Shown here piece after piece: positions 1 through 64,000 of a stretch of DNA of 64,000 nt. Position 1 is the stretch's first letter; every line of letters starts with the position of its first letter. Source of the stretch: Paenibacillus hamazuiensis. Lineage in GTDB: Bacteria; Bacillota; Bacilli; Paenibacillales; NBRC-103111. The position numbers and the translations under genes were made by a program. The notes beneath the pieces are model-generated. The model was not told the DNA's origin. It saw only the letters and a list, made by a program, of their open reading frames with translations, and searched no databases. Where the stretch lies: the NCBI RefSeq assembly GCF_023276405.1, contig NZ_JALRMO010000001.1, positions 6,383,001-6,447,000 of the forward strand, read 5' to 3'.

Positions 1-210
1 CTCCAGAAGTCTTTACAATTATTATGTCGGTATTTTTAAATATCGACTTAATATTAAGGTACACCAACAGCAGAAAATTAGAAAATCCTATCCCCCACCT
101 CTCTACAACCTGTCATGACATTGAACAACAACCGCCGCTCAATATCCTTGTATTCGCCTCATTCTGATCTACAAACTGCTCAAACCGTCTTGATGCTCTG
201 GAAACAAAAA

Positions 211-254
211 TAACATAGAAGCCTGCCTCCTGTTTTCTGAAAAACTTCTATGTT
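211..254 (-). terminator. Intrinsic terminator after the tns operon
   Basis: A 10-bp stem (arms 212-221 and 245-254) is followed on the minus strand by a T-rich run. It lies downstream of the last minus-strand gene of the tns group and probably ends that transcript. The rest of 1-382 shows no open frame with a ribosome binding site and no Tn7-like end. Confidence 0.6.
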
Positions 255-382
255 ATATGCGTAAGTACAGGGGAAAATAAAAGATAGGGAAGGGCATAGT
301 ATGTAATACAAGAACCTTCAAACCCTCCCCCTGTTCTTCATATTCTGATAATTAAAAAAAAGTCAAGAAAGTGGCGGATCTT

Positions 383-598
383 TCACCCCGCCTGCCCCAC
401 TTCAAGCCTTACAAACTGATTCAAGTCTGGTACAAAGAAATATCCGTCTTTCCTCAACTCTTCTTTCAGATCTTCAATATCAATAAAAATATCCGCCGCT
501 AACTCATTTAGAGAATTATATCGACCTGTACGCAATTCAGCATTCAAAAACTCGACTCGTTTTTTGATCGGATACTGATAAAACTGATGCCCATACAT
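383..598 (-). CDS. Small hypothetical protein, 71 aa, paralogue of the 17162 gene
   Basis: I do not recognise the family. The ATG is preceded by a GGGGG-type ribosome binding site. The protein is charged and shares with the 71-residue product of 17162..17377 the core FLNAELR, an acidic middle and a C-terminal pattern (D/E)LN-x-FV-x-x-E-x-x-QA; both are exactly 71 residues. It is the last gene before a terminator and lies 96 bp behind tnsD, so it may be cotranscribed with the transposition genes. Two copies on one island suggest a small element-borne accessory or DNA-binding protein, but that is inference. Confidence 0.65.
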   Translation of the reverse strand: MYGHQFYQYPIKKRVEFLNAELRTGRYNSLNELAADIFIDIEDLKEELRKDGYFFVPDLNQFVRLEVGQAG

Positions 599-694
599 CT
601 ATTTATGCCCCCTATGTTCATTTGGTAGTTGCTATCATTTTACATAGAGGGCGTTTGAGTGCCTACTGTTTTAAAGTCGAAGGTAGGTTGAGCT

Positions 695-2536
695 TTAGTA
701 CGATAAAGTAGTTGAGGTATAGTCTTGTATTCTTATTAACTCTTCGATATCAGGTGGACAATGTTCAATTCGAATCGTTGCTTTCCGCAGTACCCTCCAA
801 ACGGAAAGCTCCTGTCCTTCTTGCTCCAACTCTTTTATTGCCCAATTTATCTTTCGAAGCCGGAACTGTTCATCGCTCTCCAAAACATTCTGCAACCATG
901 CACTTGTCTTCGGCAATTTGTCTAAATGCTTCTCCAGCAAAGCCTTTCTGCCGATCATCAATCCAATTCTTCCAATCGTGATTTTTGGGGGCTTTGTATT
1001 CAGATTTAGTATTTCGCTAACTGCCGACTCAACCAATCGCAATATTTCATCGTCTCTTGCTTCCCAATCGATCCGTTGGTTTGTCGGCGGTGACGCTTTC
1101 TTTCCAGGTGAATTCGCTGTTAACCAAGCCTCATCGTTTCGATACAACCAACTATACAGCCGCTTATCCATTCTTCGAAGTTCCGTTTTGCTTTTTTCAG
1201 GGTGACTTTCCTGAAGCATGATCCACTTTGAGCGATATAGTTCTTTTTGCTGATCCTGAACTTTTTCTTCATTATATATATGCTGTTCGGTTTGCTTTGC
1301 ATGTTTGATGATGGTATTCACGTCTGCATGCAGTCGTCTGGCTATTTCCCGAAATGATGTCCCTTGCTCCAGCAGTCTTTTCAGTTCTTTTTTCCAGATG
1401 TCCCCGTATTCTTTAACCCGTATCTTTTCATCATCATTATCAAGGCTTCTGGAATATATAAATCCGCATGAGCAGTGAAAGAAAGCCGTCCTTCTTTTTG
1501 TTGTTTCTCGTTTGTTAAACTCGATCTGCTCAATGACCCTTTGACCATAATGCTCTGCCGCTGGATTATGGCATTCCCATGGAGGGGAGCCAAATGTATC
1601 GGATTCATTTTTTCCGTAAAAGATTTCATCGAGGGTTAACCCTAAAAAATGAATGAGTAGCAGATGCCGCAAAGGATGAAAAGATTTTCGATTTTTACGG
1701 ACAATCTCGGTGAGCCAATTCGAATCCCCTTGAACAATGGATTGAAACCTCTCCAAGATTTTCAATCCATAAAAATCAGTAAAATCTCTTCTTAATTTAT
1801 TCTGATCGATCCGTCCTTTCAGAGTGGCATATTCCAATTGTATCAACCTGTTCAGATAGCGTTGTTGAAACCACTCCAAAGGTCGATGCGGGTATTTATT
1901 TTGAGTTAATGAGTAAATGGAGTTAAGAAGTAAACGGTATTGCCCATTTCCCTCATTTGACGTTGCCATTCGAACCGATTCCACTGGACATAAATCAATG
2001 TTTGATGCAGTAAACACATGTTTATTCACCTGCTGTACCGGAACTATGCTGTCCAGCAAATAGCATCCATGCTTTTCACAGATCGTAACACCAGGGATCT
2101 GGTGCAATCTGTGCCAATACATCGTTCCGTAATTTTTCTGATCGGAAAGACCACAGATAGGGCAATACCTTAAACACTCGTTTGCTTTAATGGAACTCGC
2201 CATTAATCCTGAGCAAGCGAATATTCCCTTTCCATTTAGACTCTTCATCAGGCTTTTTACTTTTCCGGCTTGTAGCGGCGGAAGAAATGCAGAATAAAAT
2301 GGATATAAGGTATGTTTATCAATGATTTCAGACGCCGTGAGCTTTGAACCAATTGGCAGATTACTCACCAATTGATCGATTCCCGAAGGCAACTCAATTG
2401 ATGAGCAAATCGATGTCGAACCAAAAAGCTCCTTTATCGTCGATTTTGGACTGATATTCCCCATTTGTATATGGAAACGGGCAATCCCGCTATACAATAG
2501 CTCATCTTCGTGCAAAGTGGGAAAAAAGGGAACCAT
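695..2536 (-). CDS. tnsD: TniQ/TnsD-family target-selection protein
   Basis: 613 aa. The N-terminal half is a TniQ domain: a start like those of TnsD proteins (PFFPTLHEDELLYSGIARF), then a zinc-binding CPxC...H...C-x-x-H module around residues 120-160. The C-terminal half is long and helical with HTH-like stretches (e.g. TSFREIARRLHADVNTIIKH), as in TnsD rather than in short TniQ proteins. In Tn7, TnsD binds the 3' end of glmS and recruits TnsC; the Tn7-like end found behind glmS in this window fits that role. The start codon directly follows the tnsC stop (TAAATG) and the ribosome binding site lies inside tnsC, so the two are translationally coupled. The target assignment to glmS is inferred. 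Confidence 0.85.
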   Translation of the reverse strand: MVPFFPTLHEDELLYSGIARFHIQMGNISPKSTIKELFGSTSICSSIELPSGIDQLVSNLPIGSKLTASEIIDKHTLYPFYSAFLPPLQAGKVKSLMKSLNGKGIFACSGLMASSIKANECLRYCPICGLSDQKNYGTMYWHRLHQIPGVTICEKHGCYLLDSIVPVQQVNKHVFTASNIDLCPVESVRMATSNEGNGQYRLLLNSIYSLTQNKYPHRPLEWFQQRYLNRLIQLEYATLKGRIDQNKLRRDFTDFYGLKILERFQSIVQGDSNWLTEIVRKNRKSFHPLRHLLLIHFLGLTLDEIFYGKNESDTFGSPPWECHNPAAEHYGQRVIEQIEFNKRETTKRRTAFFHCSCGFIYSRSLDNDDEKIRVKEYGDIWKKELKRLLEQGTSFREIARRLHADVNTIIKHAKQTEQHIYNEEKVQDQQKELYRSKWIMLQESHPEKSKTELRRMDKRLYSWLYRNDEAWLTANSPGKKASPPTNQRIDWEARDDEILRLVESAVSEILNLNTKPPKITIGRIGLMIGRKALLEKHLDKLPKTSAWLQNVLESDEQFRLRKINWAIKELEQEGQELSVWRVLRKATIRIEHCPPDIEELIRIQDYTSTTLSY

Positions 2537-4171
2537 TTATACCGCTCCTAAATCAAACTCAGTCTGTACGAATCCCGCATCCGTCAATGCCTGTATTGCC
2601 GAGATTCCGTGTTCCTTCCCCTGCTGAACAATCCTCCGAAGGTCATTTTTCGTTTTTTCCTCTGCCTCCTTTTCCCCTTCATCCCCTGTTACGTTTAGTT
2701 TGTATGCTTTCTGGACAAGTTCCTTTAATCCAAATTCTCCAGAACTTGAAGCAATTACTTTTTCAATACTGCTCCTCGCTTCTTTTTCCCCTACCCCCAA
2801 GATACTTAATCGAAATATCGCATCAGTCTTTAATTTTTCTGTGTTCGCTTTTTGTTCCTGGCGTTGTTTTTGAAAGTCATCAATCAAAGCACCTACCTCG
2901 ACTTTATTCTGTTCCGCCGTAACGAAGCCCTCTATATTGATCGTATTAATATCGCCGTACTTCGCAATTTTCGCAGGATTGCCCGACCTCATGGCGTTAA
3001 GCATCGGTTGGACGAGCTTCAAGCTCTCTTTTGCAACTTGTGTAATCAGTTCAGTGGTTAACTCTTCTTTACCAGATGTAATAGCTCGAATTTGAGCCAT
3101 AACGAACAATTTTACGGCAATATCGGAAATGCCACAGCTTTGCTCGTAAATACAATTGGATAGCTCAGTGGTAATAGGAACGGGCTTTCTTAGCCACTGG
3201 TATTCCCACATCCCTCGTAAAAATAAATTCCAATTCTGATCTTCCTTTTTCATGGGGAGCCAGATAAGATCGCCCTGTCCGCTACCTCGTCTTGCTTGAC
3301 GGAATTCGGATTGTAGCACCGAAACAGCTTTTGGCGTTCCAATGAATATAAGAGGAATCCCACCTAATGTATTGGAAAGAGAAACAAAGAAATTAAGCAT
3401 TTGTTCTCCGCCGCTGGATCTCGCATTCAAATTCTGAATCTCATCAATCACCAACAGCCCAAGGCAACTGTTACGGCATATTTGACTTACCACAGGAAGA
3501 AGCGATTGAGCTGATAGCCTGCTGTTTTTTCCGAATTTCGCAAAATAATCTGTGCCTAAAATGGCATCCATTTGAGCAAAAAAGTTATTCACGAGTCCCC
3601 GAACCGAGCTGTCATGTGGGCATTCCAACTTCAACCAGACAGTTTGCAATTGGTTAAAATGTTGCCCCTTGTAGATGGAATGGGCAACAACTTGTGGGTA
3701 AAGATGCAGGATTCTGTTCACTGTCGTTGACTTTCCCATGCCTGAAGCACCAATGATTGTAATTGTAAGTCCCGCCGCTGTCGTATTCTGAGAGAAGGCA
3801 ACTCTGCCGCTAACAATATCCTCATAACCCTTTATCAAACTTTCGTTATGATGGGCGGCAAGGGGATTCCTGTTTATGTATCCTTGCCGAATAAGTCGAG
3901 AAATCCTTGATTCGAGATCGAGATGAACTGGAAGTGGTTGGAAGAACGATGAAAAGAGACGCTGAATCAAGTGGAAACGATAATGAGCATCCATCTGTCT
4001 TTCGCTCGGATCAAAATAAGGGTACTGTGCCATTGCCTGAATCACTTCAGATTTCGAAAGAATGGGCGGAAGTGCCTCCAATAACGGGTTATCCCGATAA
4101 TCCATAATTTCCTGAGCGACATATTGTGCTTGCATCGCCCGAATCCCATTTGGTATTTGAACCTCACTCAT
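2537..4171 (-). CDS. tnsC: TnsC-like AAA+ ATPase
   Basis: 544 aa. Walker A GASGMGKST near residue 140 and Walker B LLVIDEIQNLN near 235, followed by a sensor-like IFIGTPKA. In Tn7-like transposition TnsC is the ATP-dependent regulator that links the target-site protein (TnsD/TniQ) to the TnsAB transposase. I place the start at the ATG that overlaps the tnsB stop (TGATG), with a GAGGAG ribosome binding site at normal distance; an in-frame TTG one codon upstream is less likely. Length and position in tnsA-B-C-D order are typical. Confidence 0.9.
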   Translation of the reverse strand: MSEVQIPNGIRAMQAQYVAQEIMDYRDNPLLEALPPILSKSEVIQAMAQYPYFDPSERQMDAHYRFHLIQRLFSSFFQPLPVHLDLESRISRLIRQGYINRNPLAAHHNESLIKGYEDIVSGRVAFSQNTTAAGLTITIIGASGMGKSTTVNRILHLYPQVVAHSIYKGQHFNQLQTVWLKLECPHDSSVRGLVNNFFAQMDAILGTDYFAKFGKNSRLSAQSLLPVVSQICRNSCLGLLVIDEIQNLNARSSGGEQMLNFFVSLSNTLGGIPLIFIGTPKAVSVLQSEFRQARRGSGQGDLIWLPMKKEDQNWNLFLRGMWEYQWLRKPVPITTELSNCIYEQSCGISDIAVKLFVMAQIRAITSGKEELTTELITQVAKESLKLVQPMLNAMRSGNPAKIAKYGDINTINIEGFVTAEQNKVEVGALIDDFQKQRQEQKANTEKLKTDAIFRLSILGVGEKEARSSIEKVIASSSGEFGLKELVQKAYKLNVTGDEGEKEAEEKTKNDLRRIVQQGKEHGISAIQALTDAGFVQTEFDLGAV

Positions 4172-6300
4172 CAAAATCGCTCCTCTTGCCTCTTTTGAAA
4201 CAGGCTGAAATCCGCAAAGTAATCTTGTTCCGCTTCTACTGCGGGTATTTCAGTACCTTTGATTTGATTTTCATGCAAAACAAATGCTTCATTCTTTTGA
4301 TGAACTTGCTTTTCAAAATTCCTATGGCTACGGATATCTCTTAACTTTTCTGCTTTCGAACCCCCAATATTCTGTAGGTTTGTTTCTTTTTCCGCCTCTT
4401 TTACGATGGATTCGATTTCTGTGAGTAAATCAACTTTGGGCTGAATAGCATTTTGGTTATGCTCAGTCCTTTGAATGTTCTCCATCGCCATCAAATAATT
4501 GACTTCCTCGATAGTCTTATCTTTGTATTTTTGAAGATGATCCAACAAAAAAGCAGTCTCATAGCCGCGTTCCCCTATACCTCGGATGTACAAAACCGTC
4601 ATATCCCTTGGATCATAAGAAATCGAAATTTTCCAATTCCCTTTGTGTCTCGCTCGTTCAAACCATCGTTCGTGTATGACGGTCGGACTGCTATAATACA
4701 TTTTTTGAAATCGGATGCCTTGAAACGTGACAGTGGCTTCATCCGTTGGCAACAGATGAAGCATTACAATATCTTTCGGGACTTCACGTAGCTTCCCGCT
4801 TCGATATTTAATCCCCCAATTCCAAAGAGCAAGCGGAACGCATGGAACATCATCTTCAATCATCATCTCTTGCCGATCATAATTGCTCAGATAGTGATGT
4901 TTGTTAAAATGCAACACGCACAACAGAATCAACTTCGTAAATTGTTGTAAATCAAGTTTTGCATCCAATCTATAATCTCGTCCCCCTCGCTGACGAAAAT
5001 CTTCATTAATTGCACCAGGCAGAAGAGGCTTGACCAAATCAGTAGTAAGCCGAAAATGCCTTTCCAGAATTCCCTTTAAGTCTCCGCGATAAGAAGACGT
5101 GTTCTGGACGGTAATGTTTAGGTTTTGAATTATAGATTCTGCTTTCTTGGTAAACAGTTCGCCGCGATCTCCCATGATGGTTTCACACAAATATCTGGAA
5201 GGCCAATCTTCAGGCGAGATATCAATACCGAACCGTTTCATGTACTCCACCTTGTCCTCAACGGTATGGGCAATCGCCATCGCCGCTGACATCCAGCCTG
5301 CCTCCAAACCAATATGAACCCCAACGATCATGTGGCTAAACACGTCCTGAATATACGTCAAATGCGGTCTTCCGATTATCCAATTTCTGTTAAATCTTGA
5401 GACCAGGTAGATGTCGAAAGAAGTTCCGTCAATCAAATACTTACTTGCGGGTCCAATGGCTTCGGTCGTTGCTTTTCCTAAAACAGCTCGATGTTTAAGC
5501 TCATACTCTTTTGGGCTGTGCCTGGTTGAGATTTCCTTTCGTATGGAGTTTTCTTTTCGATAAAAATACAAAAACTGATCCAGCGTAGGCAGTGATGTAT
5601 TATCGGCAACAACAGGAATCTTGATTCCGTTTTGTATCTTATAATCAGCCGAAAACCACTCCTTCACCATTTGTTCATAAGCGTATCGTAACGATCCTTT
5701 CCCCTTGTTGTAATAATATTTCTTTAACGCAAGGCGGAAAATTTGTTGAATGTTTTCCGTTACATTGATGCCATCATCTTTGTTTCCATATTTGCGGGGT
5801 CTGCCTCGTTTTGAACTGCCAGCCCTCTTTTCCTTGTTCTTTCCACCGCAATTTGAATACAGCGGCAGTAAGGCATTTTTTGTCTTCCCGCCTTTCCAAT
5901 ACTTCAGAAGCCATCTACCGACTGTTTTCTCGCTAATCCCATATTTTTTCGCCGCGTCATGAAGCAATCGATTTCTCGTCCTCGCAAAGAAAACGGCGGG
6001 TTCGTTTTCTGAACCTGCAATGGATTGAACCACTTCCCATGCCTGTTCTCGATGTTGCCGTTCCCTATCTGTCAAACCCTCTTCGAAAACGGGACGCATC
6101 AGCGGATCGGTTGCCAACAATTCAAATTGCCTTGCCCGTACTTCTTGCAATATGTCTGCAACTTTTCTTGGCTTAGGATACTTGTTTTCATAAATCGGAA
6201 TGACAAAACAGTAGGTGCAAGTTTCGTCAAGCCAAATAATTCGCTCTACATTCTTCTCGTCTTGTCCGAGTTGTATCAGCGTATTAACTGCCAGTAGCAT
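4171..6300 (-). CDS. tnsB: TnsB-like DDE transposase
   Basis: 709 aa from the chosen start. An N-terminal HTH region (EKTVGRWLLKYWKGG) precedes an RNase H-fold integrase core with the acidic triad visible as D in YLIDGTSFDIY, D in MGDRGE and E in KGILERHF, then a Mu-transposase-like C-terminal beta-barrel region. TnsB binds the repeated sites in the transposon ends and joins the 3' ends to target DNA. The ATG at 6300 has a GGAAGGGAG ribosome binding site and overlaps the end of tnsA by about 17 bp; an ATG further upstream, deep inside tnsA, has no such site. Confidence 0.9.
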   Translation of the reverse strand: MLLAVNTLIQLGQDEKNVERIIWLDETCTYCFVIPIYENKYPKPRKVADILQEVRARQFELLATDPLMRPVFEEGLTDRERQHREQAWEVVQSIAGSENEPAVFFARTRNRLLHDAAKKYGISEKTVGRWLLKYWKGGKTKNALLPLYSNCGGKNKEKRAGSSKRGRPRKYGNKDDGINVTENIQQIFRLALKKYYYNKGKGSLRYAYEQMVKEWFSADYKIQNGIKIPVVADNTSLPTLDQFLYFYRKENSIRKEISTRHSPKEYELKHRAVLGKATTEAIGPASKYLIDGTSFDIYLVSRFNRNWIIGRPHLTYIQDVFSHMIVGVHIGLEAGWMSAAMAIAHTVEDKVEYMKRFGIDISPEDWPSRYLCETIMGDRGELFTKKAESIIQNLNITVQNTSSYRGDLKGILERHFRLTTDLVKPLLPGAINEDFRQRGGRDYRLDAKLDLQQFTKLILLCVLHFNKHHYLSNYDRQEMMIEDDVPCVPLALWNWGIKYRSGKLREVPKDIVMLHLLPTDEATVTFQGIRFQKMYYSSPTVIHERWFERARHKGNWKISISYDPRDMTVLYIRGIGERGYETAFLLDHLQKYKDKTIEEVNYLMAMENIQRTEHNQNAIQPKVDLLTEIESIVKEAEKETNLQNIGGSKAEKLRDIRSHRNFEKQVHQKNEAFVLHENQIKGTEIPAVEAEQDYFADFSLFQKRQEERF

Positions 6301-7132
6301 ATGTATTCTCCCTTCCGCCACCGGATGCTCTAATCTGAATGGTTTCAACCGACGCATTCAGATCAATCGGGCAGTCCATGTCAATTAGAATCTGCTTTGT
6401 TGCAATTAAATGCCTGTACAGCAGGAGTCCCATTCCCCCTGGCGTTTTTAAATCCCGCTCAAACTGTTCAAGCATCTGACGAACACTGGCTCCCTTTGCC
6501 TGGAACCGTTCAATCAAATGAGGAAGATAATATTGAGGATGTTCCCCCTCCATCGCCCAACCATCCAATTGATAAGCAGAATGTACCCATTCGATATTTA
6601 CTGAGCGTTGTTTTGGAAGAAGATTAGGGTTTATTAATTTCCACTCAATATTCTTCTCCTGCCAATACCGCCTGATCAGTTCAAATCGCTCCAGCGTGGA
6701 TGATTTCTCCAATTCCTTCGGGTCTTTGATGCTTCTCGCTTTGTAACGAACACCTCCCCGACCATCCGACTCCGTTATTAAAAAGCTGGTAGTCAACACA
6801 TGCGGCGTACCCGTTCTCCGATCAATGAGTTTGTCAAGCATACCCTCGTCGAACAAATAATTCATTTCGTACAAGTCAAGGAGGGGGTAATACTCACGGA
6901 TATCCTGAACATCCGAAAACTCTAAAAGATAAAAATACTTCAACTCCTGATCAGCAAGAAAATGGTGGATTCTGTCCGTTTTCCATCCACGTATTCTTGT
7001 GACACGCCCCCTACTCGGCTGGTCATGTACCGTAAGCCAAGACTTATATTCCTTTCCCTCTCCGCTCCCTCTCCCTTCTTGGATAAAGCGTTGTAACTTT
7101 GAATCGTTCCATGGTCGTTTTTGAATTGCCAA
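6284..7132 (-). CDS. tnsA: TnsA-like endonuclease subunit, with an altered active-site residue
   Basis: 282 aa, TTG start behind a GGGAGG site. The TnsA layout is clear: DIREYYPLLD (carries the conserved Glu), then PHVLTTSFLIT, then ARSIK, then TLERFELIRRYWQEKNIEW and a C-terminal domain. In TnsA proteins the stretch PHVLTTSFLI normally reads TTDFLI, and that Asp is one of the nuclease residues (D114 in Tn7 TnsA). Here the codon is AGC (Ser). TnsA cuts the 5' ends so that transposition is cut-and-paste. The gene opens the tns operon; the reading frame is otherwise intact. Confidence 0.87.
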   Translation of the reverse strand: MAIQKRPWNDSKLQRFIQEGRGSGEGKEYKSWLTVHDQPSRGRVTRIRGWKTDRIHHFLADQELKYFYLLEFSDVQDIREYYPLLDLYEMNYLFDEGMLDKLIDRRTGTPHVLTTSFLITESDGRGGVRYKARSIKDPKELEKSSTLERFELIRRYWQEKNIEWKLINPNLLPKQRSVNIEWVHSAYQLDGWAMEGEHPQYYLPHLIERFQAKGASVRQMLEQFERDLKTPGGMGLLLYRHLIATKQILIDMDCPIDLNASVETIQIRASGGGRENTYATGS

Positions 7133-7285
7133 ATGTCATACCTCCCATTGCCCCATAAATAAAAAGTGCCACGTGTTTGTCCTATAGGCAACAGTCCCCG
7201 TTTTTTTTAACGTCACTGCAACCCACATCATCTTCATGGCACTGATTTTTTTCTTCTATAATATAGATCTTCCAACTACTTGACC

Positions 7286-8172
7286 TCATATTTGTAATCC
7301 ATCAACCGCTTTTTGTTTATCCTCCGCACTACTATTGACATAAAAACGATAGACAACATCTATAGAGCTGTGACCCGAAAGCAAGCATATTGTTTTCGGA
7401 TCAACTCCGCTTTTCACGAGTTGCGTACAATACGTATGTCTGGCGGAATGTGGATTTACTTTTTGCTCCAACTGGGCTTTAACACTATATTTGTCCAAGT
7501 TTTATTGATCGCCAGCCGCGTCAAAGCCCCCCTTTTTGTCCTATGAGCAATTTACTCGATTCCGAAGAGGGACGGACATCCAAATAATCTCTTATCGCAT
7601 TTACAACGGCGGTTGAGATTAACCTTCCTCGATTTATTACCTTTCCCACTTCGTATCAGTACATAGCTATAATTATTCTTGCCGTTTCGCTCTGTCAAAA
7701 CGAGATCATCTACGATATCAATGTTGACGAGTTCCGATACCCTGATGCCTGTTCCAAACAAGAGGTAGTAAATGCAAATATCTCGTTTATTGTTGTCCGC
7801 TTCAATGGTTCGCTTCAATCGATACATGTCGTGCTTCTCGACCACTTTGATTTCCCGATCTAACTCCACTGTATTCTTGAGCAACACTTTCGACAGTTTT
7901 ATTTCTTCTTTGCAAATGCCAGCTCTCACAAGGAATCGCTGAAACTGCACCACACTTTTGAGCTTGCGATTGATGCTGGTCGGTTTAAGCTTTTTCTGCA
8001 AATTCAAATACTACCTATATTCCCGCACATCGGTTTCAGTAATTGAATCTGATTCATAACCCAATGATTCCTTCAGCCAATTTGAGAATTGTCGAATATC
8101 ATTGATATAAGCCTGAACCGTCAATATACTTTTTCCGTCTGCCAACAAAGCTTTCTCAAATTTATCAATCAT
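7286..8172 (-). pseudogene. Tyrosine recombinase, inactivated
   Basis: Three pieces of one integrase are visible. An N-terminal SAM-like piece starts at the ATG at 8172 and meets an in-frame TAG just after EYR. The same frame then reopens (8007-7552) and carries the catalytic-domain motif GTGIRVSELVNI with the first catalytic Arg. At least two frameshifts between about 7580 and 7490 separate it from the C-terminal piece, which has HSARHTYCTQL, LSGHSSIDVVYRFY and the Tyr. With a stop and several frameshifts it cannot make a normal protein. It sits just upstream of tnsA and may be a relic of an older integrative element. Confidence 0.85.
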
Positions 8173-8246
8173 TACGTTCCCTCGCTTTCCAAAAGTGTTT
8201 TCTTCCTAACCCCAATCTTTAATTCTTGCCTCCCAGTCAATAAAAA

Positions 8247-8318
8247 AAGTGCTTTTGCCGATATTGAATGTGATTGCTTTTTTTTAAGCAATCACGTTCC
8301 TTCGAGCAAAAAGCACTT
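8247..8318. repeat. Nested inverted repeats in an intergenic gap
   Basis: Outer arms 8247-8258 and 8306-8318 (AAGTGCTTTTGC and its near complement) enclose a second perfect pair 8270-8279 / 8286-8295 with a T-run in the loop. This could be a bidirectional terminator or an old element end. The remainder of 8173-8553 shows no gene that I can support. Confidence 0.45.
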
Positions 8319-8553
8319 TATGTTCATGTAGATTTGATTCAATAATCATATTATAGTGATTGGCCCACCGCATGACAAGGTGATTTTCGCTCGCTTTATA
8401 ACCTCTATTCATAATTCTTAGTTCTGTGGAGAGTTTTCTTCTCAGCAGAATCTTGTATATCCCAAAACTCCTACACTTTCAGACTGGTTAAATTCAAATA
8501 AGCCACATGTATCTTGATACATAACTTTTTAAGCCAAATACCGTTCCGCTTCC

Positions 8554-8958
8554 TTATCCTGCTCTCCTGTCTTCTCCTATTTCCGCCTTCACCTTTTTTA
8601 TCATGGCGACCAGCATTTTTCGAATTTCAACCGCTTCGTTATCCAGTCGCTCGAAAGTCTGCTGGTCAATCAGCCCAGCATTCCGAGCCTCCTCCAACCA
8701 CATCTGAGACTCCCCACAAGATCCGAGGCTGTTATTAATGAAGTTAATCTCTTTCTGCAAATACAGTTGCCCGTTACCTTCAGCAAGATTTGCCGCGACA
8801 GATGTCGAAGCCCTCAAAATCTGATTGCCGACAATTTTCCTGTCCTCCCAATCCCATGCCTTGACAATCTCCCTGATTTGACCGATCCAGTCCATAGCCT
8901 TTTGATAAACAGCCAGCCTTCGAAAATCCCGAACTTGCGGCTCCCGCATTGTTTCCAT
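8554..8958 (-). CDS. Four-helix-bundle protein of the S23 / 23S rRNA-intervening-sequence type
   Basis: 134 aa from the ATG at 8958, which has an AAAGGAG site at good spacing; the longer frame upstream lacks one. Features of the family are LAVYQKAMDWIGQIREIVKAW, then IVGNQILRASTSVAANLAEGNG, then a helix starting near YLQKEINF and a C-terminal helix ending in IKKVK. The family folds as a four-helix bundle that forms pentamers; its cellular role is not settled. The Avd proteins of diversity-generating retroelements share the fold, but there is no reverse transcriptase here, so I read it as a stand-alone copy. Confidence 0.75.
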   Translation of the reverse strand: METMREPQVRDFRRLAVYQKAMDWIGQIREIVKAWDWEDRKIVGNQILRASTSVAANLAEGNGQLYLQKEINFINNSLGSCGESQMWLEEARNAGLIDQQTFERLDNEAVEIRKMLVAMIKKVKAEIGEDRRAG

Positions 8959-9110
8959 TAAAACATCTCCTTTCATCCCTAACCCCTGTCTCAATGTTAA
9001 CCTGCTTCGCAAGAGCTATGTTGCGATTTTCGGTCGAACCACGTTCGAGCTAAGACCATGTGTGTGTATCCGACATCTGGGCAAACCGAACGGTCTTGAT
9101 TCTGCCGCTT

Positions 9111-9767
9111 TATGGAATGTGAATCATTTCACTTTCAACTTTCGGAATACATTATCCTATATTTTAGCGACAAAACTTTTCGAAAAGCAGTGTGGACTTG
9201 CCACATCACTGATTGATTAGCGAATTTCTTTGTCGCCGCATCTTCCGGCTGACTGACAACGACAAGCTAAAGTTCACACTCGCCTTCGCGTAAAAGAATG
9301 TGTGTTGCCGCTTCTCTTGGCAACGAGAAAAAAGCTTTATTATGCTGACGTATTCAGTAAACAACTTACTGAAACATTAGAAGAATCCTCCATTTGTTAA
9401 AAAATGGTTGCATATATAAAGTGACTTAAATTATTGCTCAAAATCGTCAGAACGACATGCATTTTTGCCTTATCGCTCGGTGCGGGCCTTCGCCCGCCTG
9501 ACAAAACCATGGAATTCACTGTTCGCTTTCGCGTTTTAGCTTTAATGCGAATACTCATCGCAACTGACATTTGCAAATTCGCTCAGTCTTTTGCAAACAC
9601 CAGGCGATTCGCAATTTCGCCAGGCAATCAGAATTCGATTTTAGTGCGTTAAACCAAGAAAGAAAGTCGGTATTAAAAAAGCGAAGCATTGCATCTTCGC
9701 TTCAAAACGGTATGTAGTCATAATCCTCGTCAGACAGCAAATCATCATCGGTCTGCATGTCTGAGTC
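9111..9767. repeat. Left copy of a ~660-bp inverted repeat (partner 31395-32056)
   Basis: Read on the plus strand, this stretch matches the reverse complement of 31395-32056 along almost its whole length, roughly three quarters identical by eye. Easily seen shared blocks are TTAGCGACAAAACTTTTCG, AGCAGTGTGGACTTGCCA, GCCGCATCTTCCGGCTGA and AGTGCGTTAAACCAAGAAAG. The inner end includes the last ~20 codons of the 9702 gene. Stems are kept by paired changes (GCGGGC/GCCCGC here, GCGTGC/GCACGC in the partner). No convincing gene lies in 9013-9701. Confidence 0.85.
9675..9700 (-). terminator. Intrinsic terminator of the 9702 gene
   Basis: A GCGAAG...CTTCGC stem followed by six T on the minus strand lies directly after the stop codon of the 9702 gene. 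The matching place in the right inverted-repeat copy keeps the stem but has lost the T-run. Confidence 0.75.
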
Positions 9768-10814
9768 ACCTTCTGCGGCAGTTATATCGGCTTGTTTTAC
9801 AACGTAATCGGCAAGAAACACCTCTTTGGCTTTTGCATCTCCAAACAGCTTGATGACTCTCTCCTTTGAGATAAGACTTCCCCACACTCCAGCGGCTTGA
9901 AGCTTTTTCACGATCTCTTCGGCAGATTCCAATGTTTCTCTGTCATAATACGGCACACGATAAAAAGTGATTCTTTTGCCGCCCTTAAACCCATTGTTCG
10001 CCCGATACTCCAAAATTCGATTCGATATTTCGAGCAACTTGCTTGGGAGCTTGTCATGCGGAATCTTTATTATCAAACCGATGAGGGTGAGCATGTTCAC
10101 CGATCTCGCGGCGGTAGATTGACTGATCCCAAGCTTTTCTTTTATGCGATTAGTCGAGGTAAAGAAAACGTGTTCATCCCGATAGGTGAATGCTCGAAAC
10201 AATCCTTCTTCCTTATGGCTGTTCATGTATTCCAAAATAGGTCGATATCTTTGGATGAATTTAAAAACTTCGGGATACTCTTGTTCCAGTTCAGCTCTTC
10301 CGCCTCGAATATACACCAAATTGTTTTGGTACTTTTCAAATTGTTGAACCTTCCATTCATCCTTCAATCCCTCAAGCCCTACTATTTTTGCAAGTCTGTT
10401 TCGTGCATTTTGAAATGCATCCCCAGCTTCTTCATCGCCACAAAAAAGAATTTCAATGACATCGAAAATATTTAGCCCAATTGTGCCGCCAAAATGTGTT
10501 TTCGAAAAATAACGGTAGATCCCGATACTATCCTTCGAGATCCAGGCATCGTTGCCGACAATAAACTCGCAATGATACCAAACTTGTTCTTCCATATCCA
10601 GATTGATGAATATTTCGCCGAACAGGTTTCGTGTCTGGACATGCCGCTCAAATTCTCGGGTCGTCTTAATGTTTTGGAAGCTCTCTTTGTTTATGTTCGT
10701 CTTGAGTTGGAAGCGATGTATCCGGCCAGTCTGAATCAGATATTGTCTTATCATTCTCTTCTCATGGGTTTGTGGCTTTACGTTACCGCCGCTGAAGATG
10801 CTGTATATGTTCAT
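9702..10814 (-). CDS. Unrecognised protein with internal HTH; possible replication initiator
   Basis: 370 aa, ATG with a GGAG site at 9 nt. The centre holds a winged-helix-like segment (TSTNRIKEKLGISQSTAARSVN followed by MLTLIGLI), and the C-terminus ends in a run of Asp/Glu. I cannot name the family. Context suggests a plasmid-type initiator or partition regulator: an XRE regulator and a pair of perfect DnaA boxes lie just upstream, and a decayed second copy of its C-terminus (31310..31457) sits in the opposite inverted repeat. The function is inference from HTH plus neighbourhood. Confidence 0.6.
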   Translation of the reverse strand: MNIYSIFSGGNVKPQTHEKRMIRQYLIQTGRIHRFQLKTNINKESFQNIKTTREFERHVQTRNLFGEIFINLDMEEQVWYHCEFIVGNDAWISKDSIGIYRYFSKTHFGGTIGLNIFDVIEILFCGDEEAGDAFQNARNRLAKIVGLEGLKDEWKVQQFEKYQNNLVYIRGGRAELEQEYPEVFKFIQRYRPILEYMNSHKEEGLFRAFTYRDEHVFFTSTNRIKEKLGISQSTAARSVNMLTLIGLIIKIPHDKLPSKLLEISNRILEYRANNGFKGGKRITFYRVPYYDRETLESAEEIVKKLQAAGVWGSLISKERVIKLFGDAKAKEVFLADYVVKQADITAAEGDSDMQTDDDLLSDEDYDYIPF

Positions 10815-10952
10815 CTTTCGGAACTCCTGCGATCATAATTGCTGTACCACAATGATAAGTTATGTATCGAGCGGCTTTCAATACGGTTTGCTTGTAAACA
10901 AAAATGAAAGAAGGAGCAAGCAAATCGCTCCTTCTCCCGTTCCCCTATGTCT

Positions 10953-11441
10953 TTACATTACCCTCTTTAGTTGGTCGATCAACTCCGACAGCTCGTACAT
11001 TTCGCGGATCTTGCTGGTCGCCGACCACTCTGAATCTGCAATATACTCGACAATTTGAATGAGTAATTGCTTTGCTTCCATACTGAGCGTCCTACTTCCT
11101 ACGAAATAATTATTCTGAATCAATGCCTCCGATAGCGACAATGCTTTCCCCTCTTCGTTGGCATCCTCAACAGAGTTTTTGATAATCGTCGAGATCAGTA
11201 CCGAATCGGGTATTCGCAATGCTTTTGACAGTTGCAGGAGTTTTTTGATCGTCGGACTTATACGTTCGCCGCTCTCCAATCGATGAATATACGACTGGCT
11301 TGCTCCGCTTGCATCCTCCAAATCTTTTAGCGACATATTCCTCAGCTTCCTGTAATGCTTTAGCAACAACCCAAAGTCTCCCGCACCATTTCGCTCGTTA
11401 TCTTCCCTGCTCCGACTATCCGCGATAGATCTCTTTTCCAT
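10953..11441 (-). CDS. XRE-family transcriptional regulator
   Basis: 162 aa. A Cro/C1-type HTH occupies about residues 23-80: FGLLLKHYRKLRNMSLKDL, then SGASQSYIHRLESGERI and SPTIKKLLQLSKAL. The C-terminal half is helical and acidic with no domain I recognise. It lies between the possible initiator gene and the DnaA-box region, a common position for a copy-control or maintenance regulator; that role is inferred. Confidence 0.8.
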   Translation of the reverse strand: MEKRSIADSRSREDNERNGAGDFGLLLKHYRKLRNMSLKDLEDASGASQSYIHRLESGERISPTIKKLLQLSKALRIPDSVLISTIIKNSVEDANEEGKALSLSEALIQNNYFVGSRTLSMEAKQLLIQIVEYIADSEWSATSKIREMYELSELIDQLKRVM

Positions 11442-11754
11442 TCTGCCCCTCCTCGCTGATATTTCTCAAAATACGAGAATCCTTGTTCGTATTGTTGTTG
11501 TATTATAAGCACATCAGCACTCAAGCATAATTGAGCGAAGTGAGCACAATATTTTTAGGCTTATCCCTTTTCCCGATTTCCCTGCCCTTTCAATACGGTT
11601 GCCTTCATAACGGGATGAAAAATAAAAAGGACATCTCTCCGTTTCAATGGATTCGATGTCCTCGTTTCGCATTGCAATAGCAGGGGATTGGAAGTAGGAT
11701 TCGGCGGGAGAACGACAGAAAGAGCAGTGAATATGACGAAGTTGAAGTTTATTC

Positions 11755-11920
11755 AGGAGTTATCCACACAGAATGCTGTGAATTTTGTGGATAATATCCC
11801 CGTTATCCCTGACCTTAATTAAAACGGCACAATTACACGAATATATTTAAAATTTTACAAATATAAATCCGCTGATTATAATGATTACTTAACCCGCAAA
11901 AAATTTAACGAAGGGCGGAA
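11755..11920. other. Possible replication origin: two perfect DnaA boxes plus AT-rich stretch
   Basis: TTATCCACA at 11760-11768 and its inverse TGTGGATAA at 11786-11794 are both perfect consensus DnaA boxes 17 bp apart, with a CACAG/CTGTG hairpin between them. The following ~90 bp are strongly AT-rich, as expected for an unwinding element. The region lies in a 675-bp gap without genes upstream of the XRE and initiator-like genes. An origin is inference from motifs and context. Confidence 0.5.
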
Positions 11921-12017
11921 CATAATGCAAATGGAAGTGTTTGCGAAACATTCACATTAAACAATCCATTCCGAATACAATGAGACGTGATATACAGTCA
12001 CCCCTTCTTGACCCCTT

Positions 12018-12042
12018 GCCCTTGTCGCATAGGGCTTTTTTA
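12018..12042 (+). terminator. Plus-strand intrinsic terminator without an upstream gene
   Basis: A GCCCT...AGGGC stem is followed by seven T on the plus strand. No plus-strand gene precedes it in 11442-12017, so it may end a short untranslated RNA from the origin-like region, or be a boundary element for the plus-strand genes that follow. Confidence 0.5.
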
Positions 12043-12117
12043 TTTCGACGAATAGGTCTTGGAAATAATGGGTAAATTGTAAGCTGGTAATTTTTCCAAT
12101 ATAGGAGGAACATTAAA

Positions 12118-12252
12118 TTGTCAAAGCAAATGATTCTAAATTATGAGTACAAGCCAAAACAGCCGGAGCTGTGCAAAAATTGCATATGGGGCTGTTGGGA
12201 TGGGATGAAACAGTATTGTCCCAAGCTTACATGCATTAAGAAATCCCTGTAA
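12118..12252 (+). CDS. Small four-cysteine protein, 44 aa
   Basis: A TTG start lies at normal distance behind TAGGAGGAA. The product has paired cysteines (CKNCIWGCW and YCPKLTC), a pattern that could bind zinc. It is the first of three small plus-strand genes behind the origin-like region. The family is not recognised, and the call rests on the strong ribosome binding site and the intact frame. Confidence 0.55.
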   Translation: MSKQMILNYEYKPKQPELCKNCIWGCWDGMKQYCPKLTCIKKSL

Positions 12253-12374
12253 GCATCCCTGTAAGCCCAAAACGCTGAAAAAATGGGTTTACGCCGTGCT
12301 TCCCTTGTGTCAATGCACATAGGCTGTTGCTGTGATTCAATATCACGCCATATACAAACTTCAGGAGGAATGAT

Positions 12375-12575
12375 ATGAACAATTTCACTTTTTATGCAAT
12401 GCCCACCTACACCCGCGACCATGACGCTTATTGCAAACAAATGTATGATTGGCACATGAAAATGCAACATTACCGTGAGCAACAAAGAGCGTATCACCTT
12501 GAGCAAGCAAGGCATTTTCAGAAGCTTACAGGTGAAAAAGCTAATGTCTCACCCGACAACACTGGCGTTGCCTGA
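12375..12575 (+). CDS. Small hypothetical protein, 66 aa
   Basis: ATG behind AGGAGGAATGAT. The product is rich in aromatic residues, His and Gln (for example MYDWHMKMQHYREQQRAYH), probably a single long helix. It follows the 44-aa gene in the same direction and overlaps the next small frame. No family recognised. Confidence 0.6.
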   Translation: MNNFTFYAMPTYTRDHDAYCKQMYDWHMKMQHYREQQRAYHLEQARHFQKLTGEKANVSPDNTGVA

Positions 12576-12666
12576 ACTGGAACATTTAACATGGAGCGAA
12601 GTCCTGAACAAGCACCAGCGGAAACGATTTGCAACGATATTTGTAAGAACTTTGAAAGGGGTGTGA
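12544..12666 (+). CDS. Small hypothetical protein, 40 aa
   Basis: The ATG at 12544 has an AGGTGA site located inside the end of the preceding gene and overlaps it by 32 bp, suggesting coupled translation. The product is basic at the C-terminus (KHQRKRFATIFVRTLKGV). The overlap leaves some doubt that it is expressed. Two GC-rich stems without long T-runs follow at 12691-12712 and 12784-12801. Confidence 0.4.
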   Translation: MSHPTTLALPELEHLTWSEVLNKHQRKRFATIFVRTLKGV

Positions 12667-12885
12667 TAAGCCGAATACAAAAATGAACCTCCCCGTAGCG
12701 AGCGGCGGGGTATCAAAAGGCATTTACTCAAAAAAACTTATACGCTACACGAAGCGAAGAATTAGATCCGCTAAGATAAATAAGGCGGGGAGAAATCCCC
12801 GCTTCACCTAATACGTTTTCAATCCCATGTCGCAATGTAAATTCCCTCGACAAGCATGGATGATAGGTTTTCTTGCCGTTCCGAT

Positions 12886-13212
12886 TCATTTAGAAAGGCC
12901 AGGTAAAGGTTTACTTCGTGTCATTTGCTCTTGATGATAAAGCTCAATACAATCCAGAATACGCTCGAATCCTTGGCGACACGGCTCGTTCGAGTATGCC
13001 TCCTCATGTAAATGCTCGACCAAATCGGCATCTTTTATCGTATACAGCATATCGATATACTCCAGTTCAACCTGCCTAAGCCGAATTTCGAAATATTTTG
13101 CAAGCCCCAAACTCATGCCAAATGCCATCGCTTTCCTCCACTCACCCTCTTCAACGGCGACATTTCCAGCCATCTCCCCTGTTAAACTTACTCCGCTTCT
13201 TTCAGCAGTCAT
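12886..13212 (-). CDS. Hypothetical protein, 108 aa
   Basis: ATG behind GGGAGG. Soluble, helical and acidic; the middle (YFEIRLRQVELEYIDMLYTI) looks like a long helix. No family recognised. It stands alone between the small plus-strand genes and a ~390-bp stretch (13213-13602) in which I see only a degenerate region. Confidence 0.6.
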   Translation of the reverse strand: MTAERSGVSLTGEMAGNVAVEEGEWRKAMAFGMSLGLAKYFEIRLRQVELEYIDMLYTIKDADLVEHLHEEAYSNEPCRQGFERILDCIELYHQEQMTRSKPLPGLSK

Positions 13213-13602
13213 TTACATTTGCCTCCCTTTCTGCACCAAATCTCCAATCCCCTATAATGTTCTCTTGTGAACATGATTGAAAAAATGAAAAACACTCAGT
13301 CATTTTGACCGAGCGTTCGAAAAAACCAGCTATACAGTTACGGGATTGATTAATAATTAATGGAAACATATTGTTCGACTCCTGATTGGTATCGTACAAA
13401 TATCATACCGACCAATGCACAAGTTCGTCAACAAAAAGCGTATTTTGTTACATTCTAAACGATATAAGAGTTGGGGATGAAAGAAAGGGGGAAACGCTAA
13501 CTCTTATAGCCACCAATTTAATTGATTTTGCTTGCGTTCACAGATGCCAAGAAACCTTATTTTGTGCGGATTCCGAGCCAATTGTTTCTTAGGTTGTCCC
13601 GT

Positions 13603-13803
13603 TCATGCATGTACATTGCTTGTATACTGTTCACAAAGCAACTTAATTGACTTAATGACTTCGCCGCTACTCTTGCCCCGATTTATCGTATCACCGACGA
13701 TTACAAACAGGTCTGTCTTGCTCAAAGTTCACTTCTGCATGCTTTAGCAGTAATTTGAATCCCTGATTTTCACCATGGATTCCGGTAATAAAAACTTTCT
13801 CAT
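13603..13803 (-). pseudogene. Calcineurin-like metallophosphoesterase remnant
   Basis: The ATG at 13803 has a GGGAGG site, but a shift occurs within the first codons and another after the first third. Reading across the shifts gives KVFITGIHGENQGFKLLLK then LFVIVGDTINRGKSSGEVIK, which follow the phosphoesterase motifs D-x-HG and GDxxxRG. The catalytic Asp of the first motif is Ile here. The frame ends at 13603, far short of a complete enzyme. It is a decayed, truncated gene. Confidence 0.65.
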
Positions 13804-13857
13804 TACTCCCTCCCAGCAAATCCGCCGCGATACTGATGTCTAACCAGAACCTTTTCC

Positions 13858-14739
13858 TTAGTCATTTCCATAATCATAATCGTAATCTGGTTCCTCTTCG
13901 ACAGTCTTTGAAAAAACAGGATCATCTATTACAATTTCCACTTCTTCATAACCAATTAATTTCAAATCACAGTATCTGCAATGAACTTCTGTAGCGTCAT
14001 AAAAATAAGTATATACAGAATGCCAAGGATTATCTTCGCTTTCTCCCTCATACTTTTTGTCATTAAATTCCCCGTATGCTATAGCATCATTATTACATGC
14101 TGGACAAGGTATCAATTCCTCGTTATCATCTACGTCATAAATAATATGAGGGCGGTCAAATTTATACTTTTCTCTATACATAATTCTGCAAGCTTCCACC
14201 CTTGATTCAACAACAGTTTTAAGAGTAGCCGAATGATCAGCAATAATTTTCAAAGCTCGTATTGCTTCATCACGTCCTATCCACTCTTCTAATTTTTTTC
14301 CTTGAAACTCAAGCAGAGTCACACAGATTTCCCAAAATGGAGGGAGAATTAAATCTAATTTAAGTCCATCAAACGGTAACAATCCAGAGTGCAGTTCTGC
14401 ATTTCTTTTGTTTGCCAGCGACATACAGAAATCTTTTTTCTTTTGATCGAATTTGGGAATTGACAGATGTACTTGCAATCGTTCGAAAACCGTTTTGGCT
14501 TGTATAGTTTTGAAATCGTCATGATTTTTGTAACCACAGGCGACCAATAATCCTTTGGGGTCGTTTGGATCTACTACTAATGATGGATGAACAAATGCCA
14601 GTGTTGCTTTACCTAAGAGTTCTAAAGATAAACTGGCCCATAACAAAAATTCTGACATGTCGGAATCATTTCTCTTTGAAATTCCTTTATTAATAAAAAG
14701 CTTGGATTTGTTGTATAGATCCAAATATTCAAGTCCCAT
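13858..14739 (-). CDS. HEPN-motif protein with C-terminal zinc-ribbon-like region
   Basis: 293 aa. A helical N-terminal part carries R112-N-x-x-x-H117 (RNAELH), the R-x4-H signature of HEPN domains, several of which are RNases. The C-terminal third has two Cys pairs (CPAC and CRYC) about 45 residues apart and an acidic tail ending in a D/Y repeat. The start lies 2 bp after the stop of the 15407-14742 dioxygenase gene, with AAGGAGAG overlapping that stop, so the two form a tight operon. A single R-x4-H can occur by chance, so the HEPN call is moderate; no activity is demonstrated by sequence alone. Confidence 0.6.
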   Translation of the reverse strand: MGLEYLDLYNKSKLFINKGISKRNDSDMSEFLLWASLSLELLGKATLAFVHPSLVVDPNDPKGLLVACGYKNHDDFKTIQAKTVFERLQVHLSIPKFDQKKKDFCMSLANKRNAELHSGLLPFDGLKLDLILPPFWEICVTLLEFQGKKLEEWIGRDEAIRALKIIADHSATLKTVVESRVEACRIMYREKYKFDRPHIIYDVDDNEELIPCPACNNDAIAYGEFNDKKYEGESEDNPWHSVYTYFYDATEVHCRYCDLKLIGYEEVEIVIDDPVFSKTVEEEPDYDYDYGND

Positions 14740-14741
14740 AA

Positions 14742-15407
14742 CTATCTCTCCTTTATCGATACTCTGAGAAGTAATCTGTCGTTATCTATCATATTACTTT
14801 TTCCTCTTCCATGTAAAAATCTCCAATTATCCAAGATCAAAAGATCTCCGAAGTTCCATTTCACTTCATAGAGATCTCTTGGACAAATTAAATTATCGAT
14901 TTTAGTTAATAGTTCCGTTCCCTCTGATGATGTTGCTTTCATGCAATCTCTATCTAATCTAAAATAGTATTTACGTTGATGGCAATTATATATGGTTGTT
15001 AAAAAACTATACCTTCCATTAATAACCTTAAATAGCACATTAGCTAATCCAAATCGAAGCTCTCTATCGTTATTGAAAAGATTTTTGGTATCATAAAGAT
15101 ATGTCGGTCTATCTCCGGAACCTGGGTTTAATGAATATAACAATATATATCTTACAGGTACTTTAAAGTAAGCAGTATCAGTATGCAGAGGAAAGCTATT
15201 TAGCCCGTGATTTCTACTCAGCGAATTTTTATGTGCATCTTCCTTTTCTTTAGGAGAGAGGCGATCAATAACCTTCGCCCCCGACCTTGTTCCAACAGGT
15301 ATACCAATTTGTTTAGATATAGCTATTAGCTCTTCTTCAATCAGGTCAGGAGCATTTAGTTTGATGTAGCCTACTTCTTCAAGTTCTTTAATTGAGATTC
15401 TAACCAT
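14742..15407 (-). CDS. TauD-like Fe(II)/2-oxoglutarate-dependent dioxygenase
   Basis: 221 aa, shorter than typical TauD (about 280). The metal-binding H-x-D is H75-T-D77 in FPLHTDTAYF; the distal His lies in RFLHGRG near residue 199 and the 2-oxoglutarate-binding Arg in RLLLRVSI near 215. Such enzymes hydroxylate small molecules or modified substrates using Fe(II) and 2-oxoglutarate. The substrate cannot be told from sequence. It is the first gene of a two-gene operon with the HEPN-motif protein. Confidence 0.75.
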   Translation of the reverse strand: MVRISIKELEEVGYIKLNAPDLIEEELIAISKQIGIPVGTRSGAKVIDRLSPKEKEDAHKNSLSRNHGLNSFPLHTDTAYFKVPVRYILLYSLNPGSGDRPTYLYDTKNLFNNDRELRFGLANVLFKVINGRYSFLTTIYNCHQRKYYFRLDRDCMKATSSEGTELLTKIDNLICPRDLYEVKWNFGDLLILDNWRFLHGRGKSNMIDNDRLLLRVSIKER

Positions 15408-15532
15408 AGCCGCACCCCAACACCAATTCGTTAAATCAACACATATCGCACTGCATGGGATAGTGCTGATTGTAGATAAAAATTAATCGAGAAGTTACAG
15501 CGTTCACCAGATACTAACATCATATACAAAAA

Positions 15533-15556
15533 AAGAAGGTTAGGAAACCCTAACCC
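15533..15556 (-). terminator. Intrinsic terminator of the 15565 gene
   Basis: A GTTAGGG/CCTAAC stem followed by a T-rich run on the minus strand lies just past the stop codon of the 15565 gene. Confidence 0.7.
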
Positions 15557-15564
15557 CCGACCGT

Positions 15565-16173
15565 TTATTTCTTGTTTACCGTAACCCAATTGCCATCACC
15601 ATATTCAAAATTAATAGTATATCCATTCCCTTCCATATACTCTTGGAGGGCTTGTTCCCATTTTACTCCATTGACTTGAAAATTGACGTCCTTGAGGTTG
15701 ACCGTGACGGAGTTGTAGTAGTATTCCTCGGCTTTCACAACTTCGTCGGCAAGAAAATACAATACCAACGATACAAAATTCTCATGTCTGTCTACCCACG
15801 TTCTCCTCTCCGTCTTTTTCTCTCCAATTTGAAATCTCAATTTGATTGCTTCAATTGCCAAAATGCTGTTTCTTTCATCCAGCGAGCGAAACAAGTAGCA
15901 AACTGAACATTCCGCACATGCCGCGTTATAAAGGTTGAATGCCAATTCGATGAGACTGCGAGTGCCGCTTGTAAGCCATGGCTCGTTGAATACTTCCAGC
16001 CGAATAGAGTTTTCTTCAAAATCGTAGATCGACTCTACGTTTTTGTAAAGTGAGTCGTTTCCCGAAAGCACAAAAAACAATGATCGTCTCTCAATGTCGT
16101 TGTCATTAATTCTGGCCCTTTTGCAAAGCTCGGCGAATCTTTCTTCATGCTTGATGTTCAAAAACTGATACAT
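15565..16173 (-). CDS. Conserved hypothetical protein, resembles DUF6075
   Basis: 202 aa from the ATG at 16173, which has AAGGAGG at 7 nt; the longer frame has none. The text MYQFLNIKHEERFAELCKRA and the later SLFFVLSGNDSLYKNVESIY remind me of the Bacillales family DUF6075; I name it from memory and have not checked. It has its own terminator, so it is probably a single-gene unit. Function unknown. Confidence 0.65.
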   Translation of the reverse strand: MYQFLNIKHEERFAELCKRARINDNDIERRSLFFVLSGNDSLYKNVESIYDFEENSIRLEVFNEPWLTSGTRSLIELAFNLYNAACAECSVCYLFRSLDERNSILAIEAIKLRFQIGEKKTERRTWVDRHENFVSLVLYFLADEVVKAEEYYYNSVTVNLKDVNFQVNGVKWEQALQEYMEGNGYTINFEYGDGNWVTVNKK

Positions 16174-16278
16174 ATTGAAGTACCTCCTTATTTTCGTTTT
16201 TATCTTATATGCATGCTTGTTCCATACATGCACTTTAAGGCAAAGACAGGTGTTGATCTGTACATAATCAGTCGATTT

Positions 16279-16428
16279 TTACTGTTTGAGATCTTTGACT
16301 GTCATTTTCTTTAGATTGTTTGCCCTGCCCCTTCGTTCGCCGTTTGTCTTTTGGTTTTTTGGCAATTGCGAATTCACTGGTTGATTTTGCAATGGCGGAG
16401 CTGACATGGCAGGTGGTGAATTAGGCAA
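16279..16428 (-). CDS. Possible small basic protein, 49 aa
   Basis: A TTG start has GGGGGGAG upstream. The product is proline- and glutamine-rich at first (LPNSPPAMSAPPLQNQ), then strongly basic (NGERRGRANNLKKMTVK). The ribosome binding site lies in the 3' arm of a long hairpin (16437..16491). No family recognised; it could be chance. Confidence 0.4.
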   Translation of the reverse strand: MPNSPPAMSAPPLQNQPVNSQLPKNQKTNGERRGRANNLKKMTVKDLKQ

Positions 16429-16436
16429 ACGGCTCG

Positions 16437-16491
16437 CTCCCCCCCTGTTACCGAAGAGCGTATAGATAATCTCTTCGATAACAGAGGGGAG
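16437..16491 (-). promoter_or_regulatory. Long hairpin that includes a ribosome binding site
   Basis: Arms 16437-16458 and 16471-16491 pair almost perfectly (CTCCCC...CGAAGAG with CTCTTCG...GGGGAG). On the minus strand the 3' arm contains the GGGGGGAG site of the small 16279 frame, so the hairpin would hide it. From 16492 to about 16945 I see no supportable gene. Confidence 0.4.
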
Positions 16492-16962
16492 TTAAATCAC
16501 AACGCATGGCAGTATGGAGCCATCAGGTATCCGTGTCGAATTTAACCCCGAAAGCTTACGCTTTCCATCGCTCGTAGCTTTTTATCACTAACATGTCCAG
16601 GTCTGCTATTACCATGCTGACTACCAATGTCACTCACGATGCCCCCCACATCTCTTTCGAGAAACAGGACAGGTCAATCACCGATATTCTGGAAGTAAAA
16701 ACGCCACCATCTAACGGCCAGTAAACTCGATGGTCAGTCGAGCGGTTGTTTTAATGTGATCTGCCTCAACACAGAGGTTTTTTAGTTTTGCGTCTGAAAT
16801 CTCTTAAACAGACTATTGAGTTTTTTGAAAATTAAAATAAGCCTCCTTTCTGGAGACTTACCAAACTCAACGCCTATTCTCTTTCATCCACTTTTTTATG
16901 TCTCAAGCATTATTAAACCGATTTGGCGATTATATTTTCTGCTCATACCGTATAATATGAAA

Positions 16963-17039
16963 CATAAGGTTTTTCTGTGGAGAAAGAGAGCTTGCTAAAC
17001 ACTAACTTGGCGGTTGGGTGTGATAAGCTCTCTTTTTTT
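16963..17039 (+). ncRNA. Possible small RNA ending in a strong terminator
   Basis: A perfect TATAAT lies at 16951-16956, and the stem AAGAGAGCTT/AAGCTCTCTT followed by seven T ends at 17039. No open frame with a good ribosome binding site lies between, and no plus-strand gene lies close upstream. The -35 region is poor, so the promoter is weakly supported. Confidence 0.3.
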
Positions 17040-17111
17040 AGTTTTTATATCATAGTAAGGATTGGTCGATTTGATAACGTGACAAGACTGTTAGACTCGC
17101 TTAATCAAAAA

Positions 17112-17155
17112 AAGAAAAAGACAGACCCGAATTGTTGGGATCTGCCTTTTTCAAT
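17112..17155. terminator. Bidirectional terminator by the 17162 gene
   Basis: A stem around AGACAGACCC/GGGATCTGCCT is flanked by A-runs on one side and T-runs on the other, so it could stop transcripts from both directions. It lies immediately beyond the stop codon of the 17162 gene. Confidence 0.6.
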
Positions 17156-17161
17156 TTTAGC

Positions 17162-17377
17162 TTACAAGGAAGCTTGTTCTGCTTCGACTTTTACGAAGCG
17201 ATTCAGTTCAATAATGTAGTACCAACCGTGCTTCGCCATGTCCTCTCTGATTTCCGATTCATCGGTTTGTAAATGATCCGCCAAATACTCAAGGATCTGA
17301 AATTCTTCTTTCCGCAATTCGGCGTTTAAAAACTTTGCTCGTTCGTCCGCCGCGAGCCTTTTAAGCTGATGGTACAT
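17162..17377 (-). CDS. Small hypothetical protein, 71 aa, paralogue of the 383 gene
   Basis: The ATG at 17377 has GGGAGG; the upstream extension lacks a site. It has the same length as the product of 383..598 and shares FLNAELR, a middle D-x-x-E-I/L-R/K-E-(D/E) segment and the ELNRFVKVEAEQA-type end. Function unknown. The 17378-17802 gap upstream has no gene; it contains three tandem copies of GGGGATA near 17483-17504. Confidence 0.65.
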   Translation of the reverse strand: MYHQLKRLAADERAKFLNAELRKEEFQILEYLADHLQTDESEIREDMAKHGWYYIIELNRFVKVEAEQASL

Positions 17378-17802
17378 TAATGAACCTCCCTTGGTTTTTA
17401 ATCCTTTTATGCTATGCGGAAAGACAGGGATCATGCGAAATGCAGGGCTTCGTTAATTGAGAGCCAACCACCGTGGAAGTTAGGGGATAGGGGATAGGGG
17501 ATAAGCAGTCTCGTCAATAACGTTTTCTCGGCAACACTATTGGAATTTATTTATTATTATGGTTTCTTTTGATTGAACGCATTACGGTTTTGATATAAAA
17601 TAAGAACAAATGTTTGTGCGAGGAGAGAGAGAGTCTGATATTTTGTCATGAGCAAACGCCTATGATACAGCAGACCATATAATAAAACAGGTTGAGCAAG
17701 GGCGATGTTGAAATCTCTAAATAAAGGAGAATGCCTATCGGTCAAAATCAAAACGGATGTCCTTCAATCGGATTTCATCTTTAAGTTAGGAGGCGTTAAG
17801 CT

Positions 17803-18156
17803 ATGGAGAAACTGATTATGTATAAAAATTACTTTTTCTTCCTTCGCCCAGTGAATCTCGACATGTACGACACGGAATTCGAGATTTATGACTTGGGTGG
17901 CACAAACATCGGAAGTACGGTTTGGGGAATCAAGAATGGAACAAAGCTTTTTTCGTCTGAGACGGAAAAAGACGATTTCATGGAGTGGCTTCAGATAGAA
18001 GCTCATAAGATTGAAGCAATGCTGAAATTTGCCTTGGAATTCAATTGTCCGGTCGAAAATGCCGATCAACTCGATCTTTCAACAGATAAAATCGTCCAGA
18101 TCATGAAGACGAAATGGTCGATTCCGCCGGAAATCATGGATGCGGTATTGCCATAA
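17803..18156 (+). CDS. Hypothetical protein, 117 aa
   Basis: ATG behind TTAGGAGGCG. Soluble alpha/beta protein starting with a short beta-rich segment (NYFFFLRPVNLDMYDTEFEI) and ending in an amphipathic helix region. No family recognised. It stands alone on the plus strand with its own terminator. Confidence 0.65.
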   Translation: MEKLIMYKNYFFFLRPVNLDMYDTEFEIYDLGGTNIGSTVWGIKNGTKLFSSETEKDDFMEWLQIEAHKIEAMLKFALEFNCPVENADQLDLSTDKIVQIMKTKWSIPPEIMDAVLP

Positions 18157-18166
18157 TAAAACGAAA

Positions 18167-18195
18167 ACAGAGCTGTTTCGCGGCTCTGTTTTTGT
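18167..18195 (+). terminator. Intrinsic terminator of the 17803 gene
   Basis: ACAGAGC/GCTCTGT stem followed by a T-run on the plus strand, directly after the gene. Confidence 0.8.
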
Positions 18196-18221
18196 TTGTT
18201 TGGAAATGATCCGAGGTAATA

Positions 18222-18385
18222 GTTGTGTATATTATGCATAACAATTGTGTACGAAATTATACTTTTGACATAACTATTTCACAACTTTTGTGCATGAGTT
18301 CATATATTAGGCATAACTCTTATGTAAAAGTTATGCAAAAGATGCATAACTTTTGCGTATAACCTGCACAAGTGTTGTGCAACTT
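18222..18385. repeat. Cluster of palindromes around the word TTATGC/GCATAA
   Basis: The AT-rich gap holds several inverted repeats: TTATGCATAA near 18233, a perfect 11-bp pair at 18326-18354 (AAAAGTTATGC / GCATAACTTTT), and GCACAA/TTGTGC just after. No gene lies here. They could be binding sites for a regulator of the flanking genes or an old element end. Confidence 0.5.
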
Positions 18386-18509
18386 TGAATGTAACGACAG
18401 ATGGATTAGTCGAATATAAGCATGAAACGCACCGATAATTTTCCATTTAAAGTCATTACAAAAAAAAGAAGACAGATCCCGCAAAGTGTTTCGGATCTGT
18501 CTTTTGTAT

Positions 18510-18920
18510 TCACCAAGCATTCCGGATTGCTTGGTAAAAAGATACAATGTAAATTGATTTCCACTTTTTCAAGACAACCCTGACAATTTCCCATAATACA
18601 TATGTTGCCGCCGCTCCCCCAACGGCGTATAGCAACGTATTTGCCAGAGTCCACAGTATCGCCTTGTGCATCATGATGATGACAATGCCTGCGACCAAAA
18701 CAGAAGTTCCCGATACCTTTCTGATGCGGGGCATTTTTAGCAAGGATGCCACGCCTATTTTCCAGTTTTTTTGCTGTCTAACCGCACCAAAAATCGGCAT
18801 AATCAGAATCACAACCAGCATTAATTTCGGCACATAATGTAATACAAAGGAAACGATAACCCCTGCAAGCAACGATATGAGCAAAAGCCCGACAAACATA
18901 CTCATTAATTTTCTGATCAT
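18510..18920 (-). CDS. Small membrane protein, 136 aa
   Basis: About four hydrophobic segments: residues 8-25, 30-47, 72-88 and 92-113. A GGAGA site lies slightly far (12 nt) from the ATG. A stem followed by T-run at about 18466-18503 ends it. Family not recognised; nothing in the sequence indicates what it does. Confidence 0.6.
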   Translation of the reverse strand: MIRKLMSMFVGLLLISLLAGVIVSFVLHYVPKLMLVVILIMPIFGAVRQQKNWKIGVASLLKMPRIRKVSGTSVLVAGIVIIMMHKAILWTLANTLLYAVGGAAATYVLWEIVRVVLKKWKSIYIVSFYQAIRNAW

Positions 18921-19160
18921 TTCAAATCAGTCTCCTTTTTCATTAATGTCCCTGCAAATATTTTTCCTTGTTCTCAAAATGAATGCTTGGATTCGCCTGT
19001 GTATTCGTTCTGAATATTATAGATTTGAATCGCCATCGTAATAACGGAGGAAATCAGGGAGTGGGAGTTTGAGGAATGGGATTTAGAATGTAACGGCATT
19101 AAAAAGAGGAAAAATTAACCCCCTGAAATATCCATCCAGGAGGTTTAGTGGGACTTTATT

Positions 19161-20984
19161 TTAACGTGACAGCATCAATGCGAGCCTGAAGAGCCGTTTT
19201 TTCAGGAGTATCGGCAAGGCATTGACCGCATCAATGGCTCTTTGCTTGTAGATTGCTTTCGGGAATCGCTCAAACAACTTCACCGCATTGGTTGCCTTGT
19301 TCAATGCGAGCTGTGCACTTTGATCGGCTACGTTTTGGTTGAAATTGTTTTTCAGTTTATCAGCTCGTTCCTGCAAATCGGCTACATTGCCTCTGTTCAC
19401 CTGATTCGCTTTGATATCCGTTGGAAGAGCCGCGAGCTTGTTCAGTGCAGTCAGGATGTTCGAGCGACTTGGATACTTTTCAGCTCGAACGACTGCATTT
19501 GTCACATCCGTTAAGAGCAAGTTTGCTTTTGCATCTTTGATCGCTTGTTCAATAGCATCCAAGCGAGCTTGCAAATCCGTTTTCGCTTGACCATCGGGTA
19601 AAGCATTAACCTTCGCTCTCGCGGCATTGATTGTGGATTGCGTTTTCGCTGTTTCTGCAAAATCAATGGCGGCAGTCGCACGATCCAAAGCGACTTGTGC
19701 GTTGATTGCTTGCTGAACGGCATCCAAGCGATTAAGCAATTCCGTCTTAGTTTGACCATCAGGCAAGGCATTGACCATTGCTTTCGCGGCATCGACAGCG
19801 GCTTGTGTTTTCAGACTTTCCGCATTCAGTGCCTCAGAAGTGGCATCGGCAATCGCTTGATCCAATGTCTTTTGAATATCGATGGCTTGCTGTACAGCAT
19901 TCAAACGATTGAGCAAATCCGTTTTCGTTTGACCATCCGGCATTGCATTCACCATTGCTTTCGCGGCATCAAGAGCCGCTTGCGTTTTCACCGTTTCCAC
20001 ATATGCGACTGCGGAAGTCGCATCGGCAGGAAGTGTGATAACGACGACTCCTCCATCAACTGATTTCGAGATTGATGTATCGATGACTTGCTGGATAACA
20101 TCCAAGCGACTTAGCAAATCCGTTTTCGTTTGACCATCCGGCATTGCATTGACTTTGGCTTTCGCCGCATCGACAGCCGCTTGCGTCTTGACGATTTCGG
20201 CATTTTCTACTGCGACAGTCGCATCATCTAACGCCGTTTGTGCGTCGATCTCTTGTTGAACCACATTCAGACGATTGAGTAAATCCGTTTTCGCTTGGCT
20301 GTTCGGCAGTGCGTTGACCAGCGAAATAGCTGCGTCCACATCGGCTTGTGATGCCGTCGATTCAGCTTTGGCAACCTCGTTTGTCACATTGGTGGTAACA
20401 GTTTGGTTTAACATCGTGAAAGCTTGAGCCGCGACCCCGCTTGTATTGCCTGCATTGTCCACGGTTTTCACCTGTACCGTATAACTGCCATCCGTTAACG
20501 TGAGCGGCGAGACATATGCTGTCCAAGCTCCCCCATTCACAGAAACAAACGTTTTGCTCACTCCGGACTGTGCATCCGTCCCCGGTTGAATCGTCAACAC
20601 ATTGTTGCTGACCGAGATGATCGGTGTCGTTGGCGGCGTTTTGTCAATATTCGTCACGCTGTAGGAGCTTTCTGCACTCCAGTTACCAGCGGCATCTTGC
20701 GAACGAGCGTATACAGTTCCGTTTTGCGTCATCGTCACCGTGCCGCTGTAATTTTGCCACGCTCCGTTATCGATGCGGTACTGCCTAACAACTGCATCAT
20801 TCGGGTATTGAATCGTGACATGGACATCTCCATTTGTCGGAAAGAATTGATCGAAAATAAATCGATATTGTGTTGTAGCCGCATGAGACGTAACGGCAAA
20901 TTCGGGCATAATCGGGACAATTGCACTAACTACCAGTGTAGCTACGGCTACGGGCAAACTCCATTTTTTGAGTTGTTTTATCAT
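19161..20984 (-). CDS. Secreted repeat protein, C-terminus frameshifted
   Basis: 607 aa. A signal peptide (basic start, hydrophobic core, cleavage near SHA-AT) is followed by Ig-like OmpL47-type segments (YRIDNGAWQNYSGTVTMT, VNGGAWTAYVSPLTL) and then at least five ~66-residue helical repeats with the core NALPDGQTKTDLLNRLDAVQ. The final repeat breaks: the frame reads NALPILLKKRLFR, whereas adding one base near 19217 restores DTPEKTALQARIDAVTLK and a stop at almost the same place. There is no LPxTG motif. Probably extracellular, with binding or spacer repeats. A hairpin at about 19118-19150 can terminate it. Confidence 0.75.
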   Translation of the reverse strand: MIKQLKKWSLPVAVATLVVSAIVPIMPEFAVTSHAATTQYRFIFDQFFPTNGDVHVTIQYPNDAVVRQYRIDNGAWQNYSGTVTMTQNGTVYARSQDAAGNWSAESSYSVTNIDKTPPTTPIISVSNNVLTIQPGTDAQSGVSKTFVSVNGGAWTAYVSPLTLTDGSYTVQVKTVDNAGNTSGVAAQAFTMLNQTVTTNVTNEVAKAESTASQADVDAAISLVNALPNSQAKTDLLNRLNVVQQEIDAQTALDDATVAVENAEIVKTQAAVDAAKAKVNAMPDGQTKTDLLSRLDVIQQVIDTSISKSVDGGVVVITLPADATSAVAYVETVKTQAALDAAKAMVNAMPDGQTKTDLLNRLNAVQQAIDIQKTLDQAIADATSEALNAESLKTQAAVDAAKAMVNALPDGQTKTELLNRLDAVQQAINAQVALDRATAAIDFAETAKTQSTINAARAKVNALPDGQAKTDLQARLDAIEQAIKDAKANLLLTDVTNAVVRAEKYPSRSNILTALNKLAALPTDIKANQVNRGNVADLQERADKLKNNFNQNVADQSAQLALNKATNAVKLFERFPKAIYKQRAIDAVNALPILLKKRLFRLALMLSR

Positions 20985-21139
20985 GTTTTTCTCACTCCTT
21001 CACTTTTCTATGTTTCTTTGGATTATAGCTTTGTCCGAAATGAAATATTCTTGAAAGGCAGGGCTATGGGGAGTAAGGGGATAGGGTTTGAAATGTAACG
21101 GTATTGAATGGAGAAAACAAAAAAGAGCGAGATGGTTAA

Positions 21140-21385
21140 TCACGCTCTTTCGTCATTTTGCTTTTGAGGATTTCTCAGGTCGTTAATGGCTTGATCGGCC
21201 AATCCTTTTTGAAGCCGCTCAATCACATATAAAGTCTCCAGATCATAATGCTCTTCTCCGCAAGAAGAGCATCTGCACCCATTGATATTCGCACTCACGA
21301 TACCATACACCCCAACATCAACTTCAAGAATCGCATTCGGCACATCCTTGCAACCGCACATCACACATTGCTTGATTTTGACCAA
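21140..21385 (-). CDS. YgiT-type zinc-finger protein
   Basis: 81 aa, TTG start behind GGCGGAG. Two CxxC pairs (CVMCGC and CSSCGEE) about 30 residues apart around a short beta hairpin match the MqsA/YgiT N-terminal zinc domain, here without the HTH half. Such domains bind zinc and often occur in toxin-antitoxin or regulatory proteins. Two other products in this window carry the same type of domain (29123 and 32331 genes). A stem-loop overlaps the stop region. Confidence 0.7.
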   Translation of the reverse strand: MVKIKQCVMCGCKDVPNAILEVDVGVYGIVSANINGCRCSSCGEEHYDLETLYVIERLQKGLADQAINDLRNPQKQNDERA

Positions 21386-21403
21386 TCGCTCCGCCCCCTG
21401 ATT

Positions 21404-21490
21404 TTATATCGCCGAACTCGATTCAATAACTGGGGTGAAATCGTCAATGCATTTTCCATATATCTCAATGCTTACCAAGTGCTTTGCCAT
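21404..21490 (-). CDS. Possible leader peptide, 28 aa
   Basis: ATG at 21490 behind GAGGTGA at 6 nt, stop at 21404, just upstream of the 21140 gene. The frame can be extended to 21523 but without a good site there. Too short to judge; kept because of the strong ribosome binding site and its position. Confidence 0.3.
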   Translation of the reverse strand: MAKHLVSIEIYGKCIDDFTPVIESSSAI

Positions 21491-21582
21491 GCGAATCACC
21501 TCATCAACAATTTTATCAAACATGCCACAAGGCAAAGGATCAGAAGAGTATTCATCCCCCGACCTCTTTTTGCCATATTCTG

Positions 21583-24500
21583 TTATTGAACGATTGAAGA
21601 TTTGATGTCGTCGCTATCCGCCCCGCGAACACGAATCACAATAGTCTTCTCATCACACAAGAAGTTTGCCGTTCGAGGTTTGTCATAGCTCCCATAAAAG
21701 TAAGGATACGAATTTACCTTTATTTGGTAGTCGCTATCCCTTGCCGTTTCATTTATAAAAATCTTCCTTGTTGTCTCTAAATTGAAAGCATTATGCACAG
21801 GCATCTCATACGTTTGAACCAAATCATCCCAGGACCCTGACTCCGATGGGTTATTCAGCGTATACGTAACATGGTTTCCGTATCCATCAGTGAATGGCAT
21901 CTCGACGTATAGTGTTCTTGGAGAGGTGACGTGGCTTCCGAGAGTTGGCGACACGGTTTTTCCACTACATGTGCTGTACCATGGCTTCGGCGAAGCACTG
22001 TATACGTTAGTTTTGTAATGCGTGACGAACTTGATTTCAAAGCCATAACCCGCTTTGACTTGACCAGGCTGATTAAGGATGTCAATCCAACCGTCTCCGC
22101 CGTATTTGTCCTGCGTCAGTTTGCTCCTAAAGAGAACTTTCGTAATCTGGTATCTCTCATAATAATTAACCGTCTGCGTATAACTGTGGGTCGAATCCGT
22201 CACGCAATAGTGAAATGTATAGCATCCGTACTTGCCGCATGAAGTCCAGCTTTGCAAATGGCCATAATATTCGTAGATGTAATGAGTCGTTGTCCACATA
22301 TTCTGCGTGTGTGTGGTCAAACATGCACGGGGCGTACTACTTGTTTGATGACCCATCACGGAGTTGGTAGCAACGTTATCCAAATACGGATTGTTGGTGT
22401 CTGGACTCATTTCGATCCATCGTCTCGGTGCAGGATTAATCTCTATCGTGAACGCATTCTCCGTGCCATTTTGACTGTTATAAATCGCCACATTCGGCAC
22501 TGTCCATGAGATCGGGAAATCTTGATTTGCTGGCATCGTTACTGTTTCGCTCTTAATTACCGATCCGTAGCGGTTCTTGATTTGAATGACGACATCTTTT
22601 TCTTGGTTTTCGGGATTGATGCTGTTCGCAATAAAATTAAACGTCAGCGTCTCATAAGATGTCGAGTTCGGTGAAATGATTGATGACGGCTTAATTTCAA
22701 AATTGCTTACGCTAAAGTTGTTTTTCGATCTCCAAGTTTTCGAAGCATCATCGTTAGTCGGATCGGAACTTTGATTACCGTATTGCGGCGACTTGTTGAA
22801 CCAGTAAATGCCGTAATCGACTTTGATGGTTGGTACAGTTGGCGTGATTGCGTTTCTGAGTTCAATCACAACGGTATCACCTTCACCCATCAAGGTTTCG
22901 GTTGCTTCAACTTTGTCAAATTGTTTGTAGACCGTGCCAGTGTCCGTAGCATTCACATACAGGGCGGCGAATGGATTGTAGTAATTACCGCGTTCGCCAA
23001 CAGGTGTGTTACCTTTGAACTTCTTCACGGTAAAGCGAAATCCGTAGGTTTTATAAGGAACAACGTCATTCGTCACTTTACCCGTTGTTTCATCGATGAG
23101 CTGAATCGCTTCCGGCACAACCCCAATATCTTCCGGCTTGACTTGGAACCGAAGTCTGCCGATATTATCATCCGCATACGAATCGTCGCCTTTCAAATAG
23201 AACCCTTGCGATATAGCGGCGGCGTAGACGAATTCGTTTTTCAGTTCCGAACTGGATGTGGGAACAGTGAATTCCCAGGTTTGGACGTTGGTATTGTTTG
23301 AATCGTTGTCGTCCTTGGTTTTATCAAATGTGACTGAACCGCCGTAAGGAATAGAATATATTCGCGTTGCCGGATCGACGTTGATTCCAGGAATGACGTT
23401 TTCATCAGGTCCGGTCGTCCATTTGCCGTCAATGTGCCAATCATCATCAATAGCTTCCATGGAACGCATACGTATTGGTGTAGTGTAATCTGTAGGATGA
23501 TTGCCCAATCCGTCCACGATCATGTTTTTGACGGTTGCTGTCACGACATAGGTCTTGCCTCGTTCAACTTCCTGATTGTTGATTTGCCAGTGAGTTGTCG
23601 TGTCGCTGTTGTCGTCTGCATTTCGTGTCATTAAGCCAACAACTTTGCCCGTATTTTTTTCCGTGACCTTCATTTCAGTGATTCTCAGATTCGGCTGAGG
23701 TGGAGATTTTAGTACAAAGCTTGCATAATAGCCGTTGGTTTGGAACCCCGTGACGACTCCAGTGCTTTGACTCGGGTCATTATGCAAAGTGAATTTACGT
23801 GCCCAATCTGCCGCATCGTCCCACAAATCCATGTCCGATCTGCGGAGATCAGGGTTCGCCGGAAAAAGGTATTTGATGAAAAGTTGTACTTTTCGTTCGA
23901 ATTTTGCCCATTCAGCAGGATTATTTGGATCGTAATCCGCATCGTAATTTGTTTTTACAGTTTTCCCGTGTTTCCACGGCTCATCAATCCAAGCCAGTTT
24001 CGCTGGTTGCCAATCCGAGTCGAACTTTACGGGAAAGTCGGCAGGAAAATATGGATTGTCGATAGGGTATCCCAGACCGTATCCAGCATATCGGAACTCC
24101 AGCATTTTCCCATACAAATCAGAGAAATTATCATTAGTAAACTTTGTAGTTCCTGATGTTCCAAGCACACCGCCAGCCTGTGAAAGAACTCGTTCAAAAC
24201 TTTCTTTTGATTGTTTCCCTGGTTCCACCGCACCCCATTTCAAATTTTGCCATAGATAATATTGCCCAGGTTTAACAAGTTGGTAATAATTCGTATTATT
24301 GCGTCTTACGTTGTTCTCGTACATTTGCGTAAGATCCATATTAGCATTGTTTTGCAATACAGGATCAGGTTGGGTAATAGAGTACCAAAGAAACTTATTT
24401 TGGAAGTTTTGCTCCCATATCTTTTCTATATTCCGATCTTTGTACCATTGATACTGAGGAGCTGATGGATTAAAAGTGATGTAAGTTGGCAAATCTTTCG

Positions 24501-24672
24501 ATGGATCTCGCACTTGATGTCCATTACCATCGTCCCAATGAGCTGTTGCTAAAAAGTTGCTTCCAAATCCAGCCGCCGCATGAGTTGTAATAACATCTTC
24601 ATTTTTGCTTGAAAAACAGGCAAATAGAACTAACAAAACACTTGCAAGCGTAACAGTAATTATTCTTTTCAT
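21583..24672 (-). CDS. Large secreted or lipoprotein-like surface protein, 1029 aa
   Basis: The ATG at 24672 has GGAGGGGG; the longer frame does not. The N-terminus is a signal sequence ending LVLFAC, a possible but non-ideal lipobox. The rest looks beta-rich, with no transmembrane helix and no sorting signal. A segment near residues 760-830 is rich in Cys, His, Tyr and Trp (HYIYEYYGHLQSWTSCG, YTFHYCVTDSTH). I do not recognise the family. Surface exposure is inferred from the signal. It heads the group of exported proteins on the island. Confidence 0.7.
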   Translation of the reverse strand: MKRIITVTLASVLLVLFACFSSKNEDVITTHAAAGFGSNFLATAHWDDGNGHQVRDPSKDLPTYITFNPSAPQYQWYKDRNIEKIWEQNFQNKFLWYSITQPDPVLQNNANMDLTQMYENNVRRNNTNYYQLVKPGQYYLWQNLKWGAVEPGKQSKESFERVLSQAGGVLGTSGTTKFTNDNFSDLYGKMLEFRYAGYGLGYPIDNPYFPADFPVKFDSDWQPAKLAWIDEPWKHGKTVKTNYDADYDPNNPAEWAKFERKVQLFIKYLFPANPDLRRSDMDLWDDAADWARKFTLHNDPSQSTGVVTGFQTNGYYASFVLKSPPQPNLRITEMKVTEKNTGKVVGLMTRNADDNSDTTTHWQINNQEVERGKTYVVTATVKNMIVDGLGNHPTDYTTPIRMRSMEAIDDDWHIDGKWTTGPDENVIPGINVDPATRIYSIPYGGSVTFDKTKDDNDSNNTNVQTWEFTVPTSSSELKNEFVYAAAISQGFYLKGDDSYADDNIGRLRFQVKPEDIGVVPEAIQLIDETTGKVTNDVVPYKTYGFRFTVKKFKGNTPVGERGNYYNPFAALYVNATDTGTVYKQFDKVEATETLMGEGDTVVIELRNAITPTVPTIKVDYGIYWFNKSPQYGNQSSDPTNDDASKTWRSKNNFSVSNFEIKPSSIISPNSTSYETLTFNFIANSINPENQEKDVVIQIKNRYGSVIKSETVTMPANQDFPISWTVPNVAIYNSQNGTENAFTIEINPAPRRWIEMSPDTNNPYLDNVATNSVMGHQTSSTPRACLTTHTQNMWTTTHYIYEYYGHLQSWTSCGKYGCYTFHYCVTDSTHSYTQTVNYYERYQITKVLFRSKLTQDKYGGDGWIDILNQPGQVKAGYGFEIKFVTHYKTNVYSASPKPWYSTCSGKTVSPTLGSHVTSPRTLYVEMPFTDGYGNHVTYTLNNPSESGSWDDLVQTYEMPVHNAFNLETTRKIFINETARDSDYQIKVNSYPYFYGSYDKPRTANFLCDEKTIVIRVRGADSDDIKSSIVQ

Positions 24673-24798
24673 GATCCCCCTCCTGATTTCGTTTGTATCT
24701 TGTATCTTGATTATGTTTCCAGAAGTCAAGTTCGACTATGGCTTTTTTGTTCTACCACGTCGAAGCTTCTGATGTGTTATATGCAACTTTTTGTGCAA

Positions 24799-24825
24799 AA
24801 AAAAGAGGCGATATCGCCTCCCTTG
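24799..24825 (-). terminator. Intrinsic terminator after the 24838 SLH gene
   Basis: The perfect stem GAGGCGAT/ATCGCCTC followed by eight T on the minus strand, shortly after the stop codon. Confidence 0.75.
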
Positions 24826-24837
24826 TCAAAAATCCTT

Positions 24838-25977
24838 TTATTCCAGATCGAGTTTCTTGCCCTTCGAACTGATGTACACTTGAACGCCTCCAGGGGGTGT
24901 CTGGATTAAGACTTCGTGGTCATCGATTATAAATTTTTTATTCAGATATTCGCTTACATCTTTCCCCATATACCCGTCATCAATAATATGAAACAGTTTG
25001 TCGTTTGTGTCAGGTAAAAAGAAGCGGAATACCTCTCTGGTGATATAAGGTGTCTTGTTTAGTGGACTATCTTCTATCAGGGATCCATACCAGCCGTATA
25101 AAACAATAGTTCTATACGAGCTACCTCCTGAAACGCCAATTGCCGCCAATTCCGGTTGAATACCCCCATATGGATTAAAAAACTCTCCATTTACAAAACC
25201 AAGTTCGTTTTTCAGGATTTCCGCATCTTTCACTGGATCCCAAGTCGCTGTGGACTTCACCAACGGGGGATTCCATCCGGAAGGAGTCTTGTATGAGGGA
25301 AGATCCAGCTCCCCTGTTGCCTTCGTCGGAGTAGTCTTCTCATCTCCATTCGGGATATTTGGCAAACTGGACGAATCTGTAGGCTCCTGTGGTCTTGCCA
25401 ATAGTTCGCCCTTCCCATTGTCGAAAAGATTCTTGATAAACTGCACAGCTTCGGCTCGGGTCAAAGTGCCGTTACCATTAAAAGATGAAATCGTCAGCTT
25501 GTTTTGATCGGTTCCCGAAGCAAGCTGATTGCCATACAAGTAACGAATTGCGTCGTTGCCGTCGAAATTAACCCCTTGCGAAGCTGAGATCAACTCAGCA
25601 ACCCGAAGCCGCGTAATCGCCTTACCCCTAACCCCAACATCCGCTCCGCCTGCAACGGGATAGTTCAATTTCGCCGCGAAATCGTAGTATCCGTCTGCCC
25701 AATGCCCCTGCTTACTTGCGGTTATGTCGGGCTTGTATGAACGGATTAGCATGGCGAGGAACTCCGCTTCCGAAACGTTTTGATTAGGCTTAAACGTTCC
25801 ATCAGGATAACCGGAAACCATCTTTTTTTCGACAGCCCATTCAATTGTATTTTCTGCCCAATGCCCTTTGAGATCGGGGAATTCATGATTTTGTTGTGCG
25901 TATGCGGCAATTGCAATCGTAGTGCTGATTATTGTGACAAGTGCAATTGATATTGCTTTTTTCAACATTTGTTCCAC
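24838..25977 (-). CDS. SLH-domain surface protein with a C-terminal domain shared with its neighbour
   Basis: 379 aa. Signal peptide (cleavage near AYA-QQ), then an S-layer homology domain (FPDLKGHWAENTIEWAVEKK) and two weaker SLH-like segments up to about residue 195. SLH domains bind pyruvylated cell-wall polymers. After a Pro/Ser/Thr linker, the last ~140 residues form a separate domain (from GWNPPLVKSTATWDP to KGKKLDLE). The same domain closes the 26126 product, with blocks such as LYGWYGSL and LIQTPPGGVQ nearly identical. The two genes are adjacent, so a tandem duplication is likely. The function of the shared domain is unknown. Confidence 0.8.
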   Translation of the reverse strand: MEQMLKKAISIALVTIISTTIAIAAYAQQNHEFPDLKGHWAENTIEWAVEKKMVSGYPDGTFKPNQNVSEAEFLAMLIRSYKPDITASKQGHWADGYYDFAAKLNYPVAGGADVGVRGKAITRLRVAELISASQGVNFDGNDAIRYLYGNQLASGTDQNKLTISSFNGNGTLTRAEAVQFIKNLFDNGKGELLARPQEPTDSSSLPNIPNGDEKTTPTKATGELDLPSYKTPSGWNPPLVKSTATWDPVKDAEILKNELGFVNGEFFNPYGGIQPELAAIGVSGGSSYRTIVLYGWYGSLIEDSPLNKTPYITREVFRFFLPDTNDKLFHIIDDGYMGKDVSEYLNKKFIIDDHEVLIQTPPGGVQVYISSKGKKLDLE

Positions 25978-26069
25978 TCTCCTTCACTTGTTTTTCATCA
26001 ATTTTAATATTGGATTGTACTTGGATAAATAGCTTTTAAGTCGGACTCTGTTTTAGTTGCCTCGAACAC

Positions 26070-26112
26070 AATAAGAGAGAACAAAAGAGAGGCGGTTAGT
26101 GCCTCTCTTTTT
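26070..26112 (-). terminator. Intrinsic terminator after the 26126 SLH gene
   Basis: AAAGAGAGGC/GCCTCTCTTTT stem with a T-run on the minus strand just after the stop codon of the 26126 gene. Confidence 0.75.
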
Positions 26113-26125
26113 TGCTACTATCCGT

Positions 26126-28012
26126 TCAATTCAGGTCGATTTTCTTACCCTTCTGGCTAATATATATCTGAACGCCTCCAGGTGGTGTCTGGATTAAAAT
26201 TTCATGATCATCAATTACAATTTTTTTGTTTACATACTCGCCTACGTCCTCCCCCATGAAACCATCGTCTAAGATGTGAAACAGCTTGTCGTTAGTTCCT
26301 GGTAGATAAAAACGCAGAATTTCTCGGACGATATAAGGAGTCTTATTCTCTGGACTATCTTCTGTCAACGAACCATACCAGCCATACAAGACAATTTCCG
26401 AGTAGATTCCTCCCCCAGTCACACTTAAAGCGGCTGTATTTTCTTTGCCGCAATAAGGGCTAAAATACCAGCCCTCTCCAAGACCAAGTTCCTTTTTCAA
26501 AGTTTCATGGTCTTTCGCAGGATCCCAAGTCGCTGTTGACTGAATCAGTGGCGGCTTCCAATCATCAGCAACCTTATACCGCAAATCCTGTTCTCCCAAA
26601 ACCATCGTAGCCATCATAGATGGGGTAGGGCAAGGAGTCGGCTTAATTGTAGGAAGTATTCCTGGCGGCATGACTACCGGAGGTTGTCCGATGAATACAT
26701 ATTCCCTATTTTCTTTTTTTTCAAAATCCATCGAATACTTTAAGATGTCGCTGAGAAAATAAACCGAAACGTAGAGTTTCCACTTGATCATTTTGGGCTT
26801 CGGAATTTTCAGGCCGTCTTCAGTTGCAAAGGAACTGTTCACAGCAATTGAAATCTTCTTACCATCTCTTAACCTTATAATCCCTGACTTGTTTGTGTCA
26901 TTCCATTCGAACTTATCGCCCATGCCTTCAACCACAGTTTGAATAGGCACATGCGGAGCATAGTCACTGAAATCTGGTTGATTCTGATCGTCTGTTATTA
27001 GGTGTCCATCAACGTAAAACCAAGAAGTGCGTTCTTGTGAAGGAGGCACTTTGGACGTTTCTGGAGGTTTCTGGGCGAACTCTCCATTTGCCCAATGAAG
27101 TGAGTAATTTTTGTACCAGACATTTGGTAATTTGTATCCTCCGCCTCTTACTGTTATATTCGCCTTTGAATATGAGACATCCCTATCTTTCATTACAATC
27201 TCATCAAGAAGCATCTTTATTGTTTCTTCCGATTCCGGCATACCCACCATTTTTAATGCTTTGACAAAGAATGCAAGATCTTTTTCATTAGGGGTACCAG
27301 TGTAATCAAACGACCAGGTATCAAAAGAAAATGGAGTGCCAACCTGGATCTCATCATAGCCATACGAGGCTATCAGTAAGCCATCTTTCCAGATACCGAT
27401 GTTGTACTCTTCATCTGTTGTGGTAAATTTAAACGATGTGTGCATTTTCTTGTTAAGCGACTCAAAGCGTTCGAGTATTGTACTATTTAAACCTTCTGAT
27501 GTGCCTAAGTCCTGGCAAGACTTTAGTTGTTCGCCGTTTTTAAAAGCCTTTGCTCTCTCGATTAAGACAGCCGCAGATTCTCTGGCAAGTTTTCCTGTCG
27601 GATTATAGTTTTCCATATAGTCGCCCTTGTCGTTATACGCACCGCAAGCCAGATTTTTTTCGAAGAGAAACCGAATAGCTTTTGATTTCACTCCACCTAT
27701 TTCCTTGTTGAGTAGGAGATAAATGACTCTGGCCGCTTCGCCGCGTGTGATTTCAGCGTCTCGTAGGTATGGCCGACCACCTAAATCACTAAAATAAAGG
27801 ATTCCAAGCTTTTTCGCGGCATAATCATAATAAGGGTCTGCCCCATGTTGATTTGCAGGCAATTCAGGTTCACCGTATAGGGCTTCAACTGCATCCCTCA
27901 TAAATTCGGCGTGGGTCACATACTTGCTTTCGCTATTATTTGTTGCGTGGACAGAAGAGAGTGGCTCAACAAAGAGTGCCACCATTAATAGCAATAAACC
28001 AAGCTTCTTCAT
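26126..28012 (-). CDS. SLH-like surface protein with copper-amine-oxidase-N-like domain
   Basis: 628 aa from the ATG at 28012 (GGAGGAG at 7 nt). The signal peptide ends near VHA-TN. SLH-like segments follow (about residues 25-165), then a central region not recognised, then a stretch resembling a Cu_amine_oxidN1 domain (VDGHLITDDQNQPDFSD...VYFLSDILKYSMDF), a short proline-rich linker, and the ~140-residue C-terminal domain shared with the 24838 product. Its start overlaps the stop of the 28009 gene by 4 bp, so it is the last gene of a short operon whose other members look cytoplasmic. Confidence 0.75.
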   Translation of the reverse strand: MKKLGLLLLMVALFVEPLSSVHATNNSESKYVTHAEFMRDAVEALYGEPELPANQHGADPYYDYAAKKLGILYFSDLGGRPYLRDAEITRGEAARVIYLLLNKEIGGVKSKAIRFLFEKNLACGAYNDKGDYMENYNPTGKLARESAAVLIERAKAFKNGEQLKSCQDLGTSEGLNSTILERFESLNKKMHTSFKFTTTDEEYNIGIWKDGLLIASYGYDEIQVGTPFSFDTWSFDYTGTPNEKDLAFFVKALKMVGMPESEETIKMLLDEIVMKDRDVSYSKANITVRGGGYKLPNVWYKNYSLHWANGEFAQKPPETSKVPPSQERTSWFYVDGHLITDDQNQPDFSDYAPHVPIQTVVEGMGDKFEWNDTNKSGIIRLRDGKKISIAVNSSFATEDGLKIPKPKMIKWKLYVSVYFLSDILKYSMDFEKKENREYVFIGQPPVVMPPGILPTIKPTPCPTPSMMATMVLGEQDLRYKVADDWKPPLIQSTATWDPAKDHETLKKELGLGEGWYFSPYCGKENTAALSVTGGGIYSEIVLYGWYGSLTEDSPENKTPYIVREILRFYLPGTNDKLFHILDDGFMGEDVGEYVNKKIVIDDHEILIQTPPGGVQIYISQKGKKIDLN

Positions 28013-28203
28013 CGAAAAGTCTCCTCCTGTTTGCAAGATGACACGTCTATGTATTCTCTTGTTTGACGACGATGCAACTGGTTTTGCATCGCGATTAGGT
28101 TTGACCAATATTCGATAGGCTCGTGATGAACATGAATTTCCAATAAACTTGTTATAACCTCGTTAATGAGCCAACGATCTGCATCATTTAATGAAGATTT
28201 CAT
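28009..28203 (-). CDS. Small hypothetical protein, 64 aa
   Basis: ATG at 28203 behind GGGTGATC. The frame overlaps the end of the preceding 28184 gene by 20 bp and its stop overlaps the start of the SLH gene, a chain of coupled genes. Helical, His-rich middle (LLEIHVHHEPIEYW). Family unknown. Confidence 0.55.
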   Translation of the reverse strand: MKSSLNDADRWLINEVITSLLEIHVHHEPIEYWSNLIAMQNQLHRRQTREYIDVSSCKQEETFR

Positions 28204-28636
28204 TTTGATCACCCATGGATTGTATAAGCTTATCGACCATTTCCTCAATCCTCCCCGTTCGCTTATGCCACTGAAACAGAAAGCTGTTTAAGTCTTTGTT
28301 GAACTCCTTGATTGCATGACCCTCAACCCTGTTGTTGATCATCTCTTCGCTAATACTGAGCAAATCAATCAACTCTTGTTTTGCTGGCTTCTTGTTCGTA
28401 TCGTGAAACAAAGCGGAAATCACTGTATCTACAATTCCCCCAATCCCAAACTCCTTTCGTCTCTCGAAATAGTGATGAAAGGTTTCTCTATCCTGAAGTA
28501 AGTACATTGCAACGAATCGCCTTGCCTGATGATGGTTATCGACCATTGCAATGATATCTTCGATTAATTGATCCGGAAATAGATGGTTTTGCAATTCCTG
28601 CAAATAGCCCACAAAGAATTTCTGGTCGAATTCCAC
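28184..28636 (-). CDS. Hypothetical helical protein, 150 aa
   Basis: GTG start behind AGGTGG, 3 bp after the stop of the 28640 gene. All-helical, with HDTNKKPAKQELIDLLSIS in the middle. Not recognised. Part of the chain 28640-28184-28009-26126. Confidence 0.6.
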   Translation of the reverse strand: MEFDQKFFVGYLQELQNHLFPDQLIEDIIAMVDNHHQARRFVAMYLLQDRETFHHYFERRKEFGIGGIVDTVISALFHDTNKKPAKQELIDLLSISEEMINNRVEGHAIKEFNKDLNSFLFQWHKRTGRIEEMVDKLIQSMGDQNEIFIK

Positions 28637-28639
28637 TGT

Positions 28640-29026
28640 TTAAGCCACCTCATGAATAATGAATCTCTCCAATGGTTCAGCATCAATCTTTTGCAAAGAC
28701 AACACTCCGAGAATCAGTTCAAGAACGAATTTTAGTGTCACGATCCATGTTCTGCCTTTACGATAATACCAGTTATCGCTTTCTTTCATGTTGTCTGCGA
28801 TTAATACATACCTGTAGTTTAGCCCCGATTCCTGCTTGTAGGCTTGAAAAGTCTCGACAACGAAATGGGAATATGGCATTTTGGTCAATATTTCTTTGAC
28901 CCGTTCGTTCTCGCACCAGATTTCAAGTTTTTTCGATTTTTGACCGAGGATTTGGAACGAAATCAAACGATTATCAATCAATATTTCGCGTTTTCGCAGA
29001 AACAATCGATTGAACAACGCTGGCAA
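28640..29026 (-). CDS. Hypothetical protein, 128 aa
   Basis: TTG start at 29026 with AAGGAGGT at the right spacing; an upstream in-frame TTG would place that site inside the gene. Mixed alpha/beta protein with a hydrophobic helix near the end (LKFVLELILGVLSL). Not recognised; first gene of the operon leading to the large SLH protein. Confidence 0.55.
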   Translation of the reverse strand: MPALFNRLFLRKREILIDNRLISFQILGQKSKKLEIWCENERVKEILTKMPYSHFVVETFQAYKQESGLNYRYVLIADNMKESDNWYYRKGRTWIVTLKFVLELILGVLSLQKIDAEPLERFIIHEVA

Positions 29027-29122
29027 TGTCGGCACCTCCTTCGCATCCAACTATCTACTCGATCGCAACAAAAATTATTGAACAAGGTAGCTCTTTTTCA
29101 ACATCATTCCAGCCCCCTCAGT

Positions 29123-29548
29123 TTATAGAACTTTTTCAATGACCCGCTCGATTTCAACGATATCCCCTGACCTTGTTCCTAAAACCGCCTTTCCATCGAC
29201 AATCACCGTAAATTCTTCTCCATCTACGATCTCGTCAACTTTTCCCTCAACAGCTCGCTCTATCTCTTTCTTCACTTCATCCGAAACGTCAATTTTAAAT
29301 GTAATCATGCTAATCTCTCCCCCTTTCTCATAATCGACTTCGGTTAGCCCTTGCTTATATGCGTTGCTCAAAATAGATACCAATCTGGTATTGCCGTCGA
29401 ATGAGACTCTCTTGCAAAAGTCGCAGAAGAAGTGCGGAACATTGTTGACGACAATTTTGGATTCAAAGACGAATTGTTCGGTTGTACCAATCCGATGCTC
29501 CGCTTCCTTACCACAAATGCAAGGCGTTCTTTTCCTCATCTCAACCAT
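29123..29548 (-). CDS. YgiT-type zinc-finger protein with possible internal start
   Basis: 141 aa. The N-terminal half has the zinc-finger pattern CxC...CxxC (CIC...FFCDFCKRVSF) of YgiT/MqsA-type domains. The C-terminal ~61 residues form a separate acidic alpha/beta piece beginning MITFKIDVSDEVKKEIERAV. An AAAGGGGGAGAG sequence lies 8 nt before that internal ATG, better than the site of the full-length start, so a short form may also be made. The gene follows an AbrB-like gene in the same direction. Confidence 0.65.
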   Translation of the reverse strand: MVEMRKRTPCICGKEAEHRIGTTEQFVFESKIVVNNVPHFFCDFCKRVSFDGNTRLVSILSNAYKQGLTEVDYEKGGEISMITFKIDVSDEVKKEIERAVEGKVDEIVDGEEFTVIVDGKAVLGTRSGDIVEIERVIEKVL

Positions 29549-29569
29549 ATTCTAATCTTCATAAAAATC

Positions 29570-29770
29570 TCATTCGACTTTGGATCTGGCTTTTTGCTTC
29601 AATTTCTTGATTACAAGCCCATTTTGCCTTGGGACGGCAATAAACTCATCGCCAACATGGAGATTAGCTTGATTCAAGATAGCCGTTGGAACAACAAAAA
29701 CGCATTCATCTGTAGTGTCCGCAATCGGAATAATCCGATGGTAATAATCCACCTTTTGCTCTTCATTCAT
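29570..29770 (-). CDS. AbrB/MazE-like (SpoVT-AbrB fold) small DNA-binding protein
   Basis: 66 aa. The pattern RIIPIADTTDECVFVVPTAIL followed by LHVGDEFIAVPRQNGLVIKKL is that of swapped-hairpin AbrB domains (VPxxIL...L..GD.....NG..I). Such proteins are transition regulators or antitoxins. No partner toxin is evident next to it. ATG behind GGGAGAAAGAAG. Confidence 0.65.
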   Translation of the reverse strand: MNEEQKVDYYHRIIPIADTTDECVFVVPTAILNQANLHVGDEFIAVPRQNGLVIKKLKQKARSKVE

Positions 29771-29797
29771 TCTTCTTTCTCCCTTCCAGTAATGGAT

Positions 29798-29953
29798 TTA
29801 GAACAACATGGTTCTAAGGTAGTAGCCTATTACAAGACCCCCAATAAGCATTACCAGATCGGCAATAATTTCAATGATTAAGTTTTGAACGAAACGTTTT
29901 TGTGTGAATTTGTTTAGTTGATCTTGAAAAAGTTTTCTCAAGAGTGTTTGCAT
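29798..29953 (-). CDS. Small membrane protein, 51 aa
   Basis: ATG behind AAAGGAGACG. Amphipathic basic N-terminal helix (TLLRKLFQDQLNKF), then one hydrophobic segment (IIEIIADLVMLIGGLVIGYY). Not recognised; this layout is common to small toxins and to small membrane adaptors alike. Confidence 0.5.
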   Translation of the reverse strand: MQTLLRKLFQDQLNKFTQKRFVQNLIIEIIADLVMLIGGLVIGYYLRTMLF

Positions 29954-29989
29954 CTTAATCGTCTCCTTTTTTTGTGTGCGAGTGCCTGA

Positions 29990-30166
29990 CTATTTTTCTG
30001 AGGTCTTTTTCATGTCCTCTGGAGAGGAGGAGTTGCGTTGACTTGTTTGAGCAAACCTTAATGTCTGCAATAGCGTTAATGCATACTCTTGATTGAGTTC
30101 ATCCAACGTCAAGAAAACAGAGTTTAGTTCAGCAATTTTGTCCACTTGTCTTTTCAATTGTGTCAT
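29990..30166 (-). CDS. Small hypothetical protein, 58 aa
   Basis: ATG behind GGAGGTG. Helical and charged (QLKRQVDKIAELNSVFLTLD). It is divergently placed from the XRE regulator at 30325 across a region with repeated GTGTT/AACAC words, so it may be under that regulator. Confidence 0.55.
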   Translation of the reverse strand: MTQLKRQVDKIAELNSVFLTLDELNQEYALTLLQTLRFAQTSQRNSSSPEDMKKTSEK

Positions 30167-30188
30167 GAACGCTTAACACCTCCGAAAA

Positions 30189-30312
30189 ATGTGTTATAAA
30201 CACAATTTAACACTATATTTCTGAGTTGTCAACTCATTTACGGCAAGTCATTTGTGTTGACTACGTTATTTTTGTGTTGTACAGTAAATATAACCTTAAC
30301 TTTAACACAGGG
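30189..30312. promoter_or_regulatory. Divergent control region of an XRE regulator
   Basis: GTGTTATAAACAC at about 30191 is a palindrome next to the start of the leftward gene. Further half-sites (TTAACAC, GTGTTG, TTTAACACAG) follow. For the rightward gene, TTGACT and TACAGT lie 17 nt apart, with a GTGTTG word overlapping the spacer. This looks like an autoregulated operator; binding is inferred. Confidence 0.5.
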
Positions 30313-30324
30313 AGGGAGACGAGC

Positions 30325-30675
30325 TTGCATGACAGGATCAAAGCCATCAGGGAACATCTCGGGCTATCACAACGAGAGTTCGGCGAAAAACTTGGCGTTA
30401 GCAGAGATGTGATCAGCAATTTAGAATATAATCGAGTCCAGCCAAAGGAACTATTGCTCAAGCATATTTGCGAACTTTTTTCGGTAAATGAGAAATGGTT
30501 GCAAACAGGCGAAGGCGATATGTTTTTGGATCAAAAACCTCATAACAAGAAACTTGATGAAGCAATTGCCATATTCAAGGACTTAGAGCCAGACTTTCAA
30601 GATTATGCTCTCGAACAGATAAGGAAACTGTCGGAATTACAAGCGAAGAGGCGAGATTCCATTCAAGACAAATAG
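30325..30675 (+). CDS. XRE-family regulator, phage-repressor-like
   Basis: 116 aa from the TTG at 30325, which has GGGAGGGAG; longer starts upstream overlap the promoter. HTH in RIKAIREHLGLSQREFGEKL then GVSRDVISNLEYNRVQPKE, followed by KWLQTGEGDMF, typical of small phage/ICE repressors. The C-terminal ~50 residues are helical. It lies inside the inverted-repeat-bounded segment. Confidence 0.8.
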   Translation: MHDRIKAIREHLGLSQREFGEKLGVSRDVISNLEYNRVQPKELLLKHICELFSVNEKWLQTGEGDMFLDQKPHNKKLDEAIAIFKDLEPDFQDYALEQIRKLSELQAKRRDSIQDK

Positions 30676-30712
30676 TTTTTCAATGGTGTTGCAACCCTAA
30701 CGAAATTGAAAA

Positions 30713-30732
30713 GGTCAGCCGAGAGGCTGACC
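30713..30732. terminator. Perfect stem-loop between convergent genes
   Basis: GGTCAGCC-GAGA-GGCTGACC, flanked by A-rich and T-rich sequence, between the rightward XRE gene and the leftward 30797 gene; likely terminates both. Confidence 0.65.
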
Positions 30733-30796
30733 CTTAATTTTGGAAAGCTATTAACTTATGATAGCTTGTTGTTCGTTTCATTGCGTTTTCACCCTT

Positions 30797-31216
30797 TCAG
30801 TTCGATTCTTCCAAGACAACAAATCGTCCGGCATGCCATAAATATATAAGCGAGAATTCATCATTATCATCGATGATAAGGTGTTCATCGTCCGCTTTAT
30901 CGTAAAGTATACGATAAAGCTGGTATGGCGTAACCTCACATTCTTCCAAATCTTCGTCAAAGGTTGGCAACCAATACGTTGCCTCCTCTATGGTTTGAAC
31001 TACCCTGCAAACATACCCCTTTGGTTCGATTCTGAATTGTTTGAGTTCGTCTTTGCTTAGTGGCCCCTTGATGTTATTTTCTCTCATGTATTTCGCAATT
31101 CTTCTTATGCTATATCGCGGCAGACACCGTGGGGTCGGGACTGCATATATCCCTTTTGGAAATGCATCGTCAAACTCGTCGTCACTAAATTCCTTCAACA
31201 GCTCATCGTCGTTCAT
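30797..31216 (-). CDS. Acidic hypothetical protein, 139 aa
   Basis: ATG behind AGGGGG. Very acidic ends (NDDELLKEFSDDEFDDAF at the start, DDNDEF near the end) around a basic segment (RCLPRYSIRRIAKYMREN). No family recognised. Such charge could suit a DNA-mimic or an anti-regulator, but nothing proves it. Confidence 0.6.
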   Translation of the reverse strand: MNDDELLKEFSDDEFDDAFPKGIYAVPTPRCLPRYSIRRIAKYMRENNIKGPLSKDELKQFRIEPKGYVCRVVQTIEEATYWLPTFDEDLEECEVTPYQLYRILYDKADDEHLIIDDNDEFSLIYLWHAGRFVVLEESN

Positions 31217-31309
31217 ACAAGCCCCCTACTCATCCACCTTTCGTGAGCATATGATATCGCCGAAAACGGCTGTTGTCAACCAATATTTGGATACTGTTAC
31301 CATGAAAAC

Positions 31310-31457
31310 AAGATCGGGAAAAAGGGCAAGGATTTAGGGAGGCTAAAGCTTTGTGTACATATACGATAACTTTTGCGTAAACAGCTTCAATCGCCATGAC
31401 ATGCAGACCGAGCAAGATATGCCAACCGAAAATGATGATGACGATATTTCATTCTAA
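31310..31457 (+). pseudogene. Decayed C-terminus of a paralogue of the 9702 gene
   Basis: The frame ending at 31457 reads HDMQTEQDMPTENDDDDISF and a stop, matching the end of the 9702 product (SDMQTDDDLLSDEDYDYIPF). Upstream, after a shift, FREAKAL matches LFGDAKAK. The rest of the gene is gone. It lies at the inner edge of the right inverted repeat, in mirror position to the intact gene. Confidence 0.7.
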
Positions 31458-32056
31458 AGCGAAGGTTCGATGCTTCGATAATTTAATGCCGACTCGCTTT
31501 CTTGGTTTAACGCACTAAATTCGAATTCTGATTGCCAGGCGAAATTGCGAATCGCCTGGTATTTGCCTAAAGACTAAGCGAATAAGCAAATGCCAGTTGC
31601 GATGAGTTATTTGCCCAAAAGCCAAAGCGAAGGCGAAAACTTTGAAAGCCTGTTTTCGACAGGCGTGCGGAGGCACGCACCGAGCGAATTGGCAAAAATG
31701 CATGTCGCTTTTAGGATTTTGAGCGATAATTTAAGTCTATTAATATATGCAACCATTAATTTACAATTAGAAGATTCTTCTTATGTTTTCCGCAAGTTGT
31801 TATCCGAATACGCCAGCAGAATAAGGCTTTTCTCTTGTTGCCAAAAGAAGCGGCAACACACTAAATTTTTTACGCGAAGGCGAGAGTGAGCTTTAGCTGT
31901 CATTGTCATTCAGCCGGAAGATGCGGCAACAAAGAAATTCGCTTATCGACAGACGACTTGGCAAGTCCACACTGCTTTTCGAAAAGTTTTGTCGCTAATT
32001 TATAGGTTTATGTTCTCCGAAAGTTGAAAGTAAAATATTTCACATTCTATAGAGCC
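31395..32056. repeat. Right copy of the ~660-bp inverted repeat (partner 9111-9767)
   Basis: Its reverse complement follows the left copy with scattered substitutions and small indels. Shared hairpin-forming parts include CCAGGCGA...TCGCCTGG here and a GCGTGC/GCACGC stem whose two arms differ from the left copy in step. Outside 32056 and 9111 the similarity stops. No gene is supported inside; 32057-32330 also has none. Confidence 0.85.
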
Positions 32057-32330
32057 TGGCATGCACTTGAAAAGGAAATAAGTATCCTACTCCTTCTACG
32101 CCCCCTGGCATTTTAAGCATTTTGAAGCAATTTCGCTCAAACTTTTTCTAAAAAACTGCGAAAAGTCGGGCAAAATCAGGTCGTTTGAGGATTGAGGTTT
32201 AGGGCATAAGGGTTTCCCTCTACCCTCCCCTGATTTTTTCCAATTCTGTTATATAACAAACTGCAATGAAGTTTCCTAATTTTTAAATGTGGATTAAAAT
32301 AATTTCCAAAAGGAAGCGAGGGGAAACGAC

Positions 32331-33287
32331 ATGTTTAAAGATAGCATTGAAAAACGAATTCGGCGAAATGAAACCTTGCCACATCCTGAAATGGATGTCA
32401 TGTGGGCGGGAATGTGGCGGTGGCTGTTTCAATTGCACATTCCGTTTTATATGTTCCTGGCATTCTATCAAGACTATTTTCCGTTTCTGGCAACGATGGA
32501 TGCGGCAATCGTTATGTGTTTTGTCGTATATCACCTCACAATTCGCCAGCTTATACAAAGAGGGGTAATTCAAGCGTTTTACCGCAAGCATTATTCGAAT
32601 GCCAGCGGCATGTTCTGGTCATTTCTGCTGATTGGATCCTTTATTCGAACCATTACGTTTGGTCTGTATTACAGTATTAGCCTTGGATGGGTATCAAGCG
32701 ATGCGAATAAAGATCGATGGCACTATTACTTGGCAGACTTGCAAACGAACCTTTCCAGTTTGGCTGGTGCTGTTGTTGGGGTCGCTCTTTGCTTGTATCT
32801 TTTTTATAGCTTGTTCTTCAAAGAGCGTTTCATCTCGGTGGCTGAGTATTCAGAGCGTGTTGTAAAGACAATGAGACAACAGGGGTTGGCATTTAATCAA
32901 GCCGCCCAATCGGTCTTGAGCCAGCGAGAGAATGAACTGGCTCCTGAGCGTAGGGATGAAAAAACGGAGAGTGATGATGGGGATTTGTTTGCGAAGTTCT
33001 TTGGATATTCCGTGGGGCAACCGCAAACTGAACGGAGAAACGTGAGTGATTTTGATCAAAAATTCGCAAATTGTGATTGCGGCAATGAGAGGGAATTGAG
33101 GTATGTGTCCAAGCTTGTTAGACTGAGGGACAAACCTGTAACGGTGACAGGGGTTCCGATGCATTATTGTTCATTCTGCGAGCAGGGATTCATGACAGAG
33201 ATAGATCGTTTACATTTTGCAGAACGGGTCAAACAGGCTATTGAAACAGGCAGGGATGAAATTGAATTCCAAGTGAAGGTTTATTAG
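32331..33287 (+). CDS. Membrane protein with C-terminal YgiT-type zinc finger
   Basis: 318 aa; ATG behind GCGAGGGG. Residues 30-175 hold about four hydrophobic segments (e.g. IPFYMFLAFYQDYFPFLATM and LAGAVVGVALCLYLFYSLFF). After a charged linker, the last ~85 residues read CDC...MHYCSFCEQGFM, the same zinc-finger arrangement as in the 29123 product. A zinc finger joined to a membrane anchor is unusual for this domain. Function unknown; single gene, just outside the right inverted repeat. Confidence 0.65.
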   Translation: MFKDSIEKRIRRNETLPHPEMDVMWAGMWRWLFQLHIPFYMFLAFYQDYFPFLATMDAAIVMCFVVYHLTIRQLIQRGVIQAFYRKHYSNASGMFWSFLLIGSFIRTITFGLYYSISLGWVSSDANKDRWHYYLADLQTNLSSLAGAVVGVALCLYLFYSLFFKERFISVAEYSERVVKTMRQQGLAFNQAAQSVLSQRENELAPERRDEKTESDDGDLFAKFFGYSVGQPQTERRNVSDFDQKFANCDCGNERELRYVSKLVRLRDKPVTVTGVPMHYCSFCEQGFMTEIDRLHFAERVKQAIETGRDEIEFQVKVY

Positions 33288-33353
33288 ACCAAAGCATTAA
33301 TTGAATTATGTAACGGATGGCATAGCCGAGTGATTGCCATCCGCCGTTAACAA

Positions 33354-34514
33354 CTATCGCCTTATTAGATTCGCATGCTTAATCCCGTCCATAAAATCGT
33401 TAGTGATGTTGTAGTCTGTGAATTGTACTTCAATCCACTTCTGCATCTCATCATCGACTCTCCAATCTCTTAAAATTGCGGAGAGCCGCGTGCCTTTCCG
33501 CTCTTTTGAGATAAAATCAATGAACATAGATTCCGCCTGGGCTTTCAGATTTTTTGACGCGAATTTATCGATTGAGACGATGCCAACCCTCAAAATAAGC
33601 TCCTGCTTGAAATAGCGACTAAACATGTGATACATACATGCAACATGAGTCACCATTTTATGGATGTTCTTCTTATTGTGGATATCGAAAATTAATACGG
33701 TGATGCTAACCTTGTTGTTAACGACCTTAATTTGAGCAACGTGTGCATTTAATGCAAGCATCGTATCGACCGTATAATTATCAAGCTTCTCTGCCTTTGT
33801 TAAATCTTTATCGGCTTTGGCATGAATTTCGTTTTTAAGATCATCCAGCGGTGAAAGAGAAGAGGAGTGCATTTTGCCTTTCCCTTTTCCTTCCGACGAT
33901 TCGGAACCTTTTCTCAGTCCTTCGGCAAGTTTTAGCTTGATTTCCTGCATTCTTTTCATGTCCTGATCGACCTCTGAAACATCAAGCAATTGTTGGAGCA
34001 GATCGTCGCTTCTCAGTTTCGACAAGAAAGAGATGCCCTGGTTTTTGTTGAGTAGGATTGTGCTGTAGTCACGATTTAACATACCTATAATCGCATTAAA
34101 CGTAACTTTCTTACTTTCTTTCATAAGACGCGGGACAAGCTTTTTGATAATGAAGCAGTTTTTAAAGATGCTGACCAGAATGCGTTCGTTTCCATTTGAT
34201 CGCGGAACCGAAGCGACACTGTAGCTATCCTGTTTTCCTCCGATGAAGCGGATGCCATATTTCCGCAACGTTAACATCTGCAATTGAGTTTTTTTGCCGA
34301 AAGCGGTGAAAGGTTCTTTCTGAATAACCTCAGCATGTACAAGCTCCATAATGCTGATGTAAAACGTCGAGAAATTTTTAGCTAAGCCCAAAAGTTCCGC
34401 GTACTGATAAAGCTGTTTCATCAGCATCACTTTATTACCGAAATGATAAATGATTTCGAGATAAGTTCGGTATTTCTCACAAACAAATTGTTTATTCGCA
34501 TTTGAAACGCCCAT
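33354..34514 (-). CDS. Hypothetical protein, 386 aa, in operon with a Replic_Relax-like gene
   Basis: ATG behind AAAGGAGG, 17 bp after the 34532 gene. The N-terminal part may hold a winged helix (residues 10-80). A low-complexity Ser/Gly/Lys linker lies near 205-225, and a C-terminal alpha/beta domain includes VSITVLIFDIHNKKNIHKMV. I do not recognise it. Together with its neighbour it may act on the hairpin array upstream; this is inference from context. Confidence 0.6.
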   Translation of the reverse strand: MGVSNANKQFVCEKYRTYLEIIYHFGNKVMLMKQLYQYAELLGLAKNFSTFYISIMELVHAEVIQKEPFTAFGKKTQLQMLTLRKYGIRFIGGKQDSYSVASVPRSNGNERILVSIFKNCFIIKKLVPRLMKESKKVTFNAIIGMLNRDYSTILLNKNQGISFLSKLRSDDLLQQLLDVSEVDQDMKRMQEIKLKLAEGLRKGSESSEGKGKGKMHSSSLSPLDDLKNEIHAKADKDLTKAEKLDNYTVDTMLALNAHVAQIKVVNNKVSITVLIFDIHNKKNIHKMVTHVACMYHMFSRYFKQELILRVGIVSIDKFASKNLKAQAESMFIDFISKERKGTRLSAILRDWRVDDEMQKWIEVQFTDYNITNDFMDGIKHANLIRR

Positions 34515-34531
34515 AATTTGTATCGCCTCCT

Positions 34532-35134
34532 TTAAACACGGGTAGTTTCGTACTTATAGTTCATGATTTCCACAAGTGCTTCTTTCGCCCTCAACTCCTC
34601 TTGCCCATATGAACTTGTGACGATTTCGTAAGCAACCTCATTACCTTTTTCGTCCACATATACGCAGTCGGGCATAGAGATCAATTTTTTATCGAGCATA
34701 TCCTCGTACAATTTTGCTTCCGCCTCTTTACCTTCTCCTCGCATAGCATTAATTCGTTCAATAAAATCGTCACGAACTTGAGCTTCCGTTTTCCAGTTGT
34801 TTCTTGTTTCTTCTGATAAGCTGAAATATTTATTTGCCAACGCTACATCGTGGATAGGGCTTTGAGCGTGATACGCTTGGTTTAATGCGAAGGTACGCGA
34901 AGCTGTTTCACGTCCGATTCTCGTTAATTTATAGCACTCTTTAATTTGATTGCCTTGCTTATATGCGACTTTTTCGATATAACCGTCACTTATCAAATTT
35001 TTGATCCGCCTATCCGCCAAGCCACACTTTTGCAGATGTTCATGACTTACGTGTCCGACTCGGGCTAAGGCAGAAAAGGCTAAGCGATCTCGGTTGAAAA
35101 ATTGCGAGATGTACGGTTTCTTTCGTCTCGCCAT
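34532..35134 (-). CDS. Winged-helix protein resembling the replication-relaxation (Replic_Relax) family
   Basis: 200 aa; ATG behind AGGAGGTG. Residues 15-80 form a winged helix (RDRLAFSALARVGHVSHEHL...GYIEKVAY...YKLTRIGRETAS). Then comes SPIHDVALANKYF, and near the end MPDCVYVDEKGNEVAYEIV, i.e. the PD...E pattern seen in Replic_Relax proteins. That family is found on plasmids and conjugative elements. The resemblance is by eye. The gene starts 56 bp from the last hairpin of the array at 35190-35381. Confidence 0.55.
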   Translation of the reverse strand: MARRKKPYISQFFNRDRLAFSALARVGHVSHEHLQKCGLADRRIKNLISDGYIEKVAYKQGNQIKECYKLTRIGRETASRTFALNQAYHAQSPIHDVALANKYFSLSEETRNNWKTEAQVRDDFIERINAMRGEGKEAEAKLYEDMLDKKLISMPDCVYVDEKGNEVAYEIVTSSYGQEELRAKEALVEIMNYKYETTRV

Positions 35135-35189
35135 ATGAGATTACACCTCCTTTTGCTGAATGATTTTCGCGGCGGCAGTAGATTTGTTT

Positions 35190-35381
35190 GTGCGACCATC
35201 GAAGATGGTCGAAAAGGTTTTTGCGTCTCGCAGAGACGTTTGCCGCGTCGATGCGGCAACATGCTTTTGCGGCTCGTAGAGACGCTTGACCATCGGCAGA
35301 TGGTCAACAATGCTTTTGCGTTTCGGCAGAAACGCTTGACCCATCGCGAGATGGGGCAACATGGTTTTCCCCGATGAGGGG
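35190..35381. repeat. Array of at least seven short hairpins with GNA/GNNA loops
   Basis: On the plus strand: GACCATC-GAA-GATGGTC (35194-35210), CGTCTC-GCA-GAGACG (35224-35238), TTGCCGC/GCGGCAA (35240-35259), GCGxCTC-GTA-GAGxCGC (35269-35285), TTGACCATC-GGCA-GATGGTCAA (35286-35307), GCGTTTC-GGCA-GAAACGC (35318-35335), CCCATC-GCGA-GATGGG (35340-35355), and a CCCC/GGGG stem. They alternate in a ~50-bp unit joined by AACATGCTTTT-like spacers. Stems change in both arms together between units. No supportable gene lies here. Confidence 0.8.
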
Positions 35382-35531
35382 CGAGCAAAACGGGCTTCGT
35401 TTCGTAGCGAGTGCCGTAGGCCGAGCGGTCGGCGACAGCCGAACGCAACGAAGCAACGGAGGTTCTTACCGAGCCAATTTTCCGCAGGAAAGAGGCGAGG
35501 TTAGAACCCTCCCCGTTTTGCGAAGCCCCTC
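35376..35531. other. Branched, highly structured non-coding region
   Basis: Positions 35376-35394 pair with 35512-35531 almost completely (GAGGGGC..GCAAAACGGG with CCCGTTTTGC..GCCCCTC). Inside lie a second stem GCTTCGTTT/AACGAAGC (35394-35402 / 35447-35454) and a third GGAGGTTCT/AGAACCCTCC (35458-35466 / 35503-35512), the latter enclosing TTTCC-GCA-GGAAA. The whole forms a three-way junction. It could be a structured RNA or a folded single-stranded DNA site. Strand and function are unknown. Confidence 0.6.
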
Positions 35532-35595
35532 TTCTCGCTATTGATATCGTAGATAGACCAAGGCGGTAATATAACTGCTCCTGAATTTTGCCAAC

Positions 35596-35687
35596 AAAAA
35601 AGGCTCCACGCACAAGGCGTAGGAGCCTCTTCCCGCTTGCGGGAAGCAAAAACGCCAGGTCGGGGGATGATACCGAGCTGGCGTTTT
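35596..35687 (-). terminator. Three consecutive stem-loops after the 35698 gene, two terminator-like
   Basis: Read on the minus strand: AACGCCAG...CTGGCGTT then TTTT (35648-35687); CTTCCCGC/GCGGGAAG (35629-35646); and GGCTCC-TACGC...GCGT-GGAGCC followed by TTTTTT (35596-35628). The first and last look like intrinsic terminators, so the hairpin region further on is probably separated from the 35698 transcript. Confidence 0.65.
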
Positions 35688-35697
35688 GTTAGTATTT

Positions 35698-35952
35698 TCA
35701 CTGATATCGGAGCAAATCAAGTGCACGTTTGTTCATCTCGCGGAGATCAGCAAAGCCGCTATCAATATTGACTTTCGTTTCAAATCGCTTCGAAGGATTG
35801 TTTGAAGCTTGCTTTCGTTTGATGCCTCTACGTGGTTTATGCGGCTGATCTGCCATCGATTGTTTTCGCTCAAGTATATCAAGACGAAGCTGTATAGCGG
35901 CAACTGACTGTTTCAATGCGTTTATTTCAAGTTCGATCCGTCTCGAATTCAT
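35698..35952 (-). CDS. Small coiled-coil, basic protein, 84 aa
   Basis: The ATG at 35952 has GAGGAGG; the frame upstream lacks a site. First ~35 residues form a coiled coil (RRIELEINALKQSVAAIQLR), then a basic stretch (HKPRRGIKRKQ). Not recognised. It lies between the SIR2 gene and the hairpin region. A role in binding the structured DNA or RNA is possible but unproven. Confidence 0.55.
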   Translation of the reverse strand: MNSRRIELEINALKQSVAAIQLRLDILERKQSMADQPHKPRRGIKRKQASNNPSKRFETKVNIDSGFADLREMNKRALDLLRYQ

Positions 35953-36063
35953 AGCTGTATCAACCTCCTCAATTAGTGATAATTGTAACAATACGGCGAA
36001 GTAAAAAACAAGACTGCCGTTTGTCTGTCGCAAATTGTTGGTAAATGTCAAGTGCCAATTGAA

Positions 36064-37413
36064 TTAAATATCAACATGATAATCATGTCCGTCTTTTACC
36101 TTAGCCAAGAGCTTAACAGCTTCGTGCGAATATTTATTCATTTCGGACTTGTTAGTCTTTATGGTTACGTGATACTTATTGTCTGAAGCTTTGATATTAA
36201 TACCTTTCTCCAATTTGATTTGATTAATCAGTTTGTCTGCCCCGTGCCATCTCGGATAGCCAAGTTGTTCTCCAACTTGCGTTAGTGTGAACGGATATTG
36301 AATGTTAATATGGCTCGGTTTGTCCAACAATGCAACTCCGTACAAGTTAGGCAGACCCTCATCTTCATGCAAAACCTTCTCTATCATTTCAAAGTTCACA
36401 TCAACGCTTCTTCTCGGAATGTCACTCCGCACAAGCTTATATGTCCGAGCTAATAAAGCCCTCAGTAACTTGGGATGCACATTATCAACGGCTTTGTTAG
36501 CTGAAAAGGTTTCTAATATCCAATCAAAACTGTTGCTTTCAATGTATTTAACACGAATTTCTTTACCATTGACGACAAATACCTTTTCCTTTGGCGGGTT
36601 GGAATTCTCCGTAAGGTTTTTGTTGTAAGCTAAAAAATAAATGTTGGGAATAAGTTCGCCTTCGTTAGAAATAATCTCATCGATATCAGATAAGATCGAG
36701 AGGATATTTTTGTCATTCCCGCTATATCCAATGAATAGCAGAGGGTGTTCCGCAAAGAATGTCAGCAACTTCGCACTAAGATATTTTTTCTTGTTTATAA
36801 ACACTTCATAATCTTCATTGTTAAAGACCAACTCACGGTAATCTGTAATACAACCATGAATTTTGAATATTTCACCGATTGCCATCGTGTCAGGTTTCAA
36901 TACCTGCTGACCAATGACTGGTTGATAATCTGGAAATATCTTTTCGAGAAGAGTATCATAATTGGTCGTAATAATGGCATGAGGCTGAATATTTCTAAGT
37001 AGCCTAATCTCCTTTTGATACTCAACATTCTCGATTTCATCTACACTGCCAGGTGTAATTTCCTCAAATAATTTTTTTATTTGATATTTGATATACGATG
37101 ATTTTGGCACTCTTGAATCAAATAATTCAGAAGGAAACTGTTGCTTGTTAGCCCAGGCCCATTCCCGATATGAATTTGTATATTCTGTCCCAATATCCTC
37201 TAATCTAAATCCATCCTGAAGATAAAATCCCACTTCATTTTTAATCAACGGGCATCGCCTTTGTAGTTCCTCTAATAAGCCGATCCAACTTGGTCCATTA
37301 AAAAATCTTTGCGACAAGCCTGAACCAACAAATAAAATAGGCTGTGTTCCCATTTCATTGAGACAGTCCTTAATGTCTGCACTCACATCAGAGATATAGT
37401 TCATATACTCCAT
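36064..37413 (-). CDS. SIR2-domain protein, probable defence NADase
   Basis: 449 aa; ATG behind GGGAGG. SIR2 signatures: ILFVGSGLS (residues 26-34), HAIITTNYDTLLEKIF with the catalytic-type Asn, EIFKIHG with the His, and HPLLFIGYSGND. The last ~140 residues include a winged-helix-like part (FTLTQVGEQLGYPRWHGADK). SIR2 domains in stand-alone phage-defence proteins deplete NAD+ after infection; here it adjoins a type III restriction-modification pair, which supports defence. The trigger and exact system are unknown. Confidence 0.75.
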   Translation of the reverse strand: MEYMNYISDVSADIKDCLNEMGTQPILFVGSGLSQRFFNGPSWIGLLEELQRRCPLIKNEVGFYLQDGFRLEDIGTEYTNSYREWAWANKQQFPSELFDSRVPKSSYIKYQIKKLFEEITPGSVDEIENVEYQKEIRLLRNIQPHAIITTNYDTLLEKIFPDYQPVIGQQVLKPDTMAIGEIFKIHGCITDYRELVFNNEDYEVFINKKKYLSAKLLTFFAEHPLLFIGYSGNDKNILSILSDIDEIISNEGELIPNIYFLAYNKNLTENSNPPKEKVFVVNGKEIRVKYIESNSFDWILETFSANKAVDNVHPKLLRALLARTYKLVRSDIPRRSVDVNFEMIEKVLHEDEGLPNLYGVALLDKPSHINIQYPFTLTQVGEQLGYPRWHGADKLINQIKLEKGINIKASDNKYHVTIKTNKSEMNKYSHEAVKLLAKVKDGHDYHVDI

Positions 37414-37456
37414 GCTTTCACCCCTCCCTTAACAACTTCTCATAAAGGGGAGTCAT

Positions 37457-37505
37457 GGAGGAATTTGAGAGCGAAGAAAGAGGATCTTTGCTCTCAAATT
37501 CCTCC
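37457..37505. repeat. Perfect 16-bp hairpin upstream of the SIR2 gene
   Basis: Arms 37457-37472 and 37490-37505 (GGAGGAATTTGAGAGC and complement) with a 17-nt loop, in the 318-bp gap between the SIR2 start and the end of res. There is no T-run, so it is not a typical terminator; it could be a regulator site or an mRNA leader structure. Nothing else is seen in the gap. Confidence 0.55.
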
Positions 37506-37701
37506 ACCTCCTTGCCCCGCTTGAGTTTAGTCCGAGTGATCTAAGAGTAATATTCGAGAGCAACCCTGCAATTTCCTGCCCGTGGAAGATAGGGATGCAT
37601 GAGAAAAAGTCGAATAAATGTCGGGAAATATTCTCGTATCAACCTTCAATACTCATAAAAGTACACATAATTCTTTACTTGACCTTGGAGATATAAAAAT
37701 A

Positions 37702-37720
37702 AGTCCCCATTTGGGGGACT
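37702..37720 (-). terminator. Intrinsic terminator of the mod-res operon
   Basis: AGTCCCC/GGGGACT stem with a T-rich tail on the minus strand, 12 bp beyond the res stop codon. Confidence 0.75.
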
Positions 37721-37731
37721 CAAAAAATATG

Positions 37732-40368
37732 TTACTTTACAAAGTCTCTTAACCCGTTTACATTATCTTTCGTTGCCCAGTAGAATAAACATTTGCCATT
37801 ACTTCTCGCGGCCCACAGCTCTCCTACAGCCTTTTTTTCCAATTCTTCTGGACCATCCTTAATGTGATCTCCCTTGTACTCGATAACGACAATCCGACCA
37901 TCATTAAGTTCAGCAACAAAGTCTGGATAGAAACGCCCCTTTGACTTTTGTAACCAAAAACTATATTTACTATCGCTGTCAATGTTTCTTATCCAATGTT
38001 TGACCTCTGGTAATTGGTCGATGAGTAAGGCACATTCATACTCTTCACCACTACTCTTTAACTCTCCTACAAGTTCGTGGTAGTGCTTATTAAATTTGAT
38101 TCGCCCATCGTAATACCAGCTTGCAGGGTAAATTTCCTTATCAAACGTGAAGCAGTACCTATCTTCATCACTGACCAGAACTACGTCTTCCCCAAGGTCT
38201 AAACAAGCCTGCCACGCCTCTTTACGAGCCGTTTCCCTATGTCGTCCAATTAGCTTTTCTATTGCCTCGCGTAATTTGTACTTATAGTGGACAAGCGTGC
38301 TTAACTCAAATTCCCTCTCGTCGATAAGGTGCTGGATAACTTTGTAAATAAACAATGTGGACTGCTTCATTGTTATGTCGGGGTGAGGGATTTTGCGGTC
38401 AAGCCAATTTGTTAGTTCAGCAATTGTCCAACCACGGTCTTCAATATCAAGAGACAACTGCTCAACTAATTCTTCAACAAACTTAGCCTCTACTCGGCCT
38501 TGTTCCGAAACTGTTACCTCACCAATTTGTCCCTGCACATTCGATTTTGTGGAGAACTCTCCCTCACTTAACTTAGGGTCGTATTTTGAAAGTTCGAAAG
38601 CCCTCTCAAGATAAATGGACTCTTCAAATAGCTTTAAAAGATCACCTTGTTTATACAACAGATAGGGAACCTTAAAATCCCCTTTTTCCTTCGGCATTTC
38701 CGGCTCAGGTGGTGGATTAAACAAATCAAATTTCGGAATTTGCTGAGCTTGTGAAAAGAGGCTATCGACTGCCTTCTTCCCTTCATCGGTCTTAAAGGCC
38801 TTCTTAAATTCAATTTTTTCATCCTCAGACATAGTTCCTCGATATACAATCTTTTTTGCCTCCGGATTATAAGTCACTTTTTTCTTTATTGGTTCTGGTA
38901 GTTCTTCCAAATTGGGTTCTTCTTCAACCTCTTCCTCAGACTCATAGAATTCAGGGTCAAACAAGTCTGGTTCAGGAGTTGGAGGAGCAATCAAGGTTTC
39001 AGCCTCAAACCGTTCAAACCCGTTTTCTACCAACGCATCAGTAAGTGACGTTAAGGTGTTCTCAAACCTTGTCGAAGAAACGTATGCGTAAGCACGATTA
39101 AGTTCTGGATCATTCTTTTTCTTTGCATACGGTAATCGAAGTACACGACCCACTAATTGCTCGACAGCGGTTGAGGAACCAATTTCAGCTACGGAACAAA
39201 GTACATAAGCAAAAGAACAGTCCCAACCTTCTTTTAAAGCAGAAACAGTAATGATAAATTTGATTTTGCAGTCCTGTGCAAAGAGATTAACACCTTCAAG
39301 TTCTTTTGTGTCTCCCGTTGCAATGGCAATCTCTTCTCTTGGAATCTTAAAGTCTTCCATCAATGCCTGTAGAATAACGCCTACATTGATTGTCTCTCTC
39401 GTTTGAGAACGGGGTTGTGCTTGAAGCAATACTATTGGGCGGATATATTCTCCGGTTTCTCTTCGTTCCTTGTTAGCAATAACTTGAAGTCTTTTTCTTC
39501 TCCCAAGTGCTTGAGCAATAACATCCTTCCAATCTGCTTTTGTTTCGAGACGGATTGGAAGTTTTATCATTTCCTCTGCATTTAGCTCTGCCGCAGAAAT
39601 ACTACACAAGACGTTACTTGCAAACTCTCCTCTTTCGGGTCGATGGGTAGTCTGTGGAGTAGCTGTGAACTCGATGATTGAAGATGGACTAAATCGGGCA
39701 AGAGTCTCAAAAGAAAGGTTTGTCCTTGCATTGTGAGCCTCGTCGATAATTACCATTGGACGTCTTGACTTTAGAACATTCGCCAAAGAATAACAGATTC
39801 GACTACCTTCATCTGTTTTCTCAAGCGAGGATAATACAGATTCGTTTAATCCATCAAATAAGACTTTCAAATGCCCGTTATCATCATAAATTTTTCTACC
39901 ATCCGTATCCTCGATTCGGAGAGCGGCTAAAGTAGATACGATAATGAGTGTTTCGTTGTCCAACGTACTCCGCTGAACAAATAAAGCCTCTGTAATGTCT
40001 AAAACTGTTACAGGTGTGTCAATTGTCTCTTCAATGGCTTTACGGTATGGGTGTTCTACGTCTCTTAAAGCCGCTAATGTTTGATCTTTAATCGGAGTTG
40101 TAGGAACCAGCCAAAGCACAACAGCGTTGTCCTTGTGCAGAAAATCCCGCATCGTGATACTGATGCTATGCGATGATAGAAGTGTTTTGCCTCCGCCAGT
40201 AGGGACTCTCAAGCAAACATAAGGAAGTCCAGGAAGTTGTGGGATTGTGCAATAAGGACGGTTCACCTGTTGTTCAAAAGCCGCACTTGCTCCAAGTGCT
40301 CTTACCGCCTTGAAGTAATTGGATAGTGAACGTAAAACTCTTTTTTGATAATTCTTTAACGACAACAT
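37732..40368 (-). CDS. res: Type III restriction enzyme, Res subunit
   Basis: 878 aa. Superfamily 2 helicase motifs: RVPTGGGKT (I), VIIDEAHNA (II, DEAH), EFTATPQT (III), EGWDCSFAYV (V), EQLVGRVLRLP (VI). The C-terminal nuclease carries FYPDFVAELNDGRIVVIEYKG, a PD-(D/E)xK site with all residues present. Res translocates on DNA with ATP and cuts DNA that lacks Mod methylation. The start lies one base after the mod stop (TAGAATG), so it is coupled to mod. Length is normal and no inactivating changes are seen. Confidence 0.92.
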   Translation of the reverse strand: MLSLKNYQKRVLRSLSNYFKAVRALGASAAFEQQVNRPYCTIPQLPGLPYVCLRVPTGGGKTLLSSHSISITMRDFLHKDNAVVLWLVPTTPIKDQTLAALRDVEHPYRKAIEETIDTPVTVLDITEALFVQRSTLDNETLIIVSTLAALRIEDTDGRKIYDDNGHLKVLFDGLNESVLSSLEKTDEGSRICYSLANVLKSRRPMVIIDEAHNARTNLSFETLARFSPSSIIEFTATPQTTHRPERGEFASNVLCSISAAELNAEEMIKLPIRLETKADWKDVIAQALGRRKRLQVIANKERRETGEYIRPIVLLQAQPRSQTRETINVGVILQALMEDFKIPREEIAIATGDTKELEGVNLFAQDCKIKFIITVSALKEGWDCSFAYVLCSVAEIGSSTAVEQLVGRVLRLPYAKKKNDPELNRAYAYVSSTRFENTLTSLTDALVENGFERFEAETLIAPPTPEPDLFDPEFYESEEEVEEEPNLEELPEPIKKKVTYNPEAKKIVYRGTMSEDEKIEFKKAFKTDEGKKAVDSLFSQAQQIPKFDLFNPPPEPEMPKEKGDFKVPYLLYKQGDLLKLFEESIYLERAFELSKYDPKLSEGEFSTKSNVQGQIGEVTVSEQGRVEAKFVEELVEQLSLDIEDRGWTIAELTNWLDRKIPHPDITMKQSTLFIYKVIQHLIDEREFELSTLVHYKYKLREAIEKLIGRHRETARKEAWQACLDLGEDVVLVSDEDRYCFTFDKEIYPASWYYDGRIKFNKHYHELVGELKSSGEEYECALLIDQLPEVKHWIRNIDSDSKYSFWLQKSKGRFYPDFVAELNDGRIVVIEYKGDHIKDGPEELEKKAVGELWAARSNGKCLFYWATKDNVNGLRDFVK

Positions 40369-40369
40369 T

Positions 40370-42058
40370 CTACTTCACCTTTATTTCGTATGGAATTTGT
40401 TTAAAGATGATTCCATGCTCTTCAAGATATAGGGAACTCACCTTACAGCCGTTCGCAAATATCACCCTTATCCTGCCATCAAATTCTGGAAGGCTTTCTA
40501 CAATCTCTTGGGTAAGATAAGTATCATCGCCACCCTCATTAAAGTAAAGATAGTATAAATTACCTTTACCCGAACCTATGTAATTAGCTTGATTACCTGT
40601 AATGTCCCCTAATGGCTCACCTGTTTCAGTAAAGAACACATGCCTCGCCAGATCTTGATAGGTTACATTCTCCTTTATCAATCCAAAAGCATCAAACAAG
40701 CTATCACCTAATTCGCAGAAGGTAAACCCCGAACCGCCTTCCCAACCAAACTCTTCTGTTACCCCGGTATTATCCTCACCATTCGCAACACTTGTGAGTC
40801 GTTTTAACGTATGAGTATACGCATGGTCTCCCAATTCTACGGTAATAAAACGACGTTTCATTTTTAGTGCCACCGCCGCTGTGGTTCCGCTTCCTCCAAA
40901 GGAGTCAACTACAATATCTCCCTCTTCGGAAAAATGCTTGAGAAGAATCGCAAGAAGTTTTTCAGGCTTTTTACCACTATTAAATTCAACTCCACCCTCG
41001 TGTCGGCAGTTACCAAAGTCACCAGCCATATCGTAGAAGTTTGGAATTGGAGTTTCAGTAATTACTTCTCCTTCTCCACCTTCCCCATCTTCTATTTTGT
41101 CAACAGGTACGCCTTGGTAGTATTTACCTTTCGTTGCATTTGCTCTTTTCGGCCCTGTAAAGTAGCGATAATTTAGTGCATCATCGCCAATATCATAAAC
41201 TTTATACATTACTCCTAAGCCGTCTTCATCCTTACGGCCAGCTAAATAATCTCTAAAAAATCTGCCAGACGAATTGCCATTCAGAATTGTACCAGTAGCC
41301 CATATTTCCTTTAAGCCATTCACGGAAGGTTCTCCTTGCGTGATTTCGTATTCTTCGGGATTGAAAACCACTACCTTTTTGTCGCCTAACGTTATCTCTC
41401 GACCTGGCCCTTTTTCACGGATATAGAACTTAAATTTATCGTAATTGTATTCTTGTTCTTTTAGTCTTGGCTTTGCCTTTGGTGAACGCCGATAAACCAA
41501 TATTTGCTCTATCTGTTTGTGAAAGCTCATGTCTTGTGTCAAGGTCTTTTCTGAATAACGAACTTGGACATAAATGGTAGTCAAATAATTGGATGGGAGG
41601 AATATTTCGTCCATTATGGCCTTTAAATTTGCGGCTTCATTGTCATCAATCTGAACACAAATAAACCCATCTTCCCTTAGTAGTTTCTTTAATAGTTGAA
41701 GACGGGGATACATCATGCATAACCATTTATCATGACGAGATAGATCTTCCATGTCCTTACCTACAACCTTATTGAGCCATTCACGTATCTCAGGATCGTC
41801 CACTTGGTCGTTGTAGATCCAGAGCTGATTATCCCCACCAGTATTATAAGGAGGATCTATATAAACGAACTTACACTTACCTGCATAATGAGGTAACAGA
41901 GCTTTAATAGCGTACAGATTATCTCCATGTATTAGCATGTTGCCGTTACTTGCTTCAGGACGAACCGATTTTTCCATATCAGCGTTAAGCAGGCGGTAGT
42001 GGATCTCGTTGTGATGATTAACGATAGCTTTCTTACCGATCCAGTCTAAATGTGGCAT
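40370..42058 (-). CDS. mod: Type III DNA methyltransferase, Mod subunit
   Basis: 562 aa; ATG behind GGAAGGTG. Adenine-N6 methyltransferase of the beta class: motif IV DPPY in FVYIDPPYNTGGDNQ near residue 75, followed much later by motif I, VVDSFGGSGTTAAVALKM near residue 390. The variable region between them holds target recognition. Mod methylates one strand of an asymmetric site and guides Res. First gene of the mod-res operon, nearest the glmS-side end of the island. Confidence 0.92.
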   Translation of the reverse strand: MPHLDWIGKKAIVNHHNEIHYRLLNADMEKSVRPEASNGNMLIHGDNLYAIKALLPHYAGKCKFVYIDPPYNTGGDNQLWIYNDQVDDPEIREWLNKVVGKDMEDLSRHDKWLCMMYPRLQLLKKLLREDGFICVQIDDNEAANLKAIMDEIFLPSNYLTTIYVQVRYSEKTLTQDMSFHKQIEQILVYRRSPKAKPRLKEQEYNYDKFKFYIREKGPGREITLGDKKVVVFNPEEYEITQGEPSVNGLKEIWATGTILNGNSSGRFFRDYLAGRKDEDGLGVMYKVYDIGDDALNYRYFTGPKRANATKGKYYQGVPVDKIEDGEGGEGEVITETPIPNFYDMAGDFGNCRHEGGVEFNSGKKPEKLLAILLKHFSEEGDIVVDSFGGSGTTAAVALKMKRRFITVELGDHAYTHTLKRLTSVANGEDNTGVTEEFGWEGGSGFTFCELGDSLFDAFGLIKENVTYQDLARHVFFTETGEPLGDITGNQANYIGSGKGNLYYLYFNEGGDDTYLTQEIVESLPEFDGRIRVIFANGCKVSSLYLEEHGIIFKQIPYEIKVK

Positions 42059-42174
42059 TTATGATACACCTTCCAATTTTATTTCAACAAATTAAATTAA
42101 AAATCAACAATTAACCACATTACATTATAGCATAGTAGCAGTAATGTTGGTATTGATATAACGCATCACTTTAA

Positions 42175-42351
42175 TACTTTAAATCACGAAACCCTTCTGG
42201 TTTTCAAGTAATCTCCGTATACGGTTATGATGATGACGACACTCGCATCGACTTGACCAATAAGATTGACCAAGGATATATGTATCAATCCGCAAGACAG
42301 GTAATAAGCGACCTGAACCTTGATCCTGGGACGGATTACGAATTCGAATAA
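42175..42351 (+). pseudogene. 3' fragment of an unknown gene
   Basis: An open frame without start codon reads FQVISVYGYDDDDTRIDLTN...LDPGTDYEFE and ends directly before an intrinsic terminator (42361-42387). The acidic text and the terminator suggest the real end of a gene whose 5' part was lost. Between 42388 and 42568 only short unrelated frames are seen. Confidence 0.4.
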
Positions 42352-42360
42352 CACGAGAGA

Positions 42361-42387
42361 GGACAGGGGCAATCCCTGTCCTTTTTT
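42361..42387 (+). terminator. Intrinsic terminator after the gene fragment
   Basis: GGACAGGG/CCCTGTCC stem with six T on the plus strand. Confidence 0.75.
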
Positions 42388-42568
42388 CATGGCCATAATT
42401 CATTTGACCAGATTTCTCGGCTAAACATAAACTTAGGTATCCGCATTGCAGAGCTGGCGAACTTCCACATCACAGAGAAGATGCTCGCTGTCGTATGGTC
42501 GTTAAAACGGATTTGACGATCAATCCTTAACTTTTCCCCTATCCCCAATCTTCCAAATCCCTGTACGT

Positions 42569-43037
42569 TGTAGCCCTAAAAAAAACATTGTCCTCTCATG
42601 TCACCTCTCTCCATCCCCTGCAATCCCTTGCCACGCCTGGGTTTATAGGCAATTTGAGGACGAATCGAGAAAAAGCCTGATGTAAAAAAGGTTGTCCAGA
42701 AAAGCAGGGGAAAAGAAAGGGGAACTTACAGGGATTAGGATGAAACCCGAGCAAATTTGATGTAAAAAAGGTTGACCGAAAATGTAGAGAAAAGATGTGA
42801 GTAAAAAAAGGGATGCTTTCGCTTCCTTCCTTATCTCCAACTGCCGAAAACCACGTCATTCCTGAATTTCTCCAATATTATTATTCGGCGATACCTCTGC
42901 CGTTCCCTGCTTGAAATGCAAAAAAGGATCGGGGAGCTACCGGACAATTTCATCCAGCATTCCCCAATCCTTGGACAATCCTTTTTACATCAAGACAATG
43001 CTTTTTACATCAGGACAAAGTTTTTTTCATGGTGACA
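42569..43037. mobile_element. Pair of inverted Tn7-like ends enclosing 469 bp, at attTn7 behind glmS
   Basis: The right end reads inward from 43037 on the minus strand as TGTCACCATG, seven A, CTTTGTCCT; the left end reads inward from 42569 on the plus strand as TGTAGCCCT, eight A, CATTGTCCT, identical at 21 of 26 positions. Tandem ~20-bp repeats with TTGTC and TGATGTAAAAAG follow at the right end (42973-42992, 42993-43012, 43013-43032). Spaced copies lie at the left (42678-42697, 42758-42777, 42796-42812). Tight sites at one end and spread sites at the other is the Tn7 arrangement for TnsB binding. The right terminus is 23 bp past the glmS stop. The 5-bp flanks differ (TACGT and AAAGT). No gene lies inside. 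Confidence 0.65.
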
Positions 43038-43060
43038 AAAGTTCCCTTTTGTCAAACCGA

Positions 43061-44893
43061 CTACTCCACCGTCACGCTCTTCGCCAAATTCCGCGGCTTG
43101 TCGACGTCGTTGCCGCGGGCGAGCGAAGCATAATACGCGAGCAGCTGCAGCGGTACTACCGACAATGCCGGCGAGAGTAGAGCCAGCGTCTTCGGTATGC
43201 TCAGCGTCTGGTCGACTGCTTTCTTCAGCTCATCCTCACCTTCGGCGTGAATGCCGAATACGTAAGCGCCGCGCGCTTTGACTTCCTTGATGTTGCTGAC
43301 GGTCTTCTCGAACAGATCTTCCTGTGTCGCCAGGGCGATCACCGGGATGCCTTCTTCGATCAAGGCCAGCGTGCCATGCTTGAGCTCGCCGGCAGCGTAA
43401 GCCTCGGAGTGAATGTATGAGATCTCCTTCAGCTTGAGCGAACCTTCCAGAGCGACTGCGTAGTCGAGACCGCGGCCGATGAAGAACAAATCTTCATGCG
43501 TAGCGATTTGCTCCGCGAAGTTTTTCACGACGTCCGACTGTTCGAGAATGTTCTCCACCTGCGCCGGAAGTTCCTTCAACGCCGAAATCACTTCGGCAAT
43601 ATACGCCTCTTCTTGCGTGCCGAGCTCTTGAGCGAGGTACAGCCCGAGCAGGTAAAAAGCGATCAGCTGCGATGTATAAGCTTTGGTCGAAGCGACGGCG
43701 ATTTCCGGGCCGGCCCATGTGGTGATGACATCGTCCGCTTCGCGGGCTACCGAGCTGCCCACCACGTTGGTGATGGCGACTACGCGGGCGCCGTGACGTT
43801 TCGCTTCGCGCAGCGCGGCCAGCGTATCGGCGGTTTCGCCGGATTGGCTGACGACGATGACCAGCGTATTTTTCGTAATGATCGGCGAGCGGTAGCGGTA
43901 CTCGGAAGCGACGTCCGTTTCAACCGGGATGCGCGCCAGCTTTTCGATCACGTTTTTGCCGACCAGGCCGGCATGATAAGCCGTTCCGCAAGCGACGATA
44001 TGGATGTTAGTAATCCCGCGCAGATCGTCGGCGGTCATTTTCACTTCGTTCAGTACGACCCGTTTACCGGACGAATCAATGCGGCTTCCCATCGTATCGC
44101 GGTAAGCTTTCGGCTGCTCGTGGATTTCTTTCAACATAAAATGATCGAATCCGGCTTTTTCCGCCGTAACAATGTCCCAATCGACATGGAATATTTCCCG
44201 AGAAATAAAATTCCCCTCGATTGTCATTAATTCGACACCGTCTTTTGTCAAAAGCGCCATTTCGCCGTCGTTTAAAATATATACGTTCCGGGTATACTCA
44301 AGAATGGCCGGAATGTCGGAGCCGATGAAGTTTTCCCCGTCGCCTACGCCGATAATGAGCGGGCTCGCCAAGCGAACTGCAACCAGCTTATCCGGCTCGT
44401 ATTCCGTCAGTACGCCCAGGGCAAATGCGCCTGTCATCCGTTTAACGGCTTGCTGAACGGCTTTGACGATGTCGCCTTCATAAAGGCTTGCGATCAGGTG
44501 CGAAATGACTTCGGTATCCGTTTCCGATACGAATACGTGTCCTTTTGCGATCAATTCTTCTTTAAGAGAAATATAGTTTTCGATAATGCCGTTATGAACG
44601 ACCGAAAATTTCTGAGAGTTGTCGGTATGCGGATGAGAGTTGACGTCCGACGGCTTGCCGTGGGTGGCCCAGCGCGTATGCCCGATGCCGATCGTCCCTC
44701 TCAGCGGCGCTTCGCTCAGCTTCGATTCGAGCACAGCGAGACGTCCTTGCGATTTTTTAATCTGCAGGCCTTCGCCTTCCGTATATACAGCGACCCCGGC
44801 GGAGTCGTACCCGCGGTACTCCAGCTTTTTCAATCCTTCAATCAATATATTTTGCGATTTGCGGTTACCCACATATCCTACGATTCCACACAT
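43061..44893 (-). CDS. glmS: Glutamine-fructose-6-phosphate aminotransferase (isomerizing)
   Basis: 610 aa, full length. MCGIVGYVG gives the N-terminal nucleophile Cys2 of the glutamine amidotransferase domain; two SIS sugar-isomerase domains follow (VACGTAYHAG, VSQSGETADT, FIGRGLDYAVALEG), ending in the conserved AKSVTVE. The enzyme makes glucosamine-6-phosphate from fructose-6-phosphate and glutamine, the first step to UDP-GlcNAc and the wall. Its mRNA leader is a glmS ribozyme with its own promoter. The 3' end of glmS is the classical TnsD binding site. Confidence 0.97.
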   Translation of the reverse strand: MCGIVGYVGNRKSQNILIEGLKKLEYRGYDSAGVAVYTEGEGLQIKKSQGRLAVLESKLSEAPLRGTIGIGHTRWATHGKPSDVNSHPHTDNSQKFSVVHNGIIENYISLKEELIAKGHVFVSETDTEVISHLIASLYEGDIVKAVQQAVKRMTGAFALGVLTEYEPDKLVAVRLASPLIIGVGDGENFIGSDIPAILEYTRNVYILNDGEMALLTKDGVELMTIEGNFISREIFHVDWDIVTAEKAGFDHFMLKEIHEQPKAYRDTMGSRIDSSGKRVVLNEVKMTADDLRGITNIHIVACGTAYHAGLVGKNVIEKLARIPVETDVASEYRYRSPIITKNTLVIVVSQSGETADTLAALREAKRHGARVVAITNVVGSSVAREADDVITTWAGPEIAVASTKAYTSQLIAFYLLGLYLAQELGTQEEAYIAEVISALKELPAQVENILEQSDVVKNFAEQIATHEDLFFIGRGLDYAVALEGSLKLKEISYIHSEAYAAGELKHGTLALIEEGIPVIALATQEDLFEKTVSNIKEVKARGAYVFGIHAEGEDELKKAVDQTLSIPKTLALLSPALSVVPLQLLAYYASLARGNDVDKPRNLAKSVTVE

Positions 44894-44969
44894 ATTCGAA
44901 ATGACCTCCCGTTCGTCTCTATCAACATATATTAATTACGTTCATTAAGTTTAAAATTGGGCATGACAA

Positions 44970-45165
44970 AGTAAACATCCTATCGGGCTCTTGTCCGCCC
45001 GGTTGCCCGGACGTTTTGCTTCCCGATTTTACGGCATGGAAATGTGCCGGAAGGTCCCCGCCGAATGTTTCGAACACCTTCACCTCGTCAGCTTGCGATG
45101 CGCTGCCTCTTGTTCGTCCGAAAAAACCGAAGAAGCGGCACGCCTCACAAGCTCTGGCGCTGTTT
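44970..45165 (-). ncRNA. glmS: glmS ribozyme / riboswitch
   Basis: In the 419-bp leader the minus strand carries the ribozyme core: AACA|GCGCCAGAGCTTG with cleavage expected between 45161 and 45160, then GCAAGCTGACGAGGTGAAGG, GTTCGAA, and TTCGGCGGGGACCTTCC. These blocks are the conserved P1/P2 core elements of glmS ribozymes. On binding glucosamine-6-phosphate, this RNA cuts its own mRNA, so the enzyme's product lowers glmS expression. The 3' boundary is approximate. Confidence 0.93.
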
Positions 45166-45213
45166 GATCGGTAACCTCTACCCACCTTTCCATAATTAAA
45201 TAGACATATACCC

Positions 45214-45242
45214 ATCTTATTCATTTTCAGCGCATAACGCAA
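45214..45242 (-). promoter_or_regulatory. Sigma-A-type promoter of glmS
   Basis: TTGCGT (45242-45237) and TAAGAT (45219-45214) are 17 nt apart on the minus strand, about 50 nt upstream of the ribozyme cleavage site. Confidence 0.65.
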
Positions 45243-45267
45243 CTGATATTTCCCTAACCTTTTCATG

Positions 45268-45299
45268 AAAAATCCCCCATTTCTGCAAATGGGGGATCC
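45268..45299 (-). terminator. Intrinsic terminator of glmM
   Basis: ATCCCCCAT/ATGGGGGAT stem followed by T-run on the minus strand, just beyond the glmM stop; separates glmM from glmS transcription. Confidence 0.85.
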
Positions 45300-45312
45300 G
45301 CACATTATAAAA

Positions 45313-46656
45313 TTAAGATAATTCCCGTTGAACGACGTCGACAATCCGTTTTACATAAGCTTCCACCTGATCTTTGTCGGGCCCCTCGGCCATAACGCGG
45401 ATTAGCGATTCCGTACCGGACGGGCGCACCAGCACGCGGCCGTTGTCTCCCAGCTCATTTTCCACCCCGCGGATGACATCCTCAATGACGGCGTTGCCTT
45501 TCAACTTGGACTTGTCAGCCACCCGGACGTTCACCAGCACCTGCGGATATTTGCGCATAATTTGCTTCAGCTCGCTGAGCTTCTTGCCGGATTGCGCCAC
45601 GATATCCGTCACCTGCAGAGCGGTCAAAATGCCGTCTCCGGTCGTATTGTAATCGAGGAAAATCACATGCCCCGACTGCTCCCCACCGAGGTTGTAGCCG
45701 CCTTTGCGCATTTCCTCCATCACGTAGCGGTCTCCTACAGCGGTTTTGGACGTTTTCATACCCAGCGACGCGACTCCTTTGAAAAAGCCGATGTTGCTCA
45801 TCACTGTCGTAACGATCGTGCCGTGATTCAGCTTGCCCGCTTCGTACATGGCTTTACCGCAAATGCTTAAAATATAATCGCCGTCCACCTCGGCGCCGGT
45901 CTCGTCGATCGCGATCAAGCGGTCGGCGTCGCCGTCGAACGCAAGGCCGAGGTCGGCCTTGTGCTCCAGCACCGCCTTCTGCAGATGCTCGGGATGCGTG
46001 GAACCGCAGTGGTCGTTGATGTTGCGGCCGGTCGGATCGGCTCCGATCGTAATAACCTCCGCGCCCAGCTCCTGAAACACTTTCGGCGCAAGCTCATAGG
46101 CGGCGCCGTGCGCGCAGTCGAGCACGATTTTGAGGCCGCGGAACGAGGGGCTTTTGACGGTAGACTTGATATAGTCCTTATAACGCCATTTGGCTTCCAG
46201 ATCGTCGGATACCGTGCCGAGCTCCCCGCCCAGCGGGCGAGGCAGCTCGTCCGTTTCCGCATCGAGCAGACGTTCGATCTCCAGCTCCGTCTCGTCGGAC
46301 AGCTTGTAGCCGTCCCCGCCGAAAAACTTAATGCCGTTGTCCGCTACCGGATTGTGGGACGCCGAAATCATAACGGCCGCGTCGGCCTTCAAGACACGCG
46401 TCAAATAAGCGACGCCCGGCGTCGAAATGACGCCCAGGCGGATGACGTTCGCGCCGATCGACAGCAGACCGGCGACAAGCGCCGCTTCCAGCATCGGCCC
46501 GGAAATGCGCGTATCGCGCCCGATGACCACCACCGGTTTCTCGACTTGGCCGGCCAGTACATAACCGCCGCAGCGGCCGATTTTGTAAGCAAGCTCCGGG
46601 GTTAATTCATGATTGGCGACCCCGCGCACCCCGTCTGTTCCGAAATATTTCCCCAT
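45313..46656 (-). CDS. glmM: Phosphoglucosamine mutase
   Basis: 447 aa, normal length; ATG behind [21 protein letters not shown] at the N-terminus, the phosphoserine loop [13 protein letters not shown] near residue 100, the metal loop [11 protein letters not shown], the sugar-binding GGEQSGH and the phosphate-binding [12 protein letters not shown] near the end. It converts glucosamine-6-phosphate to glucosamine-1-phosphate for UDP-GlcNAc. It lies in the cdaA-cdaR-glmM order usual in Bacillota. Confidence 0.97.
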
Positions 46657-46704
46657 GATGTCGAAATCTCCTCTTCCCTGGTTTTAGTTATGATGGTTCT
46701 TCCG

Positions 46705-47949
46705 TTATGGTCTGGCTACTTTCGTTTGTTTCGCGCTGATTTCCACCGTGACCTTGAAATCCTGCTGCGGCCCTTTTTTCACAAAGGTCGGCAGATTCAA
46801 CGTCACCGGCAGCTCATGCTGCCCCGGAGGCAGGTTGCTGATATCGACAATTGCCTGGATATCCTCCGGCTTCAGCTTATCGAGCACGGCCGGCGCTCCT
46901 TCCACCGTCACATTCAGCTTGCCGGTTTCGGGGACCAGCACCTTCGTATCGTACAGGTCGTTTTGCCCGACGATAGAGAAGGAGATTCCCTCCAGCGTTT
47001 TGTATACGGACGGAACGACTTCGATTCTCACATCCACTTTGGACGGCTCGACTTGCGTAATTTTATTTTTCAGAGGGATGTCCAGCGTCAGGTCCTTGGT
47101 TTCCTTCAAGTCCTGCAAATTGATCGCCGGTCCCTCGTAAAACTCCATCTTGTCGACTACTTCCTGAGGTCCGTAGGCCGTCACCTTATCCGTGCTTTTC
47201 GTAATCGAAGCGACGCTGAACCCTCTGGCCGTTTCCCCTGCCAGCTTGAGCTGAAGCGGTACGGTCGTGAACGGGCTCGTGATCGGTACCTCGACGTCGA
47301 CGACAGGCGGATCGATTGCCGCCCCCTCAATGACTTTCCCGTTCTTGTCGTATGCCACCAGCCTTACCTGCTTGCTGACGGCGGTTTGCGCCTTATCTAC
47401 GCTCACGTCGGCTCTCACGCTGTCCGTATCGTCCACCCGGCTGCTCGGCATCGTGACGATGACCCGGTTCGGCTTGATGATCGGCTGCCCCGCCTTCAGA
47501 CCGGTCGCCGGGGTACCCGTGACGTTAATCGTCACCGGCACTTCCTTCTTCACTTTTTCCTCCAACACCACTTTGACGCTGGCCGGGTATATTTTTACGA
47601 TAACCGATGGCGGAAAGTTGACGGGAGTTAACGGCAGTACGTGCTCCCCTTTGCCCACCTTGGTTAAATCCAGCTCCACCGAATAGCCGCTGGTGCTTAC
47701 CTTTTTAAGCGCCGATTCCTTGCCGCTCAAGGTGACGACAACCTGCGGCGGTTCAATCGATTGGACGAAAAACTGATTGCTGTCGTAACGCGGAGTGACC
47801 GCTACATTCGAAATCGTATATTCGGTAAGAGCCGCCCCGCTCCCGCCGGGAATCGACCTGTCCTCCAGATGAACGACCACCCATAGCAAAATGCCTACGG
47901 CCAGCGCGATGATGCGGACTACATTCGTGTTGCGAAGCCATTTATCCAT
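46705..47949 (-). CDS. cdaR: CdaA regulatory protein CdaR (YbbR-domain protein)
   Basis: 414 aa. One N-terminal membrane helix (VVRIIALAVGILLWVVVHLED) is followed by four extracytoplasmic YbbR repeats with the pattern L.P..V.V.G. Its start overlaps the end of cdaA by 8 bp. CdaR binds the diadenylate cyclase CdaA in the membrane and modulates c-di-AMP synthesis. Confidence 0.93.
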   Translation of the reverse strand: MDKWLRNTNVVRIIALAVGILLWVVVHLEDRSIPGGSGAALTEYTISNVAVTPRYDSNQFFVQSIEPPQVVVTLSGKESALKKVSTSGYSVELDLTKVGKGEHVLPLTPVNFPPSVIVKIYPASVKVVLEEKVKKEVPVTINVTGTPATGLKAGQPIIKPNRVIVTMPSSRVDDTDSVRADVSVDKAQTAVSKQVRLVAYDKNGKVIEGAAIDPPVVDVEVPITSPFTTVPLQLKLAGETARGFSVASITKSTDKVTAYGPQEVVDKMEFYEGPAINLQDLKETKDLTLDIPLKNKITQVEPSKVDVRIEVVPSVYKTLEGISFSIVGQNDLYDTKVLVPETGKLNVTVEGAPAVLDKLKPEDIQAIVDISNLPPGQHELPVTLNLPTFVKKGPQQDFKVTVEISAKQTKVARP

Positions 47950-48757
47950 TTTTCCGAACCCTCCATTTCCAGATCGGGTTCTTCTCTTTCGCCTTGGCTT
48001 TCGGCTTCAATTCCTCAAACAGTTTGGACAAAAGCGATTCTTCGTGGATATTGCGGATAATATGCCCGTTCATCGCAAGCGATACTTGCCCGGTTTCTTC
48101 GGATACGATCACGCAAACGGCGTCCGATACTTCACTGAGCCCGATCGCCGCGCGATGGCGGGTGCCGAGCTCCTTGCTGATAAACGGATTTTCGGAAAGC
48201 GGCAGGTAGCAGCCCGCGGCCATCAATTGATTGTTCCGGATAATGACCGCCCCGTCATGGAGCGGCGTATTCGGAATAAACGTGTTAATGAGCAGCTCCG
48301 AGCTGATTAAAGCCTGCAGCTGAATACCCGATTCCACGTAATCGGTCAGCCCCGTTTCCCGTTCGAACACGAGCAAAGCCCCGATTTTGCGCTTGCTCAA
48401 ATAGTGAATCGCCTTCATCAGCTCGCCGATGCTGCGGTTCACGTCCTGGTTCTCGTCGACGGTCGTACGGCTGAACAGCGTCCCCCGGCCAAGCTGCTCC
48501 AGGGCGCGGCGCAGCTCCGGCTGAAAAATAACGATGACGCCGAGCACGCCGAACGTAAACGCCTGGTTCATCAGCCACTGCAGTGTGTTCAGCTTGAACC
48601 AGATGCTGATCGCCCACGTCACGACAACGACGATGATGCCTTTCAGCAGTTGGATCGCGCGGGTGCCGCGCAGCAGCAAAATCAAATTATATATCACGTA
48701 ACTCACGATTAAAATGTCAACGATGTCTTTGATCGAGATGTCGGCTATGAGATCCAT
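47942..48757 (-). CDS. cdaA: Diadenylate cyclase CdaA
   Basis: 271 aa. Three N-terminal membrane segments (residues 10-85) lead into a DAC domain with the catalytic motifs LHDGAVII and TRHRAAIGLSE. It condenses two ATP into cyclic di-AMP, which controls potassium and osmolyte uptake and wall homeostasis. First gene of cdaA-cdaR-glmM; ATG behind AAGGGGAAC. Confidence 0.95.
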   Translation of the reverse strand: MDLIADISIKDIVDILIVSYVIYNLILLLRGTRAIQLLKGIIVVVVTWAISIWFKLNTLQWLMNQAFTFGVLGVIVIFQPELRRALEQLGRGTLFSRTTVDENQDVNRSIGELMKAIHYLSKRKIGALLVFERETGLTDYVESGIQLQALISSELLINTFIPNTPLHDGAVIIRNNQLMAAGCYLPLSENPFISKELGTRHRAAIGLSEVSDAVCVIVSEETGQVSLAMNGHIIRNIHEESLLSKLFEELKPKAKAKEKNPIWKWRVRKNG

Positions 48758-48841
48758 TGCTTGTTCCCCTTTTTAAAATGCAACAGGCCGCAGGATGGCT
48801 TCATTTTTTCTCTTCATTAGATCATCATACCACATTTTCAG

Positions 48842-48881
48842 AAAAAAACCTCCCTTCGGGCTACCCCGAGGGAGGTTTTTT
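48842..48881 (-). terminator. Intrinsic terminator of the sigW-rsiW unit
   Basis: AACCTCCCTCGGG-type stem (AAACCTCCCTTCGGG with CCCGAGGGAGGTTT) with T-runs, between rsiW and cdaA. Confidence 0.85.
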
Positions 48882-48909
48882 CATAAAATTGATACCTGCG
48901 GCCTACGAA

Positions 48910-49515
48910 TCAATCGGATAGCTGGGTGAAAAACTCGCTGACCTTGAACCACATCCACTCGAACGCTTCGTCGATTTTCGTCACTTGCCCCGAAATATGC
49001 GCCGTCGACGCCAAGTTCACCGAACCGTCGATGACGACCAAATTTCCGTTGATATCGCCATCCACCTGCAGTTTGCCACTCTGCACCGTCAAATTTCCGC
49101 TGACGGTATGTCCCGGGGGCACATATACCGTATCGCCCTTGATCACGACCTGATCCAGATTGTTTCCTTTAACGAGCAATTCCGTATCCTCGTTCCATAG
49201 CGACATAAAGCTTCCCATCATCACGAGCACAAATACCGCAGCCACAGAAACGGCCGGATGCCTCCTGAACCATTGGCCGAACGTCCGGTTCGACTTTACA
49301 GGAGGGAGCGCCAGCATAATCCGGTCTTTCAAATAGGGAGGGGCTTTAACATCGGGAGACGCCATGATCATCGCTTCGGTCGTTTCAAGTTCCCGGAACC
49401 GCTTCTTGCAGTCCGGACAAACAAGAAGATGCTCCTTGAGGCGGGCAGCATTCGCTCCTTCCAAATCCCCGTCCAGATACTCATGCATCATCGGGAGCGC
49501 TTCTTTGCATTCCAT
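48910..49515 (-). CDS. rsiW: Anti-sigma-W factor, zinc-finger type
   Basis: 201 aa. The zinc anti-sigma motif H-x3-C-x2-C is in LKEHLLVCPDCKKRF; one membrane helix spans about residues 88-105; the outer part is a beta-solenoid-like stretch (VSGNLTVQSGKLQVDGDING), longer on repeats than in Bacillus subtilis RsiW. It holds SigW inactive until envelope damage triggers its proteolysis. It lies 87 bp after sigW. Confidence 0.88.
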   Translation of the reverse strand: MECKEALPMMHEYLDGDLEGANAARLKEHLLVCPDCKKRFRELETTEAMIMASPDVKAPPYLKDRIMLALPPVKSNRTFGQWFRRHPAVSVAAVFVLVMMGSFMSLWNEDTELLVKGNNLDQVVIKGDTVYVPPGHTVSGNLTVQSGKLQVDGDINGNLVVIDGSVNLASTAHISGQVTKIDEAFEWMWFKVSEFFTQLSD

Positions 49516-49602
49516 AACAGCCGCTCCTTTCCTACTCCATTATCAAATGGTGTGCTATACGATACGTTTCAAACTCAAATATGTTTCATAAAAAAACTAG
49601 AT

Positions 49603-50175
49603 TTAAGGACCAAAAGTTTGCTCCAATTTTTTCCGCAAAAATTCCCGTCCCCGGTGCAGTCTCGTCTTGATCGTGGTAATCGGCATCGTCAGCACCTCGC
49701 TGATTTCCTGCAAGGACATATCCTGCAAATATCGAAGGATGACAATCGATTTGTATTTCTCCGGCAGTGTATCGATCGATTCGCGGATTTGCTGCTGCGT
49801 CTCCGAAACGATCACCTGCTTCTCCGGAGTATCCTCATTGCTCGGCATGAGCGAATACCAATCGGAACCTTCGCCTTCGGGCATCTCCGCATCAAGCGAA
49901 TAAGTTGTCCGCCGCTTCCGCAGCCGGTCAATGCATAGATTCGTGGCAATCCGGTATATCCACGTCGAAAATTTTTGCGTCTCGTCGTAGCGCTCCAGGT
50001 TCGAGTATACGCGTAAAAACGTTTCCTGAACGACGTCCTCCGCCTCTTGGGCGTTTCCCATCATCCTGTAGGCGAGATGATATATTTTGTCCTGATATAA
50101 GTCCACCAGTTGCGCAAACGCGCCGCGGTCGCCGTTCCGAGCCAGCTTGGCGAGCCGCGTGTCCAGTTGAATCAC
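49603..50175 (-). CDS. sigW: ECF sigma factor SigW
   Basis: 190 aa from the GTG at 50175, which has GGGAGG at 8 nt. Region 2 (YHLAYRMMGNAQEAEDVVQETF, STWIYRIATNLCIDRLRKRR) and region 4 (LQEISEVLTMPITTIKTRLHRGRE) are complete. It directs the cell-envelope stress regulon. The gene begins only 20 bp after the transporter gene upstream, leaving little room for its own promoter in the gap. Confidence 0.9.
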   Translation of the reverse strand: MIQLDTRLAKLARNGDRGAFAQLVDLYQDKIYHLAYRMMGNAQEAEDVVQETFLRVYSNLERYDETQKFSTWIYRIATNLCIDRLRKRRTTYSLDAEMPEGEGSDWYSLMPSNEDTPEKQVIVSETQQQIRESIDTLPEKYKSIVILRYLQDMSLQEISEVLTMPITTIKTRLHRGREFLRKKLEQTFGP

Positions 50176-50195
50176 CGATATTCCTCCCGCATCCT

Positions 50196-51068
50196 CTACT
50201 TTCTCTCCGAAATGGAAATTCCGGCCAATATGAACAGCATACCAAACCATTGTACCCCGTGTACAGTCTCTCCGAGCAAGAAAAAAGCCGCAAGGACCGC
50301 CGCCGGCAGTTCCATAGAGCCGAGCATGGCAGCCAGTGAGCTGCCTATCCTCGGAATGCCGATATTGAAGGCGATGGTCGGAATCGCTTGCCCCAGCATG
50401 CCCAGAGCGGCTCCCCAGAGGAGCCAGCTTCCCCATCCTCCGGCCACCGGAGCCGATGGCGGATAGAGCAAATACAGTACCGGGAGAGAGGCGGTTACCA
50501 TCACTGCCGATTTCATGAACGGATGCATGTCTGTCTTTATTTTACCCGTAAAAAACAAAAACAACGAGTACGCCAAAGCCGCCAGCAAGCCGAACAGGAC
50601 GCCGCCGGCCGTAAAACGGCCCCAATCGGCCGACATCACATTCACCGACATCGCCGTGCCGACCATAATCATTCCTACGGCTATCCATTGGTTTGGTTTC
50701 GGCCACTTTCTCGAATGGATGGCTTCCATCGCAATCGTCATCCAGGTAAATTGAAACAGCAGAACGATAGAGACGGAAGCGTCAAGCTCGGAGAGCGATT
50801 TATTGTAAAACACCGTACATAACGCCAGTCCGAAAATGCCGACGAGCGCCAGCTGGATCCATGGCCCCTTGAACGGATTGCTCCAAGCCTTCGGCTGGCA
50901 GAGCAGGATGAGCCATAAGATGACCCCGCCCATCGTAATTTGCGCCGGGGTGACCTGCGCGTCGCTCCACCCCTCGGTCGTGTAAACGATTTTGACGATG
51001 GCCGAAAGAAGTCCGTAGCTGGATGAACCGATAATCACCAGCAAAATGGCCAGCCAGCGTGCTCCCAT
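50196..51068 (-). CDS. EamA/DMT-family transporter
   Basis: 290 aa with ten hydrophobic segments in two EamA repeats; the second ends with ALGMLGQAIPTIAFNIGIPRIGSSLAAMLGSMELP, typical of the family. Probably exports or imports a small metabolite; the substrate cannot be inferred. ATG behind GGGGGC. It immediately precedes sigW in the same direction. Confidence 0.85.
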   Translation of the reverse strand: MGARWLAILLVIIGSSSYGLLSAIVKIVYTTEGWSDAQVTPAQITMGGVILWLILLCQPKAWSNPFKGPWIQLALVGIFGLALCTVFYNKSLSELDASVSIVLLFQFTWMTIAMEAIHSRKWPKPNQWIAVGMIMVGTAMSVNVMSADWGRFTAGGVLFGLLAALAYSLFLFFTGKIKTDMHPFMKSAVMVTASLPVLYLLYPPSAPVAGGWGSWLLWGAALGMLGQAIPTIAFNIGIPRIGSSLAAMLGSMELPAAVLAAFFLLGETVHGVQWFGMLFILAGISISERK

Positions 51069-51152
51069 GATGTTGCCCCCTTTCCAGACGAAAAGTCGAG
51101 CAGCCCTATGAAAAAGGCCCCCGACTTGTTCGACTGCAGCGATATTCGTTTA

Positions 51153-53942
51153 TCAGCCCGTATTTCTAAGCCCTGCGGCTATTCCGTTGATCGTAAGCAG
51201 CACTTCTCTTTGCAGCAGCGCATCATCTTCATTGCGTTCGCGCAATGCTCTGAGTTCGGCGAGCAGCTGCACCTGCAAGTAGCTTAGCGGGTCTACGTAA
51301 GGGTTGCGCAAGCGAATCGATTCCTGAATGACCGGGACGTTGTCGAGAATTTCCTGCTGCCCGGTAATTTGCAAAATCAATTGCGACGTACGTTCATATT
51401 CTTCCTTAATGAGTCCAAAAATACGCTTCGCAACCGCCTGATTCTCTACCATGCCGCCGTACTCCTGCGCGATCAGCAGATCCGCTTTAGCCAGGGCCAT
51501 CTGCAAATTATCGATGAGCGATTGGAAGAATCCCCAATTTTGATACATATCCTGCATCACTTTGAGGTTTTCGGCTTTGCCCTGATAGAAGCTGTACAGC
51601 CCCGATCCTGCGGCATACCAGGCCGGAAGCAGGTAACGGCTTTGCGTCCAGGCGAACACCCATGGAATGGCGCGAAGATCCTCGAAGCGGTCGCTGTTTT
51701 TCCGTTTGGACGGGCGGGAGCCGATATTCAGCTCGCCGATTTCCGGCAGCGGCGTCGATTGCTTGAAGAACGTCAGGAAATCCGGGTCGCGGAAAATCAG
51801 GTCCTGGTATTTCGTCTGCGCCTTCTCCGAAATGCTTTTCATGATCGTTTCCCATTCCGGCTCGGATTCGTGCGCCTTCGGGTTTTTGCCCATCAGCGCC
51901 GCCGTAATGAGCGCATTGGTTGCTTGCTCCAAGCTGCGGTAAGCGATGCTCTTCATCGAATACCGCGAGGAAAGCACCTCGCCTTGCTCGGTGATTTTGA
52001 TGCCTCCGCCAATCGTATCCGCCGGCTGCGCCAGAATGCTTCGGTTCAGCGGCATGCCGCCGCGCCCCAATGCACCGCCGCGGCCATGGAAAAACTTCAG
52101 CTTGATGCCGTAAGGCTTGGCTGCTTCGGTTAACGTGCGGAGCGCCACACGCAGCTCCCAGTTGGCGGTGATCACGCCGCCGTCCTTGTTGCTGTCGGAG
52201 TAGCCGAGCATGATTTCCTGCAGATCGTTGGTGCTTTTCAAACTATTGCGATAAGCCGGAATGTTGAATAGCGTTGTCATGATCTCCGGTGCTGCGTGCA
52301 AGTCATCGATCGTTTCAAAAAGCGGCGCCGACTGCAGCGTACACGTAATGCTGCCGTCCGCTTCATGCCGGTATAACCCGGATTCCTTGGCGAAAACAAG
52401 CACCTCCAGCAAATCGCTGGCGCCTTGCGTCATACTGATCAGGTAACTGCGTATGCACTCTCGGCCGAATTCGGCCTGAGCCTTATAAATCGTACGGTAT
52501 ACGTCCAAGCATTCTTTCGTCGATTCCGAGTATTCCAGATATGCGGACGTAATCGGGCGAGCATCGTTCAAAATACCGGTAAGCAGCTTGATTTTCTCTT
52601 CTTCCGTTAATTCCGGATAATTATGCACGATGTTCATTTTGGCCAAGATTTCGGCCATCGCATTTTCGTGCTCTTTGCTGTGCTGACGAACATCAAGCGT
52701 CGCCAAATGGAAGCCGAACAGCTCCACCTGACGAATCAGCCTGCGGATATACATATCCGCTACGAAATCCGCATAATGGTTGCGCAGGCTGCGCTCGATG
52801 ATTTCGAGATCGGCAATAAACTCATCCGGGCTGTTGTACTTACAATTTGCCGAAGCCGAAGCTTTGCCGGTGTTTTGAATTTTCTCGATCATGTACGTCG
52901 TCTTGATCCGGTACGGCTCTTTTTCGTTACGCCATACCTCCGCCGCTTTCAGCTCCATGCTTTCCCGGTCCTGCTGGATGGAATCGAGCAGCTCCGAGGT
53001 GACTTCGACAATATTTTTGCTGAAGCTCATGTGAGTCATCAATTCACGCAGCGATTCCGCGTATTTGGTAAGTGCCAATTGGCGGTGCATCTGCAGCGTG
53101 TCCCATGTAACCGCCGCTTTGACGGACGGGTTGCCGTCACGGTCCCCGCCGATCCACGAACCGAATTTCAGGAAAGTCGGCACATGCCACTGCTCGCCCG
53201 GATAATATTTGTTCAAGCAGCGTTCCAGCTCTTGATATACCTCCGGAAGCACCTCGAACAACGTTTCGTCGAAATAATAAAGCCCGTTGCGCACTTCATC
53301 CACTACCGTCGGTTTACGGTCACGAAGCTCATCGGTTTGCCAGAGCGTAATGACTTCCGTCAGCAGTTCCTGACGCAGCTGCTCTCTTTCACGAAACGTC
53401 AGTGAAGGATTGTCCAGCTCCATGACCTTCTTGGCGATCCGCTGATGAATGTCCAGCACCGCGCGGCGCGTTGCTTCCGTCGGATGCGCGGTCATGACGA
53501 GTTCAAGCGAAATGCCCTGCAGGATTTGCCCTACTTCCTCGGCAGGAATATTTTGAGCCTTCAAATGGCGCACGATATCTTCAATGGAACCCGGCTGAAC
53601 GTTTTCCCCTGCGGACCGTTCATAATCGCGTTTTCTGCGAATCCGCTGATTTTGTTCGGCAATATTCACAAGCTGAAAATAGATGGCAAAAGCCCGGATC
53701 ACCTGATGCCGGATGCCCGGCTCCAAATTGGTAATCGTTTGTTTAAATTCTTCGAAGGCTTCCGTCGAATAATTCGTACGCAGCGACTTGCTCATCTCGC
53801 GTATTTTTTCGACGATCGACAACAACTCGTTGCCTCCCTGATGTACCAGCACCTCGCCTAAAATATGGCCGAGAAACCGGACATCGCGGCGAAGCAAGTT
53901 GTTTGTCGTCGATTTGCTGATTAGACCTGTTGCTTCTGACAT
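51153..53942 (-). CDS. ppc: Phosphoenolpyruvate carboxylase
   Basis: 929 aa from the ATG at 53942 (GGTGAG site); four more residues are possible from an upstream ATG. Catalytic motifs are all present: VMTAHPTEATRR with the active His, SWIGGDRDGNP, LGYSDSNKDGG, FHGRGGALGRGG and the C-terminal RNTG-type end (AAGLRNTG). It adds bicarbonate to PEP to form oxaloacetate, refilling the TCA cycle. Confidence 0.97.
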   Translation of the reverse strand: MSEATGLISKSTTNNLLRRDVRFLGHILGEVLVHQGGNELLSIVEKIREMSKSLRTNYSTEAFEEFKQTITNLEPGIRHQVIRAFAIYFQLVNIAEQNQRIRRKRDYERSAGENVQPGSIEDIVRHLKAQNIPAEEVGQILQGISLELVMTAHPTEATRRAVLDIHQRIAKKVMELDNPSLTFREREQLRQELLTEVITLWQTDELRDRKPTVVDEVRNGLYYFDETLFEVLPEVYQELERCLNKYYPGEQWHVPTFLKFGSWIGGDRDGNPSVKAAVTWDTLQMHRQLALTKYAESLRELMTHMSFSKNIVEVTSELLDSIQQDRESMELKAAEVWRNEKEPYRIKTTYMIEKIQNTGKASASANCKYNSPDEFIADLEIIERSLRNHYADFVADMYIRRLIRQVELFGFHLATLDVRQHSKEHENAMAEILAKMNIVHNYPELTEEEKIKLLTGILNDARPITSAYLEYSESTKECLDVYRTIYKAQAEFGRECIRSYLISMTQGASDLLEVLVFAKESGLYRHEADGSITCTLQSAPLFETIDDLHAAPEIMTTLFNIPAYRNSLKSTNDLQEIMLGYSDSNKDGGVITANWELRVALRTLTEAAKPYGIKLKFFHGRGGALGRGGMPLNRSILAQPADTIGGGIKITEQGEVLSSRYSMKSIAYRSLEQATNALITAALMGKNPKAHESEPEWETIMKSISEKAQTKYQDLIFRDPDFLTFFKQSTPLPEIGELNIGSRPSKRKNSDRFEDLRAIPWVFAWTQSRYLLPAWYAAGSGLYSFYQGKAENLKVMQDMYQNWGFFQSLIDNLQMALAKADLLIAQEYGGMVENQAVAKRIFGLIKEEYERTSQLILQITGQQEILDNVPVIQESIRLRNPYVDPLSYLQVQLLAELRALRERNEDDALLQREVLLTINGIAAGLRNTG

Positions 53943-54111
53943 ACTCTCACCCATCCTTATAGCTTCTCTTTAATATCCACGGTTACCTAGTCATACAGAA
54001 TATTTTAACACATTCGGGCTTTCGGATATAGTACATCTTTTTGATTTACTCGGAATTCCCGGAATTTCCCTGCCTATTTCATAAAAGATGCCGATTCGGT
54101 CATGCAAGCGC

Positions 54112-54140
54112 AAAAAAGAGACTCGCGTAAAGAGTCTCTG
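54112..54140 (-). terminator. Intrinsic terminator of the tRNA cluster
   Basis: AGAGACTC/GAGTCTCT stem followed by six T on the minus strand, just beyond the last tRNA gene. Confidence 0.8.
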
Positions 54141-54151
54141 TGTTTTATGTA

Positions 54152-54225
54152 TGGAGCGGGTGATGGGAATCGAACCCACGCTACCAGCTTGGAAGGCTGG
54201 AGTTCTACCATTGAACTACACCCGC
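54152..54225 (-). tRNA. tRNA-Gly (TCC)
   Basis: Cloverleaf with acceptor GCGGGTG/CACCCGC, anticodon loop CTTCCAA (TCC), GGTTCGATTCC T-arm and encoded CCA. Last gene of a five-tRNA cluster. Confidence 0.95.
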
Positions 54226-54243
54226 ATTTTTGATTTACATACA

Positions 54244-54320
54244 TGGTCGGGACGACACGATTCGAACATGCGACCCCCTGGTCCCAAACCAGGTGCTCTA
54301 CCAAGCTGAGCTACGTCCCG
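54244..54320 (-). tRNA. tRNA-Pro (TGG)
   Basis: Acceptor CGGGACG/CGTCCCG, anticodon loop TTTGGGA (TGG), T-arm TGTTCGAATC, encoded CCA. Confidence 0.95.
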
Positions 54321-54336
54321 ATAAGATTGTAAATAA

Positions 54337-54413
54337 TGGCGTGCCCTGAGAGATTCGAACTCCCGACCTTTTGATTCGTAGTCAAACGCTCTATCCGGCT
54401 GAGCTAAGGGCAC
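54337..54413 (-). tRNA. tRNA-Arg (ACG)
   Basis: Acceptor GTGCCCT/AGGGCAC, anticodon loop CTACGAA (ACG, read as ICG), T-arm AGTTCGAATCT, encoded CCA. Confidence 0.95.
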
Positions 54414-54426
54414 ATAATTATATTGG

Positions 54427-54619
54427 TATGACGAACCCTGAAAACACTGGGTTCTCATCCCTATTAAGCTTAATCATAAGTGGAGCGGAAGACGGGATAC
54501 TCTCCGTTTCTCTCCGAGACTGCGAAGTGATCCTAACGAAGTATCGCTCCGACGAACCCTGAAAACACTGGGTTCTCATCCTTTTAGCCTAATCATAAGT
54601 GGAGCGGAAGACGGGATTC
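54427..54619. repeat. Direct repeat that duplicates the 3' end of tRNA-Gly(GCC)
   Basis: The block from GACGAACCCTGAAAACACTG through AATCATAAG and TGGAGCGGAAGACGGGAT occurs at about 54427-54500 and again at 54551-54619. The second copy runs into the complete tRNA-Gly(GCC) gene; the first holds only the last ~19 nt of such a tRNA, then unrelated sequence. This is either an imperfect tandem duplication or an attachment-site pair whose element was lost. Confidence 0.75.
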
Positions 54620-54674
54620 GAACCCGCGACCCTCGCCTTGGCAAGGCGATGCTCTACCCCTGAGCCACTTCCGC
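54600..54674 (-). tRNA. tRNA-Gly (GCC)
   Basis: Acceptor GCGGAAG/CTTCCGC, anticodon loop TTGCCAA (GCC), T-arm GGTTCGAATCC, encoded CCA. Its 3' end is duplicated ~120 bp downstream. Confidence 0.95.
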
Positions 54675-54682
54675 ATATTCAC

Positions 54683-54765
54683 TGGTGCGCGTAGAGGGAC
54701 TTGAACCCCCACGGTCTCCCGCCAGATCCTAAGTCTGGTGCGTCTGCCAATTCCGCCATACGCGC
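54683..54765 (-). tRNA. tRNA-Leu (TAG)
   Basis: Class II tRNA with long variable arm; acceptor GCGCGTA/TACGCGC, anticodon loop CTTAGGA (TAG), encoded CCA. First gene of the cluster, adjoining the prophage-like region. Confidence 0.95.
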
Positions 54766-55015
54766 TCGGTGTACGGTTTTCAACGATTTTTCACCGCGTA
54801 ATTTTCGGTACATCGCGTCAGATTCAACGTTAGGCATTTCGGTAGGCGTACGGATGGGTGTACGTACACCGAACTTTACCGCGCCGTTTCGTAATTTCAC
54901 GCGCCTCTCAATCGCGACAAGGAGTATAATAACACGCTCAAAAATCGGTGTCAAGCGAATCGTAAACCGGAAAAAGTTTTACGTGACTGTCGCGCGGTGA
55001 CCCGAAAATAGTAAA

Positions 55016-55056
55016 CGCCAGATGAACGGAAATTTCCGCTAACTGGCGCTTTTTTT
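55016..55056. terminator. Terminator at the edge of the prophage-like region
   Basis: CGCCAG...CTGGCG with an inner CGGAAATTTCCG palindrome; a T-run follows on the plus strand and the stop codon of a minus-strand remnant overlaps it. Confidence 0.65.
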
Positions 55057-55261
55057 AAAATTTAATGTTGATCAACGTTAACCCGTCGCTAGCCATAATT
55101 TGAACTCGACCAACGTCATAACCCGAAATACCTCTTATCGCTGCGGCAATAGTTTTCGCAATCGCAACGTTACTTTCCTTGTTGTATAGCGACGTCTTTA
55201 CCGTTACCCAATATCCGTCCGTCGTTCGAAAAGAGGAGTTTAAGCCTACGAATGAATCCGT
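55055..55261 (-). pseudogene. Remnant gene without start codon
   Basis: An open frame of 68 codons from a TGA at 55262 to a stop at 55055 reads GLNSSFRTTDGYWVTVKTSL...QIMASDGLTLINIKF, a plausible globular protein end, but no ATG, GTG or TTG with a ribosome binding site is present. Probably a 5'-truncated gene. In the wider gap 54766-56146 I see no intact gene. Confidence 0.35.
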
Positions 55262-55592
55262 TCAAGCAACGTTTGGGGCATCGTTAAAACAGTAGGAAAC
55301 TCCCTGAGTTATTTTTGTTGTGCGGAAATTGCTAGCGGCTGATGAGAGGTTTGACGAGGGGGCCTTGGGGGGCTTCGCGCTTCACCGCACTAAAGTACAA
55401 AAGGGAAGGAACGCTAGACGGCCGGGCGTTCAGGTTCCCGAGGAGCGTCCGCTTTAAGGTAGTAAAGCGCATAAATATTCAGCGCGTCCTCAAGGACATA
55501 TGTACAAAACAACTAATTTTGTGGTCATGTATTTTTACTTGACACTACTCTATACGTTAAAGCGTTAAAGAACGAACTAACCCGCATCACAA

Positions 55593-55723
55593 CGCCATTT
55601 TCCCGATAAAGATGCGTCCTCTCAGCGATACGATAAGCGTGAATAAGCGGAATCAACGCTCATACTCGGTAGCCGCCGGGCCGCTCGATCATACAATCGT
55701 TATGCAAAATCGGGAAAATGGCG
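55593..55723. repeat. 15-bp inverted repeats 101 bp apart
   Basis: CGCCATTTTCCCGAT at 55593-55607 and its exact complement at 55709-55723. The enclosed 101 bp has no gene. They could be paired operator or replication sites of the phage-like element. Confidence 0.55.
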
Positions 55724-56146
55724 TAACCATGCGGTCTATGAGCGATCGTGTCTAATCGTAACAATTACCGTTTTCAATGCGGAAACGTTCGTAATCGATC
55801 GTTATATGCAGCGTTTATACAACGTTACCCCTCGAGTTTTGCGGTCGTCCCCGGTCCGAGGCATCCAGCCCTTGTGTACGCCGAAAACATTACCTAACGT
55901 TACCCTACGCTATCGGACGGTCAAACTCGAAAACCCGCGCCACGTCTACGGTTTCACGGTATGAAACAACGAAAATAGTCCGGTAATGTTCGGTTAACAC
56001 GTGAAAAGTTTCGGAGGCACGCACGCCGGGCACATCTACCCGAAAAATTCGCGGAAATTAACGAAATGGGACACGTAGTTTACCCGGCTAAACCCGCGCT
56101 ACAACGGGACTGAACGGACTTTCTCGCTAATTTACGATACTTCCGA

Positions 56147-56452
56147 CTATCCAACGTTGAAGCCGCACGCTTGGAATATCGCCACAAGGTCGTCAATGTC
56201 CCGGTAATCGTGGCGGCCGGCCCTTCCGGTTAGCTCGTCAACCTTCCGCCTGATCGCGAGCTGTAGCGCGTGTTCGAAATCCTTGCGAAGTCTCCACCGG
56301 TACAGCGTCCGCCGATCAACGCCAAGCTCCGCGGCTATATCCGCATAATTGTTGCGTGGCATAACGATAAGCAGCTCGATCGCTCGATAGTGGATCTCTT
56401 GTAATGGGAGTCTACGTTTAGGATACTTGCCACGTCTCTTCCTTCGCTTCAT
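56147..56452 (-). CDS. HTH phage protein (small-terminase/phBC6A51-like)
   Basis: 101 aa. A basic start (KRRKRRGKYPKRR) is followed by an HTH (NYADIAAELGVDRRTLYRWRL), the layout of phBC6A51-type helix-turn-helix proteins often linked to terminase small subunits. Here it is the last gene of the leftward phage transcript and no large terminase follows, so it may instead be a regulator. Confidence 0.55.
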   Translation of the reverse strand: MKRRKRRGKYPKRRLPLQEIHYRAIELLIVMPRNNYADIAAELGVDRRTLYRWRLRKDFEHALQLAIRRKVDELTGRAGRHDYRDIDDLVAIFQACGFNVG

Positions 56453-56550
56453 ACCACCAGTCCACTCCGTTCATAAGTGATAAAACAAACCATTTAAGTG
56501 TCAAAACGTACACAAAAAGAGCCGGACGACTCCGCCCGACCCTTCCGTCA

Positions 56551-56880
56551 TTACAACGTCACCGCGATATCGAGTACCACGTACGTCTGTCCACCGTTCA
56601 TGCTCGCTACTATGACGCGGTCGCCGACCTGCAGCGGAGATTCGACGAGCATCGCCGTTTTTGTCCCGTCCGGATTAACGACGGTGAGCGTGCGGTCCGT
56701 CAGGTGCTTCGCAAATACGAGGTCGAACGCGTCAAGGTCGATTTTCATATTGTCTACTCGGATAAGCGTCGGTGTTAGTGAGGTGACCGTTGCGAGTTCA
56801 ATCCGGTCGAAATCGTTATACCCAACATGCTTGATGACTTGCGTAAGCTTGGTTATTCCGTTTCCTTCGAGTTGGGCCAT
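56551..56880 (-). CDS. Phage tail-region protein, DUF2577-like
   Basis: 109 aa from the ATG overlapping the tape-measure stop (TGATG). The end VGDRVIVASMNGGQTYVVLDI is typical of the small beta-barrel tail proteins (DUF2577) found after tape measures. Beta-rich with no membrane segment. Confidence 0.55.
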   Translation of the reverse strand: MAQLEGNGITKLTQVIKHVGYNDFDRIELATVTSLTPTLIRVDNMKIDLDAFDLVFAKHLTDRTLTVVNPDGTKTAMLVESPLQVGDRVIVASMNGGQTYVVLDIAVTL

Positions 56881-58655
56881 CAGTAAGTCACCGCCGCTCT
56901 CGCAGACCAAATTTGTTGGGCAAGCTCGTTCGCGATCCGCTCAATGTCCGCATTCTCCCGAACAGTCAAGCCGTTAACTGTGACGTTTACACTGACATTA
57001 CCTCCTGTACCGCGTCCACTTCTGTACTCGTCAGCCTGCGGCTTAGGAAGTATCGCTTCACCACGGTGAGCAAGAATCGGTTTATTATCGTACGGCACAT
57101 AATCGAGGCCCGTCGCGCGCTTCTCTCCGTGAAGGAACGATTGCAACGCGTTAACGTCAGTGTCACTGATCGGTGATGACGCCATAGTCTCGGCAGACGC
57201 TGCTTTTAGTTGCGGGGATACCCCTCCGTTAATGGCCGCGCTGTAAATGCTGTTCTCGTTCGTCTTCTGCGCTTCCCATACGCTCGCACCGTAGCCCGCC
57301 GCTGCGGCCGCTGCTGCTCCGCCAAGTACGTACGGATTCAAAATCAGACTCTTTCCGCCTTTTCCGCCAGAGCCGGCCGCACCCTCGGAAGCTGCGCCGC
57401 CTCCGCCAAGCTTCGGAATTTTACCGTTCTTTGCGAGCCAGCCTCCGCCAAGCACGGCCGCAAGTTCCGGATTATCGATCGCGAATTGAATCGCGCCTTT
57501 GAGTACGCCTTCGCCGAGTGCCACGCCGAATTTGGTTCCGTAGACTAACGCTTTGTCGGTAAAGTCTTTTACGGTTTTACTATTTTCTATATAACTGCTC
57601 AGCGCCTTAAACGCATCGTCAAGCACACGTTCGAATTTCTGGTCCCAGGTAAGCGCCTGAAACTTCTCGTCCGAGTTGAGCTTATCCATATACTTGCTGA
57701 ACGCGTTATACCCTTTATCGAATACGTAAATTGAGCCGTTGACAAAGCGTGTTAAAGCGGTAGAACCCACGTCGACGAAACGTTTGAACCCGTCACCGTC
57801 TAATGCGCGGTTAAATCGCTCGAGCTGCGGCCGCAATTTCTCGAGGCCGCCGACACCCATTTCGAGCAAGCCCGCCTTCAACTTCCCTACAGCTCCGCGA
57901 TATTGTCCGAGCGCCGTTGTACCTTGTTTTTCAAGGAGTTCATTCGTGTAACCCATCGAGTTTAATAGTTCGTCCATTGCCTTTATTTGCTGTTTTAAAG
58001 GCAGCTCTTTAATAGTGTTGACTACCGAGCGTGGCAATTCGAACCTTTCGACAAGACTCACGCCGTCCCCGCCTGCCAATTCCCGCAAAGCTACCGAAGC
58101 GCCCTCGATTCCTTGTAACGGATCTGATGCACCAAGACGTTCGGCTATACTCGTTAGGCCCTTAAGTTCGTCCAAATTCTTCGTTATCGTCACAAAGCTC
58201 TTACTCGTTTTGAAGTAGTCATCTGCTTCGAACAGCGGCGAATCAATGGCGCGCTTTTGGATATATGAAAAGTACGCATCGGCTGCGGCAGTATCTCCCT
58301 TAAACAGAGCGCTTGTCGTAAGCGTACTAAATTCACGTTGGGCAGCGGCGCCAATAGTCGCCTGGAACGCCTTTACGCTCGCCGATGCCGCGCCATATGC
58401 GGCCACAAGTCCGGTAATTGACGTTATTGCGCCGCTAGCGCTTCCGCGAACTTTCTCGAACGATCGACTGGCGGTACTACTCATCCGGTTTATCGACGTC
58501 CCCGCGGTGCCGGCAGCTTTAGACATCATACTTGTTGATTTCGACGCTTGACCGATTACACGGTCACTTTGGTCGACCATAGACATAAATTTTCTCATCG
58601 GGCCGCTAAATCTATCTTCCGCCTTAATGACGGCTTTTAGTTGCATGTTACTCAC
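56880..58655 (-). CDS. Tape measure protein
   Basis: 591 aa. N-terminal LKAVIKAEDRFSGPMRKFMS and long helical/Ala-rich stretches, a hydrophobic Gly/Ala segment (VLGGAAAAAAAGYGASVW), and the C-terminal VPYDNKPILAHRGEAILPK that is characteristic of tape measure proteins. It sets tail length during assembly. It is short for the family and comes directly after the gp10-like gene, without tail tube or chaperone genes in between. Confidence 0.85.
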   Translation of the reverse strand: MSNMQLKAVIKAEDRFSGPMRKFMSMVDQSDRVIGQASKSTSMMSKAAGTAGTSINRMSSTASRSFEKVRGSASGAITSITGLVAAYGAASASVKAFQATIGAAAQREFSTLTTSALFKGDTAAADAYFSYIQKRAIDSPLFEADDYFKTSKSFVTITKNLDELKGLTSIAERLGASDPLQGIEGASVALRELAGGDGVSLVERFELPRSVVNTIKELPLKQQIKAMDELLNSMGYTNELLEKQGTTALGQYRGAVGKLKAGLLEMGVGGLEKLRPQLERFNRALDGDGFKRFVDVGSTALTRFVNGSIYVFDKGYNAFSKYMDKLNSDEKFQALTWDQKFERVLDDAFKALSSYIENSKTVKDFTDKALVYGTKFGVALGEGVLKGAIQFAIDNPELAAVLGGGWLAKNGKIPKLGGGGAASEGAAGSGGKGGKSLILNPYVLGGAAAAAAAGYGASVWEAQKTNENSIYSAAINGGVSPQLKAASAETMASSPISDTDVNALQSFLHGEKRATGLDYVPYDNKPILAHRGEAILPKPQADEYRSGRGTGGNVSVNVTVNGLTVRENADIERIANELAQQIWSARAAVTY

Positions 58656-58659
58656 CAGA

Positions 58660-59145
58660 TTACCACCCCTTCCGTTTTAGCTCTGACTCTATCGATTCCT
58701 CGATGTGCCTAACCCATTTTTGCTTATTTCTTTCAAGAGGATCTTCCAAGAATTGTGGAATAGTTCCGGCCGTCGACGGATTCTTGAACGATTTGCCGTG
58801 CTTTTCCGGATAGACCTCGTGCAGATAGTATGCGTAGTCGAACCGTTCGCCTGCTTGCTTACCGCTTTTTGCAATCTCGACAGCCGCTGCCTTAATTTCG
58901 CCTTCCAAATCGATTCCCTCGCCGTTAATGTCCGTATGGATACTCGAACGAAGTGCGCCCGCCGGCCGTTTATCTTTCGGCCCTTTCCGTTTATAAAGCG
59001 GCGCCAGGTCAACGGACTCACGCTGCCACTCGTCCAAAACATCATGCAGACCATCGCGCACCGCATTGCCGACGTCATCGATCGTTTCAAGGAGCGCCTG
59101 TTTAAACTGTCTGGAATCGAACTCGATCGATAAGTGCTTCGCCAT
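58660..59145 (-). CDS. HK97 gp10-like phage protein
   Basis: 161 aa; ATG behind GGAGGTGG. The segments RPAGALRSSIHTDI and FDYAYYLHEVYPEKHGKSFKNP and the final IPQFLEDPLERNKQK follow the gp10/tail-completion family. Joins head and tail in related phages. Confidence 0.75.
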   Translation of the reverse strand: MAKHLSIEFDSRQFKQALLETIDDVGNAVRDGLHDVLDEWQRESVDLAPLYKRKGPKDKRPAGALRSSIHTDINGEGIDLEGEIKAAAVEIAKSGKQAGERFDYAYYLHEVYPEKHGKSFKNPSTAGTIPQFLEDPLERNKQKWVRHIEESIESELKRKGW

Positions 59146-59440
59146 CTACTGCCACCTCCGTCATAATCTCGTTAAACTTACGGCAATTTTTACGCAATCT
59201 AGCGTCAAAATAATCGTTATCAATACGCGGCAAGTCCGCCAAGATTACCGCCATAGCCGCGGATACTTTGCGTAGCCTAACGTCATCGGACGCGGCTAGC
59301 TCTGCGATAAACGCACGGCTGCGAGCAAGCCGTTTACTAAACGCTGCCTCTGTATACGTACCTGCGCGGACGGCGTCGGAAATCCCGCCGCATAACGCTT
59401 GGTAACCGCGGACGCCGCGTTTTAATTCGTCTAAATCCAT
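59102..59440 (-). CDS. Hypothetical phage protein, 112 aa
   Basis: ATG behind AAGGAG; helical, Ala/Arg-rich. Its end overlaps the gp10-like gene by 44 bp. Position suggests a head-tail connection protein; not recognised. Confidence 0.6.
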   Translation of the reverse strand: MDLDELKRGVRGYQALCGGISDAVRAGTYTEAAFSKRLARSRAFIAELAASDDVRLRKVSAAMAVILADLPRIDNDYFDARLRKNCRKFNEIMTEVAVDGEALIDRVRFQTV

Positions 59441-59451
59441 TCGATTGCTCC

Positions 59452-59763
59452 TTATCGGTACAAATATTCGCTACAAAATCGCCATTCGTCAGCCGCACGC
59501 CGCACATAGCCCGTATAAGGCCCGCTTGCCGACGTGACCGATATTCGGTCGAATGGGTCAATCCGTTCGTCCATCGTAAAGCCGGCCGGAATCGTCACGA
59601 CGAAACGATTCGGCGTAAACTTGTCACCGGCGGTCACAACGAGCGGTGCGCTGCTGTCGTTCGTGATGACGAGTTCATTCGCAACGATCGGCAGGACGAT
59701 ACTTTGTGGTGCGGACCCGGCAAACGGAAACTGCGCCGGCATCCTACTTTCTGCTCGTTCCAT
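59452..59763 (-). CDS. Hypothetical phage protein, beta-rich, 103 aa
   Basis: Start overlaps the stop of the 59763 gene (TAATG). Beta-strand-like text (SIVLPIVANELVITNDSSAPL, FVVTIPAGFTMDERID) suggests a small virion protein. Not recognised. Confidence 0.6.
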   Translation of the reverse strand: MERAESRMPAQFPFAGSAPQSIVLPIVANELVITNDSSAPLVVTAGDKFTPNRFVVTIPAGFTMDERIDPFDRISVTSASGPYTGYVRRAADEWRFCSEYLYR

Positions 59764-60230
59764 TAACGATCACCTTCCGCGGCCTGTTGCTCGAGCTGGC
59801 GCTTCAGCGTCGCGTAAAGCACGTGGTTATCGATTGAGCCGTTTTGTACCGCAGCCTCGGCCGCTGCCTGAACGTGCGCCGCCGTAATTTTGTCGCCTTT
59901 CCGAAGAACTTCACGCAGTTGGTGGACGTTCCCCTTATAGCTGCGGACGTCATCCCCGTTAATCCGTGCGTCCATATTTGCGCGGCGCTCCTTTATTAGC
60001 TCGTAGCGGGCAATATCGACCTCTTGGCCGGATTCCGCCGCTCTAGCGAGATGATTAAGGTATTGCTCAGACGGCGATTGTACGTATGGCGTATCCTCAT
60101 CAAAGAGTGCGTCAATGAGCGCTTCAAATTCGCGCTTGGCGGCCGCGTATGCCGCGAGTTTGCCGGGATGCCCTCCGCTGGCTTTTGCAGCGATACGGAG
60201 CTTTTCGAGCTTAGATTCGGTCAACATCAT
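59763..60230 (-). CDS. Hypothetical phage protein, 155 aa
   Basis: Helical, Ala/Glu-rich; starts one base inside the end of the 60230 gene and ends on the start of the 59452 gene, so it is tightly coupled. Not recognised. Confidence 0.6.
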   Translation of the reverse strand: MMLTESKLEKLRIAAKASGGHPGKLAAYAAAKREFEALIDALFDEDTPYVQSPSEQYLNHLARAAESGQEVDIARYELIKERRANMDARINGDDVRSYKGNVHQLREVLRKGDKITAAHVQAAAEAAVQNGSIDNHVLYATLKRQLEQQAAEGDR

Positions 60231-60847
60231 CAGTGAAACTTCCTCTCCGAGTTAAATTCAGGTCTTTCGCCGCCGAGCAGTTTGCGGGAGTCAAACTCCG
60301 TTATAAAATAATGCTCGCGCTCGGATTGACGGACAAACGGCTCAACGTCCGCAAATTTGTAGTAATAGGAGTTGGTATGCTCGCCATTCGTTAGCTCTTG
60401 TCGGGCGGCATTTAATTCCCGATTGAAGTCGTCTATGACCGAGTGATAATCCATTACCGCTTCAATGTACGCCTGTTTTGCAGCCAGCAGCCGGTCGAGC
60501 GCAGGGTTAAGACGCTCCTTGCGGTAGGCTGGTATAAACTCGCCGTTAAACTTGTTAATAACGTCCTGTGCGGTGATTTCCGGCTGCGCGACGGAACTAT
60601 ACATTTCCCGTTCTTGTCGGCGGCGCTGATACGTCTTTTGAGCGGCTTCGATGCGGTCGGACAGCTTATCGAGCGCCCCGGTCGCGTCTTTACGCTCGCG
60701 CAGTGAGTCGCGGATTGTCCGCTCGTATTCCGCTTTGAGGGCGTGTACCTCCTCAAGTGCTGACGCCTCCCGCCGCAAAAGCTCCGCATGTTCCGCGTCT
60801 CTTTGCGCTTTTTGCTCCGTAAATTTATCCAAAAACTCAAATCGCAT
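60230..60847 (-). CDS. Coiled-coil phage protein, 205 aa
   Basis: A long coiled coil occupies residues 1-90 (EQKAQRDAEHAELLRREASA and following). Possibly a scaffold-like or head-associated protein, inferred only from the coil and position. Overlaps the 60837 gene by 11 bp. Confidence 0.6.
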   Translation of the reverse strand: MRFEFLDKFTEQKAQRDAEHAELLRREASALEEVHALKAEYERTIRDSLRERKDATGALDKLSDRIEAAQKTYQRRRQEREMYSSVAQPEITAQDVINKFNGEFIPAYRKERLNPALDRLLAAKQAYIEAVMDYHSVIDDFNRELNAARQELTNGEHTNSYYYKFADVEPFVRQSEREHYFITEFDSRKLLGGERPEFNSERKFH

Positions 60848-61268
60848 AAATATCGTCTCCCTCTAATTTGCGTAATATGTTTTTAAGCAGCCCGGCCGTG
60901 ACCGCTCGCCATTTGGGTAACGGCGGTTTTGGCGTAAGCGGCTGGATCTCGTATAGCTCTCGCAAAATGTCCGCGTTTTGCTCGATTGCTGCGCGCGTGG
61001 CCTCCGTGTCGGACGGGTGTTTGATTACGCCCGCTATACCCGCGCTCTGCAGCGTCTGCATATAGATTTCGCGGTCGGACGTCCACATCTCGCATGTCCG
61101 GATGCCGTATGTAGCCGCGATATGCCGGACGATAGACAGCGCCTCGGACGCGGATTGAGCCGGGAGGATTACAGCGTCAAGTAGCTCGCCGGCCTCCCCG
61201 TACAAAAGCGCAACGGCGAACGACGTCGAATCTAAGCGCTCGAGGTTTACGATGACAACGGGTCTCAT
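60837..61268 (-). CDS. Hypothetical phage protein, 143 aa
   Basis: Starts with strand-rich VVIVNLERLDSTSFAVALLYG, then alternating helix and strand to about residue 85, perhaps an RNase H-like fold of the resolvase type, but no full acidic set is evident. Not recognised. Confidence 0.55.
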   Translation of the reverse strand: MRPVVIVNLERLDSTSFAVALLYGEAGELLDAVILPAQSASEALSIVRHIAATYGIRTCEMWTSDREIYMQTLQSAGIAGVIKHPSDTEATRAAIEQNADILRELYEIQPLTPKPPLPKWRAVTAGLLKNILRKLEGDDIYAI

Positions 61269-61287
61269 TTAGCGTTATTCCCCCTCG

Positions 61288-61689
61288 TTAAATGGCGGAA
61301 TCAAGCGAATAACCGCGCCGGATTGCGTCATCACATAAATCGCGAATTTCCGTAAAATTAACGTCCAGTCCTTGCCGGTATATAAACCGGAACTCGACGC
61401 CATATTTCATAGAGCAAGCCTGCGTACATTCCATCAAACGTTTGTACTGGCGGAATTGCGGCAATCCGGACTTAAATATCAGCAGCTTGCAATCGGAACT
61501 AACCGTCTTAACCGTGTCCGAAACAATTAACGGAATGGTTTGACGGATAGACCCCGTATTCAATTCCGTGTAAAGGAGCGATAGCACGTGAATCGGCGTG
61601 TGCAGCCTAAAGCCGTCATCCGCTCTTTTCTGCCGACTAACGTTAACGCCGGCCGCAACCGTTTTATCATCAACCTTTATCGCGGTCAT
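61288..61689 (-). CDS. Hypothetical phage protein, 133 aa
   Basis: Alpha/beta protein beginning TAIKVDDKTVAAGVNVSRQK; weak ribosome binding site. It has a companion-like length and context to the 60837 product. Not recognised. Confidence 0.5.
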   Translation of the reverse strand: MTAIKVDDKTVAAGVNVSRQKRADDGFRLHTPIHVLSLLYTELNTGSIRQTIPLIVSDTVKTVSSDCKLLIFKSGLPQFRQYKRLMECTQACSMKYGVEFRFIYRQGLDVNFTEIRDLCDDAIRRGYSLDSAI

Positions 61690-61736
61690 GCTGGCATATA
61701 CGGCTGAAACCGTTCTTGCACGCGCTCGCCTCCGTT

Positions 61737-61949
61737 TTAGGACTCGGAAATAACGCTAACGTTGACCGCTTTAGAGCCGCGCTCCTCTTTCACTACGTCA
61801 AAAGTTACCGTTTCGCCGGCGTTAAGTGTGCGAAAACCGTCCATGTTTATTCCGGAGTGATGAACGAATACGTCACCGCCGCTCTCACACGTAATAAAAC
61901 CGAACCCTTTAACCTCGTTAAACCATTTTACCGTTCCTTTGTTTGTCAT
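61737..61949 (-). CDS. Cold shock protein
   Basis: 70 aa; complete cold-shock domain with [19 protein letters not shown] (RNP1) and VFVHHSGI (RNP2). A single-stranded nucleic-acid-binding RNA chaperone; carried inside a phage-like gene group rather than at a usual chromosomal locus. The start is supported by AAGGGG at slightly long spacing. Confidence 0.9.
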
Positions 61950-61957
61950 TATCTCGT

Positions 61958-62161
61958 TTATCCCCTTTTGCGCTTTTTACCGGCTGCCTCGCTTACGAGC
62001 ACCGGGATTAATACTTTTCGTGCGCGCTCGACCGTACAATCCTCGCCGAGCGTAAACGTTAATTCGAATCCGTTATCAAGCAAGACGCGTGCTGTCTTCG
62101 TTTTGAGACCGGTCCAGTACCGGCCACCATCGCAAAACATGACGTTGATTATGCTCGGCAA
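61958..62161 (-). CDS. Hypothetical phage protein, 67 aa
   Basis: TTG start overlapping the preceding gene by 13 bp. Small beta-rich protein with a basic tail (GKKRKRG). Not recognised. Confidence 0.5.
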
Positions 62162-62430
62162 CCTAGGCCCGCCTCCTCGATTTTTTGGATAATTGCGGTC
62201 GCCGCCCCGGGCACCTCCGATTTGAACGTCACAAGTTCTGCGTCGAAATCGTCCATGTATTCAATTGCGTCCTCGTATCCGGACCAAAGAGCGTCAATAG
62301 CCGCTTCCAGTTCGGTTAGAATCGGAATAATCGGCCACCTTGCGATTCGGTATTCGCTGCCATCCGGAGTATGGACAGCAACGATCTCCTTGCCATTTTC
62401 TCGTCTATGCCTTATTTCCATTGCCTTCAT
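62149..62430 (-). CDS. Hypothetical phage protein, 93 aa
   Basis: ATG behind CGGAGG. N-terminal beta hairpin (KEIVAVHTPDGSEYRIARW) and acidic helical remainder. Not recognised. Confidence 0.55.
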   Translation of the reverse strand: MKAMEIRHRRENGKEIVAVHTPDGSEYRIARWPIIPILTELEAAIDALWSGYEDAIEYMDDFDAELVTFKSEVPGAATAIIQKIEEAGLGCRA

Positions 62431-62432
62431 CG

Positions 62433-62609
62433 CTAGGTCCTCCGTTTTCTTCGTTCTCCAAGTACAACCAGCCGCAGGTACCTACAGTCGCCGGGCGGAT
62501 CTCGCCAGCAGCGGCATTGCGGATTTGTCTCTGTCTTCAACGCCTCCATGAGCACGCATGTCGTGTCTGGACGGAAATATTCGCACCACGTTTTTGCTTC
62601 TTCCTTCAC
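62433..62609 (-). CDS. Small cysteine-rich phage protein, 58 aa
   Basis: GTG start behind GGAGGTG; ends 2 bp before the next gene. Five Cys (CEYFRPDTTC, QCRCW, DCRY) in 58 residues suggest a metal-binding fold. Not recognised. Confidence 0.55.
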   Translation of the reverse strand: MKEEAKTWCEYFRPDTTCVLMEALKTETNPQCRCWRDPPGDCRYLRLVVLGERRKRRT

Positions 62610-62712
62610 CGTTTCACCTCCAACGCCAAATAAGCCCGAACGAATATCCGGACTAGGAATGTACAGTTTGTCACCTAATTGGTTTGTTTTATCACTTTAG
62701 GGATACATGAAC

Positions 62713-64000
62713 CTAAGAGCCTGTGAAGAGAGAAGCATATTGTCTGCGCGGCAACATGGTCCGCAGCTCCTTTGGATCGTAGAAGAACCGAATGCAGTCG
62801 GTCATATCCGCCACGCCCGTTACCATGAACACTTTCTCATCTGGAGACGGCGTCGCCCCGGTTATCGTCATGCGGTAGACGTTCGGCTTCTTAATCATGG
62901 TTCCTTTCTTCCGCTGATTCCTTCGGACGATCTCGATAACGCCGAGCTTGGCGAGCTGATCGATTTGCCGCTTGGCAGTCCGGATATCAATGCCGGCCGT
63001 GACGGCCATCTGATCATACGTCATATAGAAGGAACCGCCCGGCCCCGCCCACCGTTTAGAGTGAACGAGCATTGCGTACGTCAGCGCTTTGTGATTCTTC
63101 TGCGGGCACCGGCGAATGATGGCGTCAATCTCCGCAAACGAGACGGTCAGGTCCTTCACGTCCATCGTGAGCGTCAGGTTGCCGTCGTACACGTAATCGA
63201 CGACCTCCTGCAGATCCTTCATGCAGAAATTCCAATCGGAATCGTAGAAGCGCCGGTCCTGCCATTCGAGCCATTCCGTGATTACTGTTACCGCGGCTTC
63301 ACGTTCGACCCCGTTATGGTTCATGAGGCGTGCGAGCAGCAGAAACGAGTTATGGCGTTGGCCCGGCCCGGTTAGCCCGACCTCGTACCGTTCGGCCGCC
63401 CGTGACAGCGTGTAGCTCTCCGATTGGTCGTACGTGGTAAGCGGCTGATACCGGCTGACGGCGTTTTCCATATCGGCAGCCGCCCGATTGTCGTACGCGC
63501 GCTCGTCCTCGATCGCGGCAAGAATAGCGGCGTGGTTCGTTTTCTTGACGGCGAGGAAGTACGCGGTCGATTCTTCCCGATCCATCACGCGTAGCCCTTC
63601 GTCAACGCGACAGAATCCGCAAAAGTTACCGGTCTTTTGATGAACGCCGAGCGGCAGTTTAACGCCTTGTGTCGTCGATGGCCGGTACTCGACTTTGCCG
63701 TCTGCAGATTCGCTGATTTCCGCCGAGCGGAGAATGAGGGCGTAGAACTTGCGGGCCGCGTCCGTTGATATCGCCTTATCGAGGAACAGCTCGACGTGGT
63801 AGCCCTTGCCGCCGCTCGTCGATACCGCGTAATCGTGAAGGCCGGCTTGATCGAGGGCCGCCGTCAGTTTGTACGTGACCCATTTCGCCAGCTGCGGACG
63901 ATCCGGATAATCGACGTCAAAGCAGATAAACTTCGTCAGGTACTTTCCGGAGAACGTGCCGACCGTCGTTTTGCCGTCCAGGTGCATACGCAGCTGAAAC
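62713..64000 (-). CDS. Primase of the archaeo-eukaryotic (AEP) type, N-terminus cut by the window edge
   Basis: The frame is open to position 64000, so the start lies outside. Visible AEP motifs are the catalytic FDVDYPD, STSGGKGYHVELF, and KLPLGVHQKTGN, as in TOTE-type and phage primases. A C-terminal winged helix follows (MTYDQMAVTAGIDIRTAKRQ). It makes primers for phage or element DNA replication and is the first of the leftward phage genes seen. Confidence 0.75.
   Translation of the reverse strand, partial: FQLRMHLDGKTTVGTFSGKYLTKFICFDVDYPDRPQLAKWVTYKLTAALDQAGLHDYAVSTSGGKGYHVELFLDKAISTDAARKFYALILRSAEISESADGKVEYRPSTTQGVKLPLGVHQKTGNFCGFCRVDEGLRVMDREESTAYFLAVKKTNHAAILAAIEDERAYDNRAAADMENAVSRYQPLTTYDQSESYTLSRAAERYEVGLTGPGQRHNSFLLLARLMNHNGVEREAAVTVITEWLEWQDRRFYDSDWNFCMKDLQEVVDYVYDGNLTLTMDVKDLTVSFAEIDAIIRRCPQKNHKALTYAMLVHSKRWAGPGGSFYMTYDQMAVTAGIDIRTAKRQIDQLAKLGVIEIVRRNQRKKGTMIKKPNVYRMTITGATPSPDEKVFMVTGVADMTDCIRFFYDPKELRTMLPRRQYASLFTGS

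Follow-up and report, generated by a model that had tools for sequence, protein, structure and literature searches.

Sites that function as folded single-stranded DNA are rare. They are also difficult to spot, since both RNA tools and sequence motifs overlook or mislabel them. A window of 64,000 nucleotides from Paenibacillus hamazuiensis, the whole stretch of DNA analysed here, contains an array of compact hairpins ahead of a two-gene operon encoding proteins P1 and P2. An initial annotation proposed two explanations, a recognition site formed by folded single-stranded DNA and a structured RNA acting with the two genes, which raises the question of which nucleic acid folds, on which strand, and for what purpose.

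Architecture of the module

Read on the P1-P2 strand, the module consists of a promoter-like site, a three-way junction, a paired mini-hairpin array, P1, and P2. The array of the window comprises seven hairpins at 35193–35359, whose loops on the + strand are GAA (35193–35211), GCA (35224–35238), the single six-base loop GTCGAT (35240–35259), GTA (35269–35285, stem GCGGCTC/GAGACGC with one G·A mismatch), GGCA (35286–35307), GGCA (35318–35335), and GCGA (35336–35359). All stems and loops listed by the initial annotation were thereby recovered on the + strand. An eighth hairpin, CCCC-GATGA-GGGG at 35369–35381, has bases in common with the closing stem of the three-way junction. The unit of the array is a repeated hairpin pair, with type A TTGCCCATC...GATGGGCAA and type B GCGTCTC...GAGACGCAAAAGCATG, and the number of copies beside the junction ranges from 1 to about 3.5: one in L009, L010, L012, L025, and L036, about two in L031, and at least three in the window and in L017.

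The three-way junction occupies 35375–35535 and was folded in silico on both strands, the + strand being taken as the functional one on account of its GNA loops. Its closing stem, estimated earlier at about 19 bp, has 17 bp broken by a 3x2 internal loop (GAGGGGC/GCCCCTC, then GCAAAACGGG/CCCGTTTTGC), close to that claim. The arms contain hairpin P3b with a 3-bp stem and a GTA loop (GCC-GTA-GGC, 35413–35421), hairpin P3a (TCGGC...GCCGA, 35429–35442), and the tip of arm P2 (TTTCC-GCA-GGAAA, 35478–35491), all on the + strand. Folding of both strands as DNA and as RNA gave four structures beyond chance, with z values of -7.9 (+ strand) and -7.6 (- strand) for DNA and -6.8 (+ strand) and -5.4 (- strand) for RNA, and 0 of 100 dinucleotide shuffles were as stable in each case.

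The initial annotation had allowed that the stretch might prove to be coding. The distance from the junction to P1 varied from 94 to 243 nt over 15 listed regions without three-base steps, and P1 has its own Shine-Dalgarno site downstream of the hairpin stretch, at about 35155–35144 in the window, so the stretch does not look coding.

Upstream of the junction on the - strand, a GTTATA box resembling a -35 element (35570–35575) and a TACGAT box resembling a -10 element (35546–35551; TATAAT in most relatives) are separated by 18 bases. The motif GTTATA-N17/18-TA(T/C)NAT was present in 15 of 17 upstream regions, including that of L026, whose P1 is about 37% identical. The -35-like box in these 15 regions is GTTATA rather than TTGACA, which may reflect a special regulator. 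Further upstream, also on the - strand, lies a terminator-like hairpin followed by a T-run (35602–35627; motif in 12 of 17 upstream regions), which could shield the module from transcription arriving upstream. It is preceded by another hairpin, CTTCCCGC/GCGGGAAG (35629–35646), and similar ones were seen by eye in several homologues.

Folded DNA rather than folded RNA

The junction alignment contained 14 sequences out of 17 non-duplicate upstream regions, and the row of the window begins 4 bases late. L032, L033, L037, and L035 were excluded as duplicates (from the genomes of L017, L014, L025, and L010, respectively), L020 as a decayed copy with a broken P1 and a partly deleted junction, and L026 and L038 for a divergence too high for alignment; a few P1 relatives known only as fragments were outside the set. 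Changes on both sides with pairing kept were found in 29 of 48 junction pairs against 18.2 in shuffles, and standard pairs filled 95.8% of the cells against 78.9%. The covariation score was 0.484, compared with 0.160 in shuffles and at most 0.076 in slid versions of the alignment. The number of further pair types, 46, was not above shuffles, 165 of 500 of which reached it. The covariation among homologues fits the earlier suggestion that the structure is under selection, and the matching changes first pointed out inside the array are borne out between species by the junction.

The kind of base pair through which these changes pass separates folded DNA from folded RNA. Drifting RNA helices pass through G·U pairs, and an A·C cell corresponds to a G·U pair on the opposite strand. 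The junction alignment contained 635 Watson-Crick, 6 G·U (0.9%), and 9 A·C cells, which is not the G·U tolerance expected of a structured non-coding RNA. Both controls were RNAs from related genomes: glmS gave 825 Watson-Crick, 137 G·U, and 6 A·C cells, and RNase P gave 1362, 126, and 9, so that G·U accounted for 8–14% of their cells. Fisher tests of the G·U to A·C ratio separated the junction from the two controls (p 1.5e-7 and 2e-6 for glmS and RNase P). Since the RNase P matches sit below the Rfam cut-off (14 of 25 used), the weight rests on glmS, for which 27 of 30 genomes were used, every one above the cut-off. With one representative per 85%-identity cluster (n = 8), the junction still had 5 G·U, 5 A·C, and 362 Watson-Crick cells. 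In addition, the array stems showed 12 interior mismatches and no G·T among them. Repair of imperfect palindromes by template switching might contribute to a pattern of this kind, yet it needs DNA hairpins too. In line with this reasoning, the available text of one study describes GU pairs as favoured in non-coding RNAs and in most RNA viruses tested, and GT pairs in single-stranded DNA viruses as not favoured after allowing for recombination (PMC6993869).

Compensatory changes without wobble pairs thus indicate folded DNA, and the conclusion that pairing is maintained at the DNA level, with a DNA strand rather than an RNA folding, is well supported by the alignment. Rfam gave no match in the module at the gathering cut-off, and a permissive search returned only chance-level results (E 0.34 or worse). 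Of the two explanations first offered, the site folded in single-stranded DNA gained from the scarcity of wobble pairs and from the C(GNA)G loops lying largely on one strand, and the same data disfavour the structured RNA.

The loops further suggested which strand folds. Among 62 distinct hairpins from 17 regions, G..A loops occurred on the + strand of the window in 29, on the other strand in 1, and on neither in 32 (binomial p 6e-8, relatedness ignored). Three-base loops numbered 28, of which 17 were GNA and 15 of these were closed by C-G. The tip of junction arm P2 carried a GNA loop in 13 of 14 sequences and P3b in 12 of 14, the two exceptions being AGC and AAA; the P3b stem itself varies, mainly among GCC/GGC, CCC/GGG, and GTC/GAC, and is imperfect in L012. 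No GNA-type rule was detected for the P3a loop in the 14 sequences. DNA mini-hairpins that combine a GNA or GNNA loop with two or more G-C pairs are described as exceptionally stable and nuclease-resistant, and the GCGAAGC mini-hairpin, likewise nuclease-resistant, as melting near 78 °C (PMC4686876, available text). Given the loop bias, the functional single strand is probably the + strand of the window, the template of P1-P2.

The P1 and P2 proteins

P1 (34532–35134, - strand, 200 aa) was modelled with a pLDDT of 91.9 as a winged helix plus a small alpha/beta domain, the latter Replic_Relax-like, and P2 (33354–34514, - strand, 386 aa; pLDDT 77.9) as a winged helix followed by an alpha/beta C-terminal domain to which no fold was assigned. 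Neither protein of the window gave a usable match in Pfam, NCBIfam, PADLOC, or PHROG. The winged helix of P1 aligned with a MarR protein in VIA-align (Z 8.1, rmsd 2.0, 68 residues), and PDB fold searches matched it to AspA (Z 7.1) and TubR (Z 6.9) and the winged helix of P2 to TubR (Z 9.3), with matches up to Z 10.1. No PD-(D/E)XK nuclease was noticed among the PDB matches listed, which were mostly winged-helix proteins and barely covered the C-terminal domains.

The Replic_Relax-like character that the initial annotation assigned to the gene holds at the profile level and not in Pfam. When compared by hhalign with 13 Replic_Relax proteins of the same order, P1 gave a probability of 85 and an E value of 6.2e-6 over 153 columns, a homology that spans the winged helix-turn-helix and the nuclease-like domain. 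P1 did not match PF13814 (Replic_Relax) at the curated cut-off, and the best relative, the P1 of L056, scored E 0.055 with 14 bits, below the cut-off of 25.3. The distant P1s of L038 and L056 also weakly matched a phage 'replication initiation protein' family (E 0.009 and 0.011). Invariant residues over ten P1s include H95, E117, D156, E170, and K184, and the Replic_Relax set conserves H98, D132, E151, D153, and K166. In a manual alignment, for C-terminal folds barely covered by PDB searches, D156, E170, and K184 of P1 correspond to D132, E151, and K166, and the second acid of the E-x-D motif, the equivalent of D153, is replaced in P1. Profile comparison of P2 revealed no usable relationship, with a probability of 2.4 for Replic_Relax and 0.4 for P1.

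Replic_Relax is listed as the MobC relaxase family in streptococcal IMEs in the available part of PMC5357655, and MOBC relaxases are described as related to PD-(D/E)XK restriction enzymes in that of PMC12857230. Because P1 misses the Pfam cut-off and lacks one motif residue, it should not be filed as a MOBC member; we propose that it works like one.

Relatives of P1 and linkage to the junction

With a limit of E 0.001, and counting weak and partial matches, P1 relatives turned up in 6 of 104 genomes at family level, 17 of 392 at order level, and 10 of 398 at class level, and a broader P1 profile matched 2 of 398 genomes across the phylum, one being the window's own and the other weak; there is overlap among the four genome sets, and the genome of the window is counted in them. 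Nine P1 loci lay in named genome contigs, from Gordonibacillus, Paenibacillus, Brevibacillus, and one Neobacillus. A P2-family ORF (family F1) accompanied P1 in 16 of 18 regions and was absent from L052, where P1 is broken, and from L054.

The search for homologues suggested by the initial annotation, run with a model of the junction, matched 14 of 392 genomes of the order, all within the 17 that carry P1, where 13 of the 14 matches are the sequences that built the model and one match is a decayed copy. Each genome had a single match, adjoining P1, and no junction without P1 was found in the 392 genomes, where, among the matches listed, seven candidates per genome were fully scored, so that weak ones could be lost. 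The upstream layout, array included, is kept in relatives. L052 (G158, 9748–10263) is a decayed copy in which P1 is broken and the junction largely deleted, and the array hairpins persist.

Relatives with divergent P1s (L038, L056, and L053) have other upstream sequences that are still strongly folded (z -6.4, -6.05, and -6.0), and the upstream region of the remotest relative, L054, is not structured (z -1.2). The L054 locus (G318, 9839–18107) belongs to a conjugative-type element, with a coupling protein of the VirD4 type and an Alp7A-like actin encoded nearby. The upstream DNA of all 13 ordinary Replic_Relax genes analysed lacked comparable structure (z -2.4 to 2.7), and five P1 loci folded in the same manner gave z -4.6 to -10.4, so the folded site is a property of the P1 branch.

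Searches of viral contigs and of 50,697 phage and 72,556 plasmid records returned no P1 relative at the limits used, and neither the P1 of L056 nor the P2 of the window found a relative in the 72,556 plasmid records at those limits. This absence from plasmid and phage records is odd for a mobilization module.

Integrative elements around the module

The module often lies within integrative elements. L041 (7576–12280) and L043 (7663–12360) have in common a block of about 4.7 kb, which starts in the last bases of rlmD/rumA and contains a large serine recombinase, an ORF of 75–78 aa, the folded DNA, P1, P2, and, after P2 on the opposite strand, a small ORF of 95–110 aa. The module and the serine recombinase make up nearly the whole block, the ends of which, set by the comparison of L041 with L043, should be taken as approximate. 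A copy of the rlmD/rumA 3' end lies within the block, and the upstream homology of L043 to L041 is confined to the last ~60 bp of the gene. L044 has the same gene order. The block it has in common with L041 extends to about 6.7 kb, includes a 438-aa ORF, and lacks the small ORF. In L055, an excisionase-like gene lies 0.6 kb and a tyrosine integrase 0.9 kb from the module, measured from P1, and genes that we take to encode RNase R and SmpB are close by.

An integrase or recombinase of its own, as sought in an IME, accompanied the module in 9 of 18 regions (ORF families F2 or F7, each typed by Pfam through a single member), and the window has Tn7-like genes. The module was also considered as an independent transposon and rejected, there being no end after P2 common to the 16 loci compared; DNA downstream of P2 was held in common only within two groups of close relatives. 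A coupling protein was recognised only near L054, and a phmmer search with that protein, which can miss other types, found none else among 462 ORFs of the window and the 18 regions.

The module of the window appears to sit in a Tn7-like island of about 48 kb at glmS. Genes for TnsD/TniQ, TnsC, TnsB, and TnsA, identified by Pfam, lie at 695–7132 on the - strand, and a repeat search found five TnsB-site-like repeats beside glmS at 42678–43032, the presumed island end. Four of the five recur about 48 kb away (G000:C1:6377706–6378040) with the same sequence and spacing, and both sets contain repeats in both orientations. This arrangement suggests that Tn7-like elements lie in tandem downstream of glmS and that the inner element bears tnsABCD, the hairpin module, and defence genes.

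Several other genes of the window were recorded. A SIR2-domain protein close to the candidate defence family PDC-S25 lies beside a type III restriction-modification pair (36064–42058), and a protein of the 23S rRNA intervening-sequence family (8554–9012) lies beside the Tn7-like genes. Small proteins with relatives near the module in other hosts are encoded at 28184–28636 (family F5, function not assigned) and, as judged by eye, at 15565–16233 (one relative is DUF6075) and 17162–17434, and another small protein without assigned function at 28640–29050.

Proposed function and alternatives

With slightly better than even confidence, we read the module as a cis-acting site of folded single-stranded DNA, similar to an oriT, that is bound by P1 and P2 and belongs to integrative islands. 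The + strand, which is the template of P1-P2, would fold into the three-way junction flanked by pairs of GNA/GNNA mini-hairpins, and transcription of P1-P2 would probably start at the promoter-like site that immediately precedes the junction. P1 and P2 are predicted to bind the folded structure through their winged helices, either recognising the folded + strand when the element is single-stranded or extruding the fold by unwinding. They could then start or finish strand transfer at the fold, possibly by nicking, as the MOBC relaxosome does at oriT. The site would be the transfer origin, or a closely related strand-processing origin, of islands that have their own integrase, whether a serine recombinase, a tyrosine integrase, or a Tn7-like system. 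The resemblance of P1 to MOBC relaxases, in its winged helix and restriction-enzyme-like domain, makes an origin of transfer the most likely role. The main points against it are the lack of relatives in the plasmid and phage records searched and of a recognised coupling protein, the latter sought with a single query.

The evidence for DNA folding, from wobble counts and loop bias alike, would equally suit a folded single-stranded site with another job, such as a priming or strand-conversion origin or a means of protecting or marking the single-stranded element, with P1 and P2 as replication or establishment factors. Nuclease-resistant mini-hairpins (PMC4686876, in the part available) and the weak matches of the L038 and L056 P1s to the phage replication initiation family agree with such a role, but the best profile relation of P1 is the relaxase-type Replic_Relax, and a scan of the recombinase, the 78-aa ORF, and the P1 and P2 families of the 4.7-kb block revealed no primase or helicase; we regard it as unlikely, though worth keeping in mind.

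Somewhat less probable is a DNA cruciform scaffold, where the winged helices of P1 and P2 would act on duplex palindromes in autoregulation, partition, or island silencing. The winged helices do match repressors and centromere-binding proteins (AspA, TubR), and the array sits between promoter and gene; however, the stems vary freely with pairing kept, so that sequence is not what is read, and a loop bias towards one strand is unexpected for a duplex. It is doubtful, more so than the cruciform, that P1 and P2 are an anti-phage or toxin-like pair carried as defence or addiction cargo with the hairpins as sensor or decoy: the SIR2 (PDC-S25) and type III restriction genes nearby, and type I restriction genes in relatives by reading of ORFs, would fit, but PADLOC matched neither P1 nor P2, and a recombinase or integrase is found in 9 of 18 regions, whereas the neighbouring defence-type genes vary. 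Transcription of P1-P2 would place the fold in the 5' leader, so an RNA role may exist, yet a structured leader RNA regulating the operon is very improbable, because a promoter-like site directly before the junction in 15 of 17 regions and a leader strand that is stable as RNA too (z -5.4) are set against G·U in 0.9% of cells instead of the 8–14% of RNase P and glmS, no Rfam family, and favoured loops that read UNC on the RNA strand.

If P1 and P2 read the fold, the module would be a compact, testable system for the single-stranded phase of integrative islands. Simple counts, namely compensatory changes without wobble and stable loops on one strand, separate folded DNA from RNA and suggest the strand, and the same counts could reveal other folded-DNA sites in genomes. 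More tentatively, and with less than even confidence, the module may represent a new class of signal, in which a natural array of exceptionally stable GNA/GNNA single-stranded DNA mini-hairpins and a DNA three-way junction are read by a dedicated pair of proteins, P1 and P2, distinct from the known relaxases and replication initiators, in the service of the single-stranded phase of islands. Among the matches listed for open-licence literature, there was no description of the module, of P1 or P2, or of a natural GNA mini-hairpin array.

Comparison with known systems

One close parallel is that of MOBC relaxases and their oriT (pAD1 TraX, CloDF13 MobC; PF13814). In pAD1, TraX begins with a winged helix, and the protein binds five direct repeats ~70–120 bp from the nick (PMC12857230, available text). 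P1 likewise combines a winged helix with a restriction-enzyme-like domain, the latter by profile only, its gene lies beside a repeat-array site, and occurrence in IMEs, candidate ones in the case of P1, is common to both. Unlike MOBC members, P1 falls under the Pfam cut-off and lacks the second E-x-D acid, and it is followed by a second protein, P2, in 16 of 18 regions; ordinary Replic_Relax genes differ in turn by lacking a comparable upstream structure (13 of 13, z at least -2.4).

Integron attC sites are also recognised as folded single-stranded DNA with a strong strand preference (PMC6393395, available text), a likeness in both respects. Here, however, a three-way junction with mini-hairpins replaces one long hairpin, and one junction per genome stands beside P1-P2 rather than in cassette arrays. 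An identity with attC was rejected: several sites between cassettes and an IntI-type integrase would be expected, and one junction per genome was found, in 14 of 392 genomes.

IMEs of Firmicutes are known to include serine recombinases at rumA as well as MobC relaxases (PMC5704250, available text), and the 4.7-kb block has that layout, except that P1-P2 match no relaxase family at the cut-off and mobilization is a prediction here. Finally, mini-hairpins of the d(GCGAAGC) type belong to the same class of GNA/GNNA loops with a C-G closing pair (PMC4686876); in the available text of that source they are engineered DNA, whereas here they form a natural conserved array.
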